From assembly GCA_015064285.1 (NCBI GenBank), contig SVSN01000014.1:1-55788 (forward strand): a DNA stretch of 55,788 nt, given 5' to 3'. Positions 1 to 55,788 of this stretch are shown here, piece by piece. The DNA is from Oscillospiraceae bacterium. GTDB taxonomy: Bacteria; Bacillota; Clostridia; Oscillospirales; CAG-272. Under the pieces are notes generated by a model, which was not told the origin of the DNA, searched no databases, and was given only the letters and a program-made list of their open reading frames with translations. Numbering within the stretch: position 1 is the first letter of the stretch; each line of letters begins with the position of its first letter. The position numbers were made by a program, and so were the translations under genes.

Positions 1-54
1 TTTTGTTGAATCTGCCCATCTTTCGGTGATATCGACGGAATCTTATGTGAGCAG

Positions 55-83
55 TTGACAAATATTCCGGCTTGCGGTATACT
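55..83 (+). promoter_or_regulatory. Sigma-A-type promoter of the solute-binding lipoprotein
   Basis: A perfect -35 box TTGACA (55-60) is followed after 17 bases by TATACT (78-83). Transcription would begin near 90, about 30 bases before the ATG at 121. Confidence 0.75.
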
Positions 84-120
84 GTATTGTATGATACTAT
101 ATCAATTTCCGGAGGTAATT

Positions 121-1590
121 ATGAAAATACAGAAGAAACTTGCTCTCCTGCTGGCGGTGCTGATGATCGTGCCCGCACTGGCATCCTGTGCAGCCGATGA
201 AAAGGAAACCCAGGCAGCGGACACCACCCCTGCGGACACCGCTCCCGTGGAAACCGAAATGACCAAGGCCACCACCCCCGACACCCTGCCCGACGATCTG
301 GATTTCGGCGGCGAAACCATCCGGATCATTCAGGGGAAATCCAGTGAACATGACGATGAAATCTACGTGGAAGAAGACACCGGGGAAGCTCTGTGCTCCG
401 CCATCTACGCCCGTCAGACCGCTGTGGAAGAACGTCTGAATGTCAAGATCGACAACATCATCCACGAACAGGAAGCTTCCGAGCCTGCCCAGACCGCCAT
501 CACCGCCGGTGTGGACGATTACGATATCGTACTGGGTGCCCAGTGGAAAATGATGAAGCAGTCCACCATGGGTCTGTACATGAACGTGTACGATGTGCCT
601 TATCTGGATCTGGACCAGCCCTGGTGGAACCAGATTTTCCTGCAGAATTCCGCACTGGGTGAAAACCGTGCTTACTATCTCTGCGGCGACGCCACCATTT
701 CCATGCTTCGTGCCATGGGCGTTATCTTCGTGAACGCCACTGTATACACCAACGCCATCGATACCATCGATTCCCTGTACGAAACCGTGCTGGCCGGCGA
801 CTGGACCTTTGATCTGATGCACCAGACCACGGAAACCGTATATCAGGACACCAACGGCAACGGTGTGGGCGATGCGGGAGACATCTTCGGCTATGCATCT
901 CACAAAATCAGCCAGACAGACTATCTGGTTGGCGGTGCGCGTATGGTATTCACCGAATACGACGGTGACGGCATCCCGAAGCTGGTAATCAACAACGAAC
1001 GTGCCATCGGTCTGTACGAAAAGGTATACAAGCTGCTGAACGAAAACAAGGGTACCTTCATTCTGCCCGGCTCCTGGGAAGGAGAACTGGAAGGGATCGA
1101 CATGATGAAGGAAGACAAGCTGCTGTTCCTGCCTTTCCGTGCCGGTATGACCTCCTATCTGCGTGACATGGAAAGCGACTACGCCGTTCTGCCCGCTCCC
1201 AAGTATGACGAAGCGCAGTCTGAATACAGCACCATGGTGCATGACGCCTCCCGTGTACTGGCCGTTCCCGTAACCAACTCCAAGCTGGACGCCACCGGTG
1301 CGTTCCTGGAAGCCTTCGGCGCAGAATCCTACCGGAAGGTAACCGATGTATACTTCAATACTATCCTGAAGGAAAAGCTGGCCCGTGACCAGTATGTAGC
1401 CGATATTTTCGACATCATTCTGGGCGGTGTATACTTTGACTTTGCCGTACTGCACTCCTATGCGCTGGACTCCATCGGCCAGATCTACCGGGATCCCAAC
1501 GGTACCTTCGCATCCCGGTATCAGTCCAAGGAAAAAGGATATCTGACCAAGCTCGATGAGCTGATTGAAACCTACATGGGCGAAGAATAA
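121..1590 (+). CDS. Extracellular solute-binding lipoprotein (family 1-like), orphan
   Basis: This is the substrate-binding lipoprotein of an ABC-type uptake system, probably for oligosaccharides, anchored outside the membrane. The start at 121 follows GGAGGT; an upstream in-frame ATG at 55 lies inside the promoter and is rejected. The 489-residue product begins with MKIQKK, a hydrophobic segment and the lipobox LASC (about residues 18-21), then a Thr/Pro/Asp/Glu-rich linker. A DTNGNGVGDAGD loop near residue 245 resembles the Ca-binding loop often seen in this family. It is a clear paralogue of the binding protein at 13431-14918: both share LPDDL-F-GET after the linker and the VEERL motif. 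No ABC permease or ATPase gene is adjacent; downstream are a terminator and a repeat. The substrate cannot be told from sequence. Confidence 0.88.
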   Translation: MKIQKKLALLLAVLMIVPALASCAADEKETQAADTTPADTAPVETEMTKATTPDTLPDDLDFGGETIRIIQGKSSEHDDEIYVEEDTGEALCSAIYARQTAVEERLNVKIDNIIHEQEASEPAQTAITAGVDDYDIVLGAQWKMMKQSTMGLYMNVYDVPYLDLDQPWWNQIFLQNSALGENRAYYLCGDATISMLRAMGVIFVNATVYTNAIDTIDSLYETVLAGDWTFDLMHQTTETVYQDTNGNGVGDAGDIFGYASHKISQTDYLVGGARMVFTEYDGDGIPKLVINNERAIGLYEKVYKLLNENKGTFILPGSWEGELEGIDMMKEDKLLFLPFRAGMTSYLRDMESDYAVLPAPKYDEAQSEYSTMVHDASRVLAVPVTNSKLDATGAFLEAFGAESYRKVTDVYFNTILKEKLARDQYVADIFDIILGGVYFDFAVLHSYALDSIGQIYRDPNGTFASRYQSKEKGYLTKLDELIETYMGEE

Positions 1591-1631
1591 TCCTGCGCTC
1601 GTTCTACCTCTTTTGGATATAAGACTTCCCT

Positions 1632-1671
1632 GCAGTCTGCTGTGGCTTCACGGCGGACTGCTTTTCTTTTT
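1632..1671 (+). terminator. Rho-independent terminator after the binding protein
   Basis: A 13-bp stem with G-U pairs (GCAGTCTGCTGTG paired with CACGGCGGACTGC, loop GCTT) is followed by TTTTCTTTTTT. Confidence 0.8.
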
Positions 1672-2040
1672 TGCTTTTTCTTTTCGCTTACAGCGGGTTT
1701 GTTTTTCTTTGCATAAAGTTTTTTATGTCCTACCGGACGGGACTCAGAGGACAGGAGGAGAGGACTTGGGCAGTCCCTCCCTTCGTGATTCACCTTCGGT
1801 GAACCCGGACTCTCCGGGACCTCCCAACTCCCTTTCTTGCCGGGAAGGCAGCCATACAGGAAAACGAAACCAAAAGAAATATCCAATGTCAAAACATATG
1901 TCAGGCAAATCCCCCCAAAAAACAAAAAGCAAACGCCGTCCCCGCACTGTACGCAAGCAAAACACAAAAAAGCACACCCCAATCTCCGCCGGAGTGCATA
2001 TACTGGAATAAACCACCCCCTGTAAGGGATATACTACACT
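1672..2040. repeat. Intergenic repeat, family B copy
   Basis: The 500-base gap before mazF holds no convincing gene. It contains the 19-mer GCTTACAGCGGGTTTGTTT (1686-1704), identical at 49986-50004. It also has purine/pyrimidine-rich arms, a small hairpin with arms TTCACC/GGTGAA (1787-1808) that recurs at 53941-53960, and an AC-rich tail. The AGCCATAC-GAAAACGAAACC-AAAG part matches 36773-36800. Confidence 0.55.
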
Positions 2041-2092
2041 ACACAGTAACAAAGATCCCAGGCACAGCGCAGGGGAAAGGGAGGAAGTCCAT

Positions 2093-2464
2093 ATGACCGT
2101 CAAACGGGGAGATATATATTACGCAGACCTGAGTCCAGTGGTGGGCAGCGAGCAGGGAGGCGTCCGGCCGGTACTGATTGTACAGAATGATGTGGGAAAC
2201 CGGTACAGCCCCACCGTCATCGCCGCCGCCATCACCAGCAAAATGGGCAAAACCAGACTGCCCACCCATATCGATGTGTACGCAGACCGGGTTGGACTGG
2301 CCAAGGATTCCGTGATCCTGCTGGAACAGATCCGCACCATTGACAAAAAACGGCTGGGAGAAAAAATGGGTCACCTGGATGACACTGTCATGGCAGAGGT
2401 GGACAACGCCATCTCCGTCAGTTTCGGTCTGAGCACAGCACCGGGAGAAGAAAAGCAGGGATGA
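2093..2464 (+). CDS. mazF: MazF/PemK-type endoribonuclease toxin, no antitoxin visible
   Basis: Cytoplasmic mRNA interferase of a type II toxin-antitoxin system. The 123-residue product has the family length and motifs: RGDIYYADL at 5-13, RPVLIVQND at 25-33 and AAAITSK at 44-50. R25 and T48 coincide with the catalytic positions known for the Bacillus subtilis enzyme (EndoA). A GGGAGG Shine-Dalgarno precedes the ATG at 2093. MazE-type antitoxins are normally encoded immediately upstream, but the preceding 500 bases hold only a terminator and a repeat, with no plausible ribbon-helix-helix gene. The antitoxin may be elsewhere or lost. The family call is secure; activity is not shown. Confidence 0.9.
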
Positions 2465-2485
2465 GCTCCTGTCCGGGAAGAAAAA

Positions 2486-2544
2486 AATACGGCTTGCGGC
2501 ATGCCGTGGAACCCAAAGGATCCGGGATTGCCGTAAGCCGTATT
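2486..2544. terminator. Bidirectional terminator between convergent genes
   Basis: A 16-base arm AATACGGCTTGCGGCA pairs with TGCCGTAAGCCGTATT with one mismatch. A-runs on the left and T-rich bases on the right suit termination of both mazF (+) and the acyl-CoA synthetase (-). Confidence 0.7.
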
Positions 2545-2558
2545 GTATTGCAGCCTGA

Positions 2559-4286
2559 TTACATAACTTTGAAGCGCTTGATTTTCCGGGATGTGGTTTT
2601 TTCAAATTCCGTATCGCGGATTTCGATTTCCCGGATCTGCTTGAAGGCGGGGAGAGTCTTGTTCAGATCGGTAATCTGCGCCTTGATGGTCTCGAAGATT
2701 TCTGCTTTTTCCTTTCCTTCGAAGCGGGTGGGATCCGCATAGATCAGGGCAGTGATCACCACTTCTCCCTGGGCGTTCTTCCGGCCCAGTACAACCGATT
2801 CCTGAATATCCGGAATCCGGGACAGATATTCTTCGATTTCTTCCGGATACACGTTCTTACCGTTGGAGAGAATGATCAGATTCTTCTTCCGGCCGGTGAT
2901 GTAGATGTAGCCGTCCTTGTCCATGTAGCCGATGTCACCCGTCCGGAACCAGCCGTCTTCAGTGAACACAGCTTTGGTGGCTTCTTCGTTCCGGTAGTAA
3001 CCCAGCATTACGTTTTCGCCCTGTACGCAGATTTCCCCGGTGGGGTAGCCGTATTCGGCGATATCTTCTTCCTGCCGGTCGTTTTCGGAAGTGTCAATCC
3101 GTACCTGGCACTGTTCCACAGCCGTACCTACGGAGTGGAGCCGGCCCTTGCCCATCCGGTTTACCGCAACCAGCGGCGCACATTCGGTAATGCCGTAGCC
3201 TTCCAGAATGGTAATCCCGAAGGCGTCAAAATCCCTGATCAGCTGGGGAGACAGAGGAGCGCCGCCGCAGACAATCACCTTCAGCTGGCCGCCGAAAGCG
3301 TTTGTAATCTGGGCAAAGAACTTGGAACGCATATCAATGCCCACTTTCCGCAGGGCATTGGATGCCTTGATGGCGGTCTCTACCTTCTGGCGCATACCCT
3401 TCTTGTCGATTTCATTCCAGATCCGCTTGTACATGGTTTCCACAAACAGCGGCACCAGCATTTCGGAGTTGGGCTTATACTTCGCCAGATTCCGGGACAC
3501 GTTTTTCAGCCCGTCGTTGATGAACATTTCCGCCCCCAGATTGGAGATGGCAAAATGGCCGCAGGTCACTTCATAAGAGTGGTGCATGGGCAGAGCGTCC
3601 ACAAAGCGGCTCTTGTCATTGAACTGAAGCATGGACAGGCAGGCGGCGTTGGTGGCGGAAGCCAGATTGTGGTGGGACAGCATAACGCCTTTGGCAGTAC
3701 CGGTGGTACCGGAGGTGAACAGCAGGGTACACATTTTGTTCCGGTCCAGTTCCACGTCCAGGTAGGTTCGGTCTCCGGCGTCCAGTGCAGCCTGACCCAT
3801 GGCGATCAGCTCGTTCATGGTCTGGGTCAGCGGGTGTGCGGCTTCTTCTTCGTCCGGCTGGATGGGAATGAACAGCCGGCAGCCGGGCATCTTGTCCGCC
3901 AGAGCGGTGAGTCTGTGGTTGAACCCCTTGGTGTACACAATCGCCTTGGCTTCGGCCAGGGCCATAAATTCCGCCAGCTGGTCGTCGCTCAGATCGTGGT
4001 CCATGGGAACGATGACACCACCGCCGCAGGTTGCCGCATAATAGGCAGTCATATACATGGGATGCGCTTCCCCGATGACAGCAACCGTTTCCCCCATCAG
4101 CCCGATCCGGGAGAAGGCTGTGCCCAGTGCGTTCATCCGGTTCCAGTTTTCGTTGTAGGTTACGGTCTTTTCCTCACCGTTTTCCTTGTAAATATACAGA
4201 ACCTTATCCCCATAGCATTCCGCATTGGTGCGTACCAGTTCCCGCAGGTCTGCATTCAGCTTGGGCTGTCTGTTTTTCAATTTCAT
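2559..4286 (-). CDS. AMP-forming long-chain acyl-CoA synthetase-like protein
   Basis: Member of the ANL adenylate-forming superfamily, expected to activate a fatty acid through an acyl-AMP to an acyl-CoA or acyl-carrier thioester. The 575-residue product has the P-loop FTSGTTGTAKGV near residue 190, GYGITECAP near 370, and GWFRTGDIG followed by GRKKNLIILSNGKNVYPEE near 450-490, all in the usual order. No membrane segment is evident. A purine-rich AAGGAAAA precedes the ATG. It stands alone, convergent with mazF and divergent from the HTH protein. A TATAAT-like -10 lies about 60 bases upstream without a clear -35. Chain-length specificity cannot be inferred. Confidence 0.9.
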   Translation of the reverse strand: MKLKNRQPKLNADLRELVRTNAECYGDKVLYIYKENGEEKTVTYNENWNRMNALGTAFSRIGLMGETVAVIGEAHPMYMTAYYAATCGGGVIVPMDHDLSDDQLAEFMALAEAKAIVYTKGFNHRLTALADKMPGCRLFIPIQPDEEEAAHPLTQTMNELIAMGQAALDAGDRTYLDVELDRNKMCTLLFTSGTTGTAKGVMLSHHNLASATNAACLSMLQFNDKSRFVDALPMHHSYEVTCGHFAISNLGAEMFINDGLKNVSRNLAKYKPNSEMLVPLFVETMYKRIWNEIDKKGMRQKVETAIKASNALRKVGIDMRSKFFAQITNAFGGQLKVIVCGGAPLSPQLIRDFDAFGITILEGYGITECAPLVAVNRMGKGRLHSVGTAVEQCQVRIDTSENDRQEEDIAEYGYPTGEICVQGENVMLGYYRNEEATKAVFTEDGWFRTGDIGYMDKDGYIYITGRKKNLIILSNGKNVYPEEIEEYLSRIPDIQESVVLGRKNAQGEVVITALIYADPTRFEGKEKAEIFETIKAQITDLNKTLPAFKQIREIEIRDTEFEKTTSRKIKRFKVM

Positions 4287-4481
4287 GATATTTTCCTTTT
4301 TTGCATATTATTTTTGATTGAATCAATAAACATACTGCAACCATTATAACACGGAAAAGTAGTCAAATTATGAATATACTGTATTTACAATTTGAATTTA
4401 TTTCTGCCGGCTGCGAATCTGACCGGAATGGATCTTTTTTCTCGCTTTAGATATTTTACACATATAAACACAAAATAAAGC

Positions 4482-4510
4482 TTGCATTCCTCGTCAAAAT
4501 ATGCTATAAT
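4482..4510 (+). promoter_or_regulatory. Promoter of the HTH protein
   Basis: TTGCAT (4482-4487), 17-base spacer, TATAAT (4505-4510). It sits in the 327-base AT-rich gap between the divergent acyl-CoA synthetase and HTH genes; nothing else is recognised in that gap. Confidence 0.7.
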
Positions 4511-4613
4511 TAAACAGAGGCAATAAATTTTTAATTTTTGCAACACCAAACATTTACATCCGGTTGACAGCAGGAAATATTCTTTTTGTGAGTTCCGGAT
4601 GCCAGGAGTTGTT

Positions 4614-6140
4614 ATGGATATAAAAACACATATACCGGAAAAATTCCAGGACTGCCTGAATGACATCATGGCAAAGCGGAAATTATCCGCTTCCCAGCTT
4701 GCCCTCATGCTCGGTCATAAAAGCAAAACAACAATCCAGCGGATTCTGCAGGGCACCGGCGGACTGCGTTGTATTGGCAATGTGTATAAAGAGCTGTGCA
4801 GCTGTGAAGAAATGCAGCTGACTGAGGCGGAAACAGAACGGCTTCATACCGCTTATGACATGGAGCTTTGGGGGACGGACAATTACCGGGCCCGCTCGGA
4901 AATGTGGCGGCTGCTGCGCAAGGGGGAAGAACGGGATGTTTCCATGCGGTTGTTTTGTACCGATGGCAGCGAAACAACGCTGCGTGCTTTTCTGAACGGT
5001 TTTGCCTCTCCCACAGAGCCGGCCGGCATCTGCACGAAAGAAATGGAAATTCTGATGCTCAGCGGGTGTTACCCCTCCGTGATGGAGGTCATGGCGTCTC
5101 TGCTCCAGCAGATGGGCAGCCATGTACACATACGACAGCTGTTCATGCTGAACGGGGATGTGGCACGTACTGTCCGTCTGATCCGGAACATTCTGCCTAC
5201 GCTGGGCTATCATACATATGAAGCTTTTTCGGTACTCCAGAACGATATCATTCCGGATCCCGCCTACTCCGGCACGGGAACGGGAAAAGCCATGGCACTC
5301 CGTGTGCAGTATTCCGATGGCAGCGTCCGGGAATTCCAGATCCTGATGCAAAGTGAAACCGCCGGGGTTCTGCTGGAAGCACCGGGGATCTGGAACCACT
5401 GGCAGCAGTTCACCACCATGTATTTCAATAATGCCGCACCGCTGAAAGCCACGGTACCGGAGATCCGGGACTATATTTCTCTGCTGGAATATTACGCCGA
5501 TACGGAACGGAACCGGGAAGCACTGATTTACAAACCGGATGTCTGTTTCTACCATATCCCCACAGAGATTCTGCTCCATGCACTGAAGGATTCCATCGCT
5601 GCTTCTGCCGATGCGGAAACCGCCGATGCCATTCTGCAGGTACTGCCGAAACTCCGTTCCACCCAGGAAAAACGGTTCCAGAATATGGTAAACAAACGGC
5701 AGCACACGTACTGGGTAGCCTCCCGCGAAGCGCTGCTGCAGTTTGCCCGCACCGGCGTCCAGAACGACCACTTTTTCGCCATGCGTCCTTTCACGGTGGA
5801 AGAACGGCACCGGGTCTTCCGGCACCTTTTGGATCAGGAAAAAAACAATCCCTACTCCCATATGTATCTGATGCGGGAAGAGGACGAAGATTCTTTTCTG
5901 GATCTGGAAGCCACCTGTTTCGTGGGGCTTGGCCTTCAGCTGACCTCCATCGGTACGGATTACTGTCTGTCGGACGGCTGGACGGAAACCCTGCTGGAGG
6001 AAGAATCCTTCTGCGCCCTGTACCGGGAATTCTACATGGAAGAGCTGATAGCCCACCACACCCAGCCGCCGGAAGCCGCTGTCCTTCTGCTGGAAGAGAT
6101 ACTCCGCATGCTGGAAACTATGCCGGAAACCGATCATTGA
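4614..6140 (+). CDS. Large protein with N-terminal XRE-like HTH, family unknown
   Basis: I do not recognise the full-length family. The start at 4614 is preferred over an ATG 15 bases earlier because AGGAG lies six bases before it. Of 508 residues, about 18-60 resemble a Cro/C1 helix-turn-helix (LSASQLALMLGHKSKTTIQR, then a short recognition-helix region), suggesting DNA binding. The remaining 450 residues are alpha/beta mixed, with no membrane segment and no catalytic motif I can name; they may form a ligand-sensing or oligomerisation region. It is transcribed from its own promoter and closed by a terminator, so it is monocistronic. A one-gene regulator is an inference. Confidence 0.6.
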   Translation: MDIKTHIPEKFQDCLNDIMAKRKLSASQLALMLGHKSKTTIQRILQGTGGLRCIGNVYKELCSCEEMQLTEAETERLHTAYDMELWGTDNYRARSEMWRLLRKGEERDVSMRLFCTDGSETTLRAFLNGFASPTEPAGICTKEMEILMLSGCYPSVMEVMASLLQQMGSHVHIRQLFMLNGDVARTVRLIRNILPTLGYHTYEAFSVLQNDIIPDPAYSGTGTGKAMALRVQYSDGSVREFQILMQSETAGVLLEAPGIWNHWQQFTTMYFNNAAPLKATVPEIRDYISLLEYYADTERNREALIYKPDVCFYHIPTEILLHALKDSIAASADAETADAILQVLPKLRSTQEKRFQNMVNKRQHTYWVASREALLQFARTGVQNDHFFAMRPFTVEERHRVFRHLLDQEKNNPYSHMYLMREEDEDSFLDLEATCFVGLGLQLTSIGTDYCLSDGWTETLLEEESFCALYREFYMEELIAHHTQPPEAAVLLLEEILRMLETMPETDH

Positions 6141-6151
6141 ATCTTCATGAA

Positions 6152-6182
6152 AGTCTCCTGATGTATTTCGGGAGGCTTTTTT
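6152..6182 (+). terminator. Terminator after the HTH protein
   Basis: AGTCTCC pairs with GGAGGCT (one G-U) around a loop and is followed by TTTTTT. Confidence 0.65.
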
Positions 6183-6195
6183 CAGCAAAACAAAG

Positions 6196-6228
6196 CCCCC
6201 TGCCTTTTCTGACAGGGGGAATTTTTTT
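6196..6228. terminator. Second hairpin between convergent genes
   Basis: CCCCCTG and CAGGGGG enclose a 10-base loop, with seven T on the plus side. On the minus strand the run after the hairpin is GCTTTGTTTT, so it may also end the TRAP operon. Confidence 0.65.
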
Positions 6229-6235
6229 GGTGATG

Positions 6236-8239
6236 TTATGCTTTTTTCTTTTCCAGATGGTTCCGCAGGAGCTGCAGAACAACACCAATCACCAGCAGAC
6301 CCAGACCCAGAAGGTCGGTAAGCAGGCTGGGGATTACCATGCACAGACCGCCGGCGATGAGAATCAGCCGTTCCCAGATCTTGCAGTTCCCGAAGAAATA
6401 ACCTTCCAGACCGGCGGAAATGCCGACCATACCGGCAACAGAGGTGAGCACGATCCGGATAACGTCGATTACAGTTACGGCAACACCGGCTTCCGCTACC
6501 AGCAGGATTTCCGGGCTCAGGGCAAAGATGTAGGGGATGACAAAAGCGGTGATGGCCAGACGGGTGGCATTCACACCGGTTTTCAGCGGGTCGGAATGGG
6601 CAATGGCGGAACCGGCATAGGCGGCCAGCGCCACGGGAGGCGTGATGTCCGCAACAATACCGAAGTAGAACACAAACATATGAGCTGCCAGCATGGGAAC
6701 ACCCATTTCGATTACGATAGGTGCCGTGATGGTCGCCATCAGGATATAGTTGGCCGTAGTGGGCACACCCATACCGCAGATGATGCAGGCAACCATCGTC
6801 AAAAACAGTGCCAGGAAAATGTTCTGTCTGGCGATGGGTACGATCACGTTGAACAGGGTGGTAGCGAGGCCGGTATAGGAAACGATACCGATCACGATCC
6901 CGGACATGGCACAGGCGATGGATACCCCGATAGCATTCTTGGCGCCGGTTTCGATGGTTTCTACCAGACGCTTGGGGTTCAGCCGGGTTTCCTTATCGAA
7001 CATACTGACCACAATGGCGGCCAGTATGGCAAAGCAGGCGGCAAAGGATGCGGTCTTCCCGCTGCTCATGAGGCCAACCAGCAGAATAATGGGCAGCAGC
7101 AGATACCCCTTGCGGAGAATCAGCTTGAAGAAGTTGGGGATGGTATCCTTGGGCAGACCCTTCAGCCCCTGCTTCTTGGCTTCAAAATGTACCATTACAA
7201 AGATACCGGTAAAGTACAGTACGGCAGGCAGAATGGCGGCCACGGCGATGGTGGGATAGGGAATCCCGGTCATTTCCGCCATCAGGAATGCGGCAGCACC
7301 CATAATGGGAGGCATGATCTGACCGCCGGTGGAGGCAGCGGCTTCCACAGCGGCAGCAAACTCAGGTCTGTACCCGGCTTTCTTCATAACGGGAATGGTG
7401 ATGGAACCGGAACCTACCGTATTGGCAACGGAAGAACCGGAGTACATCCCTTCCAGTGCGCTGGATATAACGGCAACCTTGGCCGGCCCCCCGGCGGAGA
7501 AGCCCGCAATGGAGTTGGCCAGGTCTACGAAGAAGGTACCGATGCCGGTCTTTTCCAGGAATGCGCCGAACAGAATGAACAGCACAATGAAGTTCACACA
7601 GGCGTTGATGGGAGTACCCATGATGGATACGTTGGAATAGAACAGCTGGTATACCGTAGTGGACAGGCACTTCCCGATGGAGAAGCCCCGTTCAATGATA
7701 CAGTGGTATGCCATGTAGGCAATGAACGCACCGGCAACCACCATGATCGGCACGCCGGTTACCCGGCGGCACAGTTCAAACAGCAGAACGATACCGACAA
7801 GCGCCACGATTACGTCAAAGGTGGTAATCTTGGTGGCCTTTTCGATAAAGGCTTCCACACTGAAGGCAAAATAGAAGAAGGGGGCAGCGGCCAGAAGTCC
7901 CAGCACGCCGTCCAGCCAGGGAATCTGCTTCAGGCTGGTAGCCTCACCCTTTTTCCGGGGATACAGCAGGTAGCCGGCCAGAATGATCAGACCGGTGAAC
8001 ACACTCTTGCGGGCCCGTTCTTCAATAAAGCCTACAATACAGTACAGAATAAAGCCGATGATACCCACCAGAACAATCCGGGTGAGCCACTGGGAGAGGA
8101 CACCGCTGTAGCTTCTGGTGTTGGACTCCCGGTCCAGTTCCGCCATCAGCTTATCGGCGTCGACCTCTTCTTCTTCGGCTGATACGCCTTCCGCCGTCGC
8201 CAGCTTCAGTTCGTTCAGTTCTTGGTTCGTTTTTTTCAT
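6236..8239 (-). CDS. TRAP transporter fused permease (4TM/12TM)
   Basis: Membrane component of a tripartite ATP-independent periplasmic (TRAP) transporter of the TAXI type; it drives solute uptake with an ion gradient. The 667-residue product fuses the small (DctQ-like) and large (DctM-like) permeases. After an acidic, soluble N-terminus of about 45 residues come many hydrophobic helices, including the glycine-rich GSGSITIPVMKKAGYRPEFA region near 310 and GGQIMPPIMGAAAF near 340, typical of the large subunit. It is the last gene of a minus-strand operon after the TAXI binding protein (8890-9834) and DUF1850 gene (8244-8735), a gene set that commonly occurs together. The substrate is unknown. 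Confidence 0.92.
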   Translation of the reverse strand: MKKTNQELNELKLATAEGVSAEEEEVDADKLMAELDRESNTRSYSGVLSQWLTRIVLVGIIGFILYCIVGFIEERARKSVFTGLIILAGYLLYPRKKGEATSLKQIPWLDGVLGLLAAAPFFYFAFSVEAFIEKATKITTFDVIVALVGIVLLFELCRRVTGVPIMVVAGAFIAYMAYHCIIERGFSIGKCLSTTVYQLFYSNVSIMGTPINACVNFIVLFILFGAFLEKTGIGTFFVDLANSIAGFSAGGPAKVAVISSALEGMYSGSSVANTVGSGSITIPVMKKAGYRPEFAAAVEAAASTGGQIMPPIMGAAAFLMAEMTGIPYPTIAVAAILPAVLYFTGIFVMVHFEAKKQGLKGLPKDTIPNFFKLILRKGYLLLPIILLVGLMSSGKTASFAACFAILAAIVVSMFDKETRLNPKRLVETIETGAKNAIGVSIACAMSGIVIGIVSYTGLATTLFNVIVPIARQNIFLALFLTMVACIICGMGVPTTANYILMATITAPIVIEMGVPMLAAHMFVFYFGIVADITPPVALAAYAGSAIAHSDPLKTGVNATRLAITAFVIPYIFALSPEILLVAEAGVAVTVIDVIRIVLTSVAGMVGISAGLEGYFFGNCKIWERLILIAGGLCMVIPSLLTDLLGLGLLVIGVVLQLLRNHLEKKKA

Positions 8240-8243
8240 GTTT

Positions 8244-8735
8244 TTATTTGTTTCCTATCAGCAGTATTTCCACATGTGCATTTCTGCCGCACAATTCCCG
8301 CAGATTGATCGTTTCCCCGCCGATGGTGAGGTAATAGTCAAACACGGTTCCAACAATATAATTCAGGGACTCGTAAGTAGTGGTGATGCCGGTTATCTCC
8401 ATGGCACCGTCGTCCGTGAAGGCAAAGGATTCACCGGGATTCAGTTCCGTTGGCATACCGGCACCGAAAGCATAGAATTTCGCTTTCACGGCACGGATTT
8501 TGCCGTCTTCCGCCCGGAATGTATCAATCACCGGGGACAGATTCACCGAATGGGTGAATTCCACCAGAAATTCCGTTCCTTCCGGACAGCGGGAAACCAT
8601 ATAAACCCTGCCGTTCTCCGCATCCTTCACAACCAGAAGCTGCGGAAGGCAGATAAGCACAACAATCACAGCCGCAAGCAAACAGATACTTACGGCTGTG
8701 ACTGCTTTAAGCCATGTATGACGAAATGTAGTCAT
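8244..8735 (-). CDS. DUF1850 protein of the TRAP-TAXI operon
   Basis: Small exported or membrane-anchored protein of unknown function that often accompanies TRAP-TAXI transporters. The ATG at 8735 gives 163 residues beginning MTTFRHTWLKAV, with one hydrophobic segment (about 9-33) and an outer domain. That domain contains the FTHSVNLSPVIDTF signature of DUF1850. A TTG at 8771 could add 12 residues; neither start has a clear Shine-Dalgarno, so the start is uncertain. The gene ends four bases before the permease gene, which implies translational coupling. Confidence 0.8.
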   Translation of the reverse strand: MTTFRHTWLKAVTAVSICLLAAVIVVLICLPQLLVVKDAENGRVYMVSRCPEGTEFLVEFTHSVNLSPVIDTFRAEDGKIRAVKAKFYAFGAGMPTELNPGESFAFTDDGAMEITGITTTYESLNYIVGTVFDYYLTIGGETINLRELCGRNAHVEILLIGNK

Positions 8736-8889
8736 AGAATTCGGATGCAATCCCAAGCCTGCAGCCCACAAAGCAAATCCAAATCAGCTCTGCACAAAAC
8801 CAGCTGCCGGAGGCACGCGGACGGTCGTGGGATCATTCCACTGCCCAGTCCGAAGTGCGCCGGAGATTGCCCGCCGGGGCGGCCCGGCA

Positions 8890-9834
8890 TCAGCCGCCGA
8901 TAACGCCCTTTTCGGTGAAGTACTTCACTGCACCGGGATGCATGGGAGTGGAGATACCGTCGGTAGCCTTTTCCAGAACCAGTTCAGCACCCTTTGCGTG
9001 TGCGGTGGTGATGTCGGCCAGGTTTTCGTAGATACCCTTGGTGATGTTGTATACGGTTTCTTCGTCCAGGTCAGCGTCACAGATCAGAGTAGCCATAACA
9101 GCAACGGTGGTAACGTCTTCCTTGATGTTTTCGTATACGGTGCCTGCGGGCATCTTGTATTCGGTGTAGTAACCGTAGTTTTCCTGCAGCCATGCCAGTT
9201 CAGCGGCGTCGATGGACAGGATGGTGAAGTCAGTAGAGGTAGCCAGTTCGGTGATGGCAACGGTGGGAGCACCGGCAGTGCAGAAGAATGCGTCCAGCTG
9301 GCCGTCCTTGAACTTGTCAGCGGAGTCGGTGAAGCCCAGGTTCTGCTTCTGGATATCGTCAAAGGTCATGCCGTATGCTTCGAAAATCTGCGCAGCGTTG
9401 AATTCGGTACCGGAACCAACGTCACCAACAGATACAACCTTGCCCTTCAGATCGGCGATGGAGTTGATACCGGTCTTGGCAACGATCTGGATGGTTTCGG
9501 GGTACATGGTACAGATAGCGGCGAAGGAGGTGATAGCGCCTTCATCAGCGAAAGTGTTGGTGCCGTTGTAGGCATAGTCCATAACGTCGTTCTGAACGAT
9601 GGCCAGGTTTACGTCGCCGGAGTCGATCAGCTGGATGTTGGCCTTGGAAGCGCCGGTGGACTGTACGCCGATTTCAACGCCGGCCTTGTCCTTCAGCACC
9701 TGGGTGAATGCGATACCGAATGCGTAGTAGGTACCGGTTTCGGAGCCGGTAGCCATGAACAGCTTGCCGCCGCCGCAGGAAGTCAGGCAGGTCAGCATGC
9801 ATACTGCCAGGATCAGAGCAAAAATCTTTTTCAT
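8890..9834 (-). CDS. TAXI-family TRAP solute-binding lipoprotein
   Basis: Extracytoplasmic solute receptor of the TRAP transporter. The 314-residue product has a signal peptide with lipobox LTSC (about residues 17-20), then the TAXI hallmark FMATGSETGTYYAFG and the VSVGDVGSGTEFNA stretch that lines the ligand site in this family. GAAAGGA precedes the ATG at 9834. It is first in its operon, with a good promoter at 9932-9960. About 150 bases separate it from the DUF1850 gene; I see no clear terminator there. Confidence 0.93.
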   Translation of the reverse strand: MKKIFALILAVCMLTCLTSCGGGKLFMATGSETGTYYAFGIAFTQVLKDKAGVEIGVQSTGASKANIQLIDSGDVNLAIVQNDVMDYAYNGTNTFADEGAITSFAAICTMYPETIQIVAKTGINSIADLKGKVVSVGDVGSGTEFNAAQIFEAYGMTFDDIQKQNLGFTDSADKFKDGQLDAFFCTAGAPTVAITELATSTDFTILSIDAAELAWLQENYGYYTEYKMPAGTVYENIKEDVTTVAVMATLICDADLDEETVYNITKGIYENLADITTAHAKGAELVLEKATDGISTPMHPGAVKYFTEKGVIGG

Positions 9835-9931
9835 GATGGGGATTCCTTTCTCAAATCATGTTGATGCAATAATTTTGCAGTTTTTATTCCGGAAGCTGCA
9901 AATGACACAGCCTGAACCGGAGATATGTTCT

Positions 9932-9960
9932 ATTTTACAATACTTTTTTGAATAAGTCAA
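9932..9960 (-). promoter_or_regulatory. Promoter of the TRAP-TAXI operon
   Basis: Read on the minus strand: TTGACT (9960-9955), 17-base spacer, TAAAAT (9937-9932). Confidence 0.7.
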
Positions 9961-10030
9961 TAGCCAAAAATGCGATTTACGAATAATATACATATATTTA
10001 TCATATATTTCCCGTAATTTGGCAAAATCC

Positions 10031-10059
10031 TTGTCAAAACCGCCTCTCTGTGGTAAAAT
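10031..10059 (+). promoter_or_regulatory. Promoter of the TIGR01212 radical SAM gene
   Basis: TTGTCA (10031-10036), 17-base spacer, TAAAAT (10054-10059). Confidence 0.65.
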
Positions 10060-10104
10060 AAATAGGAAAGAACCTAACCTGAAAAAGCCGGAGCGTCGCT
10101 GCAT

Positions 10105-11082
10105 ATGATGAATAATCCCTATCCCTATTCCGATACCAACAAGCGGTACTATACCTTCGATTACTATACCAAACACCGCTTCGGCGGCAAGTGCGCCAAG
10201 GCACCGCTGGACATCGGCTGCACCTGTCCCAACAAGGACGGCACCTGCGGCACAGGCGGCTGTATCTACTGCCGGGACGGAAGCCGGAGTGCGGTGGGTG
10301 AAACCATCCGGGAACAGTACGAAAACGCCGCGGCGGTGGCAGAGCGGAAATGGAAGAACCTGGCAGGCATGATCCCCTACTTTCAGTCCGGTACCAACAC
10401 CTACGGTGATCTTGCCGTACTCCGCCGGGCATGGGCAGAAGCCGCTGCCATGGAAGGGGCTGTCATGATCGGTATCGGTACCCGTGCGGACTGTCTCGGG
10501 GAGGATGTACTGGACGCCCTCGCAGAACTTGCCGCAGAAATCCCTGTCATGGTGGAGCTGGGTCTGCAGACCGTGCACGACGAAACGGCCGTGGGGATCA
10601 ACAGAGGCTATAATTTCGCCTGCTTCATGGACGGCTATACCCGGCTGAAGGCCAGAGCGGATGCCATAAACGGCGGTGCTGCCAAAGGATACGGCAGACT
10701 GTCCGTGGGAATCCACCTGATCGGCGGCCTGCCGGGGGAAGACAGGGACATGATGCTGGAAAGTGCACGGCGGGTGGCAGACATGGAACCGGATCTGGTG
10801 AAAATCCACCTGCTGCACATCCTGCGGGAAACCCCTATGGCCGCTCTGTACGAAAGGGGCCTGTATACCCCACTGGAACGGGACCCCTACTGCGAAATCG
10901 TCTGCCGCCAGCTGGAACTGCTGCCGGAGGACACCATCATCGGCCGCATCACCGGCGACGGCAGGGCAGAGGACCTGATCGCCCCCCAGTGGAGCCGCCG
11001 CAAAACAGACGTCGCCAACACCATTGACAAAATGCAGGCAGCGGCGGACACGTGGCAAGGTAAATTAAGAAGTAAGAATTAA
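10105..11082 (+). CDS. TIGR01212-family radical SAM protein (YhcC-like)
   Basis: Radical S-adenosylmethionine enzyme of a widespread family whose substrate is not established to my knowledge. The 325-residue product opens with NKRYYTFDYYTKHRFGGK, typical of the family. Cysteines at CTCPNKDGTCGTGGCIYC (about 39-56) form the iron-sulfur cluster motif, and GIHLIGGLPGE near 210 is the conserved SAM-barrel strand. GGAG lies 11 bases before the ATG. The last codons (K-L-R-S-K-N-stop) come from an AATTAAGAATT-type array, so the C-terminal tail is repeat-derived. A family A repeat follows. Confidence 0.88.
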   Translation: MMNNPYPYSDTNKRYYTFDYYTKHRFGGKCAKAPLDIGCTCPNKDGTCGTGGCIYCRDGSRSAVGETIREQYENAAAVAERKWKNLAGMIPYFQSGTNTYGDLAVLRRAWAEAAAMEGAVMIGIGTRADCLGEDVLDALAELAAEIPVMVELGLQTVHDETAVGINRGYNFACFMDGYTRLKARADAINGGAAKGYGRLSVGIHLIGGLPGEDRDMMLESARRVADMEPDLVKIHLLHILRETPMAALYERGLYTPLERDPYCEIVCRQLELLPEDTIIGRITGDGRAEDLIAPQWSRRKTDVANTIDKMQAAADTWQGKLRSKN

Positions 11083-11095
11083 GAAATAAGAATTT
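11062..11095 (+). repeat. AATTAAGAATT-type array overlapping a gene end
   Basis: Degenerate AAGTAAGAATTAAGAAATAAG units supply the last residues and stop codon of the radical SAM gene and border repeat copy A1. Confidence 0.6.
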
Positions 11096-11365
11096 AGTAA
11101 CCAATGATTCACTATATCATGTAACTTAATCATGCAATCAAAAACCGGCTACGGCGACCAGCAGGTATTCCCTTCGGGAAACCGACCGGCCCCTGGGAGC
11201 TCACTCCACTATTTCTTGGGGCTTGGACAGACATTATCCAGTGGCACATGGAATTGCAAAGACTATATCCTGCCCAAATCCTTCTTAAAGTTTTTGCGGA
11301 GCTTTTTTCAAAAAGCGACCGTTCCCCCGTCTCTCCACCCAAACAGCTTGTACTACTATATTCCA
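11096..11365 (+). repeat. Family A MITE-like repeat, copy A1
   Basis: Contains the family core: CCGGCTACGGCGACCAGC, the UUCG-loop hairpin GGTATTCCCTTCGGGAAACC, GGGAGCTC, GCACATGGAATTGCA and ACTATATCCTGCCCAAA, then a TTTTTTC-AAAAAGCG end. The left end GTAACCAATGATTCACTATAT resembles the terminal inverted repeat of copies A2 and A3; the right end is degenerate. At the variable site it has only GGAGC. It has no credible gene. Confidence 0.75.
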
Positions 11366-11386
11366 CCATAAAAAGGAGACAGAACC

Positions 11387-12250
11387 ATGCGATTCCGGAA
11401 ACCGACAGAAGAAAAGATATACAAGAACAGCGGCGCCGGTTTTGTGGAAGGGGATGTGCAGATGCCCTATCCCAGACTTTGCGCCCACAGAGGATTTTCC
11501 ACCATTGCGCCGGAGAACAGTATGCCGGCGTTCGGAGCGGCTGTGGCGATGGGAGCGGAGGAGATTGAGTTTGACCTCTGGCCTACCGCAGACGGGGAGA
11601 TTGTTTCCTGTCATGACGGCACACTGGACAGAGTTTCCACCGGCTGCGGCAGACTGTCCGACAAAACGCTGGCCGAACTGCTGACATACGACTTCGGCAT
11701 CAAGCACGGGGCACGGTTCGCCGGGATGCAGATCGTCCGGTTTGAGGAAATTCTCGAAAAGCTGGCCGGACGGTGCATCATGAACATCCACATCAAGTCC
11801 GACGAGGAAGGCATCGGTTCCAGAGCCACCACCGCCGCACCTTTCACCAGAGATACCCTGTCCCACATCGTGAATCTGATCCGCCGGTACGACTGCGCGG
11901 GGCACGTGTACTTCATGACGCCCAACCGGGTCATTCTGGGTATCCTGCAGGAAAGTGCACCGGAAATGCACCGGGTTGTGGGCTTCAGCGGCAAACCGGA
12001 GGACATGATCCCCGAAGCACTGGAATTCGGCTGCACCGGTATCCAGCTGTTCAAGCCCTATTTCGATCAGGCAATGGTGGACGAAGCCCATGAAAAGGGA
12101 CTCATCTGCACCGTATTCTGGGCGGACGATCCGGACGAAGCCGAACGCTATCTGGACATGGGCATCGAAACCATCCTGACCAACGACTATCAGGTGGTGG
12201 CAAACCGGGTGAATGACCGCCTGCAGACAAGAGAACGGAATCCCGGATAA
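11387..12250 (+). CDS. Glycerophosphodiester phosphodiesterase family protein
   Basis: Hydrolyses glycerophosphodiesters (deacylated phospholipids or teichoic-acid-like polymers) to glycerol 3-phosphate and an alcohol. The 287-residue TIM barrel has HRGFSTIAPENS (about 33-44) with catalytic His-Arg and the metal ligand Glu. It also has IEFDLWPTADGEIVSCHD (about 63-80) with the second His, and late EAHEKGLICTVFWADDPDEA. There is no signal peptide, so it should be cytoplasmic. AAGGAGA precedes the ATG. It lies just downstream of repeat A1 and 38 bases ahead of an SGNH hydrolase, a likely two-gene operon. Confidence 0.9.
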   Translation: MRFRKPTEEKIYKNSGAGFVEGDVQMPYPRLCAHRGFSTIAPENSMPAFGAAVAMGAEEIEFDLWPTADGEIVSCHDGTLDRVSTGCGRLSDKTLAELLTYDFGIKHGARFAGMQIVRFEEILEKLAGRCIMNIHIKSDEEGIGSRATTAAPFTRDTLSHIVNLIRRYDCAGHVYFMTPNRVILGILQESAPEMHRVVGFSGKPEDMIPEALEFGCTGIQLFKPYFDQAMVDEAHEKGLICTVFWADDPDEAERYLDMGIETILTNDYQVVANRVNDRLQTRERNPG

Positions 12251-12288
12251 GTACAGAACCAATCAAAACTGCCAAAAGAGGTATAAAT

Positions 12289-13338
12289 ATGGAAATTGCC
12301 AAGCTGGACAAAAACTTTACCGTAAAGACAAACATTGAAAGAGAAGGGCTTACCTTTTACGATATCGATGAGGCGCCGTTCCGGATCCACGGGGTTTTCA
12401 GAGAAGGACAGCGGTATGTGCGTATGCCCTATGAAACCGCCAAAAACGTCAGCGACGGTGTGGGCTGGCTCAGCACCCACACGGCAGGGGGCCGGATCCG
12501 TTTTGTGACGGACAGCCCCTATGTTGCCATCAGCATTCAGGTGCGCGGCGGCAGCAAACTGCCCCTGTTTGCCTTCTCCGGCAGCATCGGCTGTGACCTG
12601 TACGGCGGCAAGCGGTACTTCGGCACCTATATCCCCCCCATCGATGTAACCGACCATTATGAGGGCGTGGTGGACATCTTTGACCCGGAAGAAAGGGAAT
12701 ACACCATCAATATGCCCCTGTACAGCGGTGTGGAAAAAGTATATGTGGGCCTCAAAGAGGGCAGCAGCCTGAAGGCGGCTTCCGATTATGCCGTCACCAA
12801 ACCCATCGTATACTACGGTTCCTCCATCACCCACGGGGGCTGTGCTTCCCGTCCCGGCAACAACTACGAAAGCATCATCGGCAGAGAACTGAACTGCGAT
12901 TTCATCAATCTGGGCTTTGCGGGAAACGCCAAAGGGGAAGTGGCCATCGCCGAATACATCGCCTCTCTGGACATGACTGCCTTCGTGTACGACTACGACC
13001 ACAACGCGCCGAACATCGAACACTACAGAGAAACCCATGAGCGGATGTTCAGAATCATCCGTGCCGCCCAGCCGGAGCTGCCTATCATTATGATGACCCG
13101 CCCCAAATTCTATATCACCAGGGAAGAAACAGAACGGCTGCAGATCATGCTGCAGACCTATGAAAACGCCATCGCCGCCGGGGACAGAAACGTGTACTGC
13201 ATCAAAGGTACCGACCTTCTGCCGGCCTCCATCAGAGAGTTCGCCCTGGTGGACAACTGCCACCCCAACGACTGCGGTTTTGCCGCCATTGCAGACATTC
13301 TCGGCGGCAAGCTGAAGGAAATTCTTGGTCTTGCCTGA
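12289..13338 (+). CDS. SGNH/GDSL-family hydrolase
   Basis: Probable esterase or acyl hydrolase. The 349-residue product has an N-terminal beta-rich domain (about 1-175) and a C-terminal SGNH fold. That fold shows YYGSSITHGGCASRPG (about 181-196, block I Ser), NLGFAGNAKGE (block II Gly) and VDNCHPNDCGF (about 323-333, catalytic Asp-x-x-His). The two-domain layout resembles SGNH proteins acting on acylated carbohydrates, but the substrate is unknown. No signal peptide is seen. It follows the GDPD gene closely and ends at a strong bidirectional terminator. Confidence 0.85.
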   Translation: MEIAKLDKNFTVKTNIEREGLTFYDIDEAPFRIHGVFREGQRYVRMPYETAKNVSDGVGWLSTHTAGGRIRFVTDSPYVAISIQVRGGSKLPLFAFSGSIGCDLYGGKRYFGTYIPPIDVTDHYEGVVDIFDPEEREYTINMPLYSGVEKVYVGLKEGSSLKAASDYAVTKPIVYYGSSITHGGCASRPGNNYESIIGRELNCDFINLGFAGNAKGEVAIAEYIASLDMTAFVYDYDHNAPNIEHYRETHERMFRIIRAAQPELPIIMMTRPKFYITREETERLQIMLQTYENAIAAGDRNVYCIKGTDLLPASIREFALVDNCHPNDCGFAAIADILGGKLKEILGLA

Positions 13339-13352
13339 TTCTCCTACAAAAA

Positions 13353-13406
13353 AACGGTGCTGCCATCCCGGAATCTTCACCGGAACGGCCAGCACCGTTT
13401 CTTTTT
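13353..13406. terminator. Bidirectional terminator
   Basis: AACGGTGCTG and CAGCACCGTT form a 10-bp stem with A-runs before it and CTTTTTTT after it, serving the convergent SGNH and binding-protein genes. Confidence 0.8.
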
Positions 13407-13430
13407 TTCTTTATGCTATGTACAGTCGGG

Positions 13431-14918
13431 TTACGGCTGCATATCCTTATAAGCCTGTACCAGCTTGTCAAGGGCAGTCTGGTAGCTCTGTTCTCTGGAG
13501 GCGTACAGGGAAGCATACCCCTGGGTTCCTTCCGCCACGTTGCGCATGATATGCATCATGTTGTTGCAGGAGGAGGAGTTCACGAAGCCGAAGTTGAACA
13601 TGGCGCCGTCCCGGATCAGATCCAGCATCTGTGCGGAAGCCTCGTCCCGGCTGTATTTGGCCTTCATGGCAACTTCAAAGTACGCAGGGGTAACGCTTTT
13701 CCAGGATTCGTATGCCATGGCTTCGGTAACACCGCCCACCAGCTCATTGTTTCCCGCGGTCAGCGGTACACAGAACAGGGAGTAGGCATCCTGGGACAGG
13801 GTCTGGTACTTTTCCTGTGCTTCGTCGTACTTGGCCATGGGCAGAATCCCGTATTCAAAGTCCACTTCCCGCAGTTCTTCCACGGCATAATTCATGGTGG
13901 TAACGTTCAGCAGGGCTCTGCCTTCCTTGAAGGGGGCAAACCAGGTCTTGTCTTCCTGGGACAGTTCCTTTTCGGCAAACACGCCGGGGTTGGTCTTGTT
14001 GTAGAAGGACATCATGCGTTCTGCAATCTCAATGGCCTTGGCATCGCCCATCCGCAGTACCACATTGCCGTCCCCGTCCTTGGCGGTCAGAGGCTGGTCG
14101 TACGCGGCGAAGAAGCAGTCGGATGCATTCCCGATGGGGATAACCAGACCGTATTCGTCGTTCTGATCCATGGTACCGTTACCGTCTACATCCACACTGA
14201 TGCTTTCCGCCAGGGCATACTGGTAGTCATAGGTCCATCGTCCCTCGTTGACCACGCTGTACAGATCTTCCACGGAATGCTTATCCATCATATCCTTATT
14301 CAGGAAGGTACAGAACATGGAGGAAATCATGGTATAGGACAGGTCGCCGCCGGCAAAGTACAGCTGATCGTACAGGGTCAGCTCATCCCGCAGGTTGGAA
14401 TTCCACCAGGGTTTGTCAAAGTTCAGATAGGGCACAGTCAGCAGGTTTGTGAAAAGGCCTTCGGTAGCAAGGGCTGTGATGAAGTAGGCATACCCGGCCA
14501 CCAGCTGATAGGAGGCGTCCCCGGCCTGCACGGCGGTACGGATTTTGTCGTTGAAGGCATTTTCGTTGCCCCAGATACCGGGGGTCTTGAAAGCGTCGAT
14601 GGCAACATCCAGCCGTTCTTCCACGGTGATTTCCCGGTTGTAGATGGCGTCGTTGACGATGTCACCGCTCAGCTCGGGGGTGATCATTTCGTTTTCCCAC
14701 TGGAGGTCTTCTCTGCTGAGAATGGTAAAGGTTTCGCCGGTGAATTTCAGATCGTCCGGCAGGTCGTCCCGGATTTCGGTTTCTTCCGGCTGGGTTTCTT
14801 CCGCTGCGGTATCGGCGGGGTCTGCGGTGGTTTCGGTTCCTTCTCCGCCGCCGCAGGCTGTCATGGCAGGGGTCAGCATCAGTGCGGCAAGCAGCATGGC
14901 AAGCAGTCTTTTCTGCAT
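13431..14918 (-). CDS. Extracellular solute-binding lipoprotein, second orphan paralogue
   Basis: Surface substrate-binding lipoprotein, probably for carbohydrate uptake. The 495 residues begin MQKRLLAMLLAALMLTPAM, with TACGG forming the lipobox, then a Thr/Glu-rich linker and LPDDLKFTGETFTILSRED. DVDGNGTMDQND near 245 matches the Ca-loop-like segment of the paralogue at 121-1590. No permease or ATPase gene is near. A TTGACA promoter lies upstream and a bidirectional terminator downstream, so it is monocistronic. Confidence 0.9.
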   Translation of the reverse strand: MQKRLLAMLLAALMLTPAMTACGGGEGTETTADPADTAAEETQPEETEIRDDLPDDLKFTGETFTILSREDLQWENEMITPELSGDIVNDAIYNREITVEERLDVAIDAFKTPGIWGNENAFNDKIRTAVQAGDASYQLVAGYAYFITALATEGLFTNLLTVPYLNFDKPWWNSNLRDELTLYDQLYFAGGDLSYTMISSMFCTFLNKDMMDKHSVEDLYSVVNEGRWTYDYQYALAESISVDVDGNGTMDQNDEYGLVIPIGNASDCFFAAYDQPLTAKDGDGNVVLRMGDAKAIEIAERMMSFYNKTNPGVFAEKELSQEDKTWFAPFKEGRALLNVTTMNYAVEELREVDFEYGILPMAKYDEAQEKYQTLSQDAYSLFCVPLTAGNNELVGGVTEAMAYESWKSVTPAYFEVAMKAKYSRDEASAQMLDLIRDGAMFNFGFVNSSSCNNMMHIMRNVAEGTQGYASLYASREQSYQTALDKLVQAYKDMQP

Positions 14919-14960
14919 GGTATTTCTCCTTTATATCATGAATATACAAATAGCATTCAT

Positions 14961-14988
14961 ATTATAGCACATTTTGCGTCTGTGTCAA
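14961..14988 (-). promoter_or_regulatory. Promoter of the second binding protein
   Basis: Minus strand: TTGACA (14988-14983), 16-base spacer, TATAAT (14966-14961). Confidence 0.75.
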
Positions 14989-15013
14989 GAGCAGACATAA
15001 TCCGGTACAAAAA

Positions 15014-15043
15014 GCAGCGGTCTCCGTTTCGGGAAACCGCTGC
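15014..15043 (-). terminator. Terminator after the Cys-rich membrane protein
   Basis: GCAGCGG and CCGCTGC close a stable stem. On the minus strand it is followed by TTTTTG. Confidence 0.7.
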
Positions 15044-15058
15044 TTCTGTGTATGGGAC

Positions 15059-15319
15059 TTAAATGGATTCCACTGCTTCTTCGCCTTCGTCTTCTTCGTC
15101 GTCCTGGCAGCAGCAGATAGGTTCGTAGTTTTCGCAGTCTTCTTCAAAGCATTCTTCGTCACAGCCGTCGCATTCTGCGCAGTTGCCGTCACAGTCAAAG
15201 GTGATCTTGAAATACTTCTTGAAAATGGTGTACGCCACTACGATCACAGCAGCGATGCTTACGATGGCACCGATGATCATGAAAATGGTCTTCAGAGAAC
15301 AGCACTTCTTGTTTTCCAT
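15059..15319 (-). CDS. Small acidic, Cys-rich single-pass membrane protein
   Basis: No family recognised. The 86 residues have a short N-terminus MENKKCC, one transmembrane helix (about 10-33), a basic KKYFK stretch, and then a tail rich in Asp/Glu and Cys (CDGNCAECDGCDEECFEEDC, then CCC) with a total of 13 cysteines. The cysteine spacing suggests metal or redox binding, but no known cluster motif fits exactly. It has its own promoter (15406-15433), an AGGTAATATT ribosome site and its own terminator, so it is very likely a real gene. The positive charges after the helix leave topology ambiguous. Confidence 0.7.
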   Translation of the reverse strand: MENKKCCSLKTIFMIIGAIVSIAAVIVVAYTIFKKYFKITFDCDGNCAECDGCDEECFEEDCENYEPICCCQDDEEDEGEEAVESI

Positions 15320-15405
15320 AATATTACCTCCATTATCCCCTGACGGGGCAGATATACAATTCCGGCGTTCCCGTCCGAAAAAACAGGAACAGATTTACAG
15401 GATAA

Positions 15406-15433
15406 GTATACCATAAATTTTCAAAATTGCAAT
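15406..15433 (-). promoter_or_regulatory. Promoter of the Cys-rich membrane protein
   Basis: Minus strand: TTGCAA (15433-15428), 16-base spacer, TATACT (15411-15406). Confidence 0.65.
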
Positions 15434-15519
15434 AGCCAAATCGTGAAAATGATATGAACAAGAAAAGTCAGCCATAGTATACCGCGCCCGTCGGCTGAAT
15501 ATACCGCAAAAATGTACTT

Positions 15520-15800
15520 CTTAAGTCAATGATGATTATCTAAACTGTTTGTAAAGGGGAAACGCGGCTTTCTTGAAATGAAAGCCAAGCGCCGCACACG
15601 GCGCTAAGCAAAGAACTTTTAACATGAGTATTAGCAAGATATAGTATCTGCAATTCCATGTGCATAGTTCCGTTATTCTCCGAGACCTGAGAAATAGTGG
15701 AGCGAGCTCCCAGGGGCCGGTCGGTTTCCCGAAGGGAATACCTGCTGGTCGCCACAGGTCGTTTCTGATTGCGTGATATAGTAAATCATCGTTTACTTAC
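15520..15800 (-). repeat. Family A MITE-like repeat, copy A2 (inverted)
   Basis: A full copy on the minus strand with both ends preserved: GTAAACGATGATTTACTATAT at one end and the complement of AAGTCAATGATGATTATC at the other, an imperfect terminal inverted repeat. The core hairpin GGTATTCCCTTCGGGAAACC is present. At the variable site it carries AGCGCCGCACACGGCGCT (15588-15605). It is inverted relative to the other four copies. Confidence 0.8.
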
Positions 15801-15828
15801 TTCTTAATTTTCACTTCTTATTCTTCAT
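15801..15828. repeat. AATTAAGAATT-type array beside A2
   Basis: TTCTTAATTTTCACTTCTTATTC-type units lie between the outer end of A2 and the stop of the radical SAM activase gene. Confidence 0.5.
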
Positions 15829-16424
15829 CTGCCGCCGCTCCAGGCTTCGTCCAGCAGAACCGCTTCGTTTTCGCCGAACCCGGCGGACAGATCCCAGATG
15901 TGCTGGTTGCGGCTGCCCCGGAACCGGAGGGAAAGATCTCTTTTATCCTGTTCAAACCGGCCGTCCACCAGATACCGGGTTACGGACAGCAGAGCACGGA
16001 CGCCTTCCTCTTTTTCCGCCTTTGCGCGCAGCTGTTCCAGCGTCCAGCCGGAGTAGGTCATCACGTCCAGTCCTCTTTCCGCAGCGCACCGGCCCACTTC
16101 CGCCAGCTCCCCGGCCCAGAGAAAAGGTTCCCCGCCGGAAAAGGTCACGCCCCGCAGAGTGGGGTTTTTGATCAGATTGTCCCAGATCCGTTCCGTAGTG
16201 GTTTCAAAACCGCCGGCCGGATCGTGGCTTTCCGGATTGTGGCAGCCCGGGCACCGGTGGGGACAGCCCTGCACAAACACCACAAACCGGAGTCCCGGCC
16301 CGTCCACGATGGATTCTCTGATAATCCCGTAGAGCCGGATGGGCATGGAAGCAGGCCGCAGTGCCGGATCCTTTTCCGACATGGCCGCCAGCCGCTGGGC
16401 GCTCATGGGTGTATATATGGACAT
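15825..16424 (-). CDS. nrdG: NrdG-like radical SAM activase (anaerobic ribonucleotide reductase activator)
   Basis: Radical SAM enzyme expected to install the glycyl radical on class III ribonucleotide reductase. The start at 16424 follows AAGGAGA; a longer in-frame start at 16472 lacks this. In the 199-residue product, QGCPHRCPGCHNPESHD (about 52-68) holds the CxxxCxxC cluster, and RGVTFSGGEPFLW the SAM-binding GGEP. Its usual partner nrdD is not in this window. The gene is flanked by inverted copies A2 and A3 of the family A repeat. Another glycyl-radical activase is possible but less likely from its length and motif. Confidence 0.85.
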   Translation of the reverse strand: MSIYTPMSAQRLAAMSEKDPALRPASMPIRLYGIIRESIVDGPGLRFVVFVQGCPHRCPGCHNPESHDPAGGFETTTERIWDNLIKNPTLRGVTFSGGEPFLWAGELAEVGRCAAERGLDVMTYSGWTLEQLRAKAEKEEGVRALLSVTRYLVDGRFEQDKRDLSLRFRGSRNQHIWDLSAGFGENEAVLLDEAWSGGR

Positions 16425-16582
16425 ACGGATTTCTCCTTTGATGAAAACTTGTATGGATTTACAGTATACCACGCCGGCGCTTTTTTTTCAAGTAAGAAAT
16501 AAGGAAGTGTGCAGAAATCTCCCTGTACCGGTCCAGGTTATTTCGTGCACGATTTTCAGTGACGAATACCAAATTCCTTCAC

Positions 16583-16602
16583 GGGAGGACCAAGGCCCTC
16601 CC
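16583..16602. repeat. REP-like hairpin
   Basis: GGGAGG and CCTCCC enclose ACCAAGGC. It resembles short palindromes scattered between genes in gut Clostridia and lies in the 618-base gap between nrdG and rbsK, which otherwise holds only repeats and a promoter. Confidence 0.45.
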
Positions 16603-16644
16603 CTACCCAAAACATACATTGGGTTGACAGCACGTGAGTCATCG

Positions 16645-16665
16645 TTTTCTTAATTCATAATTCTT
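16645..16665. repeat. AATTAAGAATT-type array at the left end of A3
   Basis: TTCTTAATTCATAATTCTTA directly borders the left end of copy A3; TTTCTTAATTC follows its right end at 16920. Confidence 0.5.
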
Positions 16666-16920
16666 ATGTAACCGATGATTAACTATATCCTGCAATCGGA
16701 AACCGGCTACGGCGACTGGGGTTGCCGGCCCCCAGGAGCTCGCTTCACTATTCCTTGGGTCTTGGATATACAATATCCAATGGCACATGGAATTGCAGGG
16801 GCTCCATTCTGCAAAAATCCTTTTTAAAGTTTTTGCTCACCCACCAAGGGTGGGTGGGGCTTTATTTCAAAAAGCCGCGTTTCCCTTTTACAAACAGTTT
16901 GGTTAATCATCATTGACTTA
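16666..16920 (+). repeat. Family A MITE-like repeat, copy A3
   Basis: Its ends are ATGTAACCGATGATTAAC and GGTTAATCATCATTGACTTA, giving the clearest terminal inverted repeat (core GATGATTAAC). It has the core CCGGCTACGGCGAC and GCACATGGAATTGCA. At the variable site it carries a different hairpin, CACCCACCAAGGGTGGGTG (16838-16856). Confidence 0.8.
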
Positions 16921-16960
16921 TTTCTTAATTCTTCCCCCCGCATCTTCCCCCACTTCTCCC

Positions 16961-16989
16961 TTGACAAAAGGCGCGGCGGATGGTATCAT
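16961..16989 (+). promoter_or_regulatory. Promoter of the ribokinase operon
   Basis: TTGACA (16961-16966), 17-base spacer, TATCAT (16984-16989). Confidence 0.7.
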
Positions 16990-17042
16990 ATATCTGATAA
17001 AAAGCGACAACCAGCCAACGGAAAGAAAGGATAGAAAACGAT

Positions 17043-18005
17043 ATGCTTAAAAAGAGAATTCTTGTGATCAGCAGCGCCAATATCGACTTTGTACAGCGGA
17101 TGCGCCGGGTTCCCTATTCCGGTGAAACCGTGGTGGAACCGGGGATCGGCTACAGCTATGTGCCCGGCGGAAAGGGCGCCAACTCCGCCATTACCTTTGC
17201 CCGTCTGGGTGCGGACTGCGTATTCGCCTGCAAACTGGGTAAGGACTCCAACGGGAAGCGTCTGGCCGCCATGTACGCCAAGGAAGGCATCGACACACGG
17301 TACATTCTGGAAGACCCGGAAGTGCCCACGGGTCTTGCTTCCATTCTGGTGGAAGAAAACGGCAAGAACCGGATCATTGTGTATCCCGGCGCCAACATGA
17401 CCATAACCCCCGAAGATGTGGAAGAGCCCTTCATCTGCTGTCCCGACGCGCTGTATATGCAGCTGGAAGTGCCTTTTGACACCGTAGTGGAAGCTGTACG
17501 CCGTGCCAACGATGCCGGAATCCCCGTGTTCATCGATGCAGGTCCCGCTTCCGTGGACTACGACCTGAAGCGGCTTGGCAGACTGGAAGTCTTCTCCCCC
17601 AACGAAAGCGAAACCCGGGTCTACACCGGCATCGCTCCCACTACCGAAGAAAACTGCCTCCGTGCCGCCATCAAGCTCTCCTCCATGGTGGACGCAAAAT
17701 ACATCGTGCTGAAGCTGGGCGACAGAGGCGCTTTCCTGTATGACGGCAGAGAATACTACATCGTACCCGCCGAAGAGGTTCCCGTAGTGGATACCACCGC
17801 CGCCGGGGACGTCTTCACCGCTGCGCTGACCTACTGGTATCTGGAAAAAGGCAACATCCTCTCCGCCATGGATTTTGCAGGCTGCGCTGCCGGCATCTCC
17901 ATCTCCCGTCCCGGCGCTTCTCCCTCCGTGCCCACCCTGGCCGAAGTGATGGCATACGCCAAGGAACGCCGTGAAAAGAAGGAAGCCGAAAAGGCCGGTG
18001 AATGA
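17043..18005 (+). CDS. rbsK: Ribokinase-like PfkB sugar kinase
   Basis: Phosphorylates a sugar (ribose to ribose 5-phosphate if a true ribokinase) with ATP in the cytoplasm. The 320 residues carry the PfkB signatures: VPGGKGANSAI (about 39-49) near the N-terminus and VVDTTAAGDVFTAAL (about 249-263), with the catalytic Asp and the anion hole GAGD-like turn. GAAAGAAAGGA precedes the ATG at 17043. There are no ribose transport genes beside it. Instead it starts a run with ruvX three bases downstream and a cyclophilin gene, so the sugar specificity is inferred only from family similarity. Confidence 0.88.
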   Translation: MLKKRILVISSANIDFVQRMRRVPYSGETVVEPGIGYSYVPGGKGANSAITFARLGADCVFACKLGKDSNGKRLAAMYAKEGIDTRYILEDPEVPTGLASILVEENGKNRIIVYPGANMTITPEDVEEPFICCPDALYMQLEVPFDTVVEAVRRANDAGIPVFIDAGPASVDYDLKRLGRLEVFSPNESETRVYTGIAPTTEENCLRAAIKLSSMVDAKYIVLKLGDRGAFLYDGREYYIVPAEEVPVVDTTAAGDVFTAALTYWYLEKGNILSAMDFAGCAAGISISRPGASPSVPTLAEVMAYAKERREKKEAEKAGE

Positions 18006-18008
18006 TCT

Positions 18009-18437
18009 ATGGTAATCGCAGGAATCGACTTCGGCGATGCCCGCACCGGGATTGCCGTATGCGACAAATTTGAAATGATGGCTTCCGAAGCCGGCTGCGT
18101 CCGGGCGGACAGCTATAAGAAAATGCTCGCCGCTGTGGCGGAAAAGATCCTGGAACTGAAGCCGGAACGGATCGTGGTGGGCAACCCCAAGAACATGAAC
18201 GGTTCCGAAGGCCCCAGAAGCGAAAAGTGCAAAGCCTTTGCCAGAGAACTCTCAGAAGCCACCGGTATTGAAACGGTACTGGTGGACGAACGGCTGACCA
18301 CGGTGAGTGCCCACAAAATCCTGTCGGAAAACAATGTCCGGGGCAAGAAGCGCAAGGACACAGTGGACGCCCTCTCCGCCCGGCTGATTCTGGAAGATTA
18401 CCTTACCATGCGGAAGAGACAGGGAGAGACGAATTAA
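18009..18437 (+). CDS. ruvX: Holliday junction resolvase-like RuvX (YqgF)
   Basis: RNase H-fold nuclease family linked to pre-16S rRNA 5'-end maturation and Holliday junction resolution. The 142 residues have GIDFGDARTGIAVCD (5-19), VVGNPKNMNGSEGPRSEK, LVDERLTTVSA and KDTVDALSARLIL, covering the acidic active-site residues. It starts three bases after rbsK. Its last codon and stop (AAT TAA) come from an AATTAAGAATT-type array. Confidence 0.92.
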   Translation: MVIAGIDFGDARTGIAVCDKFEMMASEAGCVRADSYKKMLAAVAEKILELKPERIVVGNPKNMNGSEGPRSEKCKAFARELSEATGIETVLVDERLTTVSAHKILSENNVRGKKRKDTVDALSARLILEDYLTMRKRQGETN

Positions 18438-18459
18438 GAATTAAGAATTGAGAATTAAG
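18431..18459 (+). repeat. AATTAAGAATT-type array bridging two genes
   Basis: GAATTAAGAATTAAGAATTG plus AGAATTAAG ends ruvX and directly abuts the ATG of the cyclophilin lipoprotein, leaving no Shine-Dalgarno for that ATG. Confidence 0.65.
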
Positions 18460-19047
18460 ATGCGTACATTTGTCAAAATCCTGACTGTGCTGCTTGCGGG
18501 GCTGATGCTTTTTTCCGCCTGCGGCGCGGCAGAAGAAAATACAACCACAGAAATTACAGGAGAAACAATTATGGTACAGATCGAAATGGAAAACGGCGGG
18601 ATCATCAAGCTGGAGCTGTATCCCGATAAGGCGCCCATCACCTGCGAAAACTTCGTGAAGCTGGCAAAGGACGGCTTCTATGACGGGCTGATTTTCCACA
18701 GAGTTATCAAGGACTTCATGATCCAGGGCGGCGACCCCACCGGTACCGGTATGGGCGGTGCGGACAAGAACATCAAGGGCGAATTTGCCGTAAACGGTGT
18801 GCAGAACGACATCTCCCACGTCCGCGGCGTAATCTCCATGGCAAGAAGCCGCAGCTATGACTCCGCATCCTCCCAGTTCTTCATCTGCCACGCCGACGCC
18901 AAGTATCTGGACGGCCAGTACGCCGCCTTCGGCAAGGTTATCGAAGGCATGGAAGTGGTGGACGAAATCGCCGAAGTCAAGACCGACTACAGCGACAGAC
19001 CCATGATCGACATGGTAATCAAGACCATTACCGTCATCGAAGAATAA
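18460..19047 (+). CDS. Cyclophilin-type peptidyl-prolyl isomerase, lipoprotein with internal start
   Basis: Catalyses cis-trans isomerisation of proline bonds. The long form (195 residues from 18460) has a signal peptide and lipobox LFSACG near residue 17-22, so it would be a surface-anchored foldase. The cyclophilin domain starts at about residue 38 and contains FHRVIKDFMIQGGDPTGTG and SQFFICHAD. The ATG at 18460 has no Shine-Dalgarno and sits against a repeat. An in-frame ATG at 18571, exactly where the domain begins (MVQIEMENGG), has AGGAG with an ideal 8-base gap. The gene may therefore also, or mainly, make a 158-residue cytoplasmic enzyme. Confidence 0.88.
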   Translation: MRTFVKILTVLLAGLMLFSACGAAEENTTTEITGETIMVQIEMENGGIIKLELYPDKAPITCENFVKLAKDGFYDGLIFHRVIKDFMIQGGDPTGTGMGGADKNIKGEFAVNGVQNDISHVRGVISMARSRSYDSASSQFFICHADAKYLDGQYAAFGKVIEGMEVVDEIAEVKTDYSDRPMIDMVIKTITVIEE

Positions 19048-19208
19048 ACCCGGCTATACACCCGAAACGGTTTGCGAGCGGATCCCTGTCCGACTGGCAG
19101 ACCGTTTTCTGCATTCTCCGGATTTTTTCATTTTTTCTGTTGCAAACCGCCCTGCCGGGACGTATTATGGGTGTCCGGACGAAATCACAGTACAAAGGAG
19201 GCATACCG

Positions 19209-19679
19209 GTGGACAGACAAAGGGAAGCGGAGCGGGTCGTTATGACCTGGGGCACCATGGTGTACCGTGTGTGCTATATGCGGCTGGCGGCGGCGGATCC
19301 CACACTGGCGGACGACGCGTACCAGAATGTATTTCTGACCTGGGTGGAAAAACCGCCGAAGGTCAGTCCGGGCAGTGAACATGAGAAGGCCTGGTTTCTG
19401 CGATGTGCCATGCACCGGTGTGCGGATCTGCTCCGTACCCGGGCCAGATACAGTCATGAGGAACTGACCGAAACCGTACCTGCCCCGGCGGAAGACACCA
19501 CTGAGGTCATGGACGCCCTTCTCTCCCTGCCGGAGAAATACCGGATGCCCCTGTATCTGCATGGGGTATGGGGATGTACCATAGAAGAAACGGCAGCGGC
19601 GCTGGATCTGACCCCGGCAGCTCTGCGGATGCGGCTGACCAGAGCAAGACGGGCACTGGCGGAGATACTGTCAACCTGA
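19209..19679 (+). CDS. ECF-like sigma-70 family RNA polymerase sigma factor
   Basis: Alternative sigma factor. A GTG start at 19209 follows AAAGGAGG; longer in-frame starts are not supported. In the 156-residue product, region 2 spans about 8-75 (AYQNVFLTWVEKPP, KAWFLRCAMHRCADLLR) and region 4 about 100-154 (LPEKYRMPLYLHGVWGCTIEETAAALDLTP helix-turn-helix). The conserved region-2 DDAYQNVF replaces the usual DxxQExFL. It is 14 bases upstream of a membrane protein that is probably its anti-sigma factor. Confidence 0.88.
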   Translation: MDRQREAERVVMTWGTMVYRVCYMRLAAADPTLADDAYQNVFLTWVEKPPKVSPGSEHEKAWFLRCAMHRCADLLRTRARYSHEELTETVPAPAEDTTEVMDALLSLPEKYRMPLYLHGVWGCTIEETAAALDLTPAALRMRLTRARRALAEILST

Positions 19680-19693
19680 TCAAGGAGGAGATA

Positions 19694-21181
19694 ATGAAAA
19701 AAAAGTATTTACTCACCAAGGCGGATGACCTGACACTGGAACCGCCGGACACTCTGCGGGAGGATACCCTTGCGAAAATGGCAGAAGCGGTACAGAGTGC
19801 TCCTGAAAAGAAAAGAAAAACAACCTGGAAAAGACTTCTGTCCTGTGCAGCTCTGGTGGGAGCCATATTCATGCTGATGGGAGTCGGCCACCGGATCACG
19901 GCGAATTATATGACCTTTGCCGCCGGGTATGGTGTCATGAAACAGGCACAGGAGGACATCTACACACTGGTACGCGCGGAAAAGTTCGGTCTGGACAAAA
20001 TTGATGCGGTGTCCATGGTTCCGGTTACGGAGGGGGAATATGCCGGACAATGGAAAGTTACCGTTATGACCACTCTGCAGATCAGCACCGTAGATGACAG
20101 GATACGGATGCAGCTTCACCACCCGGACGGTACGGAATATGATCTGCTCTGTACCCGGGCGGGACCGGATTCTGTCTTTACCGGATACATCGACAATGCC
20201 ACCGCCGGTTCCTATACCGTATACTGGGATACCTTCAAAATCACAATGGAAATGGATTCCATAAGCAACTCCCCCTATGCGGCGTATGAGTATCCCACCT
20301 CTGACGGCATCACCGTCGTCTGCTTTCCCATTGCTGAGGGCTCCGATACACTGATTGTACGCTGCAGCCTGACGCCCAAAAGCAAGGATATGAAATACTG
20401 GGCAGAGCACAGCAGCTATATCCGCTGTATTCCCCAGCAGATCAAAGTGACCGATGCAGCCGGGAATGTATACAATGCATATTATTCATCTGATATATTG
20501 TCTGTCACCAAAACCAGCACTGCATATATCACGGAGTCCATATTCCAGCTGCATACATCAGGCAGTTCTCCCTTTACCAGTCTGCAGACTGAGAACAGAG
20601 ACTCTCCCCTTGCCAGCATTCAGATCGAAAACATCACCCTCCAGGCAGAACTGGAGAATATGCCTGCCAGCCGTATCTCCATTCCCCAAAAGGGAGAAAC
20701 CGTTTCCACGGATATAAATCTGCTGGATACCCATGGCATTTCGCTGACGCTGTCAAAGATCACCAACGATAAGGAAGACTATAAGCTGGGCAGCAATGTA
20801 TTCCCGTCCCTGACGCTGGAAACCGCCTATCCGAAACTCCGTTTTTCGGAAAACATCACTCTGGCAGATATAAAGCTGAACTGCCGCCTGCCGGATGACC
20901 CGGAAACTGTCCGGTATGTACCGTTTTCTGAAAAACATCCGAATCTGCAAATCAAAAAGACCACCGACTGGAATCAGGAAAAACCGGTTGAACACAGTAT
21001 ATTCGCCCTGAACAGCGATGCCCCCAGTCTCCGTCCCTACAACATCCCGGCAAAGGAAGGAGATACCATCGAGGTAATCCCCGGCAGTATGACCCTGACC
21101 CTCTCCGGCGACTGGACAATCCGTTTCGGGGAAAAAGCAGACAAGGGCATCCCGAAGGAAGCCATCAAATACGGCAAATAA
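19694..21181 (+). CDS. Probable membrane anti-sigma factor with large extracellular domain
   Basis: Inferred to hold the ECF sigma factor at the membrane. The ATG at 19694 follows AAGGAGGAG. The 495 residues have a cytoplasmic N-terminus of about 50 (including EPPDTLREDTLAKMAEAVQS), one transmembrane helix (about 54-72, LLSCAALVGAIFMLMGVG) and a beta-rich exterior of over 400 residues with no motif I recognise. The layout resembles DUF4179-type anti-sigma proteins of Firmicutes. No zinc-binding HxxxCxxC is evident. The pairing rests on adjacency and topology. Confidence 0.65.
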   Translation: MKKKYLLTKADDLTLEPPDTLREDTLAKMAEAVQSAPEKKRKTTWKRLLSCAALVGAIFMLMGVGHRITANYMTFAAGYGVMKQAQEDIYTLVRAEKFGLDKIDAVSMVPVTEGEYAGQWKVTVMTTLQISTVDDRIRMQLHHPDGTEYDLLCTRAGPDSVFTGYIDNATAGSYTVYWDTFKITMEMDSISNSPYAAYEYPTSDGITVVCFPIAEGSDTLIVRCSLTPKSKDMKYWAEHSSYIRCIPQQIKVTDAAGNVYNAYYSSDILSVTKTSTAYITESIFQLHTSGSSPFTSLQTENRDSPLASIQIENITLQAELENMPASRISIPQKGETVSTDINLLDTHGISLTLSKITNDKEDYKLGSNVFPSLTLETAYPKLRFSENITLADIKLNCRLPDDPETVRYVPFSEKHPNLQIKKTTDWNQEKPVEHSIFALNSDAPSLRPYNIPAKEGDTIEVIPGSMTLTLSGDWTIRFGEKADKGIPKEAIKYGK

Positions 21182-21190
21182 TCCCACTCC

Positions 21191-21222
21191 AAAACCGCAG
21201 TACCGCCAAGGCTGCGGTTTTT
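21191..21222 (+). terminator. Terminator after the sigma/anti-sigma operon
   Basis: AAAACCGCAG and CTGCGGTTTT form a 10-bp stem ending in TTTTTG. Confidence 0.8.
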
Positions 21223-21230
21223 GCTTTGTC

Positions 21231-21264
21231 AATTCTGAATTCTCAATTCTGAATTCATAATTCC
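21231..21264. repeat. AATTAAGAATT-type array (inverted orientation)
   Basis: AATTCTGAATTCTCAATTCT followed by GAATTCATAATTC lies in the gap before the thioredoxin-like gene. Confidence 0.55.
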
Positions 21265-21313
21265 CATCCCAGCGGGCATACTATTCCCATCCCAACCCAA
21301 AGGAGAACCGGAT

Positions 21314-21745
21314 ATGCCCATTTCCCATCTCGATGCCGATTCCTTCGGCGAATTCGTGGACAGCGATACCCCGGTGCTTGTGGATTTCTACGCCGAGTCC
21401 TGTCCCCATTCCCTTGCCATGACCACCGTACTGGATACCGTAGCCGCCGCACGCCCCGCCCTGCCTGTGGGCAAAGTCAACGTAGATACCGAACCGGATC
21501 TGACCAATGCCTACGTGGTCCGTACCACCCCCACCATCCTGCTGATGAAAAACGGAGACATCTCCTGCCGCTTTACCGGAGAAACAGGTGCAGATGTGCT
21601 CCTGTCCGCCATCGATCAGGAATACAGGGAATCCCCCGGACACGAAGCCCCCTCCATGCTCCATGACTACGTTCCGCACACTGCGCCCCGGATGTACGCC
21701 GACCCCTTCTTTGTTCCGGATCCGACAACGGGAATGTTCTATTGA
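21314..21745 (+). CDS. Thioredoxin-like protein with CxxS active site
   Basis: Thioredoxin-fold protein, cytoplasmic. Residues 1-100 follow the fold: PVLVDFYAES leads into C30-P-H-S33 where CGPC is expected, then VNVDTEPDLTNAYVVRTTPT with the cis-proline. The resolving cysteine is replaced by Ser, so it should work as a monothiol (isomerase- or glutathionylation-like) or as a binding protein. A 40-residue Pro-rich extension lacks a known domain. AAAGGAGAA precedes the ATG. It converges on the phage-like cluster and shares a terminator with it. Confidence 0.78.
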   Translation: MPISHLDADSFGEFVDSDTPVLVDFYAESCPHSLAMTTVLDTVAAARPALPVGKVNVDTEPDLTNAYVVRTTPTILLMKNGDISCRFTGETGADVLLSAIDQEYRESPGHEAPSMLHDYVPHTAPRMYADPFFVPDPTTGMFY

Positions 21746-21762
21746 TGTAAGAAACAAGAGGC

Positions 21763-21821
21763 AAGAAGTACCCTGCGGAAGGTTCTGGCAGTTCCGCGGA
21801 CATCGGGTACTTCTTGTTTTT
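21763..21821. terminator. Bidirectional terminator at the left edge of the phage-like cluster
   Basis: AAGAAGTACCC pairs with GGGTACTTCTT across a 31-base loop and is followed by GTTTTT on the plus strand. The minus side is moderately T-rich. Confidence 0.65.
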
Positions 21822-21834
21822 CAGTTCCTATCTC

Positions 21835-22935
21835 TCACATGACCACCGCCATGGGGGATGCTTTTCTGCTGCCGATCTGCACGGCGGCCGCCCGGATCCA
21901 TTTTCCGTTTACACCTACATAAATGTTGGATTTTGCCACCTCCAGAAGGCCGCTGTCCGTCCAGGGGGAAGCCGTTCCGGCCGTATTTACCGCACATACA
22001 CGGTACCGTACCCCCTCCAGCCCCTCCGGCAGCGTATCCCGGAAACGGTCGGATGCACCGCTGTACAGGATGGAATACCCGGACAGGCTGCCGTCCTTTT
22101 CTTTACCGGCACGTTCCAGCCGGTAGGCTTCAATGGTGTTTACCGGGTCGTCCACCGCCGTCCAGCTGACCGTGACCTTGCCGCCGTCAATCAACAGGGT
22201 TGTACCGATCTGCGCCGGTGCCAGAGGAATGGCCGCATTCCGGCTCACACGCTGTACCGGGGTGACATACCGGTTCAGGGTGACAAAATCCTCCGTGTCG
22301 CTTCCGTCCCAGTCTGCCGGGAATGTGCGGTACTCCATCACCAGACAGACATCGCTGCCCAGCACTTCTTCCCCCAGCGTCACCCGGCAGGAGGTCATCC
22401 GTTTGTTTTCCGCCAGCGTCTGTTCCGTAAAGTCCGTTTCATCCGGCTTCCGCTGCCGCAGGTTTACGCCGGTGACCCAGCCGGTTCTGCCGTCACCCGG
22501 GGTCAGTTCCCATGTCAGTGTATGGGTATATCCGGCATACAGCACCGGTTCCATAACAAAGACAGGCAGGCTCTCGAAGCGGCGCTGGTACACCCGGATC
22601 ACATCGGTTTCGATAGCCCCGGAGGTCATGGTAAACCAGGAGCCCTTTTTCGCAATAAACACCCTGTCCTCTTCCGTATCCCAGGGAATTCTGCACACGG
22701 GTGTATCCCAGCCTTCCATGACATCGAAGGGCACGGTACCGCTGTCCAGCTGCAGGGTTACATAGCTGCGGATGTCCGCCGTTTCCGCCTCATCGGCCCA
22801 GCCCACCGTGATGTACAGATTCTCCGTCAGCCCGTCCCGATAGGCGGCATAGTGGAAGGACTTTCCGTCCAGCCGCAGGGCTATACCGGTATACCGGCCC
22901 ACACAGGTCAGTTTTTCCATTGCATAACAGCGCAT
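21835..22935 (-). CDS. Phage-type tail tip protein with fibronectin III-like region
   Basis: Last gene of the structural operon. The 366-residue product starts at 22935 behind GGAGG. It is beta-rich; residues about 235-335 look like fibronectin type III (VTVSWTAVDDPVNTIEAYRLERA, then YRVCAVNTAGTASPW). A C-terminal NIYVGVNGKWIRAAAVQIG resembles repeats found in tail fibre or adhesion proteins. Position after the Tal and collar-like genes suggests a host-contact protein. No enzymatic motif and no endolysin follows. Confidence 0.65.
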   Translation of the reverse strand: MRCYAMEKLTCVGRYTGIALRLDGKSFHYAAYRDGLTENLYITVGWADEAETADIRSYVTLQLDSGTVPFDVMEGWDTPVCRIPWDTEEDRVFIAKKGSWFTMTSGAIETDVIRVYQRRFESLPVFVMEPVLYAGYTHTLTWELTPGDGRTGWVTGVNLRQRKPDETDFTEQTLAENKRMTSCRVTLGEEVLGSDVCLVMEYRTFPADWDGSDTEDFVTLNRYVTPVQRVSRNAAIPLAPAQIGTTLLIDGGKVTVSWTAVDDPVNTIEAYRLERAGKEKDGSLSGYSILYSGASDRFRDTLPEGLEGVRYRVCAVNTAGTASPWTDSGLLEVAKSNIYVGVNGKWIRAAAVQIGSRKASPMAVVM

Positions 22936-22938
22936 ACA

Positions 22939-23655
22939 TTACGCCTCCTCTGCCAGCAGGATGAAGATTTCCCCCTCCGCCGGTACCTCCGGCAGGACCG
23001 TTCCGTAACGGATATTGCGTACGGCAGGAGCGCCTGTGGTATCGTTTTCCGCCTGCAGGACACCGGTCATTCTGCCGCCGGTTCTGGGCATCAACTCTTC
23101 CGCCGCCATACCGCCCACTGCCCCCGCATCCGCCGCATATGCCACAGACTGGAGACTGCTTACGGGAGAATCCACTGCCCCGCACACCGATTTGGAGAAA
23201 CGACGGTCGCTGATCATGGCATCCTCCACCGCTGCTGTGCCTGCCGGCACCTCCACACTGGCCAGCAGCAGATCCCACACTGTTTCACTGCGGGTAATCC
23301 CGGAAAAATCCTCTCCGAACAGGAGCACAAAACGGCCTTCCGTACGGTACAGACGAAGGATCACCTGATAGCGGTGTCCCGCTTCCACTGCCGCTGTAAC
23401 CGCTTCCTTCACCCATGCCATGTGGCCGTCAATCCAGCCGCAGCCGGGACGCACCGTCAGCGCCAGTCCATCTCCGGGCATCACCTGCAGATACCCATCC
23501 GAGGGACAGATCACCCCGTCGGAATAGAAGCATTTCATCATTCTGGCAAAAAACGCGGCATCCACCGCTTTGTCCCCTCTGGGGAACCCGTCTATCGTTT
23601 CCACCACCGACGTGGAGTCAAACATCCCGCCGGTTACGTTGATCGTTGTCTGCAT
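22939..23655 (-). CDS. Phage-type baseplate or receptor-binding protein
   Basis: 238 residues with an N-terminal motif TINVTGGMFDSTSVVETIDG and MPGDGLALTVRPGCGWIDGHMAW. This matches the layout of upper baseplate or appendage proteins encoded after the tail hub in siphophages of Firmicutes. A short PRTGGRMTGVLQAENDT segment resembles phage fibre repeats. AAAGGATAA precedes the ATG. The exact structural role is inferred from position. Confidence 0.7.
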   Translation of the reverse strand: MQTTINVTGGMFDSTSVVETIDGFPRGDKAVDAAFFARMMKCFYSDGVICPSDGYLQVMPGDGLALTVRPGCGWIDGHMAWVKEAVTAAVEAGHRYQVILRLYRTEGRFVLLFGEDFSGITRSETVWDLLLASVEVPAGTAAVEDAMISDRRFSKSVCGAVDSPVSSLQSVAYAADAGAVGGMAAEELMPRTGGRMTGVLQAENDTTGAPAVRNIRYGTVLPEVPAEGEIFILLAEEA

Positions 23656-23686
23656 ATTCTGTTATCCTTTCTCTCACACAGATATT

Positions 23687-24739
23687 TTACGCCAGCGCCG
23701 TTTTCAGCCGGATCACCGAATCCCCGAAACAGGGATACAGGCGCACCATGCCGCCCTCCTGCACCACATCCAGCGCCGTCAGACGGGCCGCGGTACGGAC
23801 AGCCGTGGCGGGGGAATAGATCTCGCAGATGTCCCCAAGCCCGTAATCCGTACCGAAACGGGGTTCCACATCATATTCGGCAATACAGCTCAGACGGTAC
23901 CGTGCGCCTGCCGCATCCAGAAGTGCCTCGCCCCGTCCGGTCAGCGCCGCCAGATAGGCTTCATTCGTATCATAATCCTCCGGGCGCAGGTCTGCAGCTT
24001 TTTTATAGCTCTCCCTGCGTTCTTCCGGTGTTTCCGCCCGGTCCACCGTTACCACGGTTCCGTCACCGCCTTCCACATAGATCCGGCTGTACGCATCCTC
24101 CCGGTACAGTTCCTCTTCCAGGCTGGCGATATTGCCGAATTCTTCACTGAAAATGGCACGGTTCACACCGGGTTCACTGTCCAGGCTTCTGTCCGTTCCC
24201 GTCACCAGCGCAAAGAAAAGTCTGCCGTCCTTCATGGTGATGGTATAGGAAGCGCCTGAAACGGCCAGAGTCTCGTGGATCCATTTGCCCAGGCGGTCAC
24301 CTGCCTTCATACTGTACTGTGCCGTCTCTCCCGCCACCGGCATCGCGTCCTCCACCAGCAGAGGCAGTCCCTCCGCCCAGTCTCCCAGTGCCGCCATAAC
24401 CGCTTCCGCTGCCGTACCGCTGTATACCGTATCCGCTGACGCTACCCGGTCGTACAGCAGACATTCCAGCAGCCGTCCTTCCAGCTGCAGCAGCCCGTCC
24501 CGGCAGATCAGGGTTTCAATCCGGCCGCAGCGTTCCCTGTCGCACAGATACACCGCCTGTGACGCCAGAGCCAGCAGCACCGCACTGTTTTCTCCACTGC
24601 CGGGCATTCCCTCCGTCAGGGGCAGCACCACAGTGAAGGAGCCGCATTCATGGTACCGCAGGGCCCACACCACCGAAACCGCCGTATCCACCGGCAGGGA
24701 AATAGCTGTAAAATTCCTGTCCAGAAAATACAGTTCCAT
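23687..24739 (-). CDS. Siphophage tail hub protein (Gp37-like, Tal)
   Basis: 350-residue tail-tip protein related to the ReqiPepy6 Gp37-like family, the N-terminal part of tail-associated lysin-type hubs. It begins MELYFLDRNFTAISLPVDTA and includes the characteristic YDTNEAYLAALTGRGEALL and YDVEPRFGTDYGLGDICEIY near the C-terminus. It lacks the C-terminal peptidase or lysozyme domain that Tal proteins often have. It starts behind GAGGAGG, 10 bases after the Dit gene. Confidence 0.82.
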   Translation of the reverse strand: MELYFLDRNFTAISLPVDTAVSVVWALRYHECGSFTVVLPLTEGMPGSGENSAVLLALASQAVYLCDRERCGRIETLICRDGLLQLEGRLLECLLYDRVASADTVYSGTAAEAVMAALGDWAEGLPLLVEDAMPVAGETAQYSMKAGDRLGKWIHETLAVSGASYTITMKDGRLFFALVTGTDRSLDSEPGVNRAIFSEEFGNIASLEEELYREDAYSRIYVEGGDGTVVTVDRAETPEERRESYKKAADLRPEDYDTNEAYLAALTGRGEALLDAAGARYRLSCIAEYDVEPRFGTDYGLGDICEIYSPATAVRTAARLTALDVVQEGGMVRLYPCFGDSVIRLKTALA

Positions 24740-24748
24740 AGTTCCTCC

Positions 24749-25633
24749 TCAGATTCCGTAGTACAGAGGCGTATAGGACAGGCCGGCAGAAAGGTATTCC
24801 GCACCGCTGTCCGCCGTCACACTGACCGAATTTTCGCCTGTCTGCAAAAGGAAAAAATCGCTGTCCCGGTGGAAGGTGAACCGTCTCTCTCCGTTGATCC
24901 AGAGGTTCCGGTACCGGGGACGGGTATCGATGAGGGCTTCCTGGCCGTCTTCCAATACCGTCTGCAGCCGTATGAAGGCGTCCCCGCTCCGCAGCACGGG
25001 ATTTTCCACCCGTCCGCCCGATGCCGTCAGCTTTGCCGTAAAGCCGCAGGGGGCGTCTCCCGGATTGATCACCGTTGCCGTGTCCGTAGTCCGGAAGTAT
25101 CCCGCCGCCATACCCGCGCCTTTCCAAAAATTCATGGGAAAGGTCAGAAGAGGCAGCGACTGCCAGAACTGTACTTCTTGCGGTTTTTCATCCCGGTAAA
25201 AGGGATCCGGTGCCAGAAACGGCAGATATACCTCTGTGGGCGTAAAGAAATTCGCCTGCCGGAACTCCGGTTTGCCGCAGGGGATCACACCGATACACCG
25301 GGTCACACCGGACAGGGTCACTTCCATCTCCAGTGTGTGCAGCGGGTTCATGATGGCGCAGACCCGGCGGCGCACCTCTCCCTCATCGCCATGTACTTCC
25401 GCCGTAATGCCCATATACCGTTCTCCGAACCGGCGGGTTACCGGATGGCCTCCCGTTCCGTCTGCATAGGGTTCTGTTTCCACAAACAGTTCCGTGGCGC
25501 CGAACCCTTCCAGTCCCTCTTCCAGCAGCCGCAGATGGGCGCCGGCCCCGGGAGAGATCAGCAGGGTACGCCCACTCTCCCCGTCGGTAATCCGGATTCT
25601 GTAGACTGCGCCGTCCTGTATTCCGTTCGTCAT
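24749..25633 (-). CDS. Distal tail protein (Dit, phage tail family)
   Basis: Ring protein joining tail tube and tip. In 294 residues it has an N-terminal belt domain (RRFGERYMGITAEV, RRRVCAIMNPLHTLEMEVTL) and a C-terminal galectin-like part (LWINGERRFTFHRDSDFFLLQTGENSVSV). The ATG at 25633 has GAGG five bases upstream; a GTG two codons earlier is also possible. It lies directly downstream of the tape measure gene, the standard order. Confidence 0.85.
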   Translation of the reverse strand: MTNGIQDGAVYRIRITDGESGRTLLISPGAGAHLRLLEEGLEGFGATELFVETEPYADGTGGHPVTRRFGERYMGITAEVHGDEGEVRRRVCAIMNPLHTLEMEVTLSGVTRCIGVIPCGKPEFRQANFFTPTEVYLPFLAPDPFYRDEKPQEVQFWQSLPLLTFPMNFWKGAGMAAGYFRTTDTATVINPGDAPCGFTAKLTASGGRVENPVLRSGDAFIRLQTVLEDGQEALIDTRPRYRNLWINGERRFTFHRDSDFFLLQTGENSVSVTADSGAEYLSAGLSYTPLYYGI

Positions 25634-25640
25634 AGTCACC

Positions 25641-26423
25641 TCATGTTCTCATCATCAGCTCGCTCTGCTGCCGGATGGCTCTGGCCGTCTGATACGGTGT
25701 GCCCGTGCCGGTACGCAGATAGATGTTTTGCTGCAGGGGACGGCTGTTTCCGCCGGATGCCGGTACTGCGGGCACGTGGATCCGACCTCCCGTTTCCGCC
25801 AGAGCCGCTTCAATGTAGCCGCTGCCGGCCAGAATGCCTTCCGCAATCCCCCGGGACAGCATCATGCCCACTTCGTCCCGCATTCTGGCGGAAGGGGAAT
25901 GGATCTGCAGCACTTCCTTGGCCGCCGCCATCGCCCGCTCCGCCACCGACGCCATGGCCGACACCACCGATCCGGCATTCGCATGAATCCCGGCGGCAAT
26001 ATTGCCCGTCATCCCGGCACCGATGGCGTGCCAGTCCCCCTGAAAAGCGTTTCTGGCATTCTGAGCAGTCTGTCCGGCCACATAGGCGATCTGTCCCGCC
26101 CCTGCGGTAAATCCACCGGTAAGAACAGCCGCCGCCCCGGAACCGGTTCCGCCCCAGTCCGCACTGCCAAAGGAAAGAACCGCCGCCTGTGCTGCTGTCT
26201 GTGCCGCTTCCGATGCCGTAAAAGTCAGTCCGTCCAGGGCGCCGGTCAGAGATCCCATAATCGCTTCCAGCGCCCCGTCGATCCCGGAACCTGCCACAGC
26301 GCCCGTAACCGCCGTCTGCAGCCGGACAGACAGGTTGGCCAGCTGTCCTTCCAGTGCCGTTACCGAAGCCTGAAACGCCCCGGTATCCAGCAGCGCCGCT
26401 ATGGTTATACTTCCGTCTGCCAT
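25641..26423 (-). CDS. Very short tape measure protein
   Basis: Identified as the tape measure by position (after Gp15, before Dit), Ala/Gly-rich helical composition, and the C-terminal motif IHSPSARMRDEVG (174-186) found at the end of many tape measure proteins. At 260 residues it is far below the 600-1800 usual in siphophages. Tail length scales with tape measure length (about 0.15 nm per residue), so a tail near 40 nm is expected. The frame is intact with an AGGAG start signal, and no remnants of a longer gene are seen. Confidence 0.78.
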   Translation of the reverse strand: MADGSITIAALLDTGAFQASVTALEGQLANLSVRLQTAVTGAVAGSGIDGALEAIMGSLTGALDGLTFTASEAAQTAAQAAVLSFGSADWGGTGSGAAAVLTGGFTAGAGQIAYVAGQTAQNARNAFQGDWHAIGAGMTGNIAAGIHANAGSVVSAMASVAERAMAAAKEVLQIHSPSARMRDEVGMMLSRGIAEGILAGSGYIEAALAETGGRIHVPAVPASGGNSRPLQQNIYLRTGTGTPYQTARAIRQQSELMMRT

Positions 26424-26983
26424 ATTCTGTCTTCTCCTTTCTCATGCCCATGCCTTTGCTTCCGGATCCGTACGGCCCCTCTCGCCTGCCGCAGCTTCCG
26501 CCGGAGTCCGTCATCCTGCACTTCGGTCAGATCCATGGTACGGAGTCTGACGGCCTGCATGAAGGGGGTATCCTCCGGAAGGGAAAAGAGCAGAATCATA
26601 AACTTCCACCAGTGCATACGCACCTCGGTCAGATCGATCCCATAGGCCAGCCGGAAGGAAGCGAAAATCCGGTCTCCGTCTGTTTCAAAATCGTATACCG
26701 GCTCTCTTTTTCCGCCGGACTGCGCCGGTCTTTTCCGTTCGGGATCCATAGCGTAGAAATCCAGAATGGCCAGGGTCAGTTCCTCCGGATCCACCCCCTC
26801 CGGAATCTTACGGCAGTACAGCCGCAGCAGCAGCGCCATTCTGTCCCCCTCCCGCAGATCCGGATCTTCCGCCAGCGCACCGGTGAGAAGGCCAAGCCGG
26901 TAATCCGTTTCCACCGGGATCTGTACGCCGCCCACCGTAACCGAGTCCGGCAGTCCTCCGGTCAGTATGGATCCGCCTCTCAT
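26405..26983 (-). CDS. Gp15-family phage tail protein (tail assembly chaperone)
   Basis: 192 residues matching the bacteriophage Gp15 family: YRLGLLTGALAEDPDL near 28-43, LLRLYCRKIPEGVDPEELTLAILDFY and YDFETDGDRIFASFRLAYGIDLTE with MHWWKFMILLFSLPEDT. The position between the tail tube and tape measure matches the second tail chaperone. It overlaps the preceding gene by ATGA and the tape measure gene by 19 bases, so translation is coupled. Confidence 0.85.
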   Translation of the reverse strand: MRGGSILTGGLPDSVTVGGVQIPVETDYRLGLLTGALAEDPDLREGDRMALLLRLYCRKIPEGVDPEELTLAILDFYAMDPERKRPAQSGGKREPVYDFETDGDRIFASFRLAYGIDLTEVRMHWWKFMILLFSLPEDTPFMQAVRLRTMDLTEVQDDGLRRKLRQARGAVRIRKQRHGHEKGEDRIWQTEV

Positions 26984-27360
26984 ACCGCCGGCTCCGTCTG
27001 CAGACCCAGTATCGCGGCTCTGGCCAGGTATTTTTCCTCCGCTTCTTTGCGCAGGCGGTTCAGCTCATCAATCTGGCCGTTGACAAAATCCATAAAGTCA
27101 ATATACGCTCTGGAGTAGGCTTCCGCACTGAGCGCCTTGCCGCACAGATCCGCACCGGCGCCGTCTCCGAAGATCTCGTCAAAGAATTCCTGCAGGATTC
27201 CGCAGTGGCAGGAAAGCAGATCATCCGCGTCCTGTTCACGGCGGAACCGGGACAGATTCGCCCGCAGTCCTTCCAGTGCGGCAAGCAGTCTGCCCATACA
27301 ACCCGCTTCACTGACATCAAAGGGGTAGGTTACGGTATTCCACGTCCATTGTTTGATCAT
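26980..27360 (-). CDS. Phage tail assembly chaperone-like protein
   Basis: 126 residues, mostly helical: MIKQWTWNTVTYPFDVSEAG followed by a long charged helix region (LRANLSRFRREQDADDLLSC, DFMDFVNGQIDELNRLRKEAEEKYLARAA). It takes the position of the first tail chaperone (gpG-like). The start is uncertain: an ATG at 27384 has a poorly spaced GGAG, and 27360 has AGGAG 15 bases upstream. Confidence 0.65.
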   Translation of the reverse strand: MIKQWTWNTVTYPFDVSEAGCMGRLLAALEGLRANLSRFRREQDADDLLSCHCGILQEFFDEIFGDGAGADLCGKALSAEAYSRAYIDFMDFVNGQIDELNRLRKEAEEKYLARAAILGLQTEPAV

Positions 27361-27452
27361 TTCTGGTTTCACGCTCCTTTTCATTCTCCGGCACCGGGGG
27401 ACAGAGTCTGTCTCCGTCCCCTGCCGGAATTTTCTGTTTTCCGCACCGGAAC

Positions 27453-27941
27453 TCAGTCTGCTGCGAATGTACCGGTGGAAACCACGAAGGTTCCGTTCAC
27501 CGGTGCGGAAATGGCCTTCAGCGTACCGGTGTACAGCAGGGTATCCGTCCCCTCGCCGCATTCATCCGGAATCACGGAGTAGGTGCGCACGGACGCTCTG
27601 CATACCCCGGCACTGTCGGTCTCGTCAAACAGATCCGCTGTGCAGATTTCCACCCATGCGCTGCTGCCGGTCAGTTCTCTGTCCGTGATCCGGCGCAGCT
27701 TTTCGATCACTGCATTGCCGGTAAACACTTCAAACTCATAATCCACCGTAGGCGCATACCCGGTCACGTCCGTACGCTTTACGCTTTCGTGTATGTAGCG
27801 TCTCTGGTAGCTTACCGCATTTTTGGATTCCATAAATTCCGTGAACCCTTCGCCGATCAGCGTCCACACAGGCGCATTCGCTGTACCTGTGTTCATATAG
27901 TGCCGTCTGTCCGAACGGTTCACAATTCCTGTTTCCGCCAT
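27453..27941 (-). CDS. Phage major tail (tube) protein
   Basis: 162 residues; beta-rich with EFMESKNAVSYQRRYIHESVKRTDVTGY, YEFEVFTGNAVIEKLRRI and a C-terminal GTLKAISAPVNGTFVVSTGTF, as in A118-like major tail proteins. AGAAAGGATAA precedes the ATG. Position between minor capsid 3 and the tail chaperones supports the call. Confidence 0.8.
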   Translation of the reverse strand: MAETGIVNRSDRRHYMNTGTANAPVWTLIGEGFTEFMESKNAVSYQRRYIHESVKRTDVTGYAPTVDYEFEVFTGNAVIEKLRRITDRELTGSSAWVEICTADLFDETDSAGVCRASVRTYSVIPDECGEGTDTLLYTGTLKAISAPVNGTFVVSTGTFAAD

Positions 27942-27971
27942 AGTTTATCCTTTCTTCTGGTTGTTCTTTCT

Positions 27972-28415
27972 TCAGCCGTCCGTTTTCTGTCTGTACCGTA
28001 CGGTAAACGCTGCTCTGTATTCCTCGGTTCCGTCCGGTTCCACGGAGGATTTTGCCGGAAGCGCCGTGGGTTCACAGCAGCCGTAGACCCTGCAGGTATC
28101 CGGAGAAGGGGCAAAAGTTCCCAGATACCGGGTCAGCGCCGCAAACCATTCCAGTGCCTCCAGCCCGTCCGCCGGGGTGTGGGCCGTCCGCAGAAATACC
28201 GCAAAGGGGATCTCCCCGATAAAGGAACCGTCCACATAGGAACGCACCTTCACCGGTCCCGAAAGCGCCGTTACCGTTCCGGCAGGCAGAGCTTTTCCGG
28301 CAGGCATCCCGGGCAGACCGCCTTCTGCGGATTCCGGCAGGAACAGACAGGGTGCACCTTCCCAGGCATTGATGTGACCGCAGATTTTCCGGATCACGGA
28401 TATTTCCTCAAACAT
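27972..28415 (-). CDS. Minor capsid 3-like / tail terminator protein
   Basis: 147 residues, MFEEISVIRKICGHINAW at the start and a C-terminal AAFTVRYRQKTDG strand. Position just before the tail tube gene and size fit the minor capsid 3 family (tail terminator role). It overlaps the previous gene by eight bases, behind AAAGGAGA. Confidence 0.68.
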   Translation of the reverse strand: MFEEISVIRKICGHINAWEGAPCLFLPESAEGGLPGMPAGKALPAGTVTALSGPVKVRSYVDGSFIGEIPFAVFLRTAHTPADGLEALEWFAALTRYLGTFAPSPDTCRVYGCCEPTALPAKSSVEPDGTEEYRAAFTVRYRQKTDG

Positions 28416-28776
28416 TTGAAGTCTCCTTTCCCGGCCCGCTGTCCGTCAGCACCTGTGCCGTTTTTCTCCGCCATTCGTCCATCGAGACAGCCCTTGCCGC
28501 CTCAAACCACTGGGCGCAGGCCTGGGGATGCTTTTCCTTCCGGAAAGGACGGCGGCTGTAATAGCATTTTGCCGCGTGTCCCGCCGTCCAGGTTACAAGC
28601 CCCACGGAAGCACCGCCGGACCGGCAGAGTTCCCCGGTATCATAGGGCACATACGGTTCCGAAGACGCCAGCACCGCCTGCGCCAGGGCCAGTTTCGCCT
28701 GGGGTATCCGGGAGAGAATCCGGTCTCCGATCCCGGCGGTGTCGATCTTCACGCCCAGTTTCAGCATACTGCTCAT
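28408..28776 (-). CDS. Minor capsid 2-like protein
   Basis: 122 residues from the ATG at 28776 (GGAGGG upstream). Features: LKLGVKIDTAGIGDRILSRI, YVPYDTGELCRSG (a motif shared by HK97 gp10-like and minor capsid 2 proteins) and KCYYSRRPFRKEKHPQACAQWFEAAR. Likely part of the head-tail joint. Confidence 0.75.
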   Translation of the reverse strand: MSSMLKLGVKIDTAGIGDRILSRIPQAKLALAQAVLASSEPYVPYDTGELCRSGGASVGLVTWTAGHAAKCYYSRRPFRKEKHPQACAQWFEAARAVSMDEWRRKTAQVLTDSGPGKETSNV

Positions 28777-28790
28777 CTGCCGTTCCCTCC

Positions 28791-29147
28791 TTATTCCGCC
28801 GTAATGGTCCAGCCTCTGCCAAGGCCGATTCCGTCTGTGGGAGGCGTCACGCTCCGCACACGCCATACCCTCGTGTCTCCCGGTTCTGTCTGTACACCAC
28901 AGGCAATCCGGTCACCGGGGCAGATGGCGGCCTCCTGCAGGGTTGTGAACCGTCCTGCGCTGTCCAGCAGACAGGTGTGTCTGTCCCGGATCCACAGCGT
29001 CAGCCGGTTCTGTCCCAGCCCTTCGCCGTTGTCGCCTGCCCGGAAGGAAGATACCGCGCCATGGCAGACATACCGTCGGAAAGCGGGTCTGTAATCCCCG
29101 TCCCAGGTACCGTCCCGGCAGAAGAATGTCCATGTACTGTTTTCCAT
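28791..29147 (-). CDS. Minor capsid 1-like / head closure protein
   Basis: 118 residues starting at 29147 behind GAGGTG (MENSTWTFFCRDGTWDG). A longer open frame to 29429 overlaps the previous gene and is rejected. Beta-rich with LTLWIRDRHTCLLDSAGRFTT and GDTRVWRVRSVTPPTDG. Called from position and size between connector and minor capsid 2. Confidence 0.68.
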   Translation of the reverse strand: MENSTWTFFCRDGTWDGDYRPAFRRYVCHGAVSSFRAGDNGEGLGQNRLTLWIRDRHTCLLDSAGRFTTLQEAAICPGDRIACGVQTEPGDTRVWRVRSVTPPTDGIGLGRGWTITAE

Positions 29148-29157
29148 GCGTTTCACC

Positions 29158-29490
29158 TCAGATCCACTGCTGCAGCGCACCCGCCGCACGGAGAAATCCC
29201 ACAGCACCCGGCGCCACAGGCATACCGCCCACCCGGACAACGCTGTCCGCCAGCTGCATACGGTTTCCGCCGGCTGTTTCGGATGCCACAGGCCGGTCCA
29301 GGCCGGAATCCAGCTGGGCACAGACGGCCATCTGAAAAGCCTTCTGCCCGGCAGGATCCAGATCTTCCGGGGTGCGGGGATACAGCAGTGCCAGAATGGT
29401 CTCCCGGGCACGGGGCAGTCCCACGGCAAACAGCGCCGCCGGCATCACGCCTCCGTACACGGACTGATAAAAGCCGTAGTCCACCATCAT
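29158..29490 (-). CDS. Head-tail connector protein
   Basis: 110 residues; helical N-terminus MMVDYGFYQSVYGGVMPAAL with RARETILALLYPRTPEDLD and a Gly-rich C-terminus. AAAGGAGCGG precedes the ATG, 12 bases after the capsid gene. The adaptor role is inferred from order and size. Confidence 0.65.
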   Translation of the reverse strand: MMVDYGFYQSVYGGVMPAALFAVGLPRARETILALLYPRTPEDLDPAGQKAFQMAVCAQLDSGLDRPVASETAGGNRMQLADSVVRVGGMPVAPGAVGFLRAAGALQQWI

Positions 29491-29502
29491 GTTCCCGCTC
29501 CT

Positions 29503-30600
29503 TTACGCCATGTAACGTACAGCCAGTTCGGGGTACACTGCCTTGAAGCCGTAGAGCACGTCCATGGACAGCATTTCGCGCTTGTAGCGGATATCGTAGC
29601 CTCTGACTACGCGGAGAGAAATGCCGTTGTAGGTGGTCACATAGGATTCCACACCGGCGGGCGCGGACAGGGGACGGGTCACGAAGGCAAAGGCATGGGG
29701 ATGGAACACCAGATTGGCTTCATGACTGGCTGCCACCGTCACAGCGGTACCGGCACCGGCGGTCATGGCGGGAGAAACCTTTACAGTCACATCGGAAGCA
29801 CCTGCCGCAGCATCTTCGCAAACGGTGTAGGTCTTGCCGTCCACGGTGAGGATATCCCCCTTCACCAGTGTCTTACCGCTCAGGGAAGAACCGGACAGCA
29901 CACAGGTATCTGCATTTTCCACGGCGTTCTTTACCGTCAGGGAAGTGCCTGCCAGGGTACCGGCGGTATGCTGACAGATGGCCTGGCTCATGTAGTGATC
30001 CACACCGAAGACCTTGCCGATGGCACCGGTACGCAGGGCAGTGGTGTCCCCGCACTTTTCCGCATTGACCACAGCGGGAATCTGCTTCAGCTTGGCGGTG
30101 CACAGGGGGCTCCACACAGCGGCACGGCGGTCAGTGGGTACCTTGGCCAGATCCAGTCCGTAGGAAGCATCCGCCAGATCGTCCAGACCGTCGGGCGCGG
30201 TACCGGCAGTACCCATGGTCTGGTATACGTCTCTGTACAGTGCCAGACCGTCACGGTTGATCTTTTCCGCCAGGGCTGCGGCTGCGGGTTCAATGAACAC
30301 ACGGCGGATGGTTTCGTCGTCATAGGCATCCCAGGTGCTGATGGATGCGTCCACGGTAGCCAGTGTATCCAGCCTCACTTCCACCGCTTCTTCTACAATG
30401 GGCCTGGTGGTTACACCGTCTGCGGAAGAAAACGCCTCCGCTTCCAGCTTTACAGGACGTCTGATCAGCACAGAATCTCCCTGTCTGGCCGCCGCAGCCT
30501 CGCCGCTGTCACGGTATACCAGATTCGGGAACACCAGATTGTCGATCAGCTTCGGCAGTGTTTCTCTTGCGATCTGCTTTACAGAAATAATGTTGCTCAT
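29503..30600 (-). CDS. Major capsid protein (P22 coat-like)
   Basis: 365 residues from the ATG at 30600 (AGAAAGGA upstream). It begins MSNIISVKQIARETLPKLID and has DSGEAAAARQGDSVLIRRPV, TWDAYDDETIRRVFIEPAAA and a middle immunoglobulin-like insertion (GDILTVDGKTYTVCEDAAAG). The C-terminus is VRGYDIRYKREMLSMDVLYGFKAVYPELAVR. This pattern is that of P22-type coat proteins with the HK97 fold. A separate scaffold gene precedes it and no prohead protease is seen, consistent with scaffold-dependent assembly. Confidence 0.85.
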   Translation of the reverse strand: MSNIISVKQIARETLPKLIDNLVFPNLVYRDSGEAAAARQGDSVLIRRPVKLEAEAFSSADGVTTRPIVEEAVEVRLDTLATVDASISTWDAYDDETIRRVFIEPAAAALAEKINRDGLALYRDVYQTMGTAGTAPDGLDDLADASYGLDLAKVPTDRRAAVWSPLCTAKLKQIPAVVNAEKCGDTTALRTGAIGKVFGVDHYMSQAICQHTAGTLAGTSLTVKNAVENADTCVLSGSSLSGKTLVKGDILTVDGKTYTVCEDAAAGASDVTVKVSPAMTAGAGTAVTVAASHEANLVFHPHAFAFVTRPLSAPAGVESYVTTYNGISLRVVRGYDIRYKREMLSMDVLYGFKAVYPELAVRYMA

Positions 30601-30773
30601 ATCGTTTTGTTCCTTTCTTATTTTCCTGCAAGCGCACTTGTCAGGTTTACGATTCTGTCGGGTGCATGGGTGTCCGGAGCCGGCCGGGGTACTGCAGCTG
30701 CGGCACTGTTTTTTTATGGGATACACACCCTGTGTCTGCCCGCCGCCTGAGCCCCGGGTCTGTCCGAAAACAC

Positions 30774-31181
30774 TCAGCACCGTTTCAGTATCATATCATA
30801 ATAATCCCTGTCGGACAGGGTATCAGGATCTCTGCGGCTTCCCCCGTGCACCGCACCGCTGGAGCCTTCCCGGCCGCTGGGTGTCATCTGTCCGAATCCG
30901 AACAGATAGGGGTCGGAGGTCATCAGCCGCTTTACGGAGTCCTCCACACCGGAGACGCCGTTTTCATCTGCTTCCACCCCGGACAGATCCAGTGCCTTTG
31001 CTGCCAGCGCCGGGTTTCTGGCACCCATTCTGGCCAGCACATACCGCACCTCCCCGTCAATCCGCACCTGCCGGAGCTCCTTTTCGTGTTCCGCTCTCAG
31101 TGTTTCCAGAACACTTTCCGCCGTTTTTTCTCCGGCATCGGTTTGCGGCAGATCCGGCTGCATTTCTTTTGTTTCGTCCAT
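30774..31181 (-). CDS. Phage scaffold-like protein
   Basis: 135 residues from the ATG at 31181 (AAAGGAGA upstream). Acidic N-terminus, coiled-coil-like KTAESVLETLRAEHEKELRQVRIDG, then LARMGARNPALAAKALDLSG, matching Gp20-type scaffolding proteins. Located between portal and capsid genes as expected. The 170 bases that follow before the capsid gene hold no gene. Confidence 0.72.
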   Translation of the reverse strand: MDETKEMQPDLPQTDAGEKTAESVLETLRAEHEKELRQVRIDGEVRYVLARMGARNPALAAKALDLSGVEADENGVSGVEDSVKRLMTSDPYLFGFGQMTPSGREGSSGAVHGGSRRDPDTLSDRDYYDMILKRC

Positions 31182-31219
31182 GCAAGTTTCTCCTTTTCTG
31201 TGAAATTCCTCAGGGCAGG

Positions 31220-32683
31220 TCACCGGTCTTCTGCGGCATACCAGCGGCGGCGAAACCGATCGGGATCCATCAGACCGGCCTCCACTTCCCGCAGGTCTCT
31301 GGCTCTTTCCGACTCCGTATCGATGAAATAACTGTCATCGTAGCGGACACGGATAGGAGATGCCGCACAGGGTTTTCCCAGCAGTGCCGCCGACAGCCAG
31401 AGCAGGGGACGAACCACATCCTGCAGGTATGCCGTCACGTTCTGGGCATGCTTGGCGCAGTTCTGGCGCATATCCTGCCGTTCGCCGGTATACTGGGTGG
31501 CGGTCAGCTGTGCCTTTCCCTGCACACCGGAGAACAGATAATGTCTGGTTCCCAGTCCGCAGCGGAACGCCAGATAGTCCAGCTGTGCCTGTACGGCGTC
31601 CCGGTTTTCCTCCGTACGCAGGGAGGGATTGTGCTCCTCAATCATGGGTGCGTCCGCCAGATCCGTGTCGCCCACCGTCATAAACAGCTGCTGTGCCACG
31701 TCGTCCGGGGTATACAGATTGCCCGCATCGTCACGGCGGATCAGGGACTGGTTGATGAACACCTTTTTTCCGCCCAGACGCAGGTCACGGCAGAAGTTGT
31801 TGAACGCCAGATCCACACCCCGCAGGCAGTCCAGGGCATCCGCATACACAGACTGCCCCAGTCCGCCGGCACCGTCCGCCGTATTCTGGATGTTGGGCAT
31901 CAGCATGGCAAAGAAGGGATAGGGACAGCCGGTATCGATCTCTCTTTCGGGCATATCCGGCAGCCGTACTTCCGTGAGTCCCCCTTCCTCTCTGCGGAAA
32001 TACCGGTTGTGGATCACATAGGTTCCGCCCCGGCGCACATGGACTTCCAGATAGTCATAGGTTTTCCCGCGCAGTGTGATCTCCGACACAAATGCCGCCT
32101 CGGTGATTCTGCCGCTTTCCACAGAAATGGGTACGATCCGGGAAGCGTCCACGAAATCAAACCAGATCCGTACGGGATTTCCGCCGGCCGTCCATCCGTG
32201 TACCCCTGCACAGGCAGGAATCAGATTCCGCAGCAGCAGAGCATCTTCCGTTTCCTCCGCCGGCTTTTCGCCGCTCACCGCCGCTTTCCATTCGGATTTA
32301 CGGATTCCGTCCACCCGGAGCAGGCAGGCTCCTGTCCCCACGGCAAAGGCTTTCTCCACCAGATAGTTGCTCCGGCGCCAGAAGTCCCCCTCCGACAGCA
32401 CTCTCTCCAGCCAGGCTTCCGCCGCTTCATCCCCCAGCCGGATCTCCGTTCTGTCGTTCAGCAGCAGCGCCGCCCAGTCCTCACAGACCTTCTTCGCCAT
32501 CCGCATCCCGTACATTCTTCTGCGTACCGGATGCCCGAATGCCGCGTTTTCCAGATAACTGTGGAATCCGTCCACATCCCCGCGCCACCAGTCCTCCCAG
32601 CGCCGTACCTTCTCATACATCCCTGCCGTCACTGCGCAGCCGTAGGACTCCCGGATCCGCTCCAGCAAATCTTCTCGTATCAT
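31220..32683 (-). CDS. Phage portal protein (SPP1/A118-like)
   Basis: 487-residue dodecameric portal through which DNA enters the capsid. Features: RRRMYGMRMAKKVCEDWAAL, YLVEKAFAVGTGACLLRVDG, IRIWF..VDASRIVPIS, GLGQSVYADALDCLRGVDLA and GLGTRHYLFSGVQGKAQLTA, typical of Gram-positive siphophage portals. AGGAG precedes the ATG. It follows the large terminase gene with a 63-base gap containing a family B-like CTTACAGAGGTTTTGTTG stretch. Confidence 0.88.
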   Translation of the reverse strand: MIREDLLERIRESYGCAVTAGMYEKVRRWEDWWRGDVDGFHSYLENAAFGHPVRRRMYGMRMAKKVCEDWAALLLNDRTEIRLGDEAAEAWLERVLSEGDFWRRSNYLVEKAFAVGTGACLLRVDGIRKSEWKAAVSGEKPAEETEDALLLRNLIPACAGVHGWTAGGNPVRIWFDFVDASRIVPISVESGRITEAAFVSEITLRGKTYDYLEVHVRRGGTYVIHNRYFRREEGGLTEVRLPDMPEREIDTGCPYPFFAMLMPNIQNTADGAGGLGQSVYADALDCLRGVDLAFNNFCRDLRLGGKKVFINQSLIRRDDAGNLYTPDDVAQQLFMTVGDTDLADAPMIEEHNPSLRTEENRDAVQAQLDYLAFRCGLGTRHYLFSGVQGKAQLTATQYTGERQDMRQNCAKHAQNVTAYLQDVVRPLLWLSAALLGKPCAASPIRVRYDDSYFIDTESERARDLREVEAGLMDPDRFRRRWYAAEDR

Positions 32684-32746
32684 TTGGTTTTCTCCTTTTG
32701 CTTACAGAGGTTTTGTTGTACTTTGCTTTTGGAAGAGGGGCGCCGC

Positions 32747-34018
32747 TTACACCTTGCCCATGTAGCGCTCCACTGCATACTCAAAGGCATCCAGCACGTC
32801 AATATCGGAGGTGAAGTCGTCTTTCCGGCGGTCTTCCCCTTCCACCCAGACAGCCTGGGCAAGCCCTTCGGCAAGGCGGGGACAACGATCCGTGATATGG
32901 AACCGGCCGCTGCTCATCAGGGACAGCACAAAGGTGATCCGGTCCAGGATGGGGCGTTTGGCACAGTCCAGAATCTGCACAGGGTCATTTGTCATGGCCC
33001 GGCGCAGGCCATTGATGAGATACTGGGCTTCGCTGTCGCAGAACGCATATTTCAGCGGCACCCCCGGCGCTGCGGCCCGTACCTTCTGACAGAACGCTGC
33101 GAACTCACGTTGGATTCTGTCCGGATCGATCTCCCCCTTGCCGCCCGCAATGGCATGGTCCAGCAGCGCAAGAATCCCGCCCCTCTCCGGGAACCCCACC
33201 GCCACAAAAGTGGTTTTGGAACGGTTGCCGCCGAAGTCCACACCGATGTTGATGTGCCGCAGGGGAGGCAGCGCTTCCGCAGACAGGGTAAACTTCGCCC
33301 GGTCATCGGCAAATACACGATAGATCAGCCCCTCCGCCGCACACCGCTGTCCCAGGATGTCTCTCCGGTACCAGACCGAATCCGGTTCGTACTGGGCCGC
33401 AATCTCCGCCAGCCGCTCTTCCGTTATCACCGGATTGTCCCGGATGGTGAAGTGACCGTAGTTGTAAAACCGCTCCCCCGGATCCGCAGCATACCGGTCC
33501 AGATAGTCTTTATAAATGGAAGCGCCTGGGCTGGTGGGGTTCAGATCCCAGAAAACCTTCCGCCACCGGGCCGCCAGCTGCCGGTTGAAGGCCTCCTTTA
33601 TAAAGGAATCGTGGTGATGGTTGATCTCCGTAGCGATCCACATACCGTAGGAATTCCCCCGGATCCGCTGGTATGCGTCTGCGTTTCTCCCCCCGGCAAA
33701 GATCACCACCCGCTCCCCCACAGGTGTGGTCACATACAGACATTCGTTGTCCCGGAACCGCCCCCAGCGGCACCGTCCGGCAAAAATCCGCTCCAGCCCC
33801 ATCCCGTTGCAGTCCCCCAGATTCAGCTTGGCATTGCCGATGGTAGAACCGGTAGCCAGATGGATCCGGTCGGGGCTTCTGTCCAGACAGGCGGCGAACA
33901 CAAACACATTGTCCACTGTCTTTCCCGCCCTGACCGCCCCCTCCGCCACATTGATCACGCAGTCCATGGCACGCCGCATGTACGCCCGGTGTTTCTCTCC
34001 GAACCGGAACTCACCCAT
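32747..34018 (-). CDS. terL: Terminase large subunit
   Basis: DNA-packaging motor and nuclease. The 423 residues start at 34018 behind GGAGGAG; the small-subunit gene ends at 34011, an eight-base overlap. The ATPase shows Walker A GAVRAGKT (27-34) and a Walker B-like MWIATEIN (126-133) where E131 replaces the usual D-E pair by T-E. The RNase H-like nuclease keeps its acids: D261 (NIGVDFGG), D328 (FCDSEAQ) and the D401-D410 cluster (DFTSDIDVLD). All motor and nuclease parts therefore look intact. Homologues of this type package by headful or cos mechanisms; which applies cannot be told. Confidence 0.88.
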   Translation of the reverse strand: MGEFRFGEKHRAYMRRAMDCVINVAEGAVRAGKTVDNVFVFAACLDRSPDRIHLATGSTIGNAKLNLGDCNGMGLERIFAGRCRWGRFRDNECLYVTTPVGERVVIFAGGRNADAYQRIRGNSYGMWIATEINHHHDSFIKEAFNRQLAARWRKVFWDLNPTSPGASIYKDYLDRYAADPGERFYNYGHFTIRDNPVITEERLAEIAAQYEPDSVWYRRDILGQRCAAEGLIYRVFADDRAKFTLSAEALPPLRHINIGVDFGGNRSKTTFVAVGFPERGGILALLDHAIAGGKGEIDPDRIQREFAAFCQKVRAAAPGVPLKYAFCDSEAQYLINGLRRAMTNDPVQILDCAKRPILDRITFVLSLMSSGRFHITDRCPRLAEGLAQAVWVEGEDRRKDDFTSDIDVLDAFEYAVERYMGKV

Positions 34019-34448
34019 GCCGCTCCTCCTCCGGCGCCATGGACTCAGCCGCTTCCGATGGTTCTGACAGCTCAGCCGGTTCCTTCGGTACGCTTCCCGC
34101 CGTCTCCAGGATTTCCCGGCGCAGCATGGCAACCTCCCTGTCTCCCGGCATCCCGCTTACAGAAGCAGGTGCCCTCTCCCGGCACAGATCAAAATACAGC
34201 TTCATGGCCGGTATGCTGCCTTCCTTGGTCAGTCCCAGCAGAGATGACCACACCCACGGCGCACACATCTCCGCCATCGCCCGGGCCAGACTGACAATAT
34301 CCCCGGGCATCCCCCCGTCCCGCAGCCACCGCTCCCAGGTCTCCCCGTCGATTCCCAGCTTTTCCCGCAGGGATGTCAGGGACTCTCCGCCGGCAAATCC
34401 CGCTTCCAGAATCTCCCGCAGCAGCTCCGTCTGTTTCTCCAGCTCCAC
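34011..34448 (-). CDS. terS: Terminase small subunit-like protein
   Basis: 145 residues from a GTG at 34448 with a strong GGAGGAG seven bases upstream. An in-frame ATG at 34634 would run through the operator region and is rejected. The N-terminal half (LREILEAGFAGGESLTSLRE, then GETWERWLRDG) resembles the helix-turn-helix DNA-recognition part of small terminases. The middle (IPAMKLYFDLCRERA) is an oligomerisation-like helix and the tail is acidic. First gene of the structural operon. Confidence 0.72.
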   Translation of the reverse strand: MELEKQTELLREILEAGFAGGESLTSLREKLGIDGETWERWLRDGGMPGDIVSLARAMAEMCAPWVWSSLLGLTKEGSIPAMKLYFDLCRERAPASVSGMPGDREVAMLRREILETAGSVPKEPAELSEPSEAAESMAPEEERHG

Positions 34449-34469
34449 GTTTTTTCTCCTCCCCCAAGC

Positions 34470-34485
34470 AAGAACTTGTGTTCTT
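34470..34485. promoter_or_regulatory. LexA-type SOS box, perfect palindrome
   Basis: AAGAACTTGTGTTCTT holds GAAC-N4-GTTC (34472-34483), the core of the Firmicute LexA (DinR) operator. It lies just downstream of the -10 of the structural operon, where a bound repressor would block transcription. Confidence 0.65.
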
Positions 34486-34497
34486 TTTTCTGACAAT

Positions 34498-34527
34498 AGT
34501 ATACCATGAACCGCCCTTTTCTGTCGT
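34498..34527 (-). promoter_or_regulatory. Putative promoter of the phage-like structural operon
   Basis: Minus strand: weak -35 ACGACA (34527-34522), 18-base spacer, -10 TATACT (34503-34498). Confidence 0.5.
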
Positions 34528-34604
34528 CCGCAGTTTTTCCGGCGAATTTCCGCCTCCGCCGTCCATCCCCGTTTTCCAGTATTTTCCTGTATTTTTCCAC
34601 TCCG

Positions 34605-34626
34605 AAAAAGAACATTAGTTCTTTTT
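34605..34626. promoter_or_regulatory. Second LexA-type SOS box with extended arms
   Basis: AAAAAGAACATTAGTTCTTTTT: nine-base arms flank ATTA, with the GAAC-N4-GTTC core at 34610-34621. It sits between the divergent terminase operon and regulator genes. Confidence 0.65.
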
Positions 34627-34709
34627 ATTTTCATATTATTGTTACAAAGAATTCACAGCTGTCCGACAAAATCCCCCCTGCAGACACCGCTTTCCCCGGA
34701 CTGCCCCTA

Positions 34710-34738
34710 TTGACAAACAAATGTTCTTATGGTATAAT
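34710..34738 (+). promoter_or_regulatory. Strong promoter of the regulator pair with overlapping near-SOS boxes
   Basis: Perfect TTGACA (34710-34715), 17-base spacer, perfect TATAAT (34733-34738). The spacer contains AAAC-AAAT-GTTC (34715-34726), and AAAC-AAAC-GTTCG follows at 34749-34761. Each differs from GAAC-N4-GTTC by one base. Confidence 0.8.
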
Positions 34739-34788
34739 ACAGAAAAATAAACAAACGTTCGTTTTTGTTGCTGTAAGGAGGGGAACAG

Positions 34789-35043
34789 ATGCGGATTGCA
34801 GGAAGATGCCGGCGATGCGGAGATGAGGTGCTGGCCGGGGACTTCTGTTACCGGATCGGCGACGACTACTGGTGCAGGGACTGTGTCAGCCGGGCCGCCG
34901 TCATTGCCGCAGAAGAAAAAAGGCCCCCGGCACTGCGGATCCTGGGGGAAAGACGGATCGGACAGTACCGGGAACGGGAAATCACAGTATGGAGAAGCCA
35001 AGGAAAGGAAGGTGAAAACACCCTATGCCGAAGAAACCGGTAA
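34789..35043 (+). CDS. Small zinc-ribbon-like protein
   Basis: 84 residues behind AAGGAGG. CRRCGDEVLAGDFCYRI followed by WCRDCVSRA gives paired CxxC motifs (C7, C10, C29, C32) that should bind zinc, as in LIM- or ribbon-like folds. The C-terminus is basic. Function unknown; transcribed from a strong promoter divergently from the structural operon and overlapping the next gene by 19 bases. Confidence 0.7.
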   Translation: MRIAGRCRRCGDEVLAGDFCYRIGDDYWCRDCVSRAAVIAAEEKRPPALRILGERRIGQYREREITVWRSQGKEGENTLCRRNR

Positions 35044-35360
35044 AGAAAGTAACCGATCTGAAGGAAGCAAAAACGGAAGCCATGAGCTGGCTCGGGAAAA
35101 TGTCCTGTATGGAGAATGCTCTCCTGTACGGAGAAATCGGCGGGGAAACCCGGGAAAAGCTGGAATACCGGCTGCACTGGCTCCGGCGGGGGCTGGCCGT
35201 TCTGTCCGAGGAGGAGCGGCGGATGATCCTGTGGATCGCGGAGGGCTGCAGCGCAGAGGAGCTGTGCGAGCTGTGTGCCCGGGAGAAATCTTCAGTCTAC
35301 GCCATCCGGAAACGGGCCATGGATAAATTTGCGCTGGCGCTGTTCGGCCGTCTGCGCTGA
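35025..35360 (+). CDS. Sigma-70 region 4-like regulator
   Basis: 111 residues. The C-terminal half is a helix-turn-helix of the sigma region 4 type: LSEEERRMILWIAEGCSAEE then LCELCAREKSSVYAIRKRAM. Such small proteins act as late-gene activators in Firmicute phages (ArpU-like and related). A basic N-terminus MPKKPVKKVTDLKEAKTEA precedes it. By position it is the likely activator of the divergent structural operon; this is an inference. A terminator follows directly. Confidence 0.7.
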   Translation: MPKKPVKKVTDLKEAKTEAMSWLGKMSCMENALLYGEIGGETREKLEYRLHWLRRGLAVLSEEERRMILWIAEGCSAEELCELCAREKSSVYAIRKRAMDKFALALFGRLR

Positions 35361-35361
35361 G

Positions 35362-35383
35362 GGAGTCTCCGGACTCCTTTTTT
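35362..35383 (+). terminator. Terminator after the regulator pair
   Basis: GGAGTC and GACTCC close a tight hairpin followed by TTTTTT. Confidence 0.8.
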
Positions 35384-35454
35384 GCTTCTCTGCCCGGTAC
35401 GCCATAAAACCAAAGAAACCGGCCAAAACCTCCGGAAAACCGCTGTATTGCCTA

Positions 35455-35483
35455 TTGTTATTGGAAGATAATTGTGTTACAAT
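35455..35483 (+). promoter_or_regulatory. Promoter of the MFS transporter
   Basis: TTGTTA (35455-35460), 17-base spacer, TACAAT (35478-35483). Confidence 0.6.
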
Positions 35484-35514
35484 ACCATTGACCCCAATCA
35501 AGAAAGGTACAGTC

Positions 35515-36750
35515 ATGCATCGTTTCTCCCTCAGTCCCGCCGCACGGAAAGCCATCCTCATCGGGTGTATGTGCTCCATATCCTATCTGGCGGTATACGT
35601 AGCCCGGAACATTCTGGGTGCAGTATCTCCCCAGATGATTGCCGGCGGCAGCTTCACCACCGAATCCATCGGTACCCTGTCCTCCCTGTATTTCATCACC
35701 TATGCCACAGGCCAGCTGATCAACGGATCCATCGGCGACCGGATCCCGGCCAAGTATATGATCTCCTTCGGTCTGGTGCTGGCTGGGGTGGGGAATCTGT
35801 GCTTTCCCCTGCTTGCCTCCACCAGGACAGCAGCTTACATGGCATACGGAGCCACAGGGTTCTTCCTTTCCATGATATACGGTCCCATGACCAAGGTGGT
35901 GGCGGAAAATACAGAACCGATTTACGCCACCCGCTGCAGTCTGGGGTATACCTTTGCATCTTTTTTCGGTTCTCCCTCTGCCGGGGTACTGGCCGCCTTT
36001 CTGGCATGGCAGAGCGTGTTTGTCTGCAGCAGCGTCATGCTTCTGCTGATGGGCGCTGTCTGTTTTCTGGTGTTCACGCTGTTTGAGCGGCGGGGCATTG
36101 TGGTTTACGGGCAGTATACCCGGCAGAAAAATGGTTCCGGCAGTGAGACCGGCAGCCGGGCAGATGGCATCCGGATCCTGATTCGCCACCGGATCATCCG
36201 GTTCACGCTGATTTCGGTACTGACAGGTGTGGTGCGGACAACCGTGGTTTTCTGGCTGCCCACCTATCTGGCCCAGCACCTGGGCTTTGCGGAAGACACA
36301 GCGGCGCTGCTCTTTACGGTATCCACCTTTGTGATCTCCATGACGGCCTTTGTGGCGGTTTTTCTGTACGAAAGACTGGGCAGAAACATGGATCTGACCA
36401 TCCGGATTGCGTTTATTTCCTCCTCAGTGGGATTTTTTCTGGTATTCCTCTGTTCCCATCCCGTCATCAACATCATCTGCATGATTTTTGCCATTATGGC
36501 TTCCGGCTGTGCCGCATCCATGCTCTGGAGCCGCTACTGCCCCAGTCTCCGTGACACGGGCATGGTGTCCTCCGCCACCGGTTTTCTGGATTTCATGAGT
36601 TACATGGCGGCGGCTGTTTCCTCCCGTCTTTTTGCTTCCGCTGCGCATACCATCGGCTGGTCCGGCCTGATTCTGGTCTGGCTTGCACTGATGCTGCTGG
36701 GGGTTTTTGTGGCTTTCGCAGGCAGCGGTCGGCAGCGGCGGACGGTTTGA
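35515..36750 (+). CDS. MFS transporter, organophosphate antiporter-like
   Basis: 411-residue inner-membrane carrier with about 12 hydrophobic helices. The opening YLAVYVARNILGAVSPQM and GQLINGSIGDRIPAKYMISFG resemble the GlpT/UhpT (OPA) branch, which exchanges organophosphates for phosphate. The start at 35515 follows AAAGGT; a longer open frame reaches back into the regulator gene and is rejected. First of a same-strand transporter group. The substrate is not known. Confidence 0.82.
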   Translation: MHRFSLSPAARKAILIGCMCSISYLAVYVARNILGAVSPQMIAGGSFTTESIGTLSSLYFITYATGQLINGSIGDRIPAKYMISFGLVLAGVGNLCFPLLASTRTAAYMAYGATGFFLSMIYGPMTKVVAENTEPIYATRCSLGYTFASFFGSPSAGVLAAFLAWQSVFVCSSVMLLLMGAVCFLVFTLFERRGIVVYGQYTRQKNGSGSETGSRADGIRILIRHRIIRFTLISVLTGVVRTTVVFWLPTYLAQHLGFAEDTAALLFTVSTFVISMTAFVAVFLYERLGRNMDLTIRIAFISSSVGFFLVFLCSHPVINIICMIFAIMASGCAASMLWSRYCPSLRDTGMVSSATGFLDFMSYMAAAVSSRLFASAAHTIGWSGLILVWLALMLLGVFVAFAGSGRQRRTV

Positions 36751-36764
36751 GGTAGTCTCTTGCC

Positions 36765-36893
36765 ACTGCTATAGCCATACTGAAAACCGAAACCCAAAGA
36801 GATATCCCAAAACAAACAGCGAAAGCAAAACCCTCCCGCTGTCAGGCGAACAAAAAACACCAACCCAAAAACAACAAAAAAGGAACCAAAGCC
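36765..36893. repeat. Intergenic repeat, family B copy
   Basis: AC-rich stretch with TAGCCATACTGAAAACCGAA and CCCAAAGAGATATCCC (similar to 1850-1885) and CCCGCTGTCAGGCGAAC, an inverted form of the TTACAGCGGG motif. It separates the MFS and DMT genes. Confidence 0.5.
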
Positions 36894-36895
36894 AA

Positions 36896-37768
36896 ATGAA
36901 GAAAAAGCTGTCGCCCCTGCTGATCCTTGCAGAAGCCGTGTGCTTCTCCCTGGGGGGCGTGATTGTCAAGTCCATCCCCTGGGGTGCCATGTCCATCAAC
37001 GGAGCCCGCTCCCTGATCGCCGGCATTGTGATCTTTCTGTACATGAAACTCCGGGGACACCGGGTGGTGTTCAACCGCTCTGTTTTCCTGGGCGGCGCTA
37101 TGATGTGTGCCACCAGCGCCCTGTACGTGTACGCCAATAAGCTGACCACCGCCGCCTCCGCCATCATCCTGCAGTATACCGCGCCCGTGTTCATCATTGT
37201 GTTCATGGCCGTGTTCTTCCACAAAAAGCCTGACCGATGGGATATCGCCGCCATCCCGGTGATTGCCTGCGGTGTGGTCTGCTTCTTCCTGGACAGCCTG
37301 CTGGGCGGCGGCGGATCTCTGCTGGGGAATCTGCTGGCACTGGCATCCGGTGCAACCTATTCCGTCGTCTTCATGATGAAACTTCTGCCCGGCAGCGACA
37401 ACCTTTCCTCTGTCTTTACCGGCTGTATGCTGGGTGCCGTCATCGGCATTCCCTTTACCCTGCAGGAAACCGTCTTTACCCCCTCCGCCATCGGTGCGGT
37501 ACTGGCGCTTTCCGTGTTCCAGTTCGCCTGCGCCTACATCTGCATGGCAGAAGGACTGGAACATACCCCGCCGCTGACCGCCTCCCTGATCTCCACCATT
37601 GAACCCATCCTGAACCCCATTCTGGCCGCCGTCGTCATCGGCGAAAAACTGGGCACCACCGCCCTGATCGGGGCAGCCATCGTGGTCGTGGGCATTCTGG
37701 CCTACAACATTCTGAAGGCCCTCTATCCCGCAGAGACCGGTGCCAAAACAAAACAGGAGTCTGTATGA
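36896..37768 (+). CDS. EamA/DMT-family transporter
   Basis: 290-residue membrane protein with ten predicted helices in two EamA repeats. The first includes EAVCFSLGGVIVKSIPWGAM and YTAPVFIIVFMAVFF, the second LEHTPPLTASLISTIEPILN and VVVGILAYNILK. This superfamily exports metabolites such as amino acids. Its Shine-Dalgarno is weak because a family B repeat lies directly upstream. It overlaps the MATE gene by ATGA, so the two are co-translated. Confidence 0.87.
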   Translation: MKKKLSPLLILAEAVCFSLGGVIVKSIPWGAMSINGARSLIAGIVIFLYMKLRGHRVVFNRSVFLGGAMMCATSALYVYANKLTTAASAIILQYTAPVFIIVFMAVFFHKKPDRWDIAAIPVIACGVVCFFLDSLLGGGGSLLGNLLALASGATYSVVFMMKLLPGSDNLSSVFTGCMLGAVIGIPFTLQETVFTPSAIGAVLALSVFQFACAYICMAEGLEHTPPLTASLISTIEPILNPILAAVVIGEKLGTTALIGAAIVVVGILAYNILKALYPAETGAKTKQESV

Positions 37769-39135
37769 GTACCGGAAAAGCCACACTGAATATGACCGCC
37801 GGCACCCCGCTGCCCCTGATTCTGCGGTTCTGCTTCCCCATACTGCTGGGCAATCTGATGCAGCAGCTGTACAATATGGCAGACGCCGCCGTCGTGGGAC
37901 AGTTTGTGGGCACCGGTGCCCTTGCCGCCGTCGGTGCCACGGGATCCATCCTGTTCCTGGTGATCGGCTTCGTGGACGGTATGTGCTCGGGGCTTTGCAT
38001 CCCTCTGGCCCGCTCCTTCGGTGCCGGAGATGAAACCACTCTGCGCCGCTGTCTGGCCCATGCGGTATATCTGGCCGCCTTCTTTGCCGCTCTGCTGACC
38101 GTGATCACCTCCCTGCTGCTCGGCTGGCTGCTGCAGGTCATGAACACCCCTGCCGATATCTTCAATGATGCCTTCCGGTATCTGCGGATTGTTTTCCTCG
38201 GCATACCGGCTACCATTTTCTATAACCTGACCGCCGGGATCCTCCGGGCACTGGGCAACAGCCGTACCCCTCTGTACTTCCTGATTTTTGCCTCCTGCCT
38301 GAATATTCTTCTGGACCTGATTCTGGTGCTGGGTTTCCGGCTTGATGTACCGGGTGTGGCCCTTGCCACCGTGACATCCCAGCTTGCGGCGGCCTTCGGC
38401 TGTTTTCTGTACATCCGCCGCCATTACCCCATGCTCCGTCTGTCCCGGGAGGAGTGGACCTTCACCCCGTCCATTACCCTGCGGATGCTGCTGTCCGGTC
38501 TGCCTATGGCACTGCAGTATTCCATCACCGCCGTAGGTTCCGTGCTGATTCAGGTGGCCATCAACAATCTCGGCTCCCTGCTTGTGGCCTCCGTGTCCGC
38601 CGCCCTGAAGATTCACAACATTGCCCTGCTGCCCTTCAACACCCTGGGTGCCGCCATGGCCACCTGGTGCGGACAGAATATGGGCGCCAAAAACCCCGAC
38701 CGGATCCGGGCCGGTGTCCGCTGCGGCATGAAAATCGCCCTGGTCTACAGCGTCATCATGGGTGTGCTGCTGTTCTTCGCCGGGAAATACATGACCCTGC
38801 TGTTCCTGCGCAGCGCCGACCCCGATCTGCCGCTGCTGCTGGAGAATGCACAGGCCTTCATCCGGGCAAACTGCTGTTGTTATGTTTTTCTGGGTACCCT
38901 GACGGTCTACCGTTTCGCCCTGCAGGGTCTGGAATACGGCCCTCTTGCCATGGTCGCCGGTTTCTTTGAGCTGGCCGCCCGGAGTACCATCGCCCTGGTC
39001 TTCGCTCCTGTCTGGGGATTTGCCGTCATCCGTTTTGCCAATCCCACCGCCTGGGTAGCCGCCTGCATCCTGCTGCTCCCGGCATACTTTACCGTCATGA
39101 AAAAAGTAAGAAAAAAACTGCAGGAACACGGATAA
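37765..39135 (+). CDS. MATE-family efflux transporter
   Basis: 456-residue, about 12-helix Na+ or H+ coupled multidrug/metabolite exporter. Signatures: PLILRFCFPILLGNLMQQLY at the start, NMADAAVVGQFVG, GILRALGNSRTPLYF and GLPMALQYSITAVGSVLIQ at the second repeat. Start overlaps the DMT gene by four bases, and AACAGGAG precedes it. Confidence 0.92.
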   Translation: MSTGKATLNMTAGTPLPLILRFCFPILLGNLMQQLYNMADAAVVGQFVGTGALAAVGATGSILFLVIGFVDGMCSGLCIPLARSFGAGDETTLRRCLAHAVYLAAFFAALLTVITSLLLGWLLQVMNTPADIFNDAFRYLRIVFLGIPATIFYNLTAGILRALGNSRTPLYFLIFASCLNILLDLILVLGFRLDVPGVALATVTSQLAAAFGCFLYIRRHYPMLRLSREEWTFTPSITLRMLLSGLPMALQYSITAVGSVLIQVAINNLGSLLVASVSAALKIHNIALLPFNTLGAAMATWCGQNMGAKNPDRIRAGVRCGMKIALVYSVIMGVLLFFAGKYMTLLFLRSADPDLPLLLENAQAFIRANCCCYVFLGTLTVYRFALQGLEYGPLAMVAGFFELAARSTIALVFAPVWGFAVIRFANPTAWVAACILLLPAYFTVMKKVRKKLQEHG

Positions 39136-39194
39136 AATCCACACGCCCGGATTTCCTGCATTCCTGTATCTGATATCCGAAACTGGAGGTTCCC

Positions 39195-39902
39195 ATGTCC
39201 ATTCCGATAAAACTTACCATATCCACCAAACACACCCTGCCCACCAATCACAATGTCTCCATGTACGACCGGTTCCGCAGCGAGGCTATGGAAGCCGTGG
39301 AAGAAGTGATGGAAGAAATGGCGGAGATTCCCTATCCGGCGGAAGAATCCGCCTTTGCCGCCCAGGACGAGTCCGTCATGGATATTCCCACCGATGCCCT
39401 TGTGCCGGAAGAGGAAGACTTTGATCCGGAAGACCCGGAGAGCAGAGAAGCCATCCGCCGCCGACTGGAAGCCCTGATCGATGAATGCTTCTCCCAGGCG
39501 GAAAACAGCGAAAATACCGGCCGGTATATCTTCACCACGGAAGCCGTCATGGAAGTGACCCCCGGCAGCATCACCATCACCTACGAAGAAGCCCCCGGTT
39601 CCGATCTCGGTGAAACCAAAAGTACCATCCGTATCGACCGCGCCAATCCACACAGCCTGTCCATCGAACGCTCCGGCACTCTGATGAACACCCTGATCTG
39701 CGAAAAAGGCCGCCGCCATACCTCCGTTTACTTCTCTCCCATGATCCCGGCGCCTCTGGAGGCCTGCACCTACACCCGCCGCTGTGATGTGGATCTGGAC
39801 GAAGAAGGCGGTGTGATTTTCCTGGACTACATCATCGAAATCCGCGGTGCCGACGTACAGCGCACCACCATCCGCATGAATATCATTCCTCTGGAAAACT
39901 GA
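39195..39902 (+). CDS. DUF1934-like protein with acidic insertion
   Basis: 235 residues. The C-terminal part (about 115-235) has the beta-barrel pattern of DUF1934 (YwiB-like, calycin fold): ITITYEEAPGSDLGETKSTI, SIERSGTLMNTLICEKGRRH and GGVIFLDYIIEI. An acidic stretch (about 50-85, MEEMAEIPYPAEESAFAAQD and EEEDFDPEDPES) is inserted after the first strand. That makes it longer than usual family members. Function unknown; it lies between the MATE and esterase genes, behind TGGAGG. Confidence 0.75.
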   Translation: MSIPIKLTISTKHTLPTNHNVSMYDRFRSEAMEAVEEVMEEMAEIPYPAEESAFAAQDESVMDIPTDALVPEEEDFDPEDPESREAIRRRLEALIDECFSQAENSENTGRYIFTTEAVMEVTPGSITITYEEAPGSDLGETKSTIRIDRANPHSLSIERSGTLMNTLICEKGRRHTSVYFSPMIPAPLEACTYTRRCDVDLDEEGGVIFLDYIIEIRGADVQRTTIRMNIIPLEN

Positions 39903-39921
39903 GACACACCGAGGTAAACCT

Positions 39922-41379
39922 ATGGAAATCGTAAAAATCAGCAATATACAGAACAGCCAGATTTTCCAGCAGAAGGACGGGTTTGCCGATATTCCCGTAA
40001 AAGGCAGCTTTACCCCCGATCCCACCGACCGTGCCGCCGATCCTGCAGGCTACCCGGGAAAGTCCGTGTGGGCCATGCTGAACCGGGAGGAAGACAACAC
40101 CTTTGTGATCCTGCCTGTCCGGTTTCCGCTCCGGGCTGACGGCACCTTTGAAGGGATTCTGCCCCATGTACCTGCCGGCGGCCCTTACACCCTCTGGTGT
40201 CAGCTGGGCGGAAACGATGTCCACGGCGACTGGGAACGTCGGGGAGAATGCCGGTTCCATCTGGGCGTGGGGGATCTGTTCCTGATCGCGGGCCAGTCCA
40301 ATTCCGCCGGCTACGGCAAAACCCCGGCCTATGATCCCACCGACCCGGACGTGCACCTGTTCACCAACGCCATGGACTGGCATATCGCCGCCCATCCCCT
40401 GAACGATGCAACCCGCTCCTGCCATCCCATCAATGCCGAATGGGCAGTCTCCGGCACCTCTCCCTGGATCCGTTTTGCCGCTACCATGCGCCGGGTACTG
40501 GGCTACCCCATCGGTCTGCTCCAGGTCTCCAAGGGCGACACCTGCATGACCCAGTGGTGCCCGCCGGACTTTCCCGATCCGCTGGCGGAAAAAAGGGGCC
40601 TGACCGAACAGAAAGGGGAGCTGTGGCAGCTCTCTCTGGATGTAACCGCTGCCGCCGGGGGCAAAATTGCGGGCGTACTGTGGTACCAGGGCTGCAACGA
40701 TGCCGATGCCGATGAATGGACAGACATTTACGCCGCCCGTTTTGACCGCTATGTCACCGGCCTCCGGGAAGCACTGGGCCAGCCTGACCTGCCTTTCTAC
40801 ACCGTACAGCTGAACAAGAGCCTCAGCGAAGACCCCGCCGATACGGCAGTTCTCCACCGCTGGGCCACCATCAAGGAACTGCAGCGGAACGCCCCCCGCC
40901 GCCTGCCCCATGTTTACGTCACCGCTTCCCACGACCAGCCCATGTCCGACCGGATCCACAACAATTCCGCTGCCAATGCCGTCATCGGCGAACGGACCGC
41001 CTGGCTGGCGTTGGAAACCGAATACGGCAGACCCTATTTCGGCAAAGCACCGGATCTGACAGGGGCCGTTCTGTCCCGCAGCACCGGCAAACTCCGGCTG
41101 ACCTTCCGGGACGTGTACGGATATCTGGTGGAACTGCAGCACCCCCGGCCGGATCTGCAGCTGGAAACCCCTGCCGGTGTCATTCCCTCCCCCCGTATCC
41201 TGCCCGCAGGCGACACCCTGATCGTCCCCTTTGATCCTGCGCTGACCAGAGAGCTGACAGCCCCCGTAACCGTATCCTACGGCGTCTCCCCCTTCGGTCA
41301 TCCCGCCCTGCCCATGGACCGGATCACCGGCATTCCCGCCCTTGCTTTCTACAGGGTACCTGTCACGCTGGAAGACTGA
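39922..41379 (+). CDS. Sialate O-acetylesterase-like SGNH enzyme
   Basis: Probable carbohydrate esterase that removes O-acetyl groups from sialic acids or similar sugars. Of 485 residues, about 110-360 form the SASA domain: LFLIAGQSNSAGYGK (catalytic Ser), VLWYQGCNDADADEW and, late in the domain, YVTASHDQPMSDRIHNN (Asp/His). The N-terminal strand-rich part and the C-terminal beta domain (about 370-485) resemble those of bacterial sialate esterases. No signal peptide is seen, so it may act on imported sugars. Confidence 0.87.
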   Translation: MEIVKISNIQNSQIFQQKDGFADIPVKGSFTPDPTDRAADPAGYPGKSVWAMLNREEDNTFVILPVRFPLRADGTFEGILPHVPAGGPYTLWCQLGGNDVHGDWERRGECRFHLGVGDLFLIAGQSNSAGYGKTPAYDPTDPDVHLFTNAMDWHIAAHPLNDATRSCHPINAEWAVSGTSPWIRFAATMRRVLGYPIGLLQVSKGDTCMTQWCPPDFPDPLAEKRGLTEQKGELWQLSLDVTAAAGGKIAGVLWYQGCNDADADEWTDIYAARFDRYVTGLREALGQPDLPFYTVQLNKSLSEDPADTAVLHRWATIKELQRNAPRRLPHVYVTASHDQPMSDRIHNNSAANAVIGERTAWLALETEYGRPYFGKAPDLTGAVLSRSTGKLRLTFRDVYGYLVELQHPRPDLQLETPAGVIPSPRILPAGDTLIVPFDPALTRELTAPVTVSYGVSPFGHPALPMDRITGIPALAFYRVPVTLED

Positions 41380-41426
41380 GGGAACCGCTCACACAAAAAA
41401 AATAGGCAACATATTGTCCAAACCTC

Positions 41427-41455
41427 TTGACAAGCTACAAAATATCGTGTATACT
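41427..41455 (+). promoter_or_regulatory. Strong promoter of a candidate small RNA
   Basis: TTGACA (41427-41432), 17-base spacer, TATACT (41450-41455). No gene starts in the next 260 bases. Confidence 0.75.
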
Positions 41456-41461
41456 GTAACC

Positions 41462-41634
41462 GTGGAAGAATTGTCGCTTCCACGAAAGAGCCTTCCTCTT
41501 CCCGTGCATGAAATGTCAGACCTCTCCCTCCAGAGAACCTGCATCGCCTGCACGGTTTTTCCTTTCTGTAAAGCTTTTTCATCCGTTCCCTTGATTTCCC
41601 GTCCGTCCTGTCTTCCCGCCAGGGCGTTTTTTTT
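41462..41634 (+). ncRNA. Candidate structured small RNA (about 100-170 nt)
   Basis: The predicted transcript opens with a perfect hairpin (CGTGGAAG/CTTCCACG, 41461-41484). It then has a long-range stem CCGTGCA (41502-41508) with TGCACGG (41549-41555) followed by TTTTTCC. A second terminator-like hairpin GTCCTG/CAGGGC (41605-41625) precedes eight T (41627-41634). It matches no RNA family I can recognise; 6S and SRP signatures were looked for and not found. The downstream cotH-like gene has its own promoter, so an independent RNA is more likely than a leader. Confidence 0.5.
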
Positions 41635-41654
41635 CTGTCCGCCGCCCGGATATC

Positions 41655-41690
41655 TTGCAATGCCTGCGGAAATATGCTATAATGCAGGCA
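41655..41690 (+). promoter_or_regulatory. Promoter and putative operator of the CotH-like gene
   Basis: TTGCAA (41655-41660), 17-base spacer, TATAAT (41678-41683). An inverted repeat TGCCTGC (41661-41667) / GCAGGCA (41684-41690) straddles the -10 box and could bind a repressor. Confidence 0.6.
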
Positions 41691-41718
41691 GATATTTTAT
41701 ATAACAGGAAAATATTCT

Positions 41719-43533
41719 ATGAAACAAAGCAGATTTACCCTGTGTCTCATCCTCCTTCTCTCCGTCCTGCTGCTCACGGGCTGTCAGACAGAGAGCCCCG
41801 AAGAAACGCCTGTTTCCCCGGCAACAGAAACCGTGGAGACCGCTCCGGCTGTCCCCGCTCCCACAGAACCCGTGTATCCGGTATTCACTTTCCCGGGAGG
41901 GCTGTATGACGAAGACGCGGAAATCTTCCTGGAGCTGACCCCCTCCGCACCGCTGCCGGAAGGATACAAAATCTATTTCACCTCCAACGGGCAGGAACCC
42001 ACCAAACGCCATGACGAATACAGCTATTCGTTCCCGCTGCTGACCAAATCCACCTCCATCACCATCCGTGCCGCCTGCTTTGATCCCGAAGGCAACGCTG
42101 TCGGCCCCATTGTGACGGAAACCTACATCCGGAACCGGGACAACCGCTTCACCGGCATGACACTGGTAGCCATAACGGCCAACGACAAGGATCTGAACGG
42201 CAGCAAAGGGATCTTCGCCAACCCCACCATGTCCGGTAAGGAATGGGAACGGCCGGCACACATCGAAATCATTGACGCCGACGGGACACGGATCATCTCC
42301 CAGAACGGGGGCATCCGGGTTTTCGGCGGTTCCTCCCGTATCCTGCCGCAGAAATCCCTCCGCCTGGTTGCCCGGAAGGACGGGTACTATGACGCCGCCA
42401 AATACGATGGCAAGGGCAGCTTTGCCGTGCCTCTGTTTCCCGGACGCCGGATCGAAGACGGTACGGAAGCCGGCATCCTGCTGGAAAAATACGACCGCTT
42501 TGTCCTGCGCAACGGCGGAAACGACTCTCTCCAGTCCACCGCCGCCGATCCCCTGCAGATGAACCTGCTCCGGGACAATGTGTCCAACACCTTTGCCGCA
42601 GCCGTGGCTCCCGGCCTGACTGTGCAGTATTCCCGGATGGCCGCCGTGTTCCTGAACGGGGAATACTACGGCATTCTGGACATGAAGGAAGACGTCAATG
42701 ACAACTACATCCGCAACGTGTACGGTCTGCCCGACAAGGACAATGTGACCGTGATCAAGTCCGAGCTGGACACCTCCCGTCACTGTGACCGCCACAGCAG
42801 CGGCGGAGAATGCCGGTTCTGCGATGTGTGGTTCTTCTACGAAGTGGACGACGGCGACCCGGCCGAGCTGGATGTGCTTCTGGGTCTGCTGCAGGATGTA
42901 CAGGCAGGAAAAGCCGATTACAGCACCGTAGAAGCCGCCTTTGACACCGAATCCCTGCTTCAGTATTACGCCCTGAACCTGTACCTGTCCAACACCGACT
43001 GGCCCCACAACAATGTGCGGATCTGGCGCTATACCGGCGAACCCCTGGACGGCATCTCCGTCACGGACAGCAAGTGGCGGTTCAGCCTCCGGGATATGGA
43101 CTTCACCATGGGCCGGTACGACTGTCTGGTACTGCCGGAAATCGATACTTCCGCCGATGTGGACACCTTCCGCCGGTGTCTGGGCAACTACTGGGACGGG
43201 GACTATGCCGATCTGTACCCCGACTCCCTGCTGCTCCAGAGCCTGCTGCACTGCTGCCTGCAGGACGACGGTTTCCGCGCCCGGTTCACGGAATACTGCC
43301 GCGCTCTGGCATCTGACACCAACCGTGACCTGCTGCTGTCCATGATCGACACCGCCGCCGGTGAAATCCGCCGGGAAATCCCCCACCATCTGGACCGGTG
43401 GGAAGGCACCTATGACGGCAGTTACACCCCGGAAAACTGGGAGGATCAGGTGGAAAACATGAAAGAATATGTCACCTCACGTCCGGCAAACTTCCTTACC
43501 CAGCTGGATGCGGCTATGGCACGGTACGAATAA
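41719..43533 (+). CDS. CotH-like kinase-fold lipoprotein
   Basis: 604-residue surface lipoprotein: signal peptide with lipobox LLTGC (about 19-23), a Thr/Pro/Glu linker, then a chitobiase C-terminal-like beta domain (about 55-135, YKIYFTSNGQEPTKRHDEYS). The CotH domain follows (about 140-590), with GIRVFGGSSRILPQKSLRL, FVLRNGGND, YYGILDMKEDVNDNYI and FSLRDMDFTMG. CotH proteins are atypical protein kinases acting on secreted proteins such as spore coat proteins. Surface members like this one are also common in non-sporulating gut Clostridia. It is monocistronic. Confidence 0.88.
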   Translation: MKQSRFTLCLILLLSVLLLTGCQTESPEETPVSPATETVETAPAVPAPTEPVYPVFTFPGGLYDEDAEIFLELTPSAPLPEGYKIYFTSNGQEPTKRHDEYSYSFPLLTKSTSITIRAACFDPEGNAVGPIVTETYIRNRDNRFTGMTLVAITANDKDLNGSKGIFANPTMSGKEWERPAHIEIIDADGTRIISQNGGIRVFGGSSRILPQKSLRLVARKDGYYDAAKYDGKGSFAVPLFPGRRIEDGTEAGILLEKYDRFVLRNGGNDSLQSTAADPLQMNLLRDNVSNTFAAAVAPGLTVQYSRMAAVFLNGEYYGILDMKEDVNDNYIRNVYGLPDKDNVTVIKSELDTSRHCDRHSSGGECRFCDVWFFYEVDDGDPAELDVLLGLLQDVQAGKADYSTVEAAFDTESLLQYYALNLYLSNTDWPHNNVRIWRYTGEPLDGISVTDSKWRFSLRDMDFTMGRYDCLVLPEIDTSADVDTFRRCLGNYWDGDYADLYPDSLLLQSLLHCCLQDDGFRARFTEYCRALASDTNRDLLLSMIDTAAGEIRREIPHHLDRWEGTYDGSYTPENWEDQVENMKEYVTSRPANFLTQLDAAMARYE

Positions 43534-43548
43534 AACCCGGATAATAAA

Positions 43549-43590
43549 AAAATGCAGTTTTGTTCTCAGAACAGACTGCATTTTTGTTTT
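43549..43590. terminator. Bidirectional terminator
   Basis: AAAATGCAGT pairs with ACTGCATTTT; A-rich on the left, TTTTTGTTTTTG on the right. It separates the convergent CotH and hydrolase genes. Confidence 0.75.
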
Positions 43591-43607
43591 TGTACACCTT
43601 TTTCCGG

Positions 43608-43641
43608 CGTATAGCCGGCCTATAGCCGGCATATAGCCGGT
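43608..43641. repeat. Three tandem TATAGCCGG units
   Basis: CGTATAGCCGG, CCTATAGCCGG and CATATAGCCGG are 11-base units in a row just after the stop of the hydrolase gene. Neighbouring units can pair as hairpins. Confidence 0.6.
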
Positions 43642-44718
43642 TCACCGCCCGCTCAGAGCCAGCAGCCGCAGAAAGCCCATCATCTGCTGTTTGGCTTCCG
43701 AAGGCAGCTCGTGCACCGACCGGATCATGGCGCCGATGGTTTTCAGATTGCCCTCCGTCAGGTCGGTAAGGGTTCTGGCGTCACTGGATTCCAGTACATG
43801 AAAGAATACCTCCGTAAACGTCCGCCGGTCTTCTTCTCCCATCCGGGACAGCCACCGCCGTATCCGCTCTCCGCCTTCCACTGCTTCCGGCGCCAGTGCC
43901 GGCATATGCTCAAACTGAGGCCCCAGAACCTGCCAGGAAAAGGGATCGTGCTGCAGCAGGCGCATATGGGTACTGCGGATCACCTCGTAAGGGCCGCTCT
44001 GCTCCAGAAGCATCCCCACAATGGAGGACTGGGGCAGAAGCGTCAGCAGCCGGTCTTCCATGGACGCATATTCCGTTGACCGGACAAAGGCTTCCGTAAA
44101 TCCCGGCCCGTCATTGCTGTATGCCCGCAGGATCCGCCGTTTTATGCTGTCCTTTGCCTGCACCGCACCGTATATGGCCAGATTCCCCCCTTTGGAGTGG
44201 CCGCCCAGCCGGATATCCCCCCGGAACAGGCCGCCGATCTCGTTCACATAGGACACAGCCGCCTGCTGACTGGGCGTGGGGGAGAGAAAACTCAGCTGAA
44301 AATCCTCATGCCAGCCCACCAGTGTGTCGTCTGTACCCCGGAACGCCAGAAACAGACTGTTGTCCGGCAGCAGAAACGTCACCGCTGCAAACTGCTTGCC
44401 TTCTTCTTCATCCAGCTCATTCCGGTAGCAGGTCACATATACCTCTCTGTACCGTCTGCATTCCGCTGCCTGCCGGAACAGATCCCCCGTTACCTTCGGA
44501 ATCAGCACTCCGAAGGAAATCCCCTCCGGATGCCTGTCAAAAAATGTCCGGCTGACCTCCCCCAGCTTCACCGGCCCCGGAAACACCTCCCCGGGTACAA
44601 TCCCCGCCATATCCACAAAGGAAAGCATGGAAAAAATCAGATTGTCCACCTCATTGAAAGGCGATGCCGCAAAAGAAAGATCCCCCCGCCAGTCGATATA
44701 GTCCATTAAATTCGACAA
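43642..44718 (-). CDS. Mbeg1-like (DUF2974) alpha/beta hydrolase
   Basis: 358-residue cytoplasmic protein of the lipase-like Mbeg1 family, common in Firmicutes and of unknown substrate. It has MDYIDWRGDLSFAASPFNEVDNLIFSML at the start, a family hallmark, FLAFRGTDDTLVGWHEDF, and the nucleophile elbow GGHSKGGNLAIY near 180, with Ser in G-H-S-K-G. ANDGPGF-like YSNDGPGFTEAF carries the acid. The helical C-terminus is typical. Shine-Dalgarno is weak; a minus-strand TATAAT lies near 44840. Confidence 0.85.
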   Translation of the reverse strand: MSNLMDYIDWRGDLSFAASPFNEVDNLIFSMLSFVDMAGIVPGEVFPGPVKLGEVSRTFFDRHPEGISFGVLIPKVTGDLFRQAAECRRYREVYVTCYRNELDEEEGKQFAAVTFLLPDNSLFLAFRGTDDTLVGWHEDFQLSFLSPTPSQQAAVSYVNEIGGLFRGDIRLGGHSKGGNLAIYGAVQAKDSIKRRILRAYSNDGPGFTEAFVRSTEYASMEDRLLTLLPQSSIVGMLLEQSGPYEVIRSTHMRLLQHDPFSWQVLGPQFEHMPALAPEAVEGGERIRRWLSRMGEEDRRTFTEVFFHVLESSDARTLTDLTEGNLKTIGAMIRSVHELPSEAKQQMMGFLRLLALSGR

Positions 44719-44736
44719 GTAAAGCCCCCCATAAAA

Positions 44737-44771
44737 AATTAAGAATTCAGAATTATGAATGAAGAATGAAG
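44737..44771. repeat. AATTAAGAATT-type array, left partner
   Basis: AATTAAGAATTCAGAATTATGAAT-type units; an inverted copy stands at 44868-44900, enclosing about 100 bases with the hydrolase promoter. Confidence 0.6.
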
Positions 44772-44867
44772 CCGCAGCCGGCAGTCCCTCTCACAGAGAG
44801 AAAATACAAAACAGTATATCCCTTCTCTGACAATATTATACACCGGAAATGGGTATTCTTCATGTGC

Positions 44868-44900
44868 AAATTCTGAATTCTTAATTCATAATTCTGAATT
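44868..44900. repeat. AATTAAGAATT-type array, right partner
   Basis: Reverse complement of the array at 44737. It directly follows the stop of the VanY-type gene. Confidence 0.6.
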
Positions 44901-44901
44901 G

Positions 44902-46578
44902 TTACTGCGCCGCCTGGTTTTCCAGCATCTGGATGTATTCTTCCAGACAGACATCCAGATCGTGAATCTTTTTGGCGTGGTACCGGCCCACAAAACGCCA
45001 GTGCCAGGGTTCAAACTGGATGGTGGTAATGTCCGTCTTATCCGCCGGGAAGCGCAGAATGAAGCCGAACTTCCATGCGTTTTTTTCCAGCCACAGATAG
45101 TGATCCGAGAACTGGAAATCGGTGGAGAAGGATGCATCCGTTGCCATATCCACCGCCAGCCCGGTCTGATGCTCACTGGTACCCGGTCTGGTGGAGTAGG
45201 TCAGCACAATGGCTTCCGCCTCCTGCCTTGTAATGTTGGGATTCTTGGCCAGTTCGTTGTTGGTATAGGTTTCAAACAGCATGGTCTGGTAGCTGTAGGT
45301 ACGGAACCCGCTGTTCACCTGCATACCCGTCAGCCCCGCACTGTTCATTTCCAGAAGCAGCGCTTCCAGTGCCTTGGCCGCCACCTGCCGCAGCTTCTGG
45401 GTACTCTTCCCCTTGGCGGTAGCCGCCACATCCAGCAGGTCGGTAGGTGAATAGTCTGCCGACAGGGTGTGGGTAGTGTTCACCAGATCCAGATAGCCGT
45501 CCCGGTTTTCCGGTGCCATGTACTGTTCGTACACCGTCAGGTCGTTCACAAAGGTCACGTTGGCCAGCTCCATATCGATCTCGCCGTCCTCATCCTCCAG
45601 ACCGGAGGGCAGGAAAGCATCCTCTTCCGGTATGGATTCAATGGGTTCTGCGGGCTTCTGCCGGAAGGATGCGTCCAGATACAGGATCACCTTGTTCTCC
45701 GCCTGTTCTTCGGTAGTCTCCGTGTCCACCAGTTTCGCCAGCGCAATTACGTTATCCTTCACCTGCAGGGACAGATTGTCCATCACATCTTCCACAAAGT
45801 CCACGCTGACCCATACTTCCTCGCCCACCAGACGGTTCTTTCCGTCCAGCGGAATCTGCTGTCCGTTGACAACAGCCATAGCCACCCCGTCCGGGAAAGT
45901 CACATATTCCTCATCACCGTCCCCGCGGCTGTCCGCAAGGTTCTCATCGGCAAACAGAAACCGTCTTTCCGCAGCAGAACCGGTCTGGGCCATATGCAGA
46001 TAGTCCGCCAGATCCTGGAAACAGAAATAGTATACGCCGTCCGCATAGGCAGTCTCAAAGTCCGCTGTACGGATTTTGGCCCCGCCATAGGTATAGGTCA
46101 TACGCTGTTCTTCCACCGCATCCGGTGTGGAATGGAACACCAACAGAAAAATCCCGCCTGCCACAATGGCCATAATCATCAGAACGATGCCAAACACCGT
46201 CAGCCGTCCTGCGAGTACCTGCCGGTTTCTGGCTCTGCGCCGCTTTTCTTCCTGCCTGCGCATCATCCGTTCCACCTCGGCCTGTCTGCGCCGCTGTGCT
46301 GCCGTGGCCGCCTGTCTCTGCTGATACGCACGATATTCCCGCTCTGTCATCTGGTGGGGCTGCCGCTGTCCCCGGTTTCCCGGCACCTGACCGTAACCGC
46401 CCTGCCCCCGGTTCCCGTTAGAACCGCCGCCGGATCTGCCGTATGCCTGTCCGTTCCGGGAATTCTGCTGTGTCTGCCGTCCCTGCTGGCTCCCTCTCCG
46501 GGATCCGCCGTTCGGCTTCTGGTTCATTGCCTGCCGGTTTCCGGAATTTCCGGGCGGTCGATTATACCCGTTCTGCAT
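44902..46578 (-). CDS. VanY-type D-Ala-D-Ala carboxypeptidase with RG/Q-rich N-terminus
   Basis: Membrane-anchored cell-wall peptidase. Of 558 residues, about 1-125 are a disordered cytoplasmic tail rich in Gln, Asn, Gly and Arg (SRRGSQQGRQTQQNSRNGQ) ending in a highly basic RRQEEKRRRARNR. One transmembrane helix follows (about 126-150, LTVFGIVLMIMAIVAGGIFL), then a linker domain. The VanY zinc domain is at about 370-550: VNSGFRTYSYQ, TSEHQTGLAVD (S-x-H-x-x-G-x-A-x-D) and FEPWHWRFVG. All zinc ligands appear intact. The long RG-rich tail is unusual for the family. Confidence 0.88.
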   Translation of the reverse strand: MQNGYNRPPGNSGNRQAMNQKPNGGSRRGSQQGRQTQQNSRNGQAYGRSGGGSNGNRGQGGYGQVPGNRGQRQPHQMTEREYRAYQQRQAATAAQRRRQAEVERMMRRQEEKRRRARNRQVLAGRLTVFGIVLMIMAIVAGGIFLLVFHSTPDAVEEQRMTYTYGGAKIRTADFETAYADGVYYFCFQDLADYLHMAQTGSAAERRFLFADENLADSRGDGDEEYVTFPDGVAMAVVNGQQIPLDGKNRLVGEEVWVSVDFVEDVMDNLSLQVKDNVIALAKLVDTETTEEQAENKVILYLDASFRQKPAEPIESIPEEDAFLPSGLEDEDGEIDMELANVTFVNDLTVYEQYMAPENRDGYLDLVNTTHTLSADYSPTDLLDVAATAKGKSTQKLRQVAAKALEALLLEMNSAGLTGMQVNSGFRTYSYQTMLFETYTNNELAKNPNITRQEAEAIVLTYSTRPGTSEHQTGLAVDMATDASFSTDFQFSDHYLWLEKNAWKFGFILRFPADKTDITTIQFEPWHWRFVGRYHAKKIHDLDVCLEEYIQMLENQAAQ

Positions 46579-46609
46579 GGTATGTACATCCTTTCGGTCA
46601 TTTTGGGAA

Positions 46610-47179
46610 TTACGCCCGATCCTTCTTTTCGATCACCATAAAGAAAGGGCTCTCCGGAGAATTGAGCATCCGGAACTGGGCAATGCTGAACCGGAACCGG
46701 GAAATGGTACCGAAATACCGGACCAGCTCCTCTCCTTCCAGCGCCCCTTCCGGGTGTCCGGGATAGACCGCCACCAGCAGCACGCCGCCGTCGTCCAGCA
46801 TTTCCAGTGCGTTTTTCACCGCCGGCAGAGTAGTTGTCCGCATGGTGGTCAGCTTCTTGTTGCCCGCACCGGGCAGATACCCCAGATTGAACATCCCGGC
46901 TTTGATCTTGCCCTTGACAAACTCGTTTGCCCGGTGGTGGGAGGCACAGATCAGGCGCCAGTTGTCGGGGCAGCCGTTTTTAGCCAGATTTTTCGCCGTG
47001 GAACGGAGCGCCGCCGGCTGGATATCGAAAGCGGTCACTTCCCCTTCCGGCCCCACAAGCTGAGACAGGAACACGGTGTCGTATCCGTTGCCCATGGTGA
47101 AGTCCACCGCCCGGTCACCGGGGCCCAGATGGGCTTTGATAAAGGTTTTCTGCAGAGATAATAAATCGGTCATGGGCAT
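46610..47179 (-). CDS. mnmM: MnmM-like tRNA methyltransferase (YtqB family)
   Basis: 189-residue class I SAM methyltransferase of the YtqB family, shown in Bacillus subtilis to make the mnm5 group on wobble uridine 34 of tRNAs. Motif I is DFTMGNGYDTVFLS (about 26-39), motif II TAFDIQPAA, and family features are ICASHHRANEFV, MFNLGYLPGAGNKKLTT and LVAVYPGHPEGALEGE. It lies 31 bases upstream of the VanY-type gene, with which it could be co-transcribed. Confidence 0.88.
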   Translation of the reverse strand: MPMTDLLSLQKTFIKAHLGPGDRAVDFTMGNGYDTVFLSQLVGPEGEVTAFDIQPAALRSTAKNLAKNGCPDNWRLICASHHRANEFVKGKIKAGMFNLGYLPGAGNKKLTTMRTTTLPAVKNALEMLDDGGVLLVAVYPGHPEGALEGEELVRYFGTISRFRFSIAQFRMLNSPESPFFMVIEKKDRA

Positions 47180-47202
47180 GGTATATACGCCGTCCTTTCG
47201 CT

Positions 47203-47452
47203 ATAAGTAACTGATAATCAACCATATCATGCAAACTATATCATGCAAACAAAAACCGGCTACGGCGGGCAGGGTAGAGGCCCCTGACCGCTCGCTCAAC
47301 TATTTCTCAGGTCCTGGACTGTACCAATGCCCTATGCTGTTGGAATTGCACCCACTATATCCTGCCGAAAACCTGTTTAAAGTTTTTTGCCAAGCTTTTT
47401 TTCAAAAAAGCGTCCCGTTTCCCTTTTTTGCAAACAGTATAGTTTCTTATAA
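47203..47452 (+). repeat. Family A MITE-like repeat, copy A4
   Basis: The most divergent copy. It has ACCATATCATGCAA (partly doubled), CCGGCTACGGCGGGCAGG, GGAATTGCACCCACTATATC and TTTAAAGTTTTTTGC. The TTTTTTTCAAAAAAGCG end has no hairpin insert, only CAAGC at the variable site. Terminal repeats are degenerate. Confidence 0.7.
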
Positions 47453-47504
47453 GACGCCAAACGGGGAGAAAAAGTTCCCGTTTCCTCCCCATTTACCTGC
47501 TTTT

Positions 47505-48083
47505 TCAACCAATCATGGCTCTTGCCGCGTCGTATGCCTTCATGTTCACTTCCAGAGCCTTGGCCGGTACACAGGAAGCTACAGCCGCCCGCAGTACTTC
47601 TTCGTCAAAGCCCAGTACATCCGCAGCCAGACCCATCAGCGCCACGTTGGAAGCCCGTTCGTTGCCGGCTTCTCTGGCGATGGACTGGGTGTCATAGGCA
47701 CGGATATCCACAGCCAGTGCCTGCATCTTTTCCACAAGTTCGGCCGGGTATTCCGCAGCACCGACGATCACCGGCATGGGGTTGATCTGCTGCACGGAAG
47801 TGACAACCGTTCCGCCGATCTTCAGGCAGGGCAGCCATCTGGCGGATTCCAACAGTTCAAAGCTCAGAATCACGTCTGCTTCCCCCGCACCGATCACCGG
47901 AGAATATACGGCTTCGTCCCCGTAGCGGACATAGGTGACAACGCTGCCGCCTCTCTGGGACATCCCGTGTACTTCCGATACCTTTACATCATAACCGGCG
48001 TCCATGGCGGCCTTCCCCAGAATCTTGGAAGCCAGCAGAGAACCCTGCCCGCCTACGCCTACGATCATTATATTCTTAATCAT
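47505..48083 (-). CDS. iorB: Indolepyruvate:ferredoxin oxidoreductase, beta subunit
   Basis: Gamma/beta-type subunit of the oxygen-sensitive enzyme that decarboxylates aryl pyruvates to aryl-acetyl-CoA with ferredoxin as electron acceptor, in aromatic amino acid fermentation. The 192 residues begin with IMIVGVGGQGSLLASKILG and have VHGMSQRGGSVVTYVRYG, both standard for the family. It is 11 bases downstream of iorA. Confidence 0.93.
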   Translation of the reverse strand: MIKNIMIVGVGGQGSLLASKILGKAAMDAGYDVKVSEVHGMSQRGGSVVTYVRYGDEAVYSPVIGAGEADVILSFELLESARWLPCLKIGGTVVTSVQQINPMPVIVGAAEYPAELVEKMQALAVDIRAYDTQSIAREAGNERASNVALMGLAADVLGFDEEVLRAAVASCVPAKALEVNMKAYDAARAMIG

Positions 48084-48094
48084 CTTTGTACTCC

Positions 48095-49822
48095 TTACCC
48101 CTCAATGGCGTCAAACTTGCACATCTGCGGACAGAGCCCACAGCCTACACACATGCTGGCGTCAATCTTTGCCTTCTTGTCCGCAAAGGAAATGCAGGGA
48201 CAGCCGATCTTCATGCAGGCACGGCAGCCTTTGCACTTGTCGGGATCAATCTTCACCGGGGGATTCTTCTTCACAGTCTTCAGCAGTGCGCAGGGACGGC
48301 GGCAGATCACCACAGACGGGCAGTCAGCAGCCACTTCTTCCCGGATCACGGCTTCCAGTGCGGGCAGATCATTGGGGTCTACCGCACGAACGTGTGCCGC
48401 ATCCACGCCCAGGGCAATGCAGATGGCTTCCAGAGACAGATTCTTTGCAGGCTGACCCTTCAGGGTGTTCCCGGTCAGGGGATTTTCCTGATGGCCGGTC
48501 ATGCCGGTGATGCTGTTGTCCAGAATCAGGGTGGTCAGAGGAGAATTGTTGTATACCGCGTTCACCAGACCCGTCATACCGGAGTGCATGAAGGTGGAGT
48601 CACCGATGACGGCCACATACTTGTCTCCTTCGTCTCTGGCCTTCAGAGTACCGTGGAGAGAGGAAATGGACGCGCCCATGCAGTAAACAGAGTCAATGGC
48701 ATTCAGGGGCGCCACAGCACCCAGGGTGTAGCAGCCGATATCGCCGGACACCCGCAGCTTCAGCTTGTTCAGAGTATAGAATACGCCTCTGTGGGGGCAG
48801 CCGGGACACAGCACCGGAGGTCTGCCGGGGATTTCGTCGCCCAGCATGGTGTTGTCGGCTTCTTCGCCCAGCAGCAGCTTCTTCAGCAGTTCATCGGAAT
48901 ACTCGCCGCACAGGGGCAGTACATCCTTACCGATGACATTCAGGCCGTGTGCACGGCAGAAGTCTTCGATCACCGGATCCAGTTCTTCGATTACGTAAAC
49001 CGTTTCGTACTTTGCCGCAAATTCACAGATTTTCTTTTCCGGCAGGGGGTTCACCATACCCAGCTTCAGGTAGGATGCGTTCTTGCCGAAGGCTTCTCTG
49101 GCGTAGTTGTAGGCGTTCCCGGCGGAGATGATCCCCACCTGGGTACTGTTGTCTTCGATGGTGTTCAGATCGGTGGTTTCCGCAAATTCTCTGAGAGCCG
49201 CCAGATGTTCTTCCACCACTACGTGCCGCTTCTTGGCGTTGGCGGGCATCATAACGTGCTTGCCGGGATCCTTTACATATTCGCAGATTTCCTTTTCCAC
49301 ACGCTGCCCCAGTTCCACCACACTTCTGGAGTGGGAGGCTCTGGTGGTCATCCGCAGAATAAAGGGTGTATCAAACCGTTCGGACAGTTCGTAGGCTGCC
49401 TTCACGTAAGCCACGCATTCCGCGCCGTTGGCAGGTTCCACCATGGGCAGCTTGGCACCGATGGCATAGTGACGGCTGTCCTGTTCGTTCTGAGAGGAGT
49501 GCATTCCGGGGTCGTCCGCCACGCCGATGACCAGACCTGCGGAAACACCGGTATAGCCGGCAACAAACAGCGGGTCAGCGGCTACATTGAGCCCTACGTG
49601 CTTCATACCGCAGAAAGCTCTGCCGCCGCCGATGGCAGCACCCATAGCCGCTTCCAGTGCGACCTTTTCGTTGGGCGCCCATTCGGCGTAGATTTCGTCG
49701 TACTTTGCGACTTCTTCGGTGATTTCCGTACTGGGAGTCCCCGGATAACTGGACACGAACCGCACGCCGGCTTCGTAGAGCCCTCTGGCCACAGCGGCGT
49801 TCCCAAGCATCAGTTCTTTCAT
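48095..49822 (-). CDS. iorA: Indolepyruvate:ferredoxin oxidoreductase, alpha subunit
   Basis: 575-residue thiamine-diphosphate subunit. The pyrimidine-binding domain has FVSSYPGTPSTEI near residue 22 and the diphosphate-binding domain has SGDIGCYTLG and GDSTFMHSGMTGLVNAVYN. The C-terminus carries two ferredoxin clusters (CKGCRACMKIGCPCISF and CVGCGLCPQMCKFDAI). It is first of the iorA-iorB operon, with a TTGACA/TATAAT promoter at 49864-49893. Confidence 0.95.
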   Translation of the reverse strand: MKELMLGNAAVARGLYEAGVRFVSSYPGTPSTEITEEVAKYDEIYAEWAPNEKVALEAAMGAAIGGGRAFCGMKHVGLNVAADPLFVAGYTGVSAGLVIGVADDPGMHSSQNEQDSRHYAIGAKLPMVEPANGAECVAYVKAAYELSERFDTPFILRMTTRASHSRSVVELGQRVEKEICEYVKDPGKHVMMPANAKKRHVVVEEHLAALREFAETTDLNTIEDNSTQVGIISAGNAYNYAREAFGKNASYLKLGMVNPLPEKKICEFAAKYETVYVIEELDPVIEDFCRAHGLNVIGKDVLPLCGEYSDELLKKLLLGEEADNTMLGDEIPGRPPVLCPGCPHRGVFYTLNKLKLRVSGDIGCYTLGAVAPLNAIDSVYCMGASISSLHGTLKARDEGDKYVAVIGDSTFMHSGMTGLVNAVYNNSPLTTLILDNSITGMTGHQENPLTGNTLKGQPAKNLSLEAICIALGVDAAHVRAVDPNDLPALEAVIREEVAADCPSVVICRRPCALLKTVKKNPPVKIDPDKCKGCRACMKIGCPCISFADKKAKIDASMCVGCGLCPQMCKFDAIEG

Positions 49823-49863
49823 GGGTTTTATACCTCTTGTTTTTTGGTTTTGTTTATTTTTTT

Positions 49864-49893
49864 ATTATACACGATTTATGGGGGGGTTGTCAA
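49864..49893 (-). promoter_or_regulatory. Promoter of iorAB
   Basis: Minus strand: TTGACA (49893-49888), 18-base spacer, TATAAT (49869-49864). Confidence 0.75.
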
Positions 49894-49929
49894 GGTCTTT
49901 CTTTTTTTGCGCTTTTTTGGGGAATTTTT

Positions 49930-50645
49930 CGGTTTCTGCTGACAGCGGGATTGTTTGGCTTTCCTGCTTTTTCTTTTTTGATTTTGCTTACAGCGGGTTT
50001 GTTTGGTTTGAACTTCAGTTCGGGTTCCCTCGCAGGGGCGCTCAGAGGATATGAGGGAAGGAAGATCTGCGGATCTCCCTCCCCTCCTACCCTCCAAGAC
50101 CTCCCACCACCTCTCTCTCTGATTTGGGGTTACAAAATATGGTTTTGGTGTAAGACGCCCGTTTTGATTTACAGGGGTGCAGGATACGATGAGGCAGCTG
50201 AAATCATTCGACATACCGACAAATAGTTGAGCGAACGTGGGGCTGTCGCTTCTTTGGGTGCAAAGCACAGTTGGGCTTCTGGAGAAAAAAGGAATAAACA
50301 TAAGTAATCCGCAAAAAGGAATGTCCACAAAAAGCCACACACCTGAAACCCAATGAAGCACCCCATGTCAGAACCAAACTACTGTCAACATTTACAAGCG
50401 CTTCTCAAGCCAGGTAAGGGTGGTGGGGGTGGGAGGTCTCGGAGGGTAGGGGGAGGAGGGACGGACTGGCGCTTGAAGACCGATCTCCCTCCTCCTCCTG
50501 TCCGACTTGCGGAGCAAGTTGCTGAGCACCCGTCCGGCCACTTTGCAAGCAAAGTGAGACACCCCTTACTTTGGGCAAAGTGAAACCTCACCGCTGTAAG
50601 CAAAACAAACCTCCAACAAAACAAAAAGCAAAACCCACCCCCGCC
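49930..50645. repeat. Repeat-rich intergenic region, inverted family B copies
   Basis: The 976 bases between iorA and the activase hold no convincing gene. TGACAGCGGGATTGTTT (49939) and GCTTACAGCGGGTTTGTTT (49986) face an inverted copy at 50591-50610. CCTCCCCTCCTACCCTCC near 50080 faces its inverse near 50425-50460. Mini-palindromes ACTTGCGGAGCAAGT, CACTTTGCAAGCAAAGTG and CTTTGGGCAAAG follow at 50508-50580. Confidence 0.55.
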
Positions 50646-50798
50646 GCTCAATATAAATAAATAAGAAAGAACCCCCAACAAAAAGACACAAAATAAGCAT
50701 AATTTCTACACATTTCCCTCTTCCATTTTCCCGAAAAATAGGGTATCATATAGTGAATGCATATTAACCCTAAGAGGTTCAAAGGATATACACACTCC

Positions 50799-53765
50799 AT
50801 GAAAACTATCACCGAAAAACTGGCTGTGGGTATGGACATCGGCTCCACCACGGCCAAGATTGCCATTACCCGTGGCGGCAAACTCCTGTACGCCCGGTAT
50901 GAACGGCATTTCTCCAAGGTGCGTACCAAAATTCTGGAAATGCTCCGGGATGCAAAAGAGGTGCTGAAAGACCTGCCCTTTACCGCTGCCCTCTCCGGTT
51001 CCGCCGGGCTGGGTCTGGCCAAGGACGCCGGTATCCCCTTCGTACAGGAAGTGTGGGCCACCGGTCAGATCGTAAAAACCCTGGAACCCGATACCTCTGC
51101 CGTCATCGAGCTGGGGGGCGAGGATGCCAAGATCTTATTTTTCAAGGGCGGCACGGACGAGCGTATGAACGGCTCCTGTGCGGGCGGTACCGGCGCGTTT
51201 ATCGACCAGATGGCGTCCCTTTTGAACATGACCCCCGATGAAATGGACGAAGCCAGCCTGCGGTATCAGAAAATTTACCCCATCGCCAGCCGGTGCGGGG
51301 TTTTCGCCAAATCCGACATCCAGCCTCTCCTGAACCAGGGCGCTTCCAAAGAAGACGTAGCCGCCAGCATCTATCAGGCCGTAGTCAACCAGACCATCGC
51401 CGGACTGGCCCAGGGCAGAAAGATCGAAGGCAAGGTTCTCTTTCTGGGCGGCCCCCTGTATTTCTGTAAAGGTCTGCGTGACCGGTTCGTGGAAACCCTC
51501 CGTCTGACCCCCGGCGAAACCGCGCTCTTCCCCGAATACGCCAGAATCGCCTGTGCGCTGGGAGCGGCACTGTATGCCGAAGAACAGGGGCGTGATTTCA
51601 CACTGGATTCCCTCTGCGAAGCCGTGGAAAAAGCCGTAACCCCGCCCATGACCCGGGTGATGGATCCCCTGTTTACTTCCCGGGAGGAATATGAAGCTTT
51701 CGCCGCCCGGCACCGGAAGGCAGACGTGCCGAAGATTCTGCTGGACAGCTATTCCGGCGAGGCATGGCTGGGCATCGACTGCGGCTCCACCACCACCAAG
51801 ATGGTTCTGACCGACCCGGACTGCCGCCTGCTCTACACCTATTACGACTCCAACAAGGGCAATCCCGTGGCGATTGTGAAGGAACAGCTCCAGCGGCTCT
51901 ATGGCCTGTGCGGCGACCGGATCCGCATTATGGGTGCCGCCGTGACGGGATACGGAGAAGACCTGATCAAAAACGCCTTCCACTGTGACACCGGCATCGT
52001 GGAAACCATCGCCCACTACACCGCCGCCCGCCATTTCCAGCCCGACGTGGATTTCATACTGGACATCGGCGGTCAGGATATCAAATGCTTCCGGATCCGA
52101 CAGGGCACCATCGACAGCATCATGCTCAATGAAGCCTGCTCCTCCGGATGCGGATCCTTTATCGAAACCTTTGCCAGGTCCATGGGCTATTCCTCTCCGG
52201 ATTTCGCCCGGCTGGGTCTGTTCGCCGATGCACCGGTGAATCTGGGCAGCCGCTGTACCGTGTTCATGAACTCGCAGGTCAAGCAGTCCCAGAAGGACGG
52301 CGCCACCGTGGCCGATATTTCCGCCGGTCTGTCCGTATCCGTGGTGAAAAACGCCATCTATAAAGTCATCCGCGCCCACTCTCCCGATGAGCTGGGCAAA
52401 CATATCGTGGTACAGGGCGGTACCTTCCACAACGACGCCGTGCTCCGTTCCTTCGAGCGGGAAATCGGCCGGGAAGTGGTTCGCCCCTCCATTGCGGGAC
52501 TGATGGGTGCCTATGGGGCTGCACTGTACATCATGGAGCAGAAAAAAGGAGACACCGCCGGCTCCACCCTGCTGACCGCCGAAGAGCTGACCGCCTTCAC
52601 CCACACCTCCAAAACCGCCACCTGTCAGGGATGCACCAACCACTGTTTCCTGACCATCAATCAGTTCTCGGACGGCAAGCGATTCATCTCCGGCAACAAA
52701 TGCGAGGGCGGGCTGGGCATGAAAGAAGACAAAACCGTCCCCAACCTGCACGAAATCAAGAGACAGATGCTGCTGGCCTGCGATAATACCACCGCCCCCC
52801 CGGAAAACAGCCGGGGCAAAATCGGTCTGCCGCTGGCGCTGGGTATGTACGAACTGGCGCCCCTGTGGTACGGGATTTTCTCGTCCCTCGGCTTTACCGT
52901 GAAGAATTCCGGCCTGTCAAGCAGAGAACTGTACGAAAAAGGCCATTTCTCCATCCCCTCCGACACCGCCTGCTACCCGGCCAAAATCATGCACGGCCAC
53001 ATGGAGCTGCTGCTGGAGGAAGGATGCGATGCCATCTTCTACCCCCGTCTGTCCTACAACGTGGACGAGCACCGGCCCGAGTCCGACAACCATTACAACT
53101 GCCCGGTGGTGGCCTACTACAGTGAGCTGCTCTCCGGCAACATGGACAGTCTGAAGGGACGGAAGTTCTATTACCCCTATCTGGACATCAACAACCGGAA
53201 AAACCTTCTGAAGGGTCTGTACAACGCTCTCCATGAAGACTACCCGGATATTACCAAAAAGGAAATCAAAGCCGCCATCGAAGCCGGATTCCGTCTGTAT
53301 GACGCCCATATGGCAAAGATCCGCGAGGAAGGCGAAAAGGCACTGGCATGGGCAAGAGAACACGGCAGACGGATCATGATTCTGGCCGGCCGCCCCTACC
53401 ACATCGACCCGGAAATCGGGCACGGCATCGACAAGCTGGCTCTGAGCCTGGGATATGTGGTGGTCTCGGAAGACGCAGTGGCCCACCTGGCCCCGGAACC
53501 GGAAGACCTGCACATCCTGAACCAGTGGACCTACCACAGCCGCCTGTACCGGGCTGCCCTTTACGCCGGCACAGTGGACGACGCCGATCTGGTACAGCTG
53601 GTCAGCTTCGGCTGCGGCGTGGACGCCATCACCACCGACGAAGTCCGGCAGCTTCTGGAAACCCGGAACCGCTTCTACACCCAGATCAAAATCGACGAAA
53701 TCAGCAACCTTGGCGCCGTCAAAATCCGCCTCCGCACGCTGAAAGCCAGTGTGGCACTGAAATAA
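50799..53765 (+). CDS. 2-hydroxyacyl-CoA dehydratase activase-like protein, N-terminal part of a split protein
   Basis: ATP-driven activator-like protein (BadF/BadG/BcrA/BcrD ATPase family). Its 988 residues hold two ASKHA ATPase modules, beginning VGMDIGSTTAKIAI and LGIDCGSTTTKMVL (about 325-338). Each has a cluster-binding-type loop, NGSCAGGTGAFID and NEACSSGCGSFIE. CQGCTNHCF and a DUF2229 domain (about 680-990) with HFSIPSDTACYPAKIMHGH follow. In most Clostridia a further HgdB-like module continues in the same roughly 1400-residue chain. Here the frame stops after RIRLRTLKASVALK, and that module is a separate gene at 54173. An ATG at 50757 is possible but lies on the presumed promoter. Confidence 0.85.
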   Translation: MKTITEKLAVGMDIGSTTAKIAITRGGKLLYARYERHFSKVRTKILEMLRDAKEVLKDLPFTAALSGSAGLGLAKDAGIPFVQEVWATGQIVKTLEPDTSAVIELGGEDAKILFFKGGTDERMNGSCAGGTGAFIDQMASLLNMTPDEMDEASLRYQKIYPIASRCGVFAKSDIQPLLNQGASKEDVAASIYQAVVNQTIAGLAQGRKIEGKVLFLGGPLYFCKGLRDRFVETLRLTPGETALFPEYARIACALGAALYAEEQGRDFTLDSLCEAVEKAVTPPMTRVMDPLFTSREEYEAFAARHRKADVPKILLDSYSGEAWLGIDCGSTTTKMVLTDPDCRLLYTYYDSNKGNPVAIVKEQLQRLYGLCGDRIRIMGAAVTGYGEDLIKNAFHCDTGIVETIAHYTAARHFQPDVDFILDIGGQDIKCFRIRQGTIDSIMLNEACSSGCGSFIETFARSMGYSSPDFARLGLFADAPVNLGSRCTVFMNSQVKQSQKDGATVADISAGLSVSVVKNAIYKVIRAHSPDELGKHIVVQGGTFHNDAVLRSFEREIGREVVRPSIAGLMGAYGAALYIMEQKKGDTAGSTLLTAEELTAFTHTSKTATCQGCTNHCFLTINQFSDGKRFISGNKCEGGLGMKEDKTVPNLHEIKRQMLLACDNTTAPPENSRGKIGLPLALGMYELAPLWYGIFSSLGFTVKNSGLSSRELYEKGHFSIPSDTACYPAKIMHGHMELLLEEGCDAIFYPRLSYNVDEHRPESDNHYNCPVVAYYSELLSGNMDSLKGRKFYYPYLDINNRKNLLKGLYNALHEDYPDITKKEIKAAIEAGFRLYDAHMAKIREEGEKALAWAREHGRRIMILAGRPYHIDPEIGHGIDKLALSLGYVVVSEDAVAHLAPEPEDLHILNQWTYHSRLYRAALYAGTVDDADLVQLVSFGCGVDAITTDEVRQLLETRNRFYTQIKIDEISNLGAVKIRLRTLKASVALK

Positions 53766-53854
53766 CACTTTGCGGGACCTAAAAAGACAACACAGCCTTA
53801 AATAAGCCCCACCCAAAGAGGTTAGGCCCAAAAGGTTAGATAACCCAAAACGAA

Positions 53855-54123
53855 ATCCCGCAATCAAAAACCGGCTACGGCGACCAGCAGGTATTCCCTT
53901 CGGGAAACCGACCGGTCCCTGCGAGCTCGCTCCACCCGGGATTCACCTGCGGTGAACCCGTAGAGTTGCTTCGCAACTCTGCTATTCACTCAGGTCTTGA
54001 AGAACACATATCACTGTGCAAACGGAATTGCAGAAACTATATCCCGCCCAAACCCTATTTAAAGTTCTTTGCTTAGCGCCGTGTGCGGCGCTTGGCTTTC
54101 TTTCAAAAAGCGTCCCGTCTCTC
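53855..54123 (+). repeat. Family A MITE-like repeat, copy A5, with nested hairpins
   Basis: Core CCGGCTACGGCGACCAGC, GGTATTCCCTTCGGGAAACC and GGAATTGCAGAAACTATATC. Relative to other copies it has a 47-base insert (53936-53982) made of two hairpins (TTCACC/GGTGAA and AGAGTTGC/GCAACTCT). It also has AGCGCCGTGTGCGGCGCT (54075-54092) at the variable site. It lies between the two halves of the activase. Confidence 0.75.
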
Positions 54124-54172
54124 CCCCCAAAAAACCCGCACCTACCAAATCACTGTAACGAAAAGAAGAACA

Positions 54173-55417
54173 ATGAAGAACTACATAGAATTCACACAAG
54201 AGATGAAAGCCACGTACACAGTGCTGGCGCCGACGATGCTGCCGCTGCATTTCCGGATGGTGAAGCAGATCCTTGTCAACCGGGGATATACTGTGGAGCT
54301 GCTGGACGACAGAGGGCCGGAGATCGCCGAGCTGGGCCTGAAGTACGTGCACAACGATACGTGCTATCCCGCCATTCTGTGTATCGGGCAGTTCATGAAA
54401 GCCCTGCAGAGCGGGAAATACGATCCCCACAAGACCGCACTGCTCCTGTTCCAGACAGGGGGCGGCTGTCGTGCGTCCAATTATATCTCCCTGCTGCGGA
54501 AAGCCCTGAAGAACGCCGGCATGGAGTATGTTCCCGTGATTCCCATGGGCGTGGCCGGGTACGAAAAGCATTCCGGCTTCCAGCTGGATGTCCCCATGCT
54601 GCACCGGCTCCTGTACGCCCTGAACTACGGAGACCTGCTGATGACGCTGACCAACCAGATCAAACCCTACGAAAACCATCCCGGTGACGCGGAAGCACTG
54701 GCTGCCCGCTGGACCGACACGCTGGTGAGCGAACTGATGACCTCCGGCAACCGGCTCAGCTATCCGAAAATCCGCGCCAACTATATAAAAATCCTGAACG
54801 ACTTCGCCGAAATCCCCGTAACCATACGGAAAGCCCCCAGAGTCGGCATCGTAGGCGAAATCTACGTGAAGTTCTCCCCCCTGGGCAACAACGACCTGGA
54901 AGCGTTCCTTGTCAGAGAAGGAGCGGAAGTGGTGGTTCCCGGCCTGCTGGACTTCTTCATGTACTGCGCCTACAACGGCTATTATGACGGCAAGCTCTAT
55001 CCCGGCGGCATCAAAAAACAGCTCATGTCCCAGGCATGGAAGATCGGCTTCCGGTTCCTTCTGAAAAAGCAGCGTGACCTGATCGACGCCATCCGGAAGC
55101 ACGGCCGTTTCCGTCCCATGACCCCCTTCGACCATACCATCGAACTGACCAAAGGCTACATCGGTCTGGGCACCAAAATGGGCGAAGGCTGGCTCCTGTC
55201 TGCGGAAATGCTGGAACTGGCCGACTCCGGCGTGTCCGGCATCGTCTGCACCCAGCCCTTCGGCTGCCTGCCCAACCACATCTGCGGCAAAGGCATGATG
55301 AAACCCATCAAGGAAGCCATCCCCGGCGTCAACATCGTCGCCATCGACTACGATGCAGGCGCTACGGCAGTCAACCAGGAAAACCGCCTGAAACTTATGC
55401 TGGCGCAGTCGAACTAG
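54173..55417 (+). CDS. HgdB-like C-terminal part of the split activase
   Basis: 414 residues with the 2-hydroxyacyl-CoA dehydratase (HgdB)-like/DUF2229 pattern: FTQEMKATYTVLAPTMLPLH, GLKYVHNDTCYPAILCIGQ, LLFQTGGGCRASNYISLLRK and VCTQPFGCLPNHICGKGM, with conserved cysteines. This matches the C-terminal third of the single-chain activases. The ATG at 54173 has only an AAAGAAG ribosome site, weak by the standard of this window, and the frame stays open upstream into repeat A5 (to 54083). The two proteins together total about 1400 residues, the single-chain length. Confidence 0.82.
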   Translation: MKNYIEFTQEMKATYTVLAPTMLPLHFRMVKQILVNRGYTVELLDDRGPEIAELGLKYVHNDTCYPAILCIGQFMKALQSGKYDPHKTALLLFQTGGGCRASNYISLLRKALKNAGMEYVPVIPMGVAGYEKHSGFQLDVPMLHRLLYALNYGDLLMTLTNQIKPYENHPGDAEALAARWTDTLVSELMTSGNRLSYPKIRANYIKILNDFAEIPVTIRKAPRVGIVGEIYVKFSPLGNNDLEAFLVREGAEVVVPGLLDFFMYCAYNGYYDGKLYPGGIKKQLMSQAWKIGFRFLLKKQRDLIDAIRKHGRFRPMTPFDHTIELTKGYIGLGTKMGEGWLLSAEMLELADSGVSGIVCTQPFGCLPNHICGKGMMKPIKEAIPGVNIVAIDYDAGATAVNQENRLKLMLAQSN

Positions 55418-55460
55418 TTTTCCTGGAAAACCGCCTGAAACTCATGCTGGCGCAGTCGAA
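55378..55460 (+). repeat. 47-base-period tandem duplication of the gene end
   Basis: GGAAAACCGCCTGAAACTTA through CGCAGTCGAA (55378-55413) recurs at 55425-55460 with one mismatch. The second copy would encode the same C-terminus ending in AAT TAA. Confidence 0.8.
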
Positions 55461-55490
55461 TTAAGAATTGAGAATTATGAATTAAGAATT
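55459..55490. repeat. AATTAAGAATT-type array
   Basis: AATTAAGAATTGAGAATTAT then GAATTAAGAATT directly follows the second copy of the duplicated gene end. Confidence 0.6.
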
Positions 55491-55546
55491 GCCGGGTACT
55501 TTGTAAAACGATACTTATGCTGACAGAAATAAAGCATATTTCGTAG

Positions 55547-55568
55547 GGCGGGATGCCCACATCCCGCC
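55547..55568. repeat. REP-like palindrome
   Basis: GGCGGGATG and CATCCCGCC form a nine-base stem with a four-base loop, a form scattered between genes in gut Clostridia. Confidence 0.55.
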
Positions 55569-55731
55569 GCCATACATTTTGCAGTTCATATATCTCTGTA
55601 AAAGAACCATCCCTGACCAAATCAAAAACAAACCGCTGTGATTCCGGGATTTTTCCCATAATGTAATGCCCCAAATTGTACGGACAGTACAAAAAAACAC
55701 CCTATGGTAAGAAATATAAAATTTTAAGCGG

Positions 55732-55776
55732 TAAACTGGCTTCGTTTTTCAAGCGGAGTCAGTTTTGTTTTGGCCT
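55732..55776 (+). terminator. Terminator-like hairpin at the window end
   Basis: AACTGGCTTCG and GCGGAGTCAGTT pair imperfectly and are followed by TTGTTTTGG. The 55491-55731 stretch holds no convincing gene. Confidence 0.5.
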
Positions 55777-55788
55777 GGATTCTCTCGT

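What the first reader, a model, noticed from the sequence alone, without database searches (positions are those of the whole stretch)
21835..35360. Compact virion-only gene cluster resembling a gene transfer agent
Seventeen adjacent, intact, minus-strand genes encode a whole head-tail particle in canonical order (small and large terminase through tail tip). They are packed with 0-60 base gaps or overlaps apart from the 90-base and 170-base ones noted, and all have good ribosome sites. No integrase, repressor, replication, holin, endolysin or attachment site lies on either side: a thioredoxin-like gene and an MFS gene flank it. Terminase keeps Walker A and nuclease acids. Known gene transfer agents, such as that of Rhodobacter capsulatus, have this content: structural genes plus terminase, short tail, and host-type regulation. 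Intact frames in a cluster unable to replicate or integrate suggest selection for particle production.
Basis: partly seen in the sequence, partly recalled or inferred. Interest (0 to 1): 0.85.

Follow-up and report, generated by a model that had tools for sequence, protein, structure and literature searches.

The report
SOS-controlled virus-like particle gene cluster
A gut bacterium and many of its relatives carry, at inherited chromosomal sites, a compact set of genes that could build a DNA-packing virus-like particle; its switch resembles that of the cell's DNA-damage response, so it is probably a domesticated gene-transfer device rather than a virus.

Summary
Confirmed and extended. Window 21835-34448 (-) holds 17 intact virion genes, terS to tail fibre, in an incomplete ruminant-gut Clostridia MAG. 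The cluster, one copy per genome, occurs in 16 of 25 same-genus genomes, in two more genera, and as relatives in another family. Host flanks recur within genera, the cluster's tree follows rpoB (Mantel r 0.97, 20 genomes), and dN/dS is 0.05-0.54. LexA-type boxes like those at the genus's lexA promoters sit before terS or the regulator pair (22 of 34 regions against 17 of 289 other genes). The tape measure is only 260 aa and is lost in two lineages, whereas terminase, portal and capsid stay. One genus carries a linked amidase, often with a holin. No integrase or replication family appeared among the listed matches of flanking genes. Best reading: a domesticated, SOS-inducible, GTA-like element. 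DNA content and delivery are untested; a PBSX-like killer particle is the main rival. Nearest published system: FpGTA of Faecalibacterium (2026).

The parts
34011..34448 (-). terS, small terminase (145 aa)
   Evidence: phrog_24579 E 8e-4; position and synteny
32747..34018 (-). terL, large terminase (423 aa); ATPase and nuclease residues conserved
   Evidence: phrog_2 9e-31, PDB 5oea 1e-11, conserved residues
31220..32683 (-). portal (487 aa)
   Evidence: phrog_533 9e-83
30774..31181 (-). capsid scaffold
   Evidence: PF06810 4e-12 (on a longer call of the same frame)
29503..30600 (-). major capsid, P22 coat type (365 aa)
   Evidence: PF11651 5e-42; PDB P22 gp5 by profile
29158..29490 (-). head-tail adaptor
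   Evidence: phrog_541 7e-8
28791..29147 (-). probable second head-tail connector (118 aa)
   Evidence: position and conservation only; no PHROG match
28408..28776 (-). minor capsid/head protein
   Evidence: PF11114 3e-10, phrog_556
27972..28415 (-). probable tail completion/terminator protein
   Evidence: position; a like stretch precedes the tube domain in G004; no family match
27453..27941 (-). probable major tail tube protein
   Evidence: phrog_3099 2e-42 (family without a name), position
26980..27360 (-). tail assembly chaperone candidate
   Evidence: phrog_4450 (family without a name), position
26405..26983 (-). Gp15-family protein
   Evidence: PF06854 1e-30
25641..26423 (-). very short tape measure protein (260 aa)
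   Evidence: matches C-terminal parts of tape-measure PHROGs, phrog_1686 1e-16
24749..25633 (-). distal tail protein Dit
   Evidence: PF22768 4e-9, phrog_33
23687..24739 (-). Tal / Gp37-like tail tip protein
   Evidence: PF14594 1e-24
22939..23655 (-). tail fibre/baseplate-like structural protein
   Evidence: phrog_9534 1e-20
21835..22935 (-). terminal fibre-like protein with a Hoc-like match; among the fastest-evolving genes (dN/dS 0.25-0.52 in the five pairs that have it)
   Evidence: phrog_10993 1e-11
34449..34788 (.). divergent promoter region with four LexA-type boxes starting at 34472, 34610, 34715 and 34749; promoter match TTGACA-17-TATAAT at 34710-34738 (+); weaker terS promoter-like site 34527-34498 (-)
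34789..35043 (+). small CxxC...CxxC zinc-finger-like protein (84 aa)
   Evidence: four Cys invariant in 10 aligned sequences; no Pfam match
35025..35360 (+). sigma-70 region-4-like HTH protein, proposed late activator (111 aa)
   Evidence: Sigma70_r4_2 E 7e-4, below the curated cut-off; phrog_36 'transcriptional regulator' 6e-3; 14-row alignment; model pLDDT 88, weak HTH/sigma-4 matches

Best explanation
A domesticated siphophage module kept by the bacterium as a gene-transfer-agent-like particle factory. Proposed working: in undamaged cells LexA sits on boxes in the core promoters of the zinc-finger/sigma-4 pair and of terS (sites shown, binding inferred). DNA damage removes LexA; the sigma-4-like protein, perhaps with the zinc-finger partner, then drives the 17-gene virion operon (inferred). 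Terminase, portal, scaffold and P22-type capsid fill small heads with cell DNA, since no replication or integration genes were recognised with the element (inferred). A very short tail of Dit, Tal and fibres binds recipients (inferred). In genus g24 a linked amidase, mostly with a holin, would release the particles; in the window's genus the lysis genes are unlinked or unknown. The element is inherited with the chromosome (shown by tree congruence and flanks).
For: Gene content. Same order in 15 other g1 genomes, allowing for contig ends and tail losses, and in g24 and g53. Shared host flanks: gene c19 upstream of terS in 7 of 7 g53 loci (adjacent or next but one in six, about 7.6 kb away in G209), with NrdR in 5 of 7; both flanks shared by G008/G015 and by G002/G013. 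Cluster tree against rpoB: Mantel r 0.969 over 20 genomes, 0 of 5000 permutations as high; within g1 r 0.956 over 11 genomes, 0 of 5000. dN/dS 0.054-0.542 in virion genes over 8 pairs, dS in the range of adjacent host genes. LexA-type boxes: 22 of 34 terS/sig4 upstream regions against 17 of 289 other genes, Fisher 2e-15; lexA promoters of the genus carry a like box in 16 of 17; the box fills the spacer of the terS core promoter in eight relatives. Flank scan: phrog_36 'transcriptional regulator' matched 9 members and phrog_248 'transcriptional activator' 8 of 121; that set holds nine sig4 rows, but the call does not name the members. Tail genes are lost in two lineages while packaging and head genes are kept. 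25 IMG/VR contigs of the g1 and g53 cluster clades carry the same virion genes and, where they extend, known host flanks, apart from five unassigned genes.
Against: Not universal: capsid in 16 of 25 g1, 7 of 12 g24 strongly and 7 of 9 g53 genomes, in part because the MAGs are incomplete. No LexA-type box in 8 of 24 genomes and in four of five g100 loci. No lysis genes in the window's cluster and no PF05105 holin in the window's incomplete genome. Within g53 the cluster tree fits rpoB less well (r 0.63, 6 genomes, 46 of 5000). Some relocation of the cluster between species. The carbon-saving signature does not hold against phage homologues. Packaged DNA and delivery are untested.
Confidence: 0.74

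Rival explanations
1. PBSX-like killer particle: SOS-induced, packs host DNA, but is kept because it kills competitors and does not deliver DNA.
For: LexA-type boxes; the terminal fibre gene has the highest dN among virion genes in 4 of the 5 pairs that have it; PBSX behaviour as described in PMC12946183, section 10.
Against: Tail reduced to a very short or tape-measure-less form in two lineages while terminase, portal and capsid are kept, which fits a DNA container better than a killing tail.
Confidence: 0.17
2. Decaying prophage remnant without function.
For: No early or integration genes recognised; absent from some relatives.
Against: Frames open across species, dN/dS 0.05-0.54, regulatory sites kept, tree congruence over three genera.
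Confidence: 0.04
3. Part of an active phage or satellite whose early genes lie elsewhere, or which uses a helper.
For: Full virion set; longer viral contigs exist with capsids 51-53% identical.
Against: One copy per genome, host flanks shared within genera, congruence with rpoB; most of those viral contigs have an extra gene of about 360-545 aa before the scaffold and a large gene (725-1339 aa) at the tape-measure place, named by size and position only. One of them, L261, has just 214 aa there.
Confidence: 0.05

Closest known systems
FpGTA of Faecalibacterium (PMC12946183; abstract, sections 9, 10 and 26 and passages seen)
   Same: Gut Clostridia; compact terS-terL-portal-scaffold-capsid operon; no replication genes; found in all 12 Faecalibacterium genomes examined there; reduced or no tail; holin and endolysin described
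   Different: FpGTA lies in two operons, with lysis genes in the second; particles and 8-9 kb packaged DNA were shown there. Here: one operon, siphovirus-type tail in most members, LexA-type boxes and a zinc-finger/sigma-4 pair. Homology between the two was not tested for want of an FpGTA sequence.
RcGTA and relatives (Rhodogtaviriformidae; PMC9662315, passages and section 3)
   Same: Virion gene cluster, vertical inheritance
   Different: Alphaproteobacteria; different capsid type and regulators (recalled); no sequence comparison made
BhGTA/VSH-1 of Brachyspira (PMC9662315, passages)
   Same: One structural cluster of similar size (16.3 kb there, 12.6 kb here)
   Different: Different phylum; no sequence comparison made
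PBSX of Bacillus (recalled, and PMC12946183, section 10)
   Same: Gram-positive, damage-induced defective phage with a sigma-like late regulator (recalled)
   Different: PBSX is larger, has a longer tape measure and its own phage repressor (recalled); here the boxes resemble those of host lexA promoters
Clostridioides phage CP103806 and longer viral contigs L259, L260, L264, L265, L267, L281 (27-37 kb, of which 20-21 kb held)
   Same: Structural genes in a like order, terL up to 53% and capsid up to 53% identical
   Different: Larger gene at the tape-measure place and an extra gene before the scaffold; CP103806 is annotated with integrase, replication and amidase genes, the contigs' upstream genes were not identified

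Membership tests
Gene transfer agent (definition in PMC9662315, section 3) | Caudoviricete-derived particle proteins | tested here: met
Gene transfer agent (definition in PMC9662315, section 3) | Mostly random host DNA in particles | not testable with these tools
   needs purified particles or virome reads
Gene transfer agent (definition in PMC9662315, section 3) | Fully endogenised in host genomes | tested here: met
   by sequence: recurring host flanks within genera, one copy per genome
Gene transfer agent (definition in PMC9662315, section 3) | Own genome cannot be fully packaged (head size) | not testable with these tools
   packaged length unknown
Gene transfer agent (definition in PMC9662315, section 3) | Vertical inheritance, co-diversification with host | tested here: met
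   Mantel r 0.969, 20 genomes; weaker inside g53 (r 0.63)
Gene transfer agent (definition in PMC9662315, section 3) | Encapsidated DNA delivered to other cells | not testable with these tools
   needs culture
FpGTA lineage | Homology and shared origin with the Faecalibacterium operons | tested here: inconclusive
   no FpGTA sequence held; a recalled 16S probe matched 0 of 10 genomes of genus g100, which may simply lack 16S genes or be another genus
Tailocin | Tail kept, capsid and terminase lost (recalled) | tested here: not met
   the opposite pattern is seen
PBSX-type killer particle | Kills related cells without injecting DNA | not testable with these tools
   needs particles

The most novel reading that the evidence does not exclude
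An old GTA-like lineage of gut Clostridia, spread over at least two families, that host LexA controls directly through boxes in its core promoters and that is being pared down from a siphovirus-type to an almost tail-less DNA carrier. This would make it a damage-triggered way of handing repair templates or genes to neighbours.
Probability: 0.45. Interest if true: 0.88.

Novelty: new variant of a known kind. Interest (0 to 1): 0.75.

Why it matters
Few GTAs outside Alphaproteobacteria have a known gene cluster; [quoted passage not shown] This cluster adds a vertically inherited lineage with readable regulation: LexA-type sites predict that DNA-damaging drugs would trigger particle release in livestock gut bacteria. 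It also shows tail reduction in steps among living species, which makes it testable which parts a GTA needs. Such contigs stand in a virus catalogue (IMG/VR) although they look like host genes.

Tried and rejected
First rpoB tree mixed correct and wrong frames; its rpoB part was discarded and redone with frames chosen by short rpoB motifs. That step dropped 6 of 32 genomes (G019, G294, G021, G169, G020, G001). Three further cluster genomes had no rpoB match (G004, G014, G023) and two only fragments (G009, G308), so 20 of 28 cluster genomes entered the comparison.

Tailocin and plain remnant: see rivals. Carbon-saving signature of GTAs (PMC7360931, abstract and outline only): cluster proteins use fewer carbons than flanking host proteins in 22 of 23 genomes, and GC is higher in 22 of 23 with GC3 not different, but capsids do not differ from phage homologues (GC over 0.46: 26 against 10, p 0.63; regression t -1.6), so I do not use it.

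Proposed tail-completion/tube fusion: model pLDDT 47, useless. It rests on the match of the C-terminal half of G004's protein to phrog_3099 (2e-16; the G308 protein has no match) and on position. The sig4 model gave only weak HTH and sigma-4 matches, none at E 0.001 or better. Rfam gave nothing. A link of genus g100 with Faecalibacterium by a recalled 16S probe: 0 of 10 genomes, inconclusive. One origin or several: the capsid tree (quick method, no bootstrap) leaves the order of g1+g24, g53, and true viral rows unresolved. The search listings showed no description of this cluster; the library is open-access PMC only, and most listed papers were not opened.
Full report
WHAT IS THERE. The window is contig C14 of an incomplete MAG (3.2 Mb in 134 contigs, 73% complete). 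Close kin are MAGs named Clostridia bacterium from water buffalo rectum and goat cecum. Seventeen minus-strand genes at 21835-34448 encode terS, terL, portal, scaffold, P22-type capsid, connectors, tail completion, tube, chaperone, Gp15, tape measure, Dit, Tal and two fibre-like proteins (several names rest on position, see parts). Left neighbours are thioredoxin, a protein without a Pfam match at 0.001, cyclophilin, RuvX and a PfkB kinase; right neighbours, beyond the regulatory pair, are MFS, EamA, MatE and DUF1934 proteins. Between terS and MFS lie two overlapping plus-strand genes, a CxxC...CxxC protein and a sigma-region-4-like protein.

DISTRIBUTION. Capsid homologues: 16 of 25 genomes of the genus, 7 of 9 in g53, and 7 of 12 strong in g24 with one further weak hit, one copy each, no internal stop. 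Family-wide, the portal matched 33 of 295 sampled genomes, strongly in g1, g24 and g53; the weaker hits were mostly not followed. Order-wide, a capsid profile matched 19 of 394 genomes: two of f1, sixteen of family f10 (nine of the ten g100 genomes listed) and a weak one in f9. Of twelve loci fetched from these (eleven f10, one f9), the eleven f10 ones show compact terL-portal-capsid clusters, two of them with a holin match.

VERTICAL INHERITANCE. Gene order is kept and host flanks recur. In g53, gene c19 lies upstream of terS in 7 of 7 loci and NrdR in 5 of 7. G008/G015 and G002/G013 share both flanks. DMT-MATE-DUF1934 genes precede terS in G009 and G016 and lie on the far side of the regulators in the window; UvrA follows in five g1 genomes. 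Some relocation has occurred: the window and its closest kin G017 share only the left flank. A tree of seven concatenated virion proteins matches rpoB over three genera (r 0.969, 20 genomes; concatenation). In g53 alone the fit is weaker (r 0.63, 6 genomes, 46 of 5000). Of nine g1 genomes without the cluster, six have the marker gene c25, which lies close to the fibre end of the cluster in six relatives, and none of the six has the cluster beside it (the G021 contig is only 6.9 kb). G007, G018 and G022 are one clade in the rpoB tree, next to G010/G016 which have the cluster, so loss is likelier than gain. The other three (G012, G019, G024) gave no c25 match.

NO MOBILE GENES SEEN. I scanned up to three called genes of 60 aa or more on either side in 29 relatives, 121 proteins in all. 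Among the families listed, 25 of 71 in PHROGs and 25 of 75 in Pfam, there is no integrase, recombinase, phage repressor or replication family; the common ones are UvrA, NrdR, transporters, pyruvate kinase, barstar and thioredoxin, plus transcription regulators and terS that belong to the cluster. Families matched by a single protein are mostly hidden by that listing, so rare exceptions are possible.

SELECTION. Over 8 pairs, virion genes show dN/dS 0.054-0.542 (NG86, my own script; one value not computable because of saturation), lowest mostly in capsid, tube and terL, higher in fibre and connector genes; the capsid of G002/G013 is an exception at 0.30. Adjacent host genes lie at 0 to 0.38 with dS in the same range. 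dS is high in many pairs, so values are rough.

REGULATION. The zinc-finger promoter is a 12 of 12 match to TTGACA-17-TATAAT, with one LexA-type box across its spacer and one just downstream, and two more boxes towards terS. In eight relatives (G017, G011, G005, G004, G009, G002, G013 and contig L054) the terS core promoter has the box in the spacer, followed by a -10-like hexamer. Of 34 terS or sig4 upstream regions 22 have a box, against 17 of 289 other genes of the same loci. The windows of terS and sig4 overlap in some genomes, so the 34 are not independent; by genome it is 16 of 24. The genus's lexA promoters carry GAAC-N4-GTTT in 16 of 17 loci looked at (the 17 best matches). Four further g24 loci have two boxes before the zinc-finger gene and 4 of 4 g147 loci have one before terS; of five g100 loci one has one, and the g80 and g142 loci have none; background 14 of 290. 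No box of that form was found in G003, G008, G015, G016, G010, G169, G242 and G127. LexA binding itself is inferred.

TAIL REDUCTION. The window's tape measure is 260 aa. In ten other g1 genomes it is 236-262 aa, and 113-121 aa in G011 and G003; G001's call of 123 aa is doubtful, since a full-length match exists there. In g24 it is 147 aa in G194 and G313. In G004, G005, G152, G294, G308, G047 and G314 no tape measure and no Gp15 gene is found, and the capsid-Dit distance is 1.4-2.0 kb against 2.9-5.2 kb in the other 22 loci. In some g53 loci (G209, G285, G076) no tape measure was called either, but the distance is 3.6-5.2 kb, so this looks like a calling gap. In G004 tail-completion and tube domains appear fused. 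Terminase, portal, scaffold and capsid remain throughout (and loci). Among viral contigs with capsids 51-53% identical, eight have a gene of 725-1339 aa at that place and one, L261, a gene of 214 aa. By the rule of thumb of about 0.15 nm per residue (recalled), the window's tail would be near 40 nm.

LYSIS. g24 clusters end in an amidase in 7 of 7 loci and a holin recognised in 4 of 7 (PF05105 1.5e-36 in G308). g1 clusters have neither. PF05105 occurs elsewhere in 11 of 25 g1 genomes, also in some without the cluster, and not in G000, so no link is shown.

ORIGIN. In a capsid tree g1+g24 form one clade (SH-aLRT 100), g53 another (100), f10 another (99). Viral rows lie among the first two and the order is unresolved, so one to three domestications are possible. 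The IMG/VR rows inside the g1 and g53 clades are copies of the same clusters: 25 contigs compared with my gene set show virion genes and, where they extend, host flanks such as thioredoxin, MATE-DUF1934 and NrdR, plus five unassigned genes.

VERDICT. The features of the GTA definition that sequence can test are met; DNA content, packaging limit and delivery cannot be tested here. I file it as GTA-like, not as a proven GTA. FpGTA (2026) anticipates the general idea in gut Clostridia; the single-operon architecture, LexA-type sites, zinc-finger/sigma-4 pair and stepwise tail loss are what this adds. Descriptions of PBSX and tailocins beyond the cited passages are recalled.

Noticed in passing
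L062, L066, L083, L084, L206, L207, L208: Tape measure and Gp15 genes missing between capsid and Dit in seven genomes (two of g1, five of g24), with a tail-completion/tube fusion in some: apparent independent tail loss.
   Followed up: partly
L227-L238 except L235 (family f10): Compact terL-portal-capsid clusters in another family, with LexA-type boxes in the four g147 loci. Upstream genes of like size (about 410 and 340 aa, not aligned) stand in four g100 loci; the 339-aa one of L227 is a glycosyl hydrolase family 18 protein, which might be a wall-cutting enzyme.
   Followed up: partly
window 34449-35360 against L054 1510-3201: The zinc-finger/sigma-4 pair is divergent from terS in the window but co-directional in the sister contig, where a PHP-domain-like gene stands beside it: local inversion or rearrangement.
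   Followed up: no
L050-L056, L239-L258: A viral catalogue (IMG/VR) lists many fragments of this inherited cluster as viral contigs, a source of false virus counts.
   Followed up: partly
window 21314-21745; L057, L059, L055, L239, L240, L241: A thioredoxin gene and, in some, a pyridine-nucleotide oxidoreductase like thioredoxin reductase (c50; PF07992 in L059) recur next to the terminal fibre gene in the window's closest relatives.
   Followed up: no
L066:7595-8263 and L059:13869-14225: Barstar-family proteins (PF01337, 3 of 121 flanking proteins; L066 copy confirmed) sit just after the fibre gene, duplicated in G004.
   Followed up: partly
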